The notes beneath the pieces were generated by a model, which ran no database searches, had not been told where the DNA came from, and saw only the letters and a list, made by a program, of their open reading frames with translations. DNA of 17,816 nucleotides from an uncultured Limnohabitans sp. Lineage in GTDB: Bacteria > Pseudomonadota > Gammaproteobacteria > Burkholderiales > Burkholderiaceae_C. Of the stretch, positions 1 through 17,816 are shown one piece after another; the stretch's first letter is position 1, and each line of letters begins with the position of its first letter. The translations under genes were made by a program, and so were the position numbers. The stretch spans positions 1-17,816 of the forward strand of contig NZ_CALBEX010000493.1 of the NCBI RefSeq assembly GCF_937889215.1, in the 5' to 3' direction.

Positions 1-41
1 GGGGGTGGCAGCTCCAGTGCGCAGGGTTCAATGAGCAGGGT

Positions 42-1259
42 TCATTGCCGGGGCTTCAAAGCGAAGTGCTGCGCAGCCCAAAGCGCCCCGGTGCCCAGCA
101 AACTGGCAGCCAGCAGCCACCACAGCGCTAGGCTGTAGCCGTGCTCTTGCGACCACAACAGGCCCAGTGTCAAAGGCGCTGCCGCACGCGCCAGCGCGAT
201 GGGCAAACCCAGCAAGCCATTGAGCTGCCCCACATGGGCGCGGCTCACATATTGCGCCATGGCCGTGCCTTTGACGATGGTGCTCATGCCGTTGCCCAGG
301 CCGTAGAGCACCACGAAGACCAGCGCCGCCAGCGGGTGCAAGCCGCCCAGCAGCAGCACCGCCAAAGAGGCCGGGATCAGGACAGGGATCCAACGGTTGG
401 CCGCGTGCACGTCCCAGACGTGCTCGAACACAAACAGCAGCAAGCGCCCCAGCACCTGGATGATGCCAATGGCGGCGGGCACCGCGATGACCCAGGCCGG
501 TGACAGGCCAGACTCTTGCAACAGCGCCACCATGTGTGGCGGCAAGGCCGACATGATCGCCATCATCATCAGCATGAACAAGGCCAGCAGCCAAAACGGC
601 GCATGCCGCAGGTGTTCGCGCACCGAGGCGCTGGGTGTGGCATCTTGGCCAGCTTGGGGCACAGACCGTGGCGCAGCTTGCAGCAGCCACCAGTGCAAAG
701 GCGCACACACCCCCAGTTGCAGCGCGGCCAAGCCCCACAGCGCCATGCGCCAGCCCCATAGCGACATCCACCAGGCAAACAAGGGGATGAACACCGTGCT
801 GGCCAGGCCACCGAGAAAGGTGATGGTGATGATGGCGCGCCGAAAGTCTTGCGGAAAACGCCGAGTGACCACCGCAAATGCAGGGGTGTAAAGCGTGGCC
901 GCCAAGCCCAGACCCAGCCAAATCCAGGCACCGTAGAACCCCGCTTTGGAATCCACCGCGCTGTGGCCCAGCAAGCCCACCGCGATCCACACCGAACCCA
1001 GGGTCATGACGGCGCGCTCATGCCCGGCATCGATCCAGCGCCCCACTTGGTAAGCCATCAAGCCCTCGGCCAGCAGCGCCATGCTGAAAGCGAGCGAGGA
1101 CTCGGCTCGGCCCATGCCCAACTCGGCCTCCAAGGGCGTCATCAGCAAAGAGAAGGTGTAAAACACACTGCCCCAAGTGATCAACTGCGGCACCGACAGC
1201 CAAAAGCTGAAGGGCCCCAGTTGCGGGGCTGTCAAAACGTGGGGACGGGCGAGGGGCAT
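42..1259 (-). CDS. MFS transporter (substrate unknown)
   Basis: The 405-residue product is very hydrophobic, with about twelve predicted membrane segments, as expected of a major facilitator superfamily permease of the inner membrane. The order fits MFS: N-terminal helices, a conserved-looking GRWIDAG stretch after the second helix, a charged central loop (around VPQAGQDATPSASVREH) between the two six-helix halves, then the second half. I start it at the ATG at 1259. A GTG at 1295 would add twelve residues but has no clear ribosome binding site, and neither does the ATG. It lies 41 bp downstream of comM on the same strand, so the two may be co-transcribed, although no functional link is evident. 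The substrate cannot be read from the sequence; a small organic anion is only a guess. The end is complete, with its stop codon at 42-44. Confidence 0.88.
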   Translation of the reverse strand: MPLARPHVLTAPQLGPFSFWLSVPQLITWGSVFYTFSLLMTPLEAELGMGRAESSLAFSMALLAEGLMAYQVGRWIDAGHERAVMTLGSVWIAVGLLGHSAVDSKAGFYGAWIWLGLGLAATLYTPAFAVVTRRFPQDFRRAIITITFLGGLASTVFIPLFAWWMSLWGWRMALWGLAALQLGVCAPLHWWLLQAAPRSVPQAGQDATPSASVREHLRHAPFWLLALFMLMMMAIMSALPPHMVALLQESGLSPAWVIAVPAAIGIIQVLGRLLLFVFEHVWDVHAANRWIPVLIPASLAVLLLGGLHPLAALVFVVLYGLGNGMSTIVKGTAMAQYVSRAHVGQLNGLLGLPIALARAAAPLTLGLLWSQEHGYSLALWWLLAASLLGTGALWAAQHFALKPRQ

Positions 1260-1300
1260 GGAGCCATTATCCGTGGCCCAAGGCAAACGCGGCACCGGAC

Positions 1301-2833
1301 TCAGTGCGCCTTCAGCACCCGCCGGTACTGCACCGCTTCGGCCACATGCGCGGCACCCAGGGCGTCGCTGCCCGCGAGGTCGGCGATGGTGCGGGCCACC
1401 TTGAGGCTGCGGTGAATGCTGCGCCCGCTCCAGCCCAGTTTGACTGCGGCTTTTTGCAGCAAGGCGGCGGCGTTGTCGTCCAAGCGCGAATGCGTGTCGA
1501 TGGCCTGGCCTTGCAGCTCGGCGTTGGCGCAGCCTTGGCGGGCCAGGGCGCGTTCACGGGCGGCCAGGGTTCTGGCGGCGATGGCTTCGGTGCTTTCACC
1601 GGGCGCGGCCTTGAGCAGATCTTGCGCCGGCAGGCTGGGCACTTCGATGTGCAGGTCGATCCGGTCGAGCAGCGGCCCGCTGAGTTTGCCCTGGTAGCGG
1701 CTGACCTGCTCGGGCGAGCAGCGACAAGCCCGCGTGCTGCTGCCCAAATAGCCGCAGGGGCAGGGGTTCATGGCGGCGATCAGCTGAAAGCGGGCTGGAA
1801 ATTCTGCACGCCGCGCCGCCCGTGCGATGGTGATGCTGCCAGTTTCCAGAGGCTCGCGCAGGGCTTCGAGGGCGGCGCGGGGAAATTCCGGCAACTCGTC
1901 CAAAAAAAGCACGCCGTGGTGCGCCAGCGAAATTTCGCCCGGCCTGGGCGGCGAGCCGCCGCCCACCAAGGCCACTGCACTGGCCGAGTGGTGGGGCTGG
2001 CCGGTGGGGCGCTGCGCCCAGCGTGCCAAATCAAAACGCCCGGCCAGGCTGGCAATCGCAGCCGACTCCAATGCTTCTTCAATGGACATGGGCGGTAGCA
2101 AACCCGCAAACCGCTGGGCCAACATGGACTTGCCTGAGCCGGGTGGGCCCACCATCAAGAGGGAATGTCCGCCAGCGGCGGCAATCTCGAGCACGCGCTT
2201 CACGCCCGCTTGGCCTTTCACGTCGGCCAAGTTGGCGTAACTCGGCGGCGTCGATGGCGTGCTTGGGGCCATGCGGGCCCAACCGTCGGTGGGTTCGGGC
2301 GGGGGGTCGTTGGAAGGCGGGAGAAATTGCTGCACCACATCGAGCAGATGGCGTGCGCAAAACACCTCGGTATCGGGCACCAGTGCCGCCTCTTCGGCAC
2401 TGCCTGGCGGCAACACCAAACGCGTGCGCACTTGCTGCTGGCGCAGCACCAGGCTCATGGCCAGTGCGCCACGCACCGGCCGCAGTTCGCCCGACAGCGA
2501 CAGCTCACCCGCAAATTCGTGACCTGCCAGCTTGGCCCCATCAATTTGTCCACTGGCTGCCAATATGCCCAGTGCAATGGGCAAGTCCAGGCGTCCGGAG
2601 TCTTTGGGCAAATCGGCTGGGGCCAGGTTGACGGTGATGCGCTGGTTGTGTGGAAAGTCGAGCCCGCTGTTTTGCAGGGCCGAGCGCACGCGCTCGCGGG
2701 CTTCCTTGACCTCGACGTCGGCCAGCCCCACCAAGGTGAAACTGGGTAGGCCGTTGGCCATGTGCACCTCAACGGTGACTGCTGGGGCTTGCAGGCCGAC
2801 CAAAGCGCGGCTGTGCACCAAACTGAGACTCAT
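1301..2833 (-). CDS. comM: ComM/YifB-family AAA+ Mg-chelatase-like helicase
   Basis: The 510-residue protein matches the YifB/ComM family in length and order. An N-terminal ChlI-like domain (about 20-145, with GLPSFTLVGL and ESAEEAALV-like stretches) is followed by an AAA+ Mg-chelatase domain. Walker A GPPGSGKS is at about 229-236 and Walker B GVLFLDE at about 307-313. The signature NPCPCGYLG and LSGPLLDRIDLHIEVP follow, and a C-terminal Mg-chelatase domain ends the protein. ComM is known as a hexameric helicase that promotes branch migration during integration of DNA taken up by natural transformation. The start is the ATG at 2833, preceded by a strong purine-rich site (AAGGAGGAGGT, 2834-2844); the open frame continues upstream but without family similarity. 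It is divergent from the porin-glnK-amtB operon, and its leader touches that operon's NtrC box. The MFS gene follows after 41 bp. Confidence 0.96.
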   Translation of the reverse strand: MSLSLVHSRALVGLQAPAVTVEVHMANGLPSFTLVGLADVEVKEARERVRSALQNSGLDFPHNQRITVNLAPADLPKDSGRLDLPIALGILAASGQIDGAKLAGHEFAGELSLSGELRPVRGALAMSLVLRQQQVRTRLVLPPGSAEEAALVPDTEVFCARHLLDVVQQFLPPSNDPPPEPTDGWARMAPSTPSTPPSYANLADVKGQAGVKRVLEIAAAGGHSLLMVGPPGSGKSMLAQRFAGLLPPMSIEEALESAAIASLAGRFDLARWAQRPTGQPHHSASAVALVGGGSPPRPGEISLAHHGVLFLDELPEFPRAALEALREPLETGSITIARAARRAEFPARFQLIAAMNPCPCGYLGSSTRACRCSPEQVSRYQGKLSGPLLDRIDLHIEVPSLPAQDLLKAAPGESTEAIAARTLAARERALARQGCANAELQGQAIDTHSRLDDNAAALLQKAAVKLGWSGRSIHRSLKVARTIADLAGSDALGAAHVAEAVQYRRVLKAH

Positions 2834-2843
2834 ACCTCCTCCT

Positions 2844-2860
2844 TGCCCCATTTTGGTGCG
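2844..2860 (+). promoter_or_regulatory. Predicted NtrC (NR-I) enhancer site
   Basis: This 17-bp stretch, TGCCCCATTTTGGTGCG, matches the classical NtrC consensus TGCACYAWWWTGGTGCA at 15 of 17 positions, with the TGG/GGTGC half intact. Its centre is about 150 bp upstream of the transcription start predicted from the sigma-54 promoter, a usual enhancer distance. It directly abuts the comM ribosome binding site on the other strand, so bound NtrC could also affect comM. The consensus is from known enteric sites; function here is inferred. Confidence 0.7.
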
Positions 2861-2903
2861 CATTGTGTGTTCTGCCGCGCAGTCCGAACGCGGTGAACCT
2901 GTT

Positions 2904-2921
2904 GTGCTCACATTCAAGCAC
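2904..2921. promoter_or_regulatory. Inverted repeat GTGCT-N8-AGCAC, possible second regulator site
   Basis: A perfect 5-bp inverted repeat with an 8-bp spacer lies between the NtrC box and the sigma-54 promoter, about 90 bp before the predicted transcription start. The GTGC/GCAC halves resemble NtrC half-sites but the inner bases do not fit the consensus well. It may be a weak second enhancer site or a site for another regulator. Confidence 0.3.
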
Positions 2922-2974
2922 GCACAGAGGGAGAACGCATGGGGAAAACCCCGAGTGAAGCCATAAAAAACAAG

Positions 2975-2992
2975 TTGGCACGCTCCCTGCAT
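2975..2992 (+). promoter_or_regulatory. Sigma-54 (RpoN) -24/-12 promoter
   Basis: The sequence TTGGCACGCTCCCTGCAT fits the sigma-54 consensus (TGGCACG, four bases, TTGCW) very closely. The -24 GG (2977-2978) and the -12 GC (2989-2990) are exactly 12 bp apart, the required spacing. The predicted transcription start near 3002 leaves a leader of about 26 nt with GGAG at 3018-3021 before the porin start. With the upstream NtrC box it indicates nitrogen-limitation control of the porin-glnK-amtB operon. Confidence 0.85.
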
Positions 2993-3027
2993 ATGCCGTG
3001 TGTCCTTTCTTCAATTTGGAGTTCTTC

Positions 3028-3729
3028 ATGAAATTCGTATCTCAAAAAACATTGTTGGTGTCTTTGTTGGCCGTCGTGCCTTTTGTGGCCAGCGCCCAGC
3101 TGTCCAGCAACATCTCGTTGACCTCCAATTACAAGTTCCGGGGTCAGGATCAGGACCAACTCCCTTTGGCGGACAAATCCAAAGCCTTCAAGCCGGCCCT
3201 GCAAGGTGGTTTTGACTACGCCTTGAGCAATGGTTTTTACGTCGGCAACTGGAACTCAAGCGTGGCCTGGTTGGATGGCAATTCCATGGAGGTGGATGTC
3301 TATGGTGGTTACAAGGGCGAGTTGAGCCCAGGTTTGTCTTACGACGCCGGCGTGATCGCTTACTTATACCCAGGCAATTCTTTGGGCAAAACGACCGAGG
3401 TGTATCTGGGCATGGGTTACGGGCCTTTCAGCGCCAAGTATTCGCAAACTGTTTCCAAAGACTATTTCTTCTATGGCTCCAAAGCCAGCTATCTGAACCT
3501 TGGCTACGCCACCGAGTTGACCGCGGGCCTCACATTCAAAGCCGCAATGGGCATGACCAATTTCAAGGATGCAACCAAAATTGACTTCAGCGACTACAGC
3601 GTTGGCCTGTCTTATGACTTGGGCGAAGGCTACAGCTTGGGCGGTGCCTACGTCGGCGCGACCAAGAAAGCCGATTACGGTTTTGCCAACGACAACCGTG
3701 TGGTGTTGTCTTTGTCCAAAGCCATGTGA
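3028..3729 (+). CDS. TorF-family putative outer-membrane porin (TIGR02001-like)
   Basis: The 233-residue protein has a clear signal peptide (positive MKFVSQK, hydrophobic core, cleavage after ASA at about residue 23). The mature part is a small beta-barrel type: repeated alternating segments rich in Gly, Tyr, Ser and Phe (SLTSNYKFRGQDQ, GGFDYALSNGFYVGNW, VDVYGGYKGEL, YLGMGYGPFSAKYS). This is the pattern of the 'TorF family putative porin' or TIGR02001 group. The start at 3028 is set by GGAG six bases upstream and by the signal peptide. It is first in the operon with glnK (33 bp downstream) and amtB, right behind the sigma-54 promoter, so it probably passes ammonium or another nitrogen source across the outer membrane when nitrogen is scarce. 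The last residue is Met rather than the usual terminal aromatic of outer-membrane barrels. The family is recognised with good confidence; the transported solute is inferred from context only. Confidence 0.85.
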   Translation: MKFVSQKTLLVSLLAVVPFVASAQLSSNISLTSNYKFRGQDQDQLPLADKSKAFKPALQGGFDYALSNGFYVGNWNSSVAWLDGNSMEVDVYGGYKGELSPGLSYDAGVIAYLYPGNSLGKTTEVYLGMGYGPFSAKYSQTVSKDYFFYGSKASYLNLGYATELTAGLTFKAAMGMTNFKDATKIDFSDYSVGLSYDLGEGYSLGGAYVGATKKADYGFANDNRVVLSLSKAM

Positions 3730-4101
<372 letters not shown>

Positions 4102-4123
4102 TGGATCAGAAAGAGAGTCAAAA

Positions 4124-5527
4124 ATGAAAAAACTGTTTGCATCATTGGCCTTGGGCCTGAGTTTGTGGGCCATGGGCAGCTTCGCGCTGGCTCAGACCAC
4201 CACACCCGCTGAAGCCCCTGCCGCTGTAGCGCAGGCTGCAGAAGCTGCACCTGCGGCTGCGCCCGCCGCTGAAGCCGCTGCCCCCGCTGTCAAAGAGACG
4301 GTCGACAAGGGCGACGTCACCTGGATGATGATTTCCACGGTGCTGGTCATCATGATGGTTATCCCCGGTCTGGCGCTGTTCTATGGCGGTTTGGTGCGCA
4401 GCAAGAACATGCTGTCGGTGCTGATGCAGGTCATGGTGGTGTTTTCGTTGATCTCGGTGCTGTGGGCCGTTTATGGTTACAGCCTCGCGTTTGGCGGCGA
4501 AGGCCTGATCTACGGCAACTTTGACAAGTTGTTCCTGAAAGGCGTCACGCCCGACTCATTGGCCGCGACCTTCACGCCCGGCGTGATGATCCCCGAGTTC
4601 ATCTTCATTGCCTTCCAGTGCACCTTCGCGGGCATCACTTGTGCGCTGATCGTCGGCTCTTTTGCCGAACGCATCAAGTTCTCAGCTGTGCTGTTGTTCT
4701 GCACCATCTGGTTCACCTTCAGCTACCTGCCGATTGCGCACATGGTTTGGGGTGGTGGTGGCTATCTGTTTGCGAAAGGTGCTTTGGACTTCGCTGGCGG
4801 TACCGTGGTGCACATCAACGCAGCCATGGCCGGTTTGGTGGGCGCTTATGTGATCGGCAAGCGCATTGGCTACGGCCGTGAAGCCATGGCCCCACACAGC
4901 CTGACTTTGACCATGGTCGGCGCCTCTTTGCTGTGGGTGGGCTGGTTTGGTTTCAACGCTGGCTCCAACCTGGAAGCCAACGGCGGCACAACCCTGGCGT
5001 TCATCAACACCTTGATGGCCACGGCGGCTGCGGTATTGGCTTGGTGTGTCGGTGAAACCCTGACCAAAGGCAAAGCTTCCATGCTGGGCGCTGCTTCGGG
5101 TGCTGTGGCAGGCTTGGTGGCCATCACCCCCGCTTGCGGTACGGTGGGCGTCATGGGTGCCATCGTCATCGGCCTCGTTTCAGGCTTCCTGTGCCTGTGG
5201 GGTGTGACCGGTCTGAAGAAGATGCTGGGCGCAGACGATTCCTTGGATGTGTTTGGAGTGCACGGCGTGGGCGGTATCGTCGGTGCTTTGCTGACCGGTG
5301 TGTTCTCGGCCGGTTCGCTCGGCGGCGTCAAGGGCGACGACTACAACATGATGAGCCAGTTGTTTGTCCAAGCCGAAGGCGTGGTCATCACCATGGTCTG
5401 GTCTGCTGTTGTGGCTTACGTGGCTTACAAAATTGTGGACATGTTGGTCGGTCTGCGTGTCACGGAAGAAGACGAGCGCGAAGGCTTGGACATCTCCTCA
5501 CACGGCGAGTCGGCATACCACGGCTGA
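4124..5527 (+). CDS. amtB: Ammonium transporter AmtB
   Basis: The 467-residue protein is an Amt/Rh-family ammonium channel of the inner membrane. Residues 1-23 form a signal peptide ending ALA, followed by an Ala/Pro/Glu-rich stretch to about residue 56, then about eleven membrane helices. Family motifs are clear: GLALFYGGLVRSKN (82-95), the pore region with HMVWGGGGYL (206-215), DFAGGTVVHINAAMAGL (222-238) and DVFGVHGVGGIVGALLTG (375-392). The twin pore histidines are His230 and His380, 150 residues apart as in E. coli AmtB (168 and 318). The start at 4124 is chosen because it begins the signal peptide; the open frame extends upstream to 4076, overlapping glnK. It is the last gene of the porin-glnK-amtB operon and is followed by a terminator. 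Trimeric AmtB should be gated by the neighbouring GlnK. Confidence 0.97.
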   Translation: MKKLFASLALGLSLWAMGSFALAQTTTPAEAPAAVAQAAEAAPAAAPAAEAAAPAVKETVDKGDVTWMMISTVLVIMMVIPGLALFYGGLVRSKNMLSVLMQVMVVFSLISVLWAVYGYSLAFGGEGLIYGNFDKLFLKGVTPDSLAATFTPGVMIPEFIFIAFQCTFAGITCALIVGSFAERIKFSAVLLFCTIWFTFSYLPIAHMVWGGGGYLFAKGALDFAGGTVVHINAAMAGLVGAYVIGKRIGYGREAMAPHSLTLTMVGASLLWVGWFGFNAGSNLEANGGTTLAFINTLMATAAAVLAWCVGETLTKGKASMLGAASGAVAGLVAITPACGTVGVMGAIVIGLVSGFLCLWGVTGLKKMLGADDSLDVFGVHGVGGIVGALLTGVFSAGSLGGVKGDDYNMMSQLFVQAEGVVITMVWSAVVAYVAYKIVDMLVGLRVTEEDEREGLDISSHGESAYHG

Positions 5528-5556
5528 TCCCCTTCACGGTAACTTTCATTGCAAGC

Positions 5557-5572
5557 GGTGGCGCAAGCCACC
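5557..5572 (+). other. Hairpin with GCAA tetraloop downstream of amtB
   Basis: GGTGGC and GCCACC pair perfectly around a GCAA (GNRA-type) tetraloop, 30 bp after the amtB stop codon. It has no T-run of its own. It may stabilise the 3' end of the mRNA ahead of the terminator that follows. Confidence 0.45.
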
Positions 5573-5579
5573 CATTCAC

Positions 5580-5615
5580 AACCCGCAGTGCGCAAGCCCT
5601 GCGGGTTGTTTCTTT
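5580..5615 (+). terminator. Rho-independent terminator of the porin-glnK-amtB operon
   Basis: A perfect 9-bp GC-rich stem (AACCCGCAG at 5580-5588 with CTGCGGGTT at 5599-5607) has a 10-nt loop and is followed at once by GTTTCTTT. Its place 52 bp after the amtB stop codon fits intrinsic termination of the nitrogen operon. Confidence 0.8.
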
Positions 5616-5619
5616 GGCG

Positions 5620-5634
5620 GGCCAAGTATTGGCC
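5620..5634. promoter_or_regulatory. 15-bp palindrome GGCCAA-GTA-TTGGCC, possible operator
   Basis: A perfect 6-bp inverted repeat with a 3-bp centre lies between the amtB terminator and the SMP-30-like gene, about 80 bp before that gene's start. It could be an operator for the downstream gene, but no regulator gene lies nearby and GC-rich 6-bp arms can arise by chance. Confidence 0.25.
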
Positions 5635-5713
5635 GGTTGGACCTGGGGTTTGATCAGGGTACGTGCCCGCTGATGCGTCGCTGGACGCCATGGCCTCGGG
5701 CACAATGGATTGC

Positions 5714-6664
5714 ATGCACGCACCTGCCTTGTTGACACCTCCTTGGACCGCCCTGACCATCGAGCCCGATGGCTTGGGCGAATCGCCTTTTTGGCATCCG
5801 CAGGAGGAGCGCCTGTATTGGGTGGACATCCCTGGTCGGCGCATCGCCCGCTTGGCGGTGCAGGGCCTGCAGGCCCAAGGGTCGGTCGACTATTGGCCCT
5901 TGGCGCAAGAGCCGGGTTGCATTGCGCCCGTGCAAGGTGGCGGCTTGGTCATGGCCCTGCGCGATGGCATTTATCTGGCAAGCGGGTGGGGTGGCCCCTT
6001 GCAGCTGCTGGCAGCAGCGCCGTATGACACGGGCAAGCAACGCTTCAACGACGGCAAATGCGACGCCCAAGGCCGCTTTTGGGCCGGCAGCCTGTACGAG
6101 CCCAAAGACCAGGCGCTGGGCGCGCTGTACATGCTGGACGGGCAAGGCCTGCACACCATGCTGGGTGGCGTGAAGGACGGTGTGGTGACGGCCAATGGCC
6201 TGGCCTGGTCACCCGATGGCCGCACGGCTTATTGGGCCGACACGGCCGCGCACCAGGTGCGCACCTTTGATTTTGAGCCGGCGACGGGCCAACTGTCAGC
6301 GGCTCGCGTGTTCCACCAAATGGCCCCCAAACCCGCAGGCTGGACATGGGGCAGTGACACCGCGTATGGCGGCCGCCCCGATGGCGCGGCGGTGGACAGC
6401 GAAGGCTGCTACTGGTCTGCCCAATACGAAGGCCAGCGCCTGCTGCGCTTGTCGCCTTCCGGCGATGTGTTGGCCGAAATGATCACGCCCGTGCCTTGCC
6501 CCACCATGCCCTGCTTTGGCGGGCCGGACCTGAAAACCCTGTTCATCACCACATCGCGCCAAGGTCGCGGCACGCCAGAGCTGGCGCAGTACCCGGGGGC
6601 GGGGTGTGTGTTTGCGACCCAGGTAGAGGTGGCGGGTTTGCCGGTGGATGCTTATCGGGCCTGA
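5714..6664 (+). CDS. SMP-30/gluconolactonase/LRE family hydrolase
   Basis: The 316-residue protein is an SMP-30/regucalcin-type six-bladed beta-propeller lactonase, probably cytoplasmic. Visible family motifs are LGESPFWHPQEERLYWVDIPG with the metal-ligand Glu23, FNDGKCDAQGRFWAG with Asn112, TANGLAWSPDG with Asn161, and RPDGAAVDSEGCYW with Asp223. These correspond to the Glu/Asn/Asn/Asp set that binds the divalent metal and substrate in regucalcin. Such enzymes open sugar lactones such as gluconolactone or arabinonolactone; the sugar here cannot be told. In-frame ATGs at 5690 and 5705 are alternative starts. I prefer 5714 because the family core begins soon after it and GGA sits just upstream, but the choice is uncertain. 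It lies 77 bp upstream of glcE in the same direction with no terminator between, so co-transcription is possible. Confidence 0.9.
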   Translation: MHAPALLTPPWTALTIEPDGLGESPFWHPQEERLYWVDIPGRRIARLAVQGLQAQGSVDYWPLAQEPGCIAPVQGGGLVMALRDGIYLASGWGGPLQLLAAAPYDTGKQRFNDGKCDAQGRFWAGSLYEPKDQALGALYMLDGQGLHTMLGGVKDGVVTANGLAWSPDGRTAYWADTAAHQVRTFDFEPATGQLSAARVFHQMAPKPAGWTWGSDTAYGGRPDGAAVDSEGCYWSAQYEGQRLLRLSPSGDVLAEMITPVPCPTMPCFGGPDLKTLFITTSRQGRGTPELAQYPGAGCVFATQVEVAGLPVDAYRA

Positions 6665-6741
6665 GCCGCTCAATTTACAACAAGACTTCCGTTCAAAAAA
6701 TTCACACGGTCCCTCAAGGCCGGGCGTTACCATCTTGACCC

Positions 6742-7887
6742 ATGGAAGCTCAACTCAACACCCTCGTCGATGCCGTGCGCCAAGCCGCTGCGGATGGCCG
6801 CACTTTGCGCTTGCGCGGTGGCGGCAGCAAAGATTTTTGGGGCCAGAGCCTCACGGGAGAGGTGCTGGACACCCGGGTTTACCGGGGCATCGTCAGTTAC
6901 GAGCCCAGTGAGCTGGTCGTCACGGTGCGCTGCGGCACGCCTTTGGCCGAACTGGAAGCTGCATTGGCCGAAAAAGGCCAGTGTTTGGCGTTTGAGCCGC
7001 CGCACTTTGGCGAGGTCGCCACTGTGGGCGGCATGGTTGCTGCGGGTCTGAGCGGCCCCGCCCGCGCCACCGCTGGCGCTGTGCGCGACTACGTGCTCGG
7101 GGCCCGCTTCATCAACGGTCTGGGCGAGCACCTGACCTTTGGCGGCCAGGTCATGAAAAACGTGGCCGGCTACGACGTGAGCCGATTGATGGCAGGCAGT
7201 TGGGGCACGCTGGGCCTGATCACCGAAGTCAGCCTGAAAGTCTTGCCCGTGGCCCCGGCCGAAGCGACTCTGATGATCGCGGGCCTGGCCCAAGGCTATG
7301 CACTCGACTTGCTGCACCGTTGGGGCGGCCAGCCCCTGCCCTTGAATGCCAGTGCTTGGGTGCGCGATACCACCGCCCAGCCTGCGGCGGACTATTTGTT
7401 TGTGCGCCTGCGCGGTGCGGTGGCGGCGGTGCAGTCGGCCACCGGCAAGATGGCTGCCGATGCCGTGGCTTTGGGCGCTCAAGTACAAGCCATGGACAAC
7501 CTCGAAGCCGCTCAAGATTGGCGCGCCAGCGCCGAGCAGTCGCTGGAGTTCTTTGATGCCCCCAACCCCGAAGCTTGCCTGTGGCGCCTGTCGGTGCCGC
7601 AAACCGCGCCGGTTTTGGATTTGCCCTACGCCACCTACATTGAATGGCAAGGTGCGCAGCGTTGGCTTTGGGCGCCGGCCACGGCGGCGGTGCCGCTGCG
7701 CGAGTTGGCGCAATCGTTGGGCGGCCATGCCACGCTGTTCCGTGCCAGCGCCACGCATGTCGAGCTGGACAAAGTCGTCGGTGTGAACACCCCGCTGGAT
7801 ACCGTGCAAGACCGCATCCAGCAACAACTGCAAAAACAGTTTGACCCGAAAGGCGTGTTCGCCACCGGTCGAATGCACCCCCTCTGA
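6742..7887 (+). CDS. glcE: Glycolate oxidase FAD-binding subunit GlcE
   Basis: The 381-residue protein is the smaller flavin subunit of the membrane-associated glycolate oxidase, which oxidises glycolate to glyoxylate and passes electrons to the respiratory chain. It has the PCMH-type FAD-binding fold: RLRGGGSKDFWG (23-34), GIVSYEPSELVVTVRCGTP (49-67), FEPPHFGEVATVGGMVAAGLSGPAR (84-108) and VMKNVAGYDVSRLMAGSWGTLG (around 137-158), all typical of GlcE. The length is slightly above the roughly 350-residue E. coli form. The ATG at 6742 has no strong ribosome binding site, and no better start lies downstream before the conserved region. glcF follows after 11 bp, so the two are co-translated. GlcD, the larger flavin subunit, is not in the window. 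Confidence 0.94.
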   Translation: MEAQLNTLVDAVRQAAADGRTLRLRGGGSKDFWGQSLTGEVLDTRVYRGIVSYEPSELVVTVRCGTPLAELEAALAEKGQCLAFEPPHFGEVATVGGMVAAGLSGPARATAGAVRDYVLGARFINGLGEHLTFGGQVMKNVAGYDVSRLMAGSWGTLGLITEVSLKVLPVAPAEATLMIAGLAQGYALDLLHRWGGQPLPLNASAWVRDTTAQPAADYLFVRLRGAVAAVQSATGKMAADAVALGAQVQAMDNLEAAQDWRASAEQSLEFFDAPNPEACLWRLSVPQTAPVLDLPYATYIEWQGAQRWLWAPATAAVPLRELAQSLGGHATLFRASATHVELDKVVGVNTPLDTVQDRIQQQLQKQFDPKGVFATGRMHPL

Positions 7888-7898
7888 GGCGACTTTTC

Positions 7899-9140
7899 AT
7901 GCAAACCAATCTCGCCCCCGAATACCAAAACACCTCCGATGGCATTGAGGCCGAAGCCATCTTGCGCAAGTGCGTGCACTGCGGCTTTTGTACGGCCACT
8001 TGCCCCACTTACCAACTGCTGGGCGACGAGCTCGACGGTCCGCGTGGCCGCATTTACCTGATGAAGCAGGTGCTGGAGGGCGAAACGCCCACCCGCAAAA
8101 CCCAGATGCACTTGGACCGTTGCCTGACCTGCCGCAATTGCGAAAGCACTTGCCCGAGCGGCGTGCAATACGGCCACTTGGTGGACATCGGCCGCAAGCT
8201 GGTGGACGCCAAAGTCGAGCGCCCCACAGGCGAAAAGTTGCTGCGCTGGGCGCTCAAAGAAGGCCTGCCGTCGCCCCTGTTTGCCCCCGCCATGAAGATG
8301 GGCCAACTGGTGCGCGGCCTGCTGCCGGGCAGCCTGAAAGCCAAAGTCCCCGCGCCGCAAGACGCCGGTGCCTGGCCCACCCGCACGCATGCCCGCAAGG
8401 TGCTGATGCTGGCCGGTTGCGTGCAGCCGAGCATGAGCCCCAACATCAACACCGCCACCGCCCGCGTGCTCGACGCCGCAGGCATCCAAACCGTGACCGC
8501 CCCCAAGGCCGGTTGCTGTGGCGCGCTCAAGTTCCACCTGAACGACCAGGGCGGTGGCAAAGACCACATGCGCGCCAACATCGACGCGTGGTGGCCGCTG
8601 GTCGAAAGCGGCGAAGTCGAAGCCATCGTCATGAACGCCTCCGGCTGCGGCGTCATGGTCAAGGACTACGGCCATGTGCTGAAAGACGATCCGCAGTACG
8701 CCGACAAAGCCGCCCGCATCGGCGCGCTGACCCGCGACCTGAGCGAGCTGCTGCCCGAGCTGGTGCCGCTGCTCAAAGACAAGCTCAAACCTGAGGCGCT
8801 GCAAGCCGCAGGCCTACAGGCCTACCACCCGCCTTGCACGCTGCAACACGGCCAGCAGCTCAAAGGCGGCGTAGAAAAGCATCTGGGCGATCTGGGCTTC
8901 AAGATCAAGGTCACGGCCAATGAATCGCACCTGTGCTGCGGCTCGGCGGGCACTTACAGCGTGCTCAACCCCGACTTGTCCAAGCAACTGCGCGATCGCA
9001 AGCTGGGCCACCTGAACGCGCTGCAACCGCAAGGCGTGATCAGCGCCAACATCGGCTGCATCACCCACCTGCAAAGCGGTAGCGGTCTGCCCGTGCGGCA
9101 TTGGGTGGAGTTGGTGGATGGGGCGCTGCTGGTCGGGTGA
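7899..9140 (+). CDS. glcF: Glycolate oxidase iron-sulfur subunit GlcF
   Basis: The 413-residue protein is the iron-sulfur subunit of glycolate oxidase. Two ferredoxin-type [4Fe-4S] motifs are complete: CVHCGFCTATCP (Cys25, 28, 31, 35) and CLTCRNCESTCP (Cys75, 78, 81, 85). Two cysteine-rich CCG domains follow (GCCGALKFH in the middle, LCCGSAGTYS near the C terminus), as in GlcF and heterodisulfide-reductase-like subunits. It should carry electrons from the GlcD/GlcE flavins toward quinone. The ATG at 7899 is preceded by GAGG overlapping the glcE stop codon. The next gene (XRE regulator) is 59 bp downstream and has its own promoter, so the glc unit ends here. Confidence 0.96.
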   Translation: MQTNLAPEYQNTSDGIEAEAILRKCVHCGFCTATCPTYQLLGDELDGPRGRIYLMKQVLEGETPTRKTQMHLDRCLTCRNCESTCPSGVQYGHLVDIGRKLVDAKVERPTGEKLLRWALKEGLPSPLFAPAMKMGQLVRGLLPGSLKAKVPAPQDAGAWPTRTHARKVLMLAGCVQPSMSPNINTATARVLDAAGIQTVTAPKAGCCGALKFHLNDQGGGKDHMRANIDAWWPLVESGEVEAIVMNASGCGVMVKDYGHVLKDDPQYADKAARIGALTRDLSELLPELVPLLKDKLKPEALQAAGLQAYHPPCTLQHGQQLKGGVEKHLGDLGFKIKVTANESHLCCGSAGTYSVLNPDLSKQLRDRKLGHLNALQPQGVISANIGCITHLQSGSGLPVRHWVELVDGALLVG

Positions 9141-9156
9141 AGGGCCTTGTGAGGTA

Positions 9157-9198
9157 AAACAAAATTAACATGATTTGATTTCATGGTAAATTTTGTTT
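9157..9198. promoter_or_regulatory. Nested 42-bp palindrome with embedded promoter before the XRE gene
   Basis: Outer arms AAACAAAATT (9157-9166) and AATTTTGTTT (9189-9198) are perfect inverted repeats. An inner pair CATGA (9169-9173) and TCATG (9181-9185) lies inside, with the centres offset by half a base. A possible promoter fits within: -35 TTAACA (9165-9170), 16-bp spacer, -10 TAAATT (9187-9192). The ATG at 9200 is eight bases after that -10, so the transcript could be leaderless. The site is AT-rich against its surroundings and is a natural operator for the XRE protein encoded next. Confidence 0.6.
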
Positions 9199-9199
9199 C

Positions 9200-9544
9200 A
9201 TGCCGAAGCCTGCTCACGCCACAGAAATTCTGCCTGCTGCGGTTGCCCGTGCCCTAAAAGACCTGGGCGAAAATTTAGCGCTCGCCCGCCAGCGCCGCAA
9301 AGAAAGCCAGCGTACCTGGGCCACTCGCCTGTCGGTCTCGGTGCCCACGCTCATCCGCATGGAAAAGGGCGACCCTTCGGTCGGCATGGGCGTCTACGCC
9401 ACGGCCCTCTGGCTCATGGGCCGGCATGCTGACTTGCCTGAGATGGCGGCACCTGCACAAGACCTGAATGCGCTGGAGCAAGACATTGAAGCCGTGCGCC
9501 AGCGCAGCAAGCGCTTGTCGCGCAAACCGGTGCAAGCCCTGTGA
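9200..9544 (+). CDS. XRE-family HTH regulator, HipB-like
   Basis: The 114-residue protein has a helix-turn-helix of the XRE/Cro type at about residues 24-75 (LGENLALARQRRKESQ, then SVSVPTLIRMEKGDPSVGMGVYATALW). The pattern of 'IRMEKGDPSVGMGVYATAL' is typical of HipB-like antitoxin regulators encoded before hipA kinases. The C-terminal third (about 88-114) is a charged helix rich in Arg and Lys. It probably binds the palindrome that ends two bases before its ATG and represses its own two-gene unit. There is no ribosome binding site; the next in-frame Met falls inside the HTH, so 9200 is the only sensible start. Its TGA stop overlaps the GTG start of the NUDIX gene (GTGA). No hipA follows. HTH family assignment is firm; the antitoxin role is only suggested. 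Confidence 0.85.
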   Translation: MPKPAHATEILPAAVARALKDLGENLALARQRRKESQRTWATRLSVSVPTLIRMEKGDPSVGMGVYATALWLMGRHADLPEMAAPAQDLNALEQDIEAVRQRSKRLSRKPVQAL

Positions 9545-10008
9545 TTTCATTTCAAGAGGGATCCCATCGTTTCCAATACCGTGTTGCGGCGATCGTGATG
9601 GATGCAGGCCAGCTTTTGTTGCATCGGGTCTTAGGTGATGCTTTTTGGACATTGCCCGGTGGTCGGGTGAATGTGGGTGAGTCAGCACAAGCAGCGCTTT
9701 GCCGGGAGTTTGAAGAGGAGCTTGGTACAAGCATTGAGTGTGGCCACCTCGCTTGTGTCGGAGAAAACTTCTTCCGTCACCACCAAGCAAGTCACCATGA
9801 AATTGGTTTGTATTTTTACGCCGGGCTAACCGCTGACGAAAGTTACAACGACAAGCGCATGACGCACAAAGGCGTAGAGACCAACAGGCAGCTTGAGTTC
9901 AAGTGGTTTGAGATCCAGCAGTTGCACCTTGTGGACATGCGACCCCAAGTGGTACGAGATGGCCTGGCCACAATGACATTGCCACACCACTTTGTGCAGC
10001 ACCTTTGA
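9541..10008 (+). CDS. NUDIX hydrolase, coupled to an XRE regulator
   Basis: The 155-residue protein has a complete Nudix box at 41-63 (GRVNVGE, seven residues, REFEEELGT), matching Gx5Ex7REUxEExGU, so it should hydrolyse a nucleoside diphosphate linked to another moiety with Mg2+. The surrounding fold is usual (RVAAIVMDAGQLLLHR before the box, EIGLYFYAGL after it). Substrate cannot be read; ADP-ribose, NADH, oxidised nucleotides or dinucleotide polyphosphates are all possible. The start is GTG at 9541, overlapping the upstream stop codon by one step (GTGA), so translation is probably coupled. Codon use is less GC-rich than in the neighbouring glc genes, with more T/A in third positions, which hints at separate acquisition. 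It converges with the AAA/DUF4143 gene that ends at 10107. Confidence 0.9.
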   Translation: MISFQEGSHRFQYRVAAIVMDAGQLLLHRVLGDAFWTLPGGRVNVGESAQAALCREFEEELGTSIECGHLACVGENFFRHHQASHHEIGLYFYAGLTADESYNDKRMTHKGVETNRQLEFKWFEIQQLHLVDMRPQVVRDGLATMTLPHHFVQHL

Positions 10009-10031
10009 GCGTTAAAGAGGCCTCCCTGTGA

Positions 10032-10053
10032 TTGCGAACGCACAATTTCGCAA
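10032..10053. other. Inverted repeat TTGCGAA-N8-TTCGCAA between convergent genes
   Basis: A perfect 7-bp inverted repeat lies 23 bp after the NUDIX stop codon and about 54 bp beyond the end of the convergent ATPase gene. No T-run follows on either strand, so it is a poor intrinsic terminator; it may only stabilise transcript ends. Confidence 0.3.
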
Positions 10054-10106
10054 GCCTACCAGTCCATTGAAGTGCACCGACTGCGTGCGTTTCATTTGTT
10101 ACCCCT

Positions 10107-11258
10107 TCAACCCGCTAGAACCCCTGCGATATCGCCCACAGAAATCACCTCAACCCCTTCCGCAAAAGGCCAGCGCTGCTGCACGGGGGCGACGATGTAG
10201 GTTTTTTCGGGTTGCACGTCTTGCAGGGATAGCCAGAACCCTTTGGTGAGCTTGGGCGCAATGCTGAACTTGATTTCGAAACCGATTTTTCGCTGCCCGG
10301 TTTCCACCACCACATCCAGTTCGGCGCCCGCCGCTGTTCTGTAAAACGACAGGCTGGCCCCAGTGGGCATGTGGGCGGCAATCTGGTCAATGACAAAGCC
10401 TTCCCAGGACGCACCTGTCATGGGGTGACCTTGCAGGTCGTCCGGATTGCTCAAGCCCAGAAGGCTGTGCAGTAGACCGCTGTCACGGACATAGACCTTG
10501 GGTGACTTGACCAAACGCTTGCCCAGGTTGGCGTGATAGGGCTCGAGTTTTCTGACCAGCAAGGCACCCACCATGTGATCGAGCCAGCGCGTGACTGTCG
10601 GTGCGCTCACGTCCAATGAGTTGGCAATGGCCGATGCATTGAACAACTGGCCATGCACATGCGCCAGCATGCGCCAAAAACGGCGCAGACTTTCGGCGTC
10701 CACGCGCAAGCCCAGAGCTGGCAAATCGGTGTGCAGCAGGTGGCGGATGAACGCATCACGCCAGGCCCAAGAGGCGTGTGAATCGACGGCGGTGTAGCTG
10801 GGCGGAAAGCCGCCGCGCACCCACAAGTCCTGCACGGTACTGAGGTCCGAGCCGACTTCTTTGACGAGGAGCGGGAACATGTCAATCAGACTCAGCCGTC
10901 CGGCCAAGGATTGGGATTGGCGCAGCAATTCAAACGAAGCCGAGCCCAGCAAGACGAAGCGCCCGGGGCGACGGATGCGGTCGATTTCACCGCGCAACAC
11001 CGAAAACAACTGCGGTGCATTTTGAACCTCGTCCAGGATCACCAGCCGGTCTGCTTGGGCTTGCAGAAACAGCGGGCCCTCGCCCAGGCGTGCCTGATCT
11101 TGTGGGGATTCCAGGTCCAGATAAATGGCATTTGGATGGGTGTCCAGCAGAGCACGGGCCAAGGTGGTTTTGCCAATCTGGCGCGGTCCCAAAATGGCAA
11201 CAGCTGGGCTCCATGTGAGGTGTGAGGCCAGTGTGCTTTGGGCGATGCGTTTGAACAT
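10107..11258 (-). CDS. AAA+ ATPase with DUF4143 domain (copy 1)
   Basis: The 383-residue protein belongs to the bacterial/archaeal AAA_14 plus DUF4143 ATPases. Walker A GPRQIGKTT is at 24-32, LVILDEVQ (Walker B) at 72-79, and the sensor-like LLGSAS at 103-108. A winged-helix-like segment (about 203-236, NASAIANSLDVSAPTVTRWLDHM) follows. The DUF4143 part has KVYVRDSGLLHSLLGL and a PD-(D/E)xK-like array: Asp315 in GAELDVVV and FEIK at 327-330. Family function is not established; the wHTH segment suggests DNA binding and the last part resembles a nuclease fold. The ATG at 11258 lies inside a 41-bp palindrome with an embedded promoter, so self-regulation and a leaderless mRNA are likely. Copy 2 (13237-14406) is clearly similar along the whole length (by eye over 40% identity). 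It lies 50 bp after the glxA-type gene. Confidence 0.92.
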   Translation of the reverse strand: MFKRIAQSTLASHLTWSPAVAILGPRQIGKTTLARALLDTHPNAIYLDLESPQDQARLGEGPLFLQAQADRLVILDEVQNAPQLFSVLRGEIDRIRRPGRFVLLGSASFELLRQSQSLAGRLSLIDMFPLLVKEVGSDLSTVQDLWVRGGFPPSYTAVDSHASWAWRDAFIRHLLHTDLPALGLRVDAESLRRFWRMLAHVHGQLFNASAIANSLDVSAPTVTRWLDHMVGALLVRKLEPYHANLGKRLVKSPKVYVRDSGLLHSLLGLSNPDDLQGHPMTGASWEGFVIDQIAAHMPTGASLSFYRTAAGAELDVVVETGQRKIGFEIKFSIAPKLTKGFWLSLQDVQPEKTYIVAPVQQRWPFAEGVEVISVGDIAGVLAG

Positions 11259-11297
11259 CCTTGTATTTTAAATATGCCATATTCAAAATACAAGGAT
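11257..11297 (-). promoter_or_regulatory. 41-bp near-perfect palindrome holding promoter and start codon of ATPase copy 1
   Basis: Arms ATCCTTGTATTTT (11257-11269) and AAAATACAAGGAT (11285-11297) are perfect over 13 bp. The inner bases AATATG/CATATT continue the symmetry about 11277, giving 19 paired positions of 20 (only 11270/11284 fail). On the minus strand a promoter fits inside: -35 TTGTAT (11288-11293), 17-bp spacer, -10 TAAAAT (11265-11270). Only six bases (ACAAGG) lie between the -10 and the ATG, so transcription should start at about the start codon and the mRNA would be leaderless. The AAGG touching the ATG is too close to be a normal Shine-Dalgarno site. Confidence 0.8.
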
Positions 11298-11308
11298 AAA
11301 TCGACTTT

Positions 11309-12250
11309 CTACAAGCATCTGGCCCAAACTCGCCTGAAATCCCGCGCAGAGCCAAAGCCGCAGGCCTCGGCCAGTTGTTCCTGGGTCAGTGACGGGTTGT
11401 GCGCCATCAACTCTTGCGCACGCGCCATGCGCAGTTGCTGCTGGTAGTCCAGCACGCTGATGCCCGTGTGTTGCATGAACAGACGCGACAAATGCCGGGG
11501 GCTCACGCAGGCCACCCCGGCCAGTTCGGCCAATGACCAGCGGCGGGCCGGGTCTTGGCTCAGGCCGTGTGCAAGGCCATCTTGCGCGCGGTGCACGGCC
11601 GGGTGCATGTGGTTGCGGTGCGCCAGCCAGGGTGACAGTAGCGGATCATTCGGACCCCGTCGGGTGTACATCACCAGCCTGCGTGCCACTTGGGCGGCCA
11701 GTGCAGCGCCGGCCACTTGTTCGACCATGTAGAGCGCCAAATCAATGCCTGTGGTGATGCCCGCGCTGGTCAGCACTCGCCCGGCATCCACAAAAATCTG
11801 GTCGGCTTGCACCTGTGCGGTGGGGGCCAGGGTCTGCAGGTCGGCGATCAGGCTGTGGTGGGTGGTGCAGCGCAGGCCGTCGAGTTGGCCTGCCATGGCC
11901 AGCAGCAAAGCACCCGAGCAAATGCTGGCCAAACGCGTGTCTGCTTGCGGTGCTGATTGCAACCAGCGCACCACTTGTTGAGCGGCGGGGGTGGCGTAGT
12001 CTTCGCGCTCATGGCTGTTGCCAGTGATCAGGACCAGGCTGTTGGGCGGCAGCTGGGTGGGCAGGGGTGTCAGCCCGGCCAGTTGGGTGCCCAGCGATGT
12101 GGGTACATGAGCCAGCGGCCCGCAGGTGTGCAATGTCAGCGGTGCGCCCATGTCGCGTGCCATGCGCAGCGCCTCGGCCGGGCCGGCGTAGTCGAGCAGC
12201 AGGACGCCTGGCGTGACAACCAGATAAACCGACAGACTCAAGTTTTCCAT
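11309..12250 (-). CDS. GlxA-family AraC-type transcriptional regulator, C terminus slightly short
   Basis: The 313-residue protein joins a DJ-1/PfpI-like N-terminal domain to an AraC-type C-terminal DNA-binding domain, the GlxA layout. The N-terminal part shows the nucleophile-elbow type CSGALLLAMAGQLDG with Cys111, then TTHH and TSAGITTGIDLALYMVE. The AraC domain (about 235-313) has the first HTH (SLAELAGVACVSPRHLSRLFMQHTG) and the second (SLTQEQLAEACGFGSARDFRRVW). It stops at WARCL, just before the usual GVSPxxYR ending, so perhaps 10-20 residues are missing. I start at the ATG at 12250; an in-frame TTG at 12298 is a weaker alternative. It is the third gene of an isochorismatase-DUF1272-regulator run, and GlxA-type regulators often sit beside such hydrolases. 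Ligand unknown. Confidence 0.9.
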   Translation of the reverse strand: MENLSLSVYLVVTPGVLLLDYAGPAEALRMARDMGAPLTLHTCGPLAHVPTSLGTQLAGLTPLPTQLPPNSLVLITGNSHEREDYATPAAQQVVRWLQSAPQADTRLASICSGALLLAMAGQLDGLRCTTHHSLIADLQTLAPTAQVQADQIFVDAGRVLTSAGITTGIDLALYMVEQVAGAALAAQVARRLVMYTRRGPNDPLLSPWLAHRNHMHPAVHRAQDGLAHGLSQDPARRWSLAELAGVACVSPRHLSRLFMQHTGISVLDYQQQLRMARAQELMAHNPSLTQEQLAEACGFGSARDFRRVWARCL

Positions 12251-12299
12251 GGCCAGCGCTTCAGCAGCTTGAATGGCATGCCTGGTTTTTGGCGGCAAG

Positions 12300-12545
12300 T
12301 CATTCGCACGCGCAGCCTTGCGATTTGAACACCCGTTCGGTCGAAGCCGGGTTGTTCAACAGCTTGGCCGCTGGGCGCACTGGGCGACGTACCAGTTCGC
12401 CACTGCAGTTGGGGCAGATGCCCTGCAAATGGTTGTCGGTGCACTCGGCGCAAAAGGTGCATTCAAAAGAGCAAATCCGCGCTTCCAGCGTCTCAGGCGG
12501 CAGGTCGCGGTTGCAGCATTCGCAGTTGGGGCGCAGTTGGAGCAT
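12300..12545 (-). CDS. DUF1272 zinc-ribbon-like small protein
   Basis: The 81-residue protein is rich in Cys (8, 10, 11, 25, 29, 32, 35, 44, 47, 78, 80) and has the DUF1272 hallmarks: MLQLRPNCECCNRDLPPE, ARICSFECTFCAEC, GICPNCSGELVRRPVRP and NNPASTERVF. The paired Cys motifs suggest two bound zinc ions. The family has no known function. The start at 12545 follows AGGA at proper spacing and matches the usual N terminus; the frame is open further upstream (to 12584) but that would overlap the isochorismatase gene. It begins 20 bp after the isochorismatase stop codon and ends 49 bp before the regulator start, so the three are probably one transcript. DUF1272 genes are often found near hydrolases and regulators of small-molecule metabolism, which does not settle the role. 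Confidence 0.9.
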   Translation of the reverse strand: MLQLRPNCECCNRDLPPETLEARICSFECTFCAECTDNHLQGICPNCSGELVRRPVRPAAKLLNNPASTERVFKSQGCACE

Positions 12546-12565
12546 GGGGTTTCCTGGTGGGCTAT

Positions 12566-13129
12566 TCAAAGGCTGGACAGACAAGTATCCATGTTCAGGA
12601 TGCGCGCAAAGCGGTCAGCCAAGACCAACTCGGTGCGCGTGGTGATGTCTTGGGCGCTGAAAGTCTGACCACTGCCTTTGTGCGTCATCGGGAAAGTGAG
12701 TGTGGCCTCGGACACAAAGTCCACCGCATAACCCATGTCCGAGCCCACACGGGCCGTGGTCTCGCAGCACTGCTCGGTGCGTATACCGCTGATGATGAGG
12801 CGCTGCACGCCTTGACTGCGCAGCCAGTTGTCGAGCCCGGTGTCGGTGAAGGCGTTGTGCACATGCTTGTCAAAGCGTGCGGCAGGCTCGCCTGGCAGCC
12901 AGTCCATGGCACGGATCAGGCCCGAGTCGGCACGAAAAGGCGCATCGTCGTCGATGTGAAAAATGTGTACCACCGGTACATCCGCTGCGCGACAACCTGC
13001 TTCCAGCTTCAGGAGCGCTTGCTGAAATGGCGCTTCATGGCCAGACGACCAATAAGGCATGTGCAAAAAAGATGGCTGCACATCGATGATGAGCAGAGCG
13101 GATTTGGGTGGCTTGGTGAGGCGGGTCAT
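12566..13129 (-). CDS. Isochorismatase-family cysteine hydrolase
   Basis: The 187-residue protein has the catalytic triad of the isochorismatase-like family: Asp16 in LLIIDVQ, Lys88 in RFDKHVHNAF and Cys121 in GIRTEQCCETTAR (the TxxC motif). Members are cytoplasmic amidases or hydrolases such as nicotinamidase, N-carbamoylsarcosine amidase and related enzymes; true isochorismatases of this size often have another residue set. The substrate cannot be named. The ATG at 13129 starts the family's N terminus and no closer Met fits. It is the first gene of the isochorismatase-DUF1272-GlxA-type run on the minus strand, 107 bp after the end of ATPase copy 2, with a possible terminator between. The neighbouring GlxA-type regulator may control it. 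Confidence 0.93.
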   Translation of the reverse strand: MTRLTKPPKSALLIIDVQPSFLHMPYWSSGHEAPFQQALLKLEAGCRAADVPVVHIFHIDDDAPFRADSGLIRAMDWLPGEPAARFDKHVHNAFTDTGLDNWLRSQGVQRLIISGIRTEQCCETTARVGSDMGYAVDFVSEATLTFPMTHKGSGQTFSAQDITTRTELVLADRFARILNMDTCLSSL

Positions 13130-13216
13130 GGTGCGCTGGCTCAGGCGTTGAACATGTCGTCATTGTGCGAATCAGACCGGGCGTTGCACAGGGCTGGGCA
13201 AGACCAGAAGGGGACG

Positions 13217-13244
13217 AAAAAGGACAGCCTTGCCGATCAAGCCT
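13217..13244 (-). terminator. Possible terminator of ATPase copy 2
   Basis: On the minus strand a 7-bp stem with one mismatch (AGGCTTG and CAAGGCT, 5-nt loop, 13226-13244) overlaps the gene's TGA. After four bases it is followed by TTTTT (13217-13221). The overlap with the stop codon and the mismatch make this a weak call. Confidence 0.35.
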
Positions 13245-14406
13245 CGCGTAGCACCTGCATCAACTCCACCAAGCCAATCGCGTGTGTGCCGTAACGCATC
13301 GGAAAGCGTTCGGTGCCGGGATAAACCACATAGCGCTGGTCGATGTTCAGGTCTGCGCAGGCGATGTCGAAGCCTTTGCTCAGTGTGGGCGCGGTGGATC
13401 GTTTGATTTCGATGGCCATCCACGGCTGACCGGCACGCTCAATCAGCAGGTCGATCTCGGCACCCGTATGGGTGCGGTAGCTGTAAGCCGTGCATTGCGG
13501 GTGGGCGGCGGCCATTAGGTTGTCGATGCAAAAGCCCTCAAAACTTGGGCCGCACACAGGGTGACCTGCCAGGTCATGCAAGCTGCCTAAGCCCAGCAAA
13601 GCGTGCACCAGCCCGCTGTCGCGCACATAGACCTTGGGCGCTTTGACCAGGCGTTTGCCCACATTGCCGCTCCAGGGCCGCAGGCGGCGCACCAGTTGCA
13701 GGTCTACCAGCAAGTCGATGTAGCGCTCTACTGCCGGGCTGCTCACGCCCAAGCCACTGGCCAAACGGCTTTGTTGCAGCAGAGCGCCTTGCTGGTGCGC
13801 CAACATGGTCCACAGACGGCCCACGGTTTCGGCTGGCAGGCGTGGCGCAAACATGGGCACGTCGCGTTGCAGGTAGCTGCGCACAAAGTCTTCGCGCCAG
13901 CGCAGGCTGGCCGCATCGCTGGCGGCCAGCAAGCTGTCTGGAAAACCGCCGCGCAGCCACAGCGTTTCCAGATCGGCGGCGGGCCATTCGAGCCCGTGAA
14001 CAGGGCCAATCTCCAGATAGGCCACACGCCCGGCCAGCGTTTCACTGCTTTGCTGCATCAAGTCCAGCGAGGCTGATCCCAGCAGCAAGAAATGGCCAAA
14101 GCGCTGGCCTGCACGGCGGCGCTCGTCGATGATGCCGCGCAGGACTTCAAACAGGCCCGGCATGCGGTGGATTTCATCGAGGATGACCAACTTGCCGCCT
14201 TGGGCGCGCAAAAATGCGTCGGCGTCTTGCAGCCGCAAACGGTCTGCCGGACGTTCCAGATCGAGGTAAGTTGAGCCAGCTGGCCAGGTGTCGGCCAGCG
14301 TGAGCGCCAAGGTGGTTTTGCCCACCTGACGCGGTCCGAGCAGCACCACCGCCGGGGCTTCGTGCAGGCGCTTAGACAGTGTGGTGAGGGTTTGACGGTC
14401 AATCAT
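13237..14406 (-). CDS. AAA+ ATPase with DUF4143 domain (copy 2)
   Basis: The 389-residue protein is built like copy 1. Walker A GPRQVGKTT is at 24-32 and LVILDEIH at 73-80. LLLGSAS comes next, then a winged-helix-like segment (about 209-243, QQSRLASGLGVSSPAVERYIDLL). The DUF4143 part has KVYVRDSGLVHALLGLG and a PD-(D/E)xK-like array, Asp319 in GAEIDLLI and IEIK at 332-335. No function is established for the family. The ATG at 14406 is chosen because AAGG adjoins it, the family N terminus (MIDRQ) begins there, and an embedded promoter points to it; the frame stays open upstream to 14697 without similarity. The two copies share orientation and long identical runs (for example GKRLVK, PKVYVRDSGL), so they are probably paralogues, either duplicated here or gained separately. 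They bracket the three-gene isochorismatase run. Confidence 0.92.
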   Translation of the reverse strand: MIDRQTLTTLSKRLHEAPAVVLLGPRQVGKTTLALTLADTWPAGSTYLDLERPADRLRLQDADAFLRAQGGKLVILDEIHRMPGLFEVLRGIIDERRRAGQRFGHFLLLGSASLDLMQQSSETLAGRVAYLEIGPVHGLEWPAADLETLWLRGGFPDSLLAASDAASLRWREDFVRSYLQRDVPMFAPRLPAETVGRLWTMLAHQQGALLQQSRLASGLGVSSPAVERYIDLLVDLQLVRRLRPWSGNVGKRLVKAPKVYVRDSGLVHALLGLGSLHDLAGHPVCGPSFEGFCIDNLMAAAHPQCTAYSYRTHTGAEIDLLIERAGQPWMAIEIKRSTAPTLSKGFDIACADLNIDQRYVVYPGTERFPMRYGTHAIGLVELMQVLREA

Positions 14407-14408
14407 CC

Positions 14409-14441
14409 TTGAAATTTTAACGTGTGGCGTTAGTATTTCAA
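14409..14441 (-). promoter_or_regulatory. 33-bp imperfect palindrome holding the promoter of ATPase copy 2
   Basis: Arms TTGAAATTTTAACG (14409-14422) and CGTTAGTATTTCAA (14428-14441) are inverted repeats with 12 of 14 positions paired and a 5-bp centre. On the minus strand the right arm gives -35 TTGAAA (14436-14441) and, after a 16-bp spacer, the left arm gives -10 TAAAAT (14414-14419). Seven bases separate the -10 from the ATG at 14406, so the transcript would begin at or beside the start codon. The layout repeats that of copy 1. Confidence 0.7.
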
Positions 14442-14608
14442 TTTTTAATGGATAAATCCTGGATCGCCGACCTGGATTGCCAGCCTCATAAGTCCTTGTC
14501 CCCCATCCGGCAAGGCCCGCGCCCGAGCACGCCAAAATGCCCACCCGGGTAGGATTGAACGCTGAGATGGCAGACCGTGCTTGCAAAGCGCAAACAAAGG
14601 ACAAGACG

Positions 14609-14995
14609 ATGGCGATACCTTGGTTGATGGCGCTCAAAGTGATTCCCTGAGGCGATGTGATCGAGCACGCGCCTTCGGTGCTCAAAGCCGCACGCAAGCT
14701 GATGGACCGCCAAGCCCCTCAGCCGCCCGACCAAGCAGGCACCCCCGTCACAACGACCCCGGTCAGTGCGGTGCCCAGCTTGGCTGAACTCAAAAACGCT
14801 TTGATTGCTGCGCAAGGCCAGATCGACCGCCAAGCACAGACTCAGCGCGAACTCACCGAAACCCTGGCCGACTTGGCCGAACAAAATGCCCGCTTGGTCA
14901 GTGCCGTGGAAATGCTGCGCCTGCGTACGCGGGTGTTGGTGTGGTGTGGCGTGGCGATGTTGGTTTGGTTGGTGGGGCTGACTTGGTGGGGCTGA
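14609..14995 (+). pseudogene. Small coiled-coil/membrane-anchored protein gene with an in-frame TGA
   Basis: An ATG at 14609 with AAGGA upstream starts MAIPWLMALKVIP, then TGA at 14648-14650, then the same frame continues as GDVIEHAPSVLKAARKLMDRQ to 14995. The phase is unbroken, so a single change, probably TGG (Trp) to TGA, interrupts a gene of about 128 codons. After the stop the protein has a Pro/Thr-rich hinge (about 22-40 of the remnant), a long heptad-like helix (LAELKNALIAAQGQ through VSAVEMLRLR) and one C-terminal membrane helix (VLVWCGVAMLVWLVGLTWWG). A GTG at 14657 with GAGG before it could restart translation and yield a 112-residue product. The family is one I associate with small Burkholderiales proteins but do not know by name; function unknown. 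Readthrough, a sequencing error or a true pseudogene are all possible. Confidence 0.6.
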
Positions 14996-15011
14996 ATCAA
15001 GAGGGTCGCAC

Positions 15012-15028
15012 TTGAGCACTTTGCTCAA
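15012..15028 (+). other. Hairpin TTGAGCA-CTT-TGCTCAA downstream of the coiled-coil gene
   Basis: A perfect 7-bp stem with a 3-nt loop lies 17 bp after the stop codon of the small coiled-coil gene. The following bases are T-rich but broken by G (TGGGTGTTTGATTGTT), so it is at best a weak terminator. Confidence 0.35.
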
Positions 15029-15162
15029 TGGGTGTTTGATTGTTGGGCTTATGAACGCTTGATGACTACTTCTGCACGCTGCTGACACCCCGTTGTCAGT
15101 ACCCCTCAGGCAAAGTCCTCCCCAGTGCACAGACGGTCTGAGCACATTCAGGGAAAAGACAA

Positions 15163-15540
15163 ATGCAAAAAGTGATCGATTGGTTTGAGATTCCGGTCAG
15201 CGATGTGCCGCGTGCGCAAGCGTTTTACGAAGCGGTGCTGCAAACCACCATGCAACGTGAAAGCTTTGCCGGGCCGGGCATGCAGATGGCGGTGTTTGCG
15301 GGGGAGGGCGATGCGACCAAGGGCGCGCTGATGTCGGGACACCCGGCTTTGCAGGTGGGTGCTTGTGGGGCGTTGGTGTATTTGCATGCGGGGGCATCGC
15401 TCGATTCGGCTTTGCAGCGTGTGGAGGATGCCGGTGGGCAGGTGCTCATGGGCAAGATGGCCTTGCCCGAGGGCCTGGGTTTCATGGCGCACATGCGCGA
15501 TGTGGATGGCAATCGGGTGGGCTTGCACGCTTACGCTTGA
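15163..15540 (+). CDS. VOC (glyoxalase/bleomycin-resistance) family protein
   Basis: The 125-residue protein has the vicinal oxygen chelate fold pattern. DWFEIPVSDVPRAQAFYEAVL begins the first beta-alpha-beta-beta-beta unit. GALVYLHAGASLDSALQRVEDAGGQVL begins the second, and the usual end DVDGNRVGLHAYA closes it. Family members bind a metal and act as lyases, dioxygenases or resistance proteins, or simply bind a ligand; this one is too general to assign a substrate. The ATG at 15163 has an AGGGAA site at good spacing. It is the first of four plus-strand genes; the WYL regulator gene follows after 39 bp and may control it. VOC genes next to YafY-type regulators are common in proteobacteria as far as I recall. 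Confidence 0.88.
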   Translation: MQKVIDWFEIPVSDVPRAQAFYEAVLQTTMQRESFAGPGMQMAVFAGEGDATKGALMSGHPALQVGACGALVYLHAGASLDSALQRVEDAGGQVLMGKMALPEGLGFMAHMRDVDGNRVGLHAYA

Positions 15541-15579
15541 AAATCAGCGTTTTACCCGTCCACCAGAACTGCACATCCC

Positions 15580-16284
15580 ATGCGCCGCGCTGACCGTCTA
15601 TTCCAGATTGTTCAACTCATCCGGGGCCGCCGCCTGACCACAGCCCGTTGGCTGGCGCAACGCTTGGAAGTGTCCGAGCGCACGGTATACCGCGATGTGT
15701 CCGACCTGCAATACCAAGGCGTGCCCATCGAGGGCGAGGCGGGGGTGGGCTACCGGCTGGGTGATGGCTTTGATCTGCCGCCGCTGATCTTCACCCCGCA
15801 AGAGGCGCAGGCCTTGGTGGTGATGACGCGGGTGGCGCAGCAGTGGCTGGACCCGGCGCTGGCCCGAGCGAGCGAATCGGCTTTGTCGCGGGTGCTCAGT
15901 GTCTTACCCGCAGGCCAGCGCCATGCGGCGCAGCACACGCCGGTGTATTCGCCGCCTTGGGGCTTGACCGCTGAGCAACAACCGCACTTGCAGCTGTGGC
16001 GCGAAGCCACACAGGGGCTGCACAAGTTGGCGCTGGTTTACAACGATGCACAAGCCCGCACCAGCGAGCGCACGGTGTGGCCCTTGGGCAGTTTTTTCTG
16101 GGGCGCGGTCTGGACACTGGTGGCTTGGTGCGAAATGCGTCAGGACTTTCGCAGTTTCCGACTCGACCGCATACAGTCCATTACAGTCTTGTCGCAGACC
16201 TTTCACTTGGTCGAGGGGCAACGCCTGATCGACTATTTGCGCCAACAAGGCGTGGACCCGCAGGCGTTGGCCGAGGGTCGATGA
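15580..16284 (+). CDS. YafY-type transcriptional regulator (HTH_11 + WYL)
   Basis: The 234-residue protein begins with a DeoR/HTH_11-type winged helix (RRADRLFQIVQLIRG, TTARWLAQRLEVSERTVYRDVSDLQ, then the wing GVPIEGEAGVGYRLG, about 1-62). A linker helix region follows, and a WYL domain (about 145-215) carries RTVWPLGSFFWGAVWTLVAWCEMRQDFRSFRLDRI. WYL domains sense ligands, in some cases nucleic-acid pieces or nucleotides. The YafY subgroup pattern WTLVAWCE..DFR.FRLDRI is clear. No strong ribosome binding site precedes the ATG at 15580, but it matches the family's usual MRRADRL start. It probably controls its flanking genes. The next gene begins 13 bp after its stop codon. Confidence 0.92.
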   Translation: MRRADRLFQIVQLIRGRRLTTARWLAQRLEVSERTVYRDVSDLQYQGVPIEGEAGVGYRLGDGFDLPPLIFTPQEAQALVVMTRVAQQWLDPALARASESALSRVLSVLPAGQRHAAQHTPVYSPPWGLTAEQQPHLQLWREATQGLHKLALVYNDAQARTSERTVWPLGSFFWGAVWTLVAWCEMRQDFRSFRLDRIQSITVLSQTFHLVEGQRLIDYLRQQGVDPQALAEGR

Positions 16285-16297
16285 AGAGGACGTTTTC

Positions 16298-16759
16298 ATG
16301 AAAATCGCAGAGATCGAAACGCGGGCTGTGTGGGGCCTGTCGGTGCGCACCCGAAACGCCGAAGAGATGCAGGCCGATACGGCGCGAATAGGCCAACTGT
16401 GGTCCGACTTTGCCGCGCAGATCGCGCCAAATCTGGCGAAGGGCGCACGGGTGTATGGCGTTTATCACGGCTATGAGTCGGATACCCAGGGGGCCTTTGA
16501 TGTGCTGGCGGGCTCCGATGCCTTGCCCCCCGCCGCAGGTGATTCACTCGCGCTCACCCGAATTGACATCGCCCCCGGGCCGCATTTGGTGTTTGACGCG
16601 CCTGGGGCCATGCCCCAAGCAGTGGTGGATGCCTGGACACGTGTTTGGCGCTACTTTGCCGACCCTTTGTGCCCGCACCAACGGACCTACAGCACAGACT
16701 TTGAGTCTTATCCACCTGATGGGCTGAAAGAAATTTTCATCGGTGTGCGGCCATCATGA
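16298..16759 (+). CDS. GyrI-like (AraC effector-binding) domain protein
   Basis: The 153-residue protein fits the stand-alone GyrI-like/effector-binding fold: an opening MKIAEIETRAVWGLSVRT strand, RIGQLWSDFAAQIAPNL helix, ARVYGVYHGYESDTQGAFDVLAGSD, and a late PQAVVDAWTRVWRYFADP helix with YSTDFESYPPDG. Such domains bind small, often cationic or drug-like ligands and some act as hydrolases; no DNA-binding part is present. The ATG at 16298 has AGAGGA eight bases upstream. It lies 13 bp after the YafY-type regulator and its stop overlaps the start of the EVE gene (ATGA), so the genes are translationally coupled. It may bind or degrade the ligand sensed by the WYL regulator, which is only inference. 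Confidence 0.85.
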   Translation: MKIAEIETRAVWGLSVRTRNAEEMQADTARIGQLWSDFAAQIAPNLAKGARVYGVYHGYESDTQGAFDVLAGSDALPPAAGDSLALTRIDIAPGPHLVFDAPGAMPQAVVDAWTRVWRYFADPLCPHQRTYSTDFESYPPDGLKEIFIGVRPS

Positions 16760-17226
16760 ACTACTGGATCGGTGTGGTCAGCCGCTCGCATGTGCTGCGC
16801 GGAGTTGCTGGTGGATTTGCGCAGATGAACCACGGCAAGCAGGCGCCGCTCAATCGCATGAAGGCGGGCGATGGCCTGATTTATTACTCGCCGCGTGAGT
16901 CATATCCCGACGGTGCGCCTTTGCAGGCGTTCACGGCCTTGGGGTTCATCCGATCGGGGGAGGTGTATGAATACGACATGACGCCCGACGGCGTGTCAGG
17001 CTTTGTGCCTTGGCGCATCGATGTGGACTACCAGCTTGCGCAACCGGTTCCCATCAAGCCCTTGATTGCACAGTTGGAATTCATCACCGACAAAACCCAT
17101 TGGGGGGCGGTGTTTCGATTTGGTCAGCTCAAGATCAGCGAGGCTGATTTCCGAAAAATCGCAGCGGAGATGGGGTGTGGCCACGCGCCTCAACAGGTTT
17201 CGCCGGTTCAGCCAGCGCTGTTTTGA
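16756..17226 (+). CDS. EVE domain-containing protein
   Basis: The 156-residue protein matches the EVE (PUA-like) fold in its MNYWIGVVSRSHV opening, the KAGDGLIYYSPRESYPDGAPLQAFTALGFIRSGEVYEYD stretch, and the FVPWRIDVDY and ITDKTHWGAVFRFGQLKISEADFRKIAAEM parts. EVE domains bind modified bases in nucleic acid in several systems and also occur in stand-alone proteins of unknown role such as this size class. The ATG overlaps the preceding stop (ATGA, 16756-16759). Its own TGA abuts the stop codon of the convergent glutathione peroxidase gene with no base between. Specific target not known. Confidence 0.9.
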   Translation: MNYWIGVVSRSHVLRGVAGGFAQMNHGKQAPLNRMKAGDGLIYYSPRESYPDGAPLQAFTALGFIRSGEVYEYDMTPDGVSGFVPWRIDVDYQLAQPVPIKPLIAQLEFITDKTHWGAVFRFGQLKISEADFRKIAAEMGCGHAPQQVSPVQPALF

Positions 17227-17709
17227 TCAAGCCGCCAGCGCCGCCTCAATGTCCTTGGCGATCTTCTCGGGCGAGTCTTGCGGCGCATAGCGCTTGATCA
17301 CACGCCCATCGCGCCCCACCAAAAACTTGGTGAAGTTCCATTTGATGGCCTTGCTGCCCAAGAGGCCTGGTGCTTCTGCGGTGAGCCATTGGTACAGCGG
17401 GTGTGCCTCGTCGCCGTTCACTTTGACCTTGCTCATCATCTGAAAGCTCACGCCGTAGTTCTTTTGGCAGAAGCTGGCAATCTGCGTGTCATCGCCCGGG
17501 TCTTGGCTGGCAAACTGGTTGCAGGGAAAGCCCAGCAAGGCCAAGCCTTGGTCCGCGTAGGTTTTGTGCAGTTTTTCCAGTCCGGTGAACTGGGGCGTGA
17601 AGCCGCAGGCGCTGGCGGTGTTGACGATCAGCATCACCTGACCCTTGTAGCGCGACAGGGGCACGGTTTGGTTGTCGATGCTTTGGGCTTCGAGGTCGTA
17701 GAGGCTCAT
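17227..17709 (-). CDS. Glutathione peroxidase family (thioredoxin-type) peroxidase
   Basis: The 160-residue protein has the family motifs in order: NTASACGFTPQF with peroxidatic Cys35, LLGFPCNQFASQDPG with Gln65, and KWNFTKFLV with Trp124 and Asn125, completing the Cys-Gln-Trp-Asn set. Cys81 (SFCQKNYGVSF) is where the resolving Cys lies in Cys-type GPx enzymes, so thioredoxin rather than glutathione may be the reductant. It is a Cys enzyme with no selenocysteine. It reduces hydrogen peroxide and lipid hydroperoxides. There is no signal peptide, so it is cytoplasmic. The ATG at 17709 lacks an obvious ribosome binding site but is at the family's usual start. Its gene converges on the EVE gene. 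Confidence 0.95.
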   Translation of the reverse strand: MSLYDLEAQSIDNQTVPLSRYKGQVMLIVNTASACGFTPQFTGLEKLHKTYADQGLALLGFPCNQFASQDPGDDTQIASFCQKNYGVSFQMMSKVKVNGDEAHPLYQWLTAEAPGLLGSKAIKWNFTKFLVGRDGRVIKRYAPQDSPEKIAKDIEAALAA

Positions 17710-17779
17710 GGGGTTCGTTTTGTTGGGTGTGGACAGAGGGACATCATGCCAGTGACAGCCCCCGGGTGGGCAGCGCGGT

Positions 17780-17815
17780 TCAGTTGGCCTTGTGGCCAGG
17801 CCCGATGATGGACAG
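17780..17815 (-). CDS. Possible 3' end of a truncated gene at the window edge
   Basis: On the minus strand a frame open to the window edge reads LSIIGPGHKAN and stops at a TGA (17780-17782), 70 bp upstream of the peroxidase gene. It could be the end of a gene that continues beyond the window. Twelve codons are far too few for identification. Confidence 0.2.
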   Translation of the reverse strand: MSIIGPGHKAN

Positions 17816-17816
17816 C

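Follow-up and report, generated by a model that had tools for sequence, protein, structure and literature searches.

Here, we report a 41-bp near-perfect palindrome around the promoter and start codon of a gene for an AAA_14-DUF4143 ATPase (gene 1; 383 aa, minus strand, 10107..11258, start codon 11258-11256), which is very probably the operator of an autoregulated one-gene cassette whose ATPase represses itself and travels with its operator. The gene lies in a 17,816-nucleotide stretch of DNA from an uncultured Limnohabitans sp. (contig NZ_CALBEX010000493.1, positions 1 to 17,816; hereafter, the window). The ATPase would bind its own promoter through a winged helix within the DUF4143 region, with one recognition helix per half-site, and would block RNA polymerase, since the site (37-41 bp) spans the -35 and -10 elements and extends to the start codon. 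The mRNA would start at or beside the ATG. A free promoter would mean expression and enough protein would mean shut-off, so that a copy in a naive cell would be expressed first and then self-silenced. The computed supports are a fixed-register palindrome, promoter asymmetry, co-variation of protein and site, conserved ATPase and nuclease residues, and one instance of the gene plus its operator at another site; from these we infer binding, repression (not activation), the oligomeric state, the leaderless 5' end, and the releasing signal (ATP state or engagement of foreign DNA).

The palindrome (11257..11297; minus strand, ATCCTTGTATTTTGAATATG-g-CATATTTAAAATACAAGGATG, whose terminal ATG starts the ATPase) has two 20-nt arms (11257-11276 and 11278-11297), 95% complementary and 1 nt apart, a dyad at 11277, and a 33-bp TTG...CAA frame at 11261-11293. 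Its near-perfect symmetry, claimed in the original prediction, was confirmed: 19 of 20 positions pair, vs a best of 13 to 16 in 200 dinucleotide shuffles, scored over the whole window for the best palindrome with 20-nt arms and a 1-nt centre. It is the longest and most complementary of three inverted repeats in the window (arms of at least 14 nt, at most 60 nt apart). An inverted repeat with 14-nt arms (ACAACCCGCAGTGC / GCCCTGCGGGTTGT, 5578-5609), terminator-like by eye, lies just past an amtB-like gene. When the half-site pattern was searched in the same genome with up to two mismatches, both arms at the gene 1 locus matched with none, and three other places matched with two mismatches each.

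A promoter inside the palindrome had been predicted, and all of its parts were found. On the minus strand, TTGTAT (-35; 11288..11293, in the ATG-distal arm) is followed by a 17-bp spacer, TAAAAT (-10; 11265..11270, in the ATG-proximal arm, starting at -12), and 6 nt to the ATG. Of 115 DUF4143 genes with a palindrome centred 19 bp before the ATG (-19), 78 had a better -10 match in the ATG-proximal arm than in its mirror image, 34 an equal one, and 3 a worse one; the best -10 hexamer starts at -14 to -12 (8 to 6 nt from the ATG). A -10 at -13 or -12 was found in 49 of 84 genes (best full promoter score of at least 8) vs 7 of 71 controls. Tetramers resembling a Shine-Dalgarno (SD) motif at -16 to -5 were found in 0/115 genes vs 90/318 controls, an absence partly forced by the AT-rich arms and with AAGG at -4 to -1 lying outside the scanned stretch. 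The symmetry is thus broken at the promoter, initiation at or near the ATG is likely, and, because the -10 sits in the ATG-proximal arm, 6 to 8 nt from the ATG, the transcript of gene 1 is probably leaderless, with its 5' end at or beside the ATG. The leaderless start that had been proposed is thus supported, as far as sequence can tell, by the position of the -10 and the lack of SD-like motifs.

The refuting outcome named with the prediction, absence of a palindrome before homologous genes, was checked on 188 distinct DUF4143-type genes, and the result was the opposite. The genes came from genomes of the genus and the phylum, from GTDB genomes (the top 80 of a larger number of loci), and from viral contigs. 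The DUF4143 domain occurs in 39 of 60 genus genomes (up to 10 copies) and in 33 of 200 phylum genomes. Gene starts were set by distance to Walker A (ATG preferred) without using the palindrome, and 318 control open reading frames (ORFs) were drawn from the same loci. Left out of the 188 were 14 entries (12 loci), duplicates, L001-L005, L007, and L008; 20 entries were left out of a second set of 82 new genes. The palindrome was present (at least 11 of 18 pairs with the dyad at -19) in 86/188 genes vs 1/318 control ORFs at the same position. Mean pairing at -19 was 0.51 (controls, 0.26), and every other centre from -45 to -8 gave 0.34 or less. With an inverted-repeat score of at least 9 between -60 and +12, 87/188 genes stood against 9/318 controls, and the centre was exactly -19 in 51 of the 87. 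Offset 5 from the dyad pairs in 91% of 94 genes, which were selected for at least 9/18 pairs, with all four bases occurring. The second set added 29/82, giving 115/270 genes in all; 44 of the 79 GTDB genes examined were in the -19 class. Palindromes at -19 extend beyond Pseudomonadota, to Bacteroidota (Spirosoma L136, Cellulophaga L127), Obscuribacterales L123, Acidobacteriota L161, Caldilineaceae L163, Verrucomicrobia L176, and viral contigs such as L188; these names are record labels, and several are of metagenome bins.

Two further DUF4143 genes were found in the genome. Gene 2 (13237..14406, minus strand), 47% identical to gene 1, matched Pfam PF13173 and PF13635 above the cut-offs (85.4 and 152.3 bits) and is preceded by a putative operator, TTGAAATACTAACG-ccaca-CGTTAAAATTTCAA (14409..14441, minus strand; found by eye), in which 12/14 arm positions pair around a dyad at 14425 (-19). 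The sequence differs from that of gene 1; the 33-bp TTG...CAA frame, the dyad at -19, and the CAAGG-ATG junction are common to both. The gene finder, faced with a long open frame upstream, missed gene 2, and the 188 genes counted do not include it. The third copy (L006) carries yet another sequence, ATACAGATTGAAG-7 nt-CTTCAATTTGTAT (33 bp), 11 nt upstream of its ATG. All three proteins matched the PDC-S01 profiles of PADLOC (gene 1, E 3.3e-83; best, 8e-107). For a Nudix-like gene adjoining gene 1 (9541-10008), a search of the other 59 genomes of the genus gave no match at the DNA level, so that it may have come with or beside the cassette.

The gene 1 product comprises an AAA/STAND-like core, a winged helix, and probably a PD-(D/E)XK nuclease. 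It matched Pfam PF13173 (AAA_14) and PF13635 (DUF4143) with 89 and 161.1 bits (cut-offs, 27 and 28.1), while NCBIfam and PHROGs profile searches gave only weak, unrelated matches. The winged-helix-like segment that had been claimed was located inside the DUF4143 region, where residues 202-237 gave a MarR match under Pfam's cut-off and the AF2 model (mean pLDDT, 95.5) has a helix at residues 219-231; AF2 secondary structure and co-variation mark this as the putative recognition helix (10566..10604, minus strand). Conserved residues point to the probable nuclease core, E286...D315...E328-x-K330 (10269..10403, minus strand), in which E286, E328, and K330 are invariant and D315 is conserved in at least 90% of 57 sequences; among known PD-(D/E)XK nucleases, McrC, Can2, Card1, and Hjc were set beside it as the closest. 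Sequence searches gave no homologue of solved structure (one match at E 0.17). The STAND-type arrangement of AAA core plus winged helix is present in the protein, which we compared with archaeal 2qen and 2fna and with Apaf-1/CED-4/NLR proteins, all of which we take to be STAND-type ATPases. The winged helix of NLR-type proteins is known to serve autoinhibition, not operator reading; that of gene 1 co-varies with DNA, which suggests that a STAND-type ATPase can use its winged helix as a true operator reader.

This co-variation was found by scanning the protein in 86 genes for segments that diverge in step with the operator, with overall protein divergence removed. The best of 376 eight-residue windows was 218-225 (SAPTVTRW) in the recognition helix (r 0.45, or 0.48 when ranked). 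The helix-turn-helix (HTH) contained the top segment in 5/8 combinations of window size and statistic, and rank-based leaders elsewhere were 90-101 (12 residues), 298-313 (16 residues), and 298-321 and 92-115 (24 residues). By corrected mutual information, the six top residue-base scores were all in the HTH (residue 220 with offset 5, z 12.7; 220 with 6, 12.2; 218 with 5, 6.5; 219 with 7, 6.1; 209 with 8, 5.5; and 224 with 4, 5.3), and the seventh (66 with 5, 4.8) lay outside it. The dinucleotide at dyad offsets 6,5 follows residue 220 in a manner approaching a code: AA accompanies P and V, GG accompanies K, TC accompanies Q, and AT accompanies I, with T mixed. For most genes this applies to both arms, and it extends over more than one phylum. 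In the training table, 29/34 P genes had AA in both arms, 21/23 K genes had GG, and 9/10 Q genes had TC. Gene 1 has AA at these offsets in both arms (11271..11272 and, on the minus strand, 11282..11283), as does gene 2, which carries P at the residue-220 position; AA is the least surprising dinucleotide in AT-rich sites.

The rule was fixed before being applied to the 82 new genes. The palindrome was present in 29 of these, and 26 of the 29 carried a residue that the rule covers. Agreement was found in 44/52 half-sites (K, 22/24; P, 12/16; V, 6/6; Q, 4/6), in genes 0.48 to 0.85 identical to the nearest training gene and therefore not unrelated to the training set. The exceptions were four P operators with AT or TA in one arm, and a K operator (L256) and a Q operator (L300) with GA in both. 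On a tree of the 115 genes with the HTH columns left out, residue 220 underwent about 20 changes by parsimony. In phylogenetically disjoint pairs, drawn from training and new genes together, dinucleotide mismatch was 0.69 where residue 220 differed (n = 16) vs 0.11 where it was the same (n = 33; p 1.8e-6), and the outer half-site showed no difference (0.25 vs 0.23; p 0.91). The specificity of the protein thus appears to match a palindromic operator overlapping its own promoter, a trait not universal in the family, and the idea that the ATPase is its own repressor gains support from this residue-to-base co-variation.

Palindromes of this type are concentrated at DUF4143 genes. A search of 399 genomes of the order gave 21 places with the operator pattern CCTTGNANNT-N17-ANNTNCAAGG, spread over 18 genomes, and 4 places with a reversed control pattern (once in each of four genomes). 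Of the 21, 14 were directly upstream of the start of a DUF4143-type gene and 2 beside remnants; at L330, L331, L337, L341, and L344, no DUF4143 relative was found beside the site (tblastn, E 1e-3). Eleven of the 14 were read (L339 runs into the end of its contig, and L335 is N-masked after the N-terminal ATPase part, so that its DUF4143 domain was not seen), and three (G328:C45, G618:C195, and G323:C10) were matched by coordinates to the known gene set. A wider regulon was rejected, with 16/21 places at DUF4143 genes or remnants. At L347 (G348:C53) and L340 (G323:C1), the operator is followed by an internally deleted or partial DUF4143 gene, which suggests decay of the cassette.

Gene 1 and its operator were also found together at another site in L327 (homology over 10107-11301, from the stop codon to just past the palindrome), between glcF-like and XRE-like genes there and Nudix-like and AraC-like genes here (neighbours named by eye). 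Neither DUF4143 gene is present at the syntenic sites of L326 (G037), where an intact gene-2-type palindrome is kept (reverse-complement position ~6183) and tblastn found no DUF4143 relative in 11 kb. Operator and gene are hence separable, and the lone operator could have been left behind by gene loss or be an orphan site. Relatives were found in 370 plasmid records (149 conjugative, 50 mobilizable), and an integrase or recombinase gene adjoins 4 of the 12 plasmid copies inspected (L306, L308, L309, and L311). The differing position of gene 1 with its operator and the plasmid relatives fit a cassette that carries its own switch.

Some DUF4143 genes have an inverted repeat at a distance other than -19. 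With any centre from -60 to -8 allowed, 13/18 pairs were reached in 152 of the 270 genes (12/318 controls) and 12/18 pairs in 200/270 (33/318 controls), and an inverted repeat of 12/18 pairs in that range was absent in 58/270. Direct repeats (11/13) were found in 13 of these 58 vs 12/318 controls, with a period of 22-23 in 9/13 vs 2 controls. Two or three direct repeats with this 22-23 bp period stand in place of the inverted repeat upstream of L033, L034, L064, L083, L201, L349, and L353, and most direct-repeat genes encode 408-418 aa. Among six copies kept out of the counts (L348-L353), Ruminococcus albus L349 and Rhizobium etli L353 have the same kind of direct repeat by eye, L350 has a 33-bp palindrome at -26, and a clear -19 palindrome was not seen in the Thermus plasmid copies L348 and L352, in Emticicia L351, or in L349 and L353.

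Other explanations of the palindrome were weighed against self-repression. A 20-bp stem beside the ATG could, if transcribed, mask the start, and the palindrome might then be an RNA hairpin in the 5' leader (an attenuator or a structure sequestering the start codon) and not a DNA operator. However, the -10 lies within the palindrome, 6 to 8 nt from the ATG, so the palindrome would mostly not be transcribed; mismatches in the 115 palindromes show little G-U preference (111 of G-U type, 95 of A-C type, 287 other); and co-variation with a winged helix would be unexpected. On promoter position and mismatch types, the hairpin was set aside as hardly credible. Binding by a regulator of the host instead of the ATPase, be it a global factor or an XRE-like or AraC-like neighbour, is very improbable: XRE-like (9200-9544) and AraC-like (11309-12298) ORFs do lie near gene 1, as judged by eye, but the same kind of site precedes homologues in unrelated hosts, on plasmids, and with other neighbours, DUF4143 genes or remnants account for most pattern places in the order (16/21), and operator variation tracks the recognition helix of the ATPase itself.

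Two further readings keep the ATPase at the site. What the palindrome mainly serves, as a substrate or anchoring site, could be the nuclease or cassette mobility, with regulation as a by-product, as the different position of gene 1 and its operator in L327, the palindrome kept without either gene in L326, and the plasmid copies beside a recombinase or integrase might indicate; an anchor would not need the conserved promoter elements and fixed distance to the ATG, and we consider this improbable. The ATPase might also read the operator and activate, or act both ways by concentration, in the manner of C proteins of restriction-modification systems, which, according to the part of the source available, have palindromic boxes in their own promoter, are often leaderless, and activate at low and repress at high levels (PMC4824078). 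The single dyad at -19 covers the -35 and -10, where binding should block polymerase, and activation is accordingly judged unlikely. Repression by the ATPase is most likely, and self-repression through the operator is the reading carried forward here.

A wider reading, rather doubtful as a whole, casts DUF4143/PDC-S01 as a mobile element, immune or selfish, that consists of one gene and is self-insulated, its NLR-like winged helix having turned into a reader of specific DNA sequences whose base code can be deciphered. In this reading, the operator would be a parking site that holds bound protein inactive; foreign DNA or a changed nucleotide state would pull the protein off, arming the nuclease and opening the promoter at once, and the different operators of paralogues would let each cassette count its own copies alone. 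The results predict the DNA site of a PDC-S01 protein and supply a base-level rule, which a single amino-acid substitution should break, and the operator offers a simple reporter for finding the releasing signal; what DUF4143 ATPases sense therefore becomes directly testable.

In the open-licence papers searched, no report of this operator was seen. The family had been described as widespread and without agreed function; widespread it is, and the second part needs amending, since PADLOC lists it as the phage-defence candidate PDC-S01 (PMC12988326). In the part of that source available, PDC-S01, whose profiles the three proteins here match, is an ATPase fused to PD-(D/E)XK, ranks fourth in frequency among the defences of all prokaryotes, and is a computational candidate, with experimental validation pending for most PDCs (PMC12988326); its description there gives nothing on regulation. 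Anti-phage or anti-plasmid defence, resting on PADLOC's listing, is the leading guess for function. In Thermus thermophilus, according to the available part of another study, RNA of the DUF4143 gene TT_P0211 rose 6.6-fold with plasmid in the Argonaute-positive strain only (PMC4406477); this response is suggestive only, the locus tag not being tied to a gene of the present set. RptR, the repressor of a phage-defence island, resembles the proposed role of gene 1, as far as its description was available, in that it represses itself, reads DNA at a conserved binding site, and is linked to defence genes; it differs in being a small helical protein that reads 6-bp palindromes within direct repeats and controls a whole island (PMC12255303).

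By analogy, the C-protein circuit is the nearest working analogue of the switch proposed for gene 1. C proteins are, as a rule, a small separate regulator chain of another family, whereas gene 1 encodes a single 383-aa AAA-winged helix-nuclease chain, with reader, ATPase, and probable nuclease domain in one polypeptide and with a specificity that can be decoded. In the available part of the source, C.PvuII and C.Csp231I resemble gene 1 in the palindromic box in the regulator's own promoter, the leaderless transcript, and nuclease control, and a C-REase fusion is mentioned among type II restriction-modification systems; C.Csp231I has two inverted repeats and an activating phase, whereas gene 1 has one dyad (PMC4824078).
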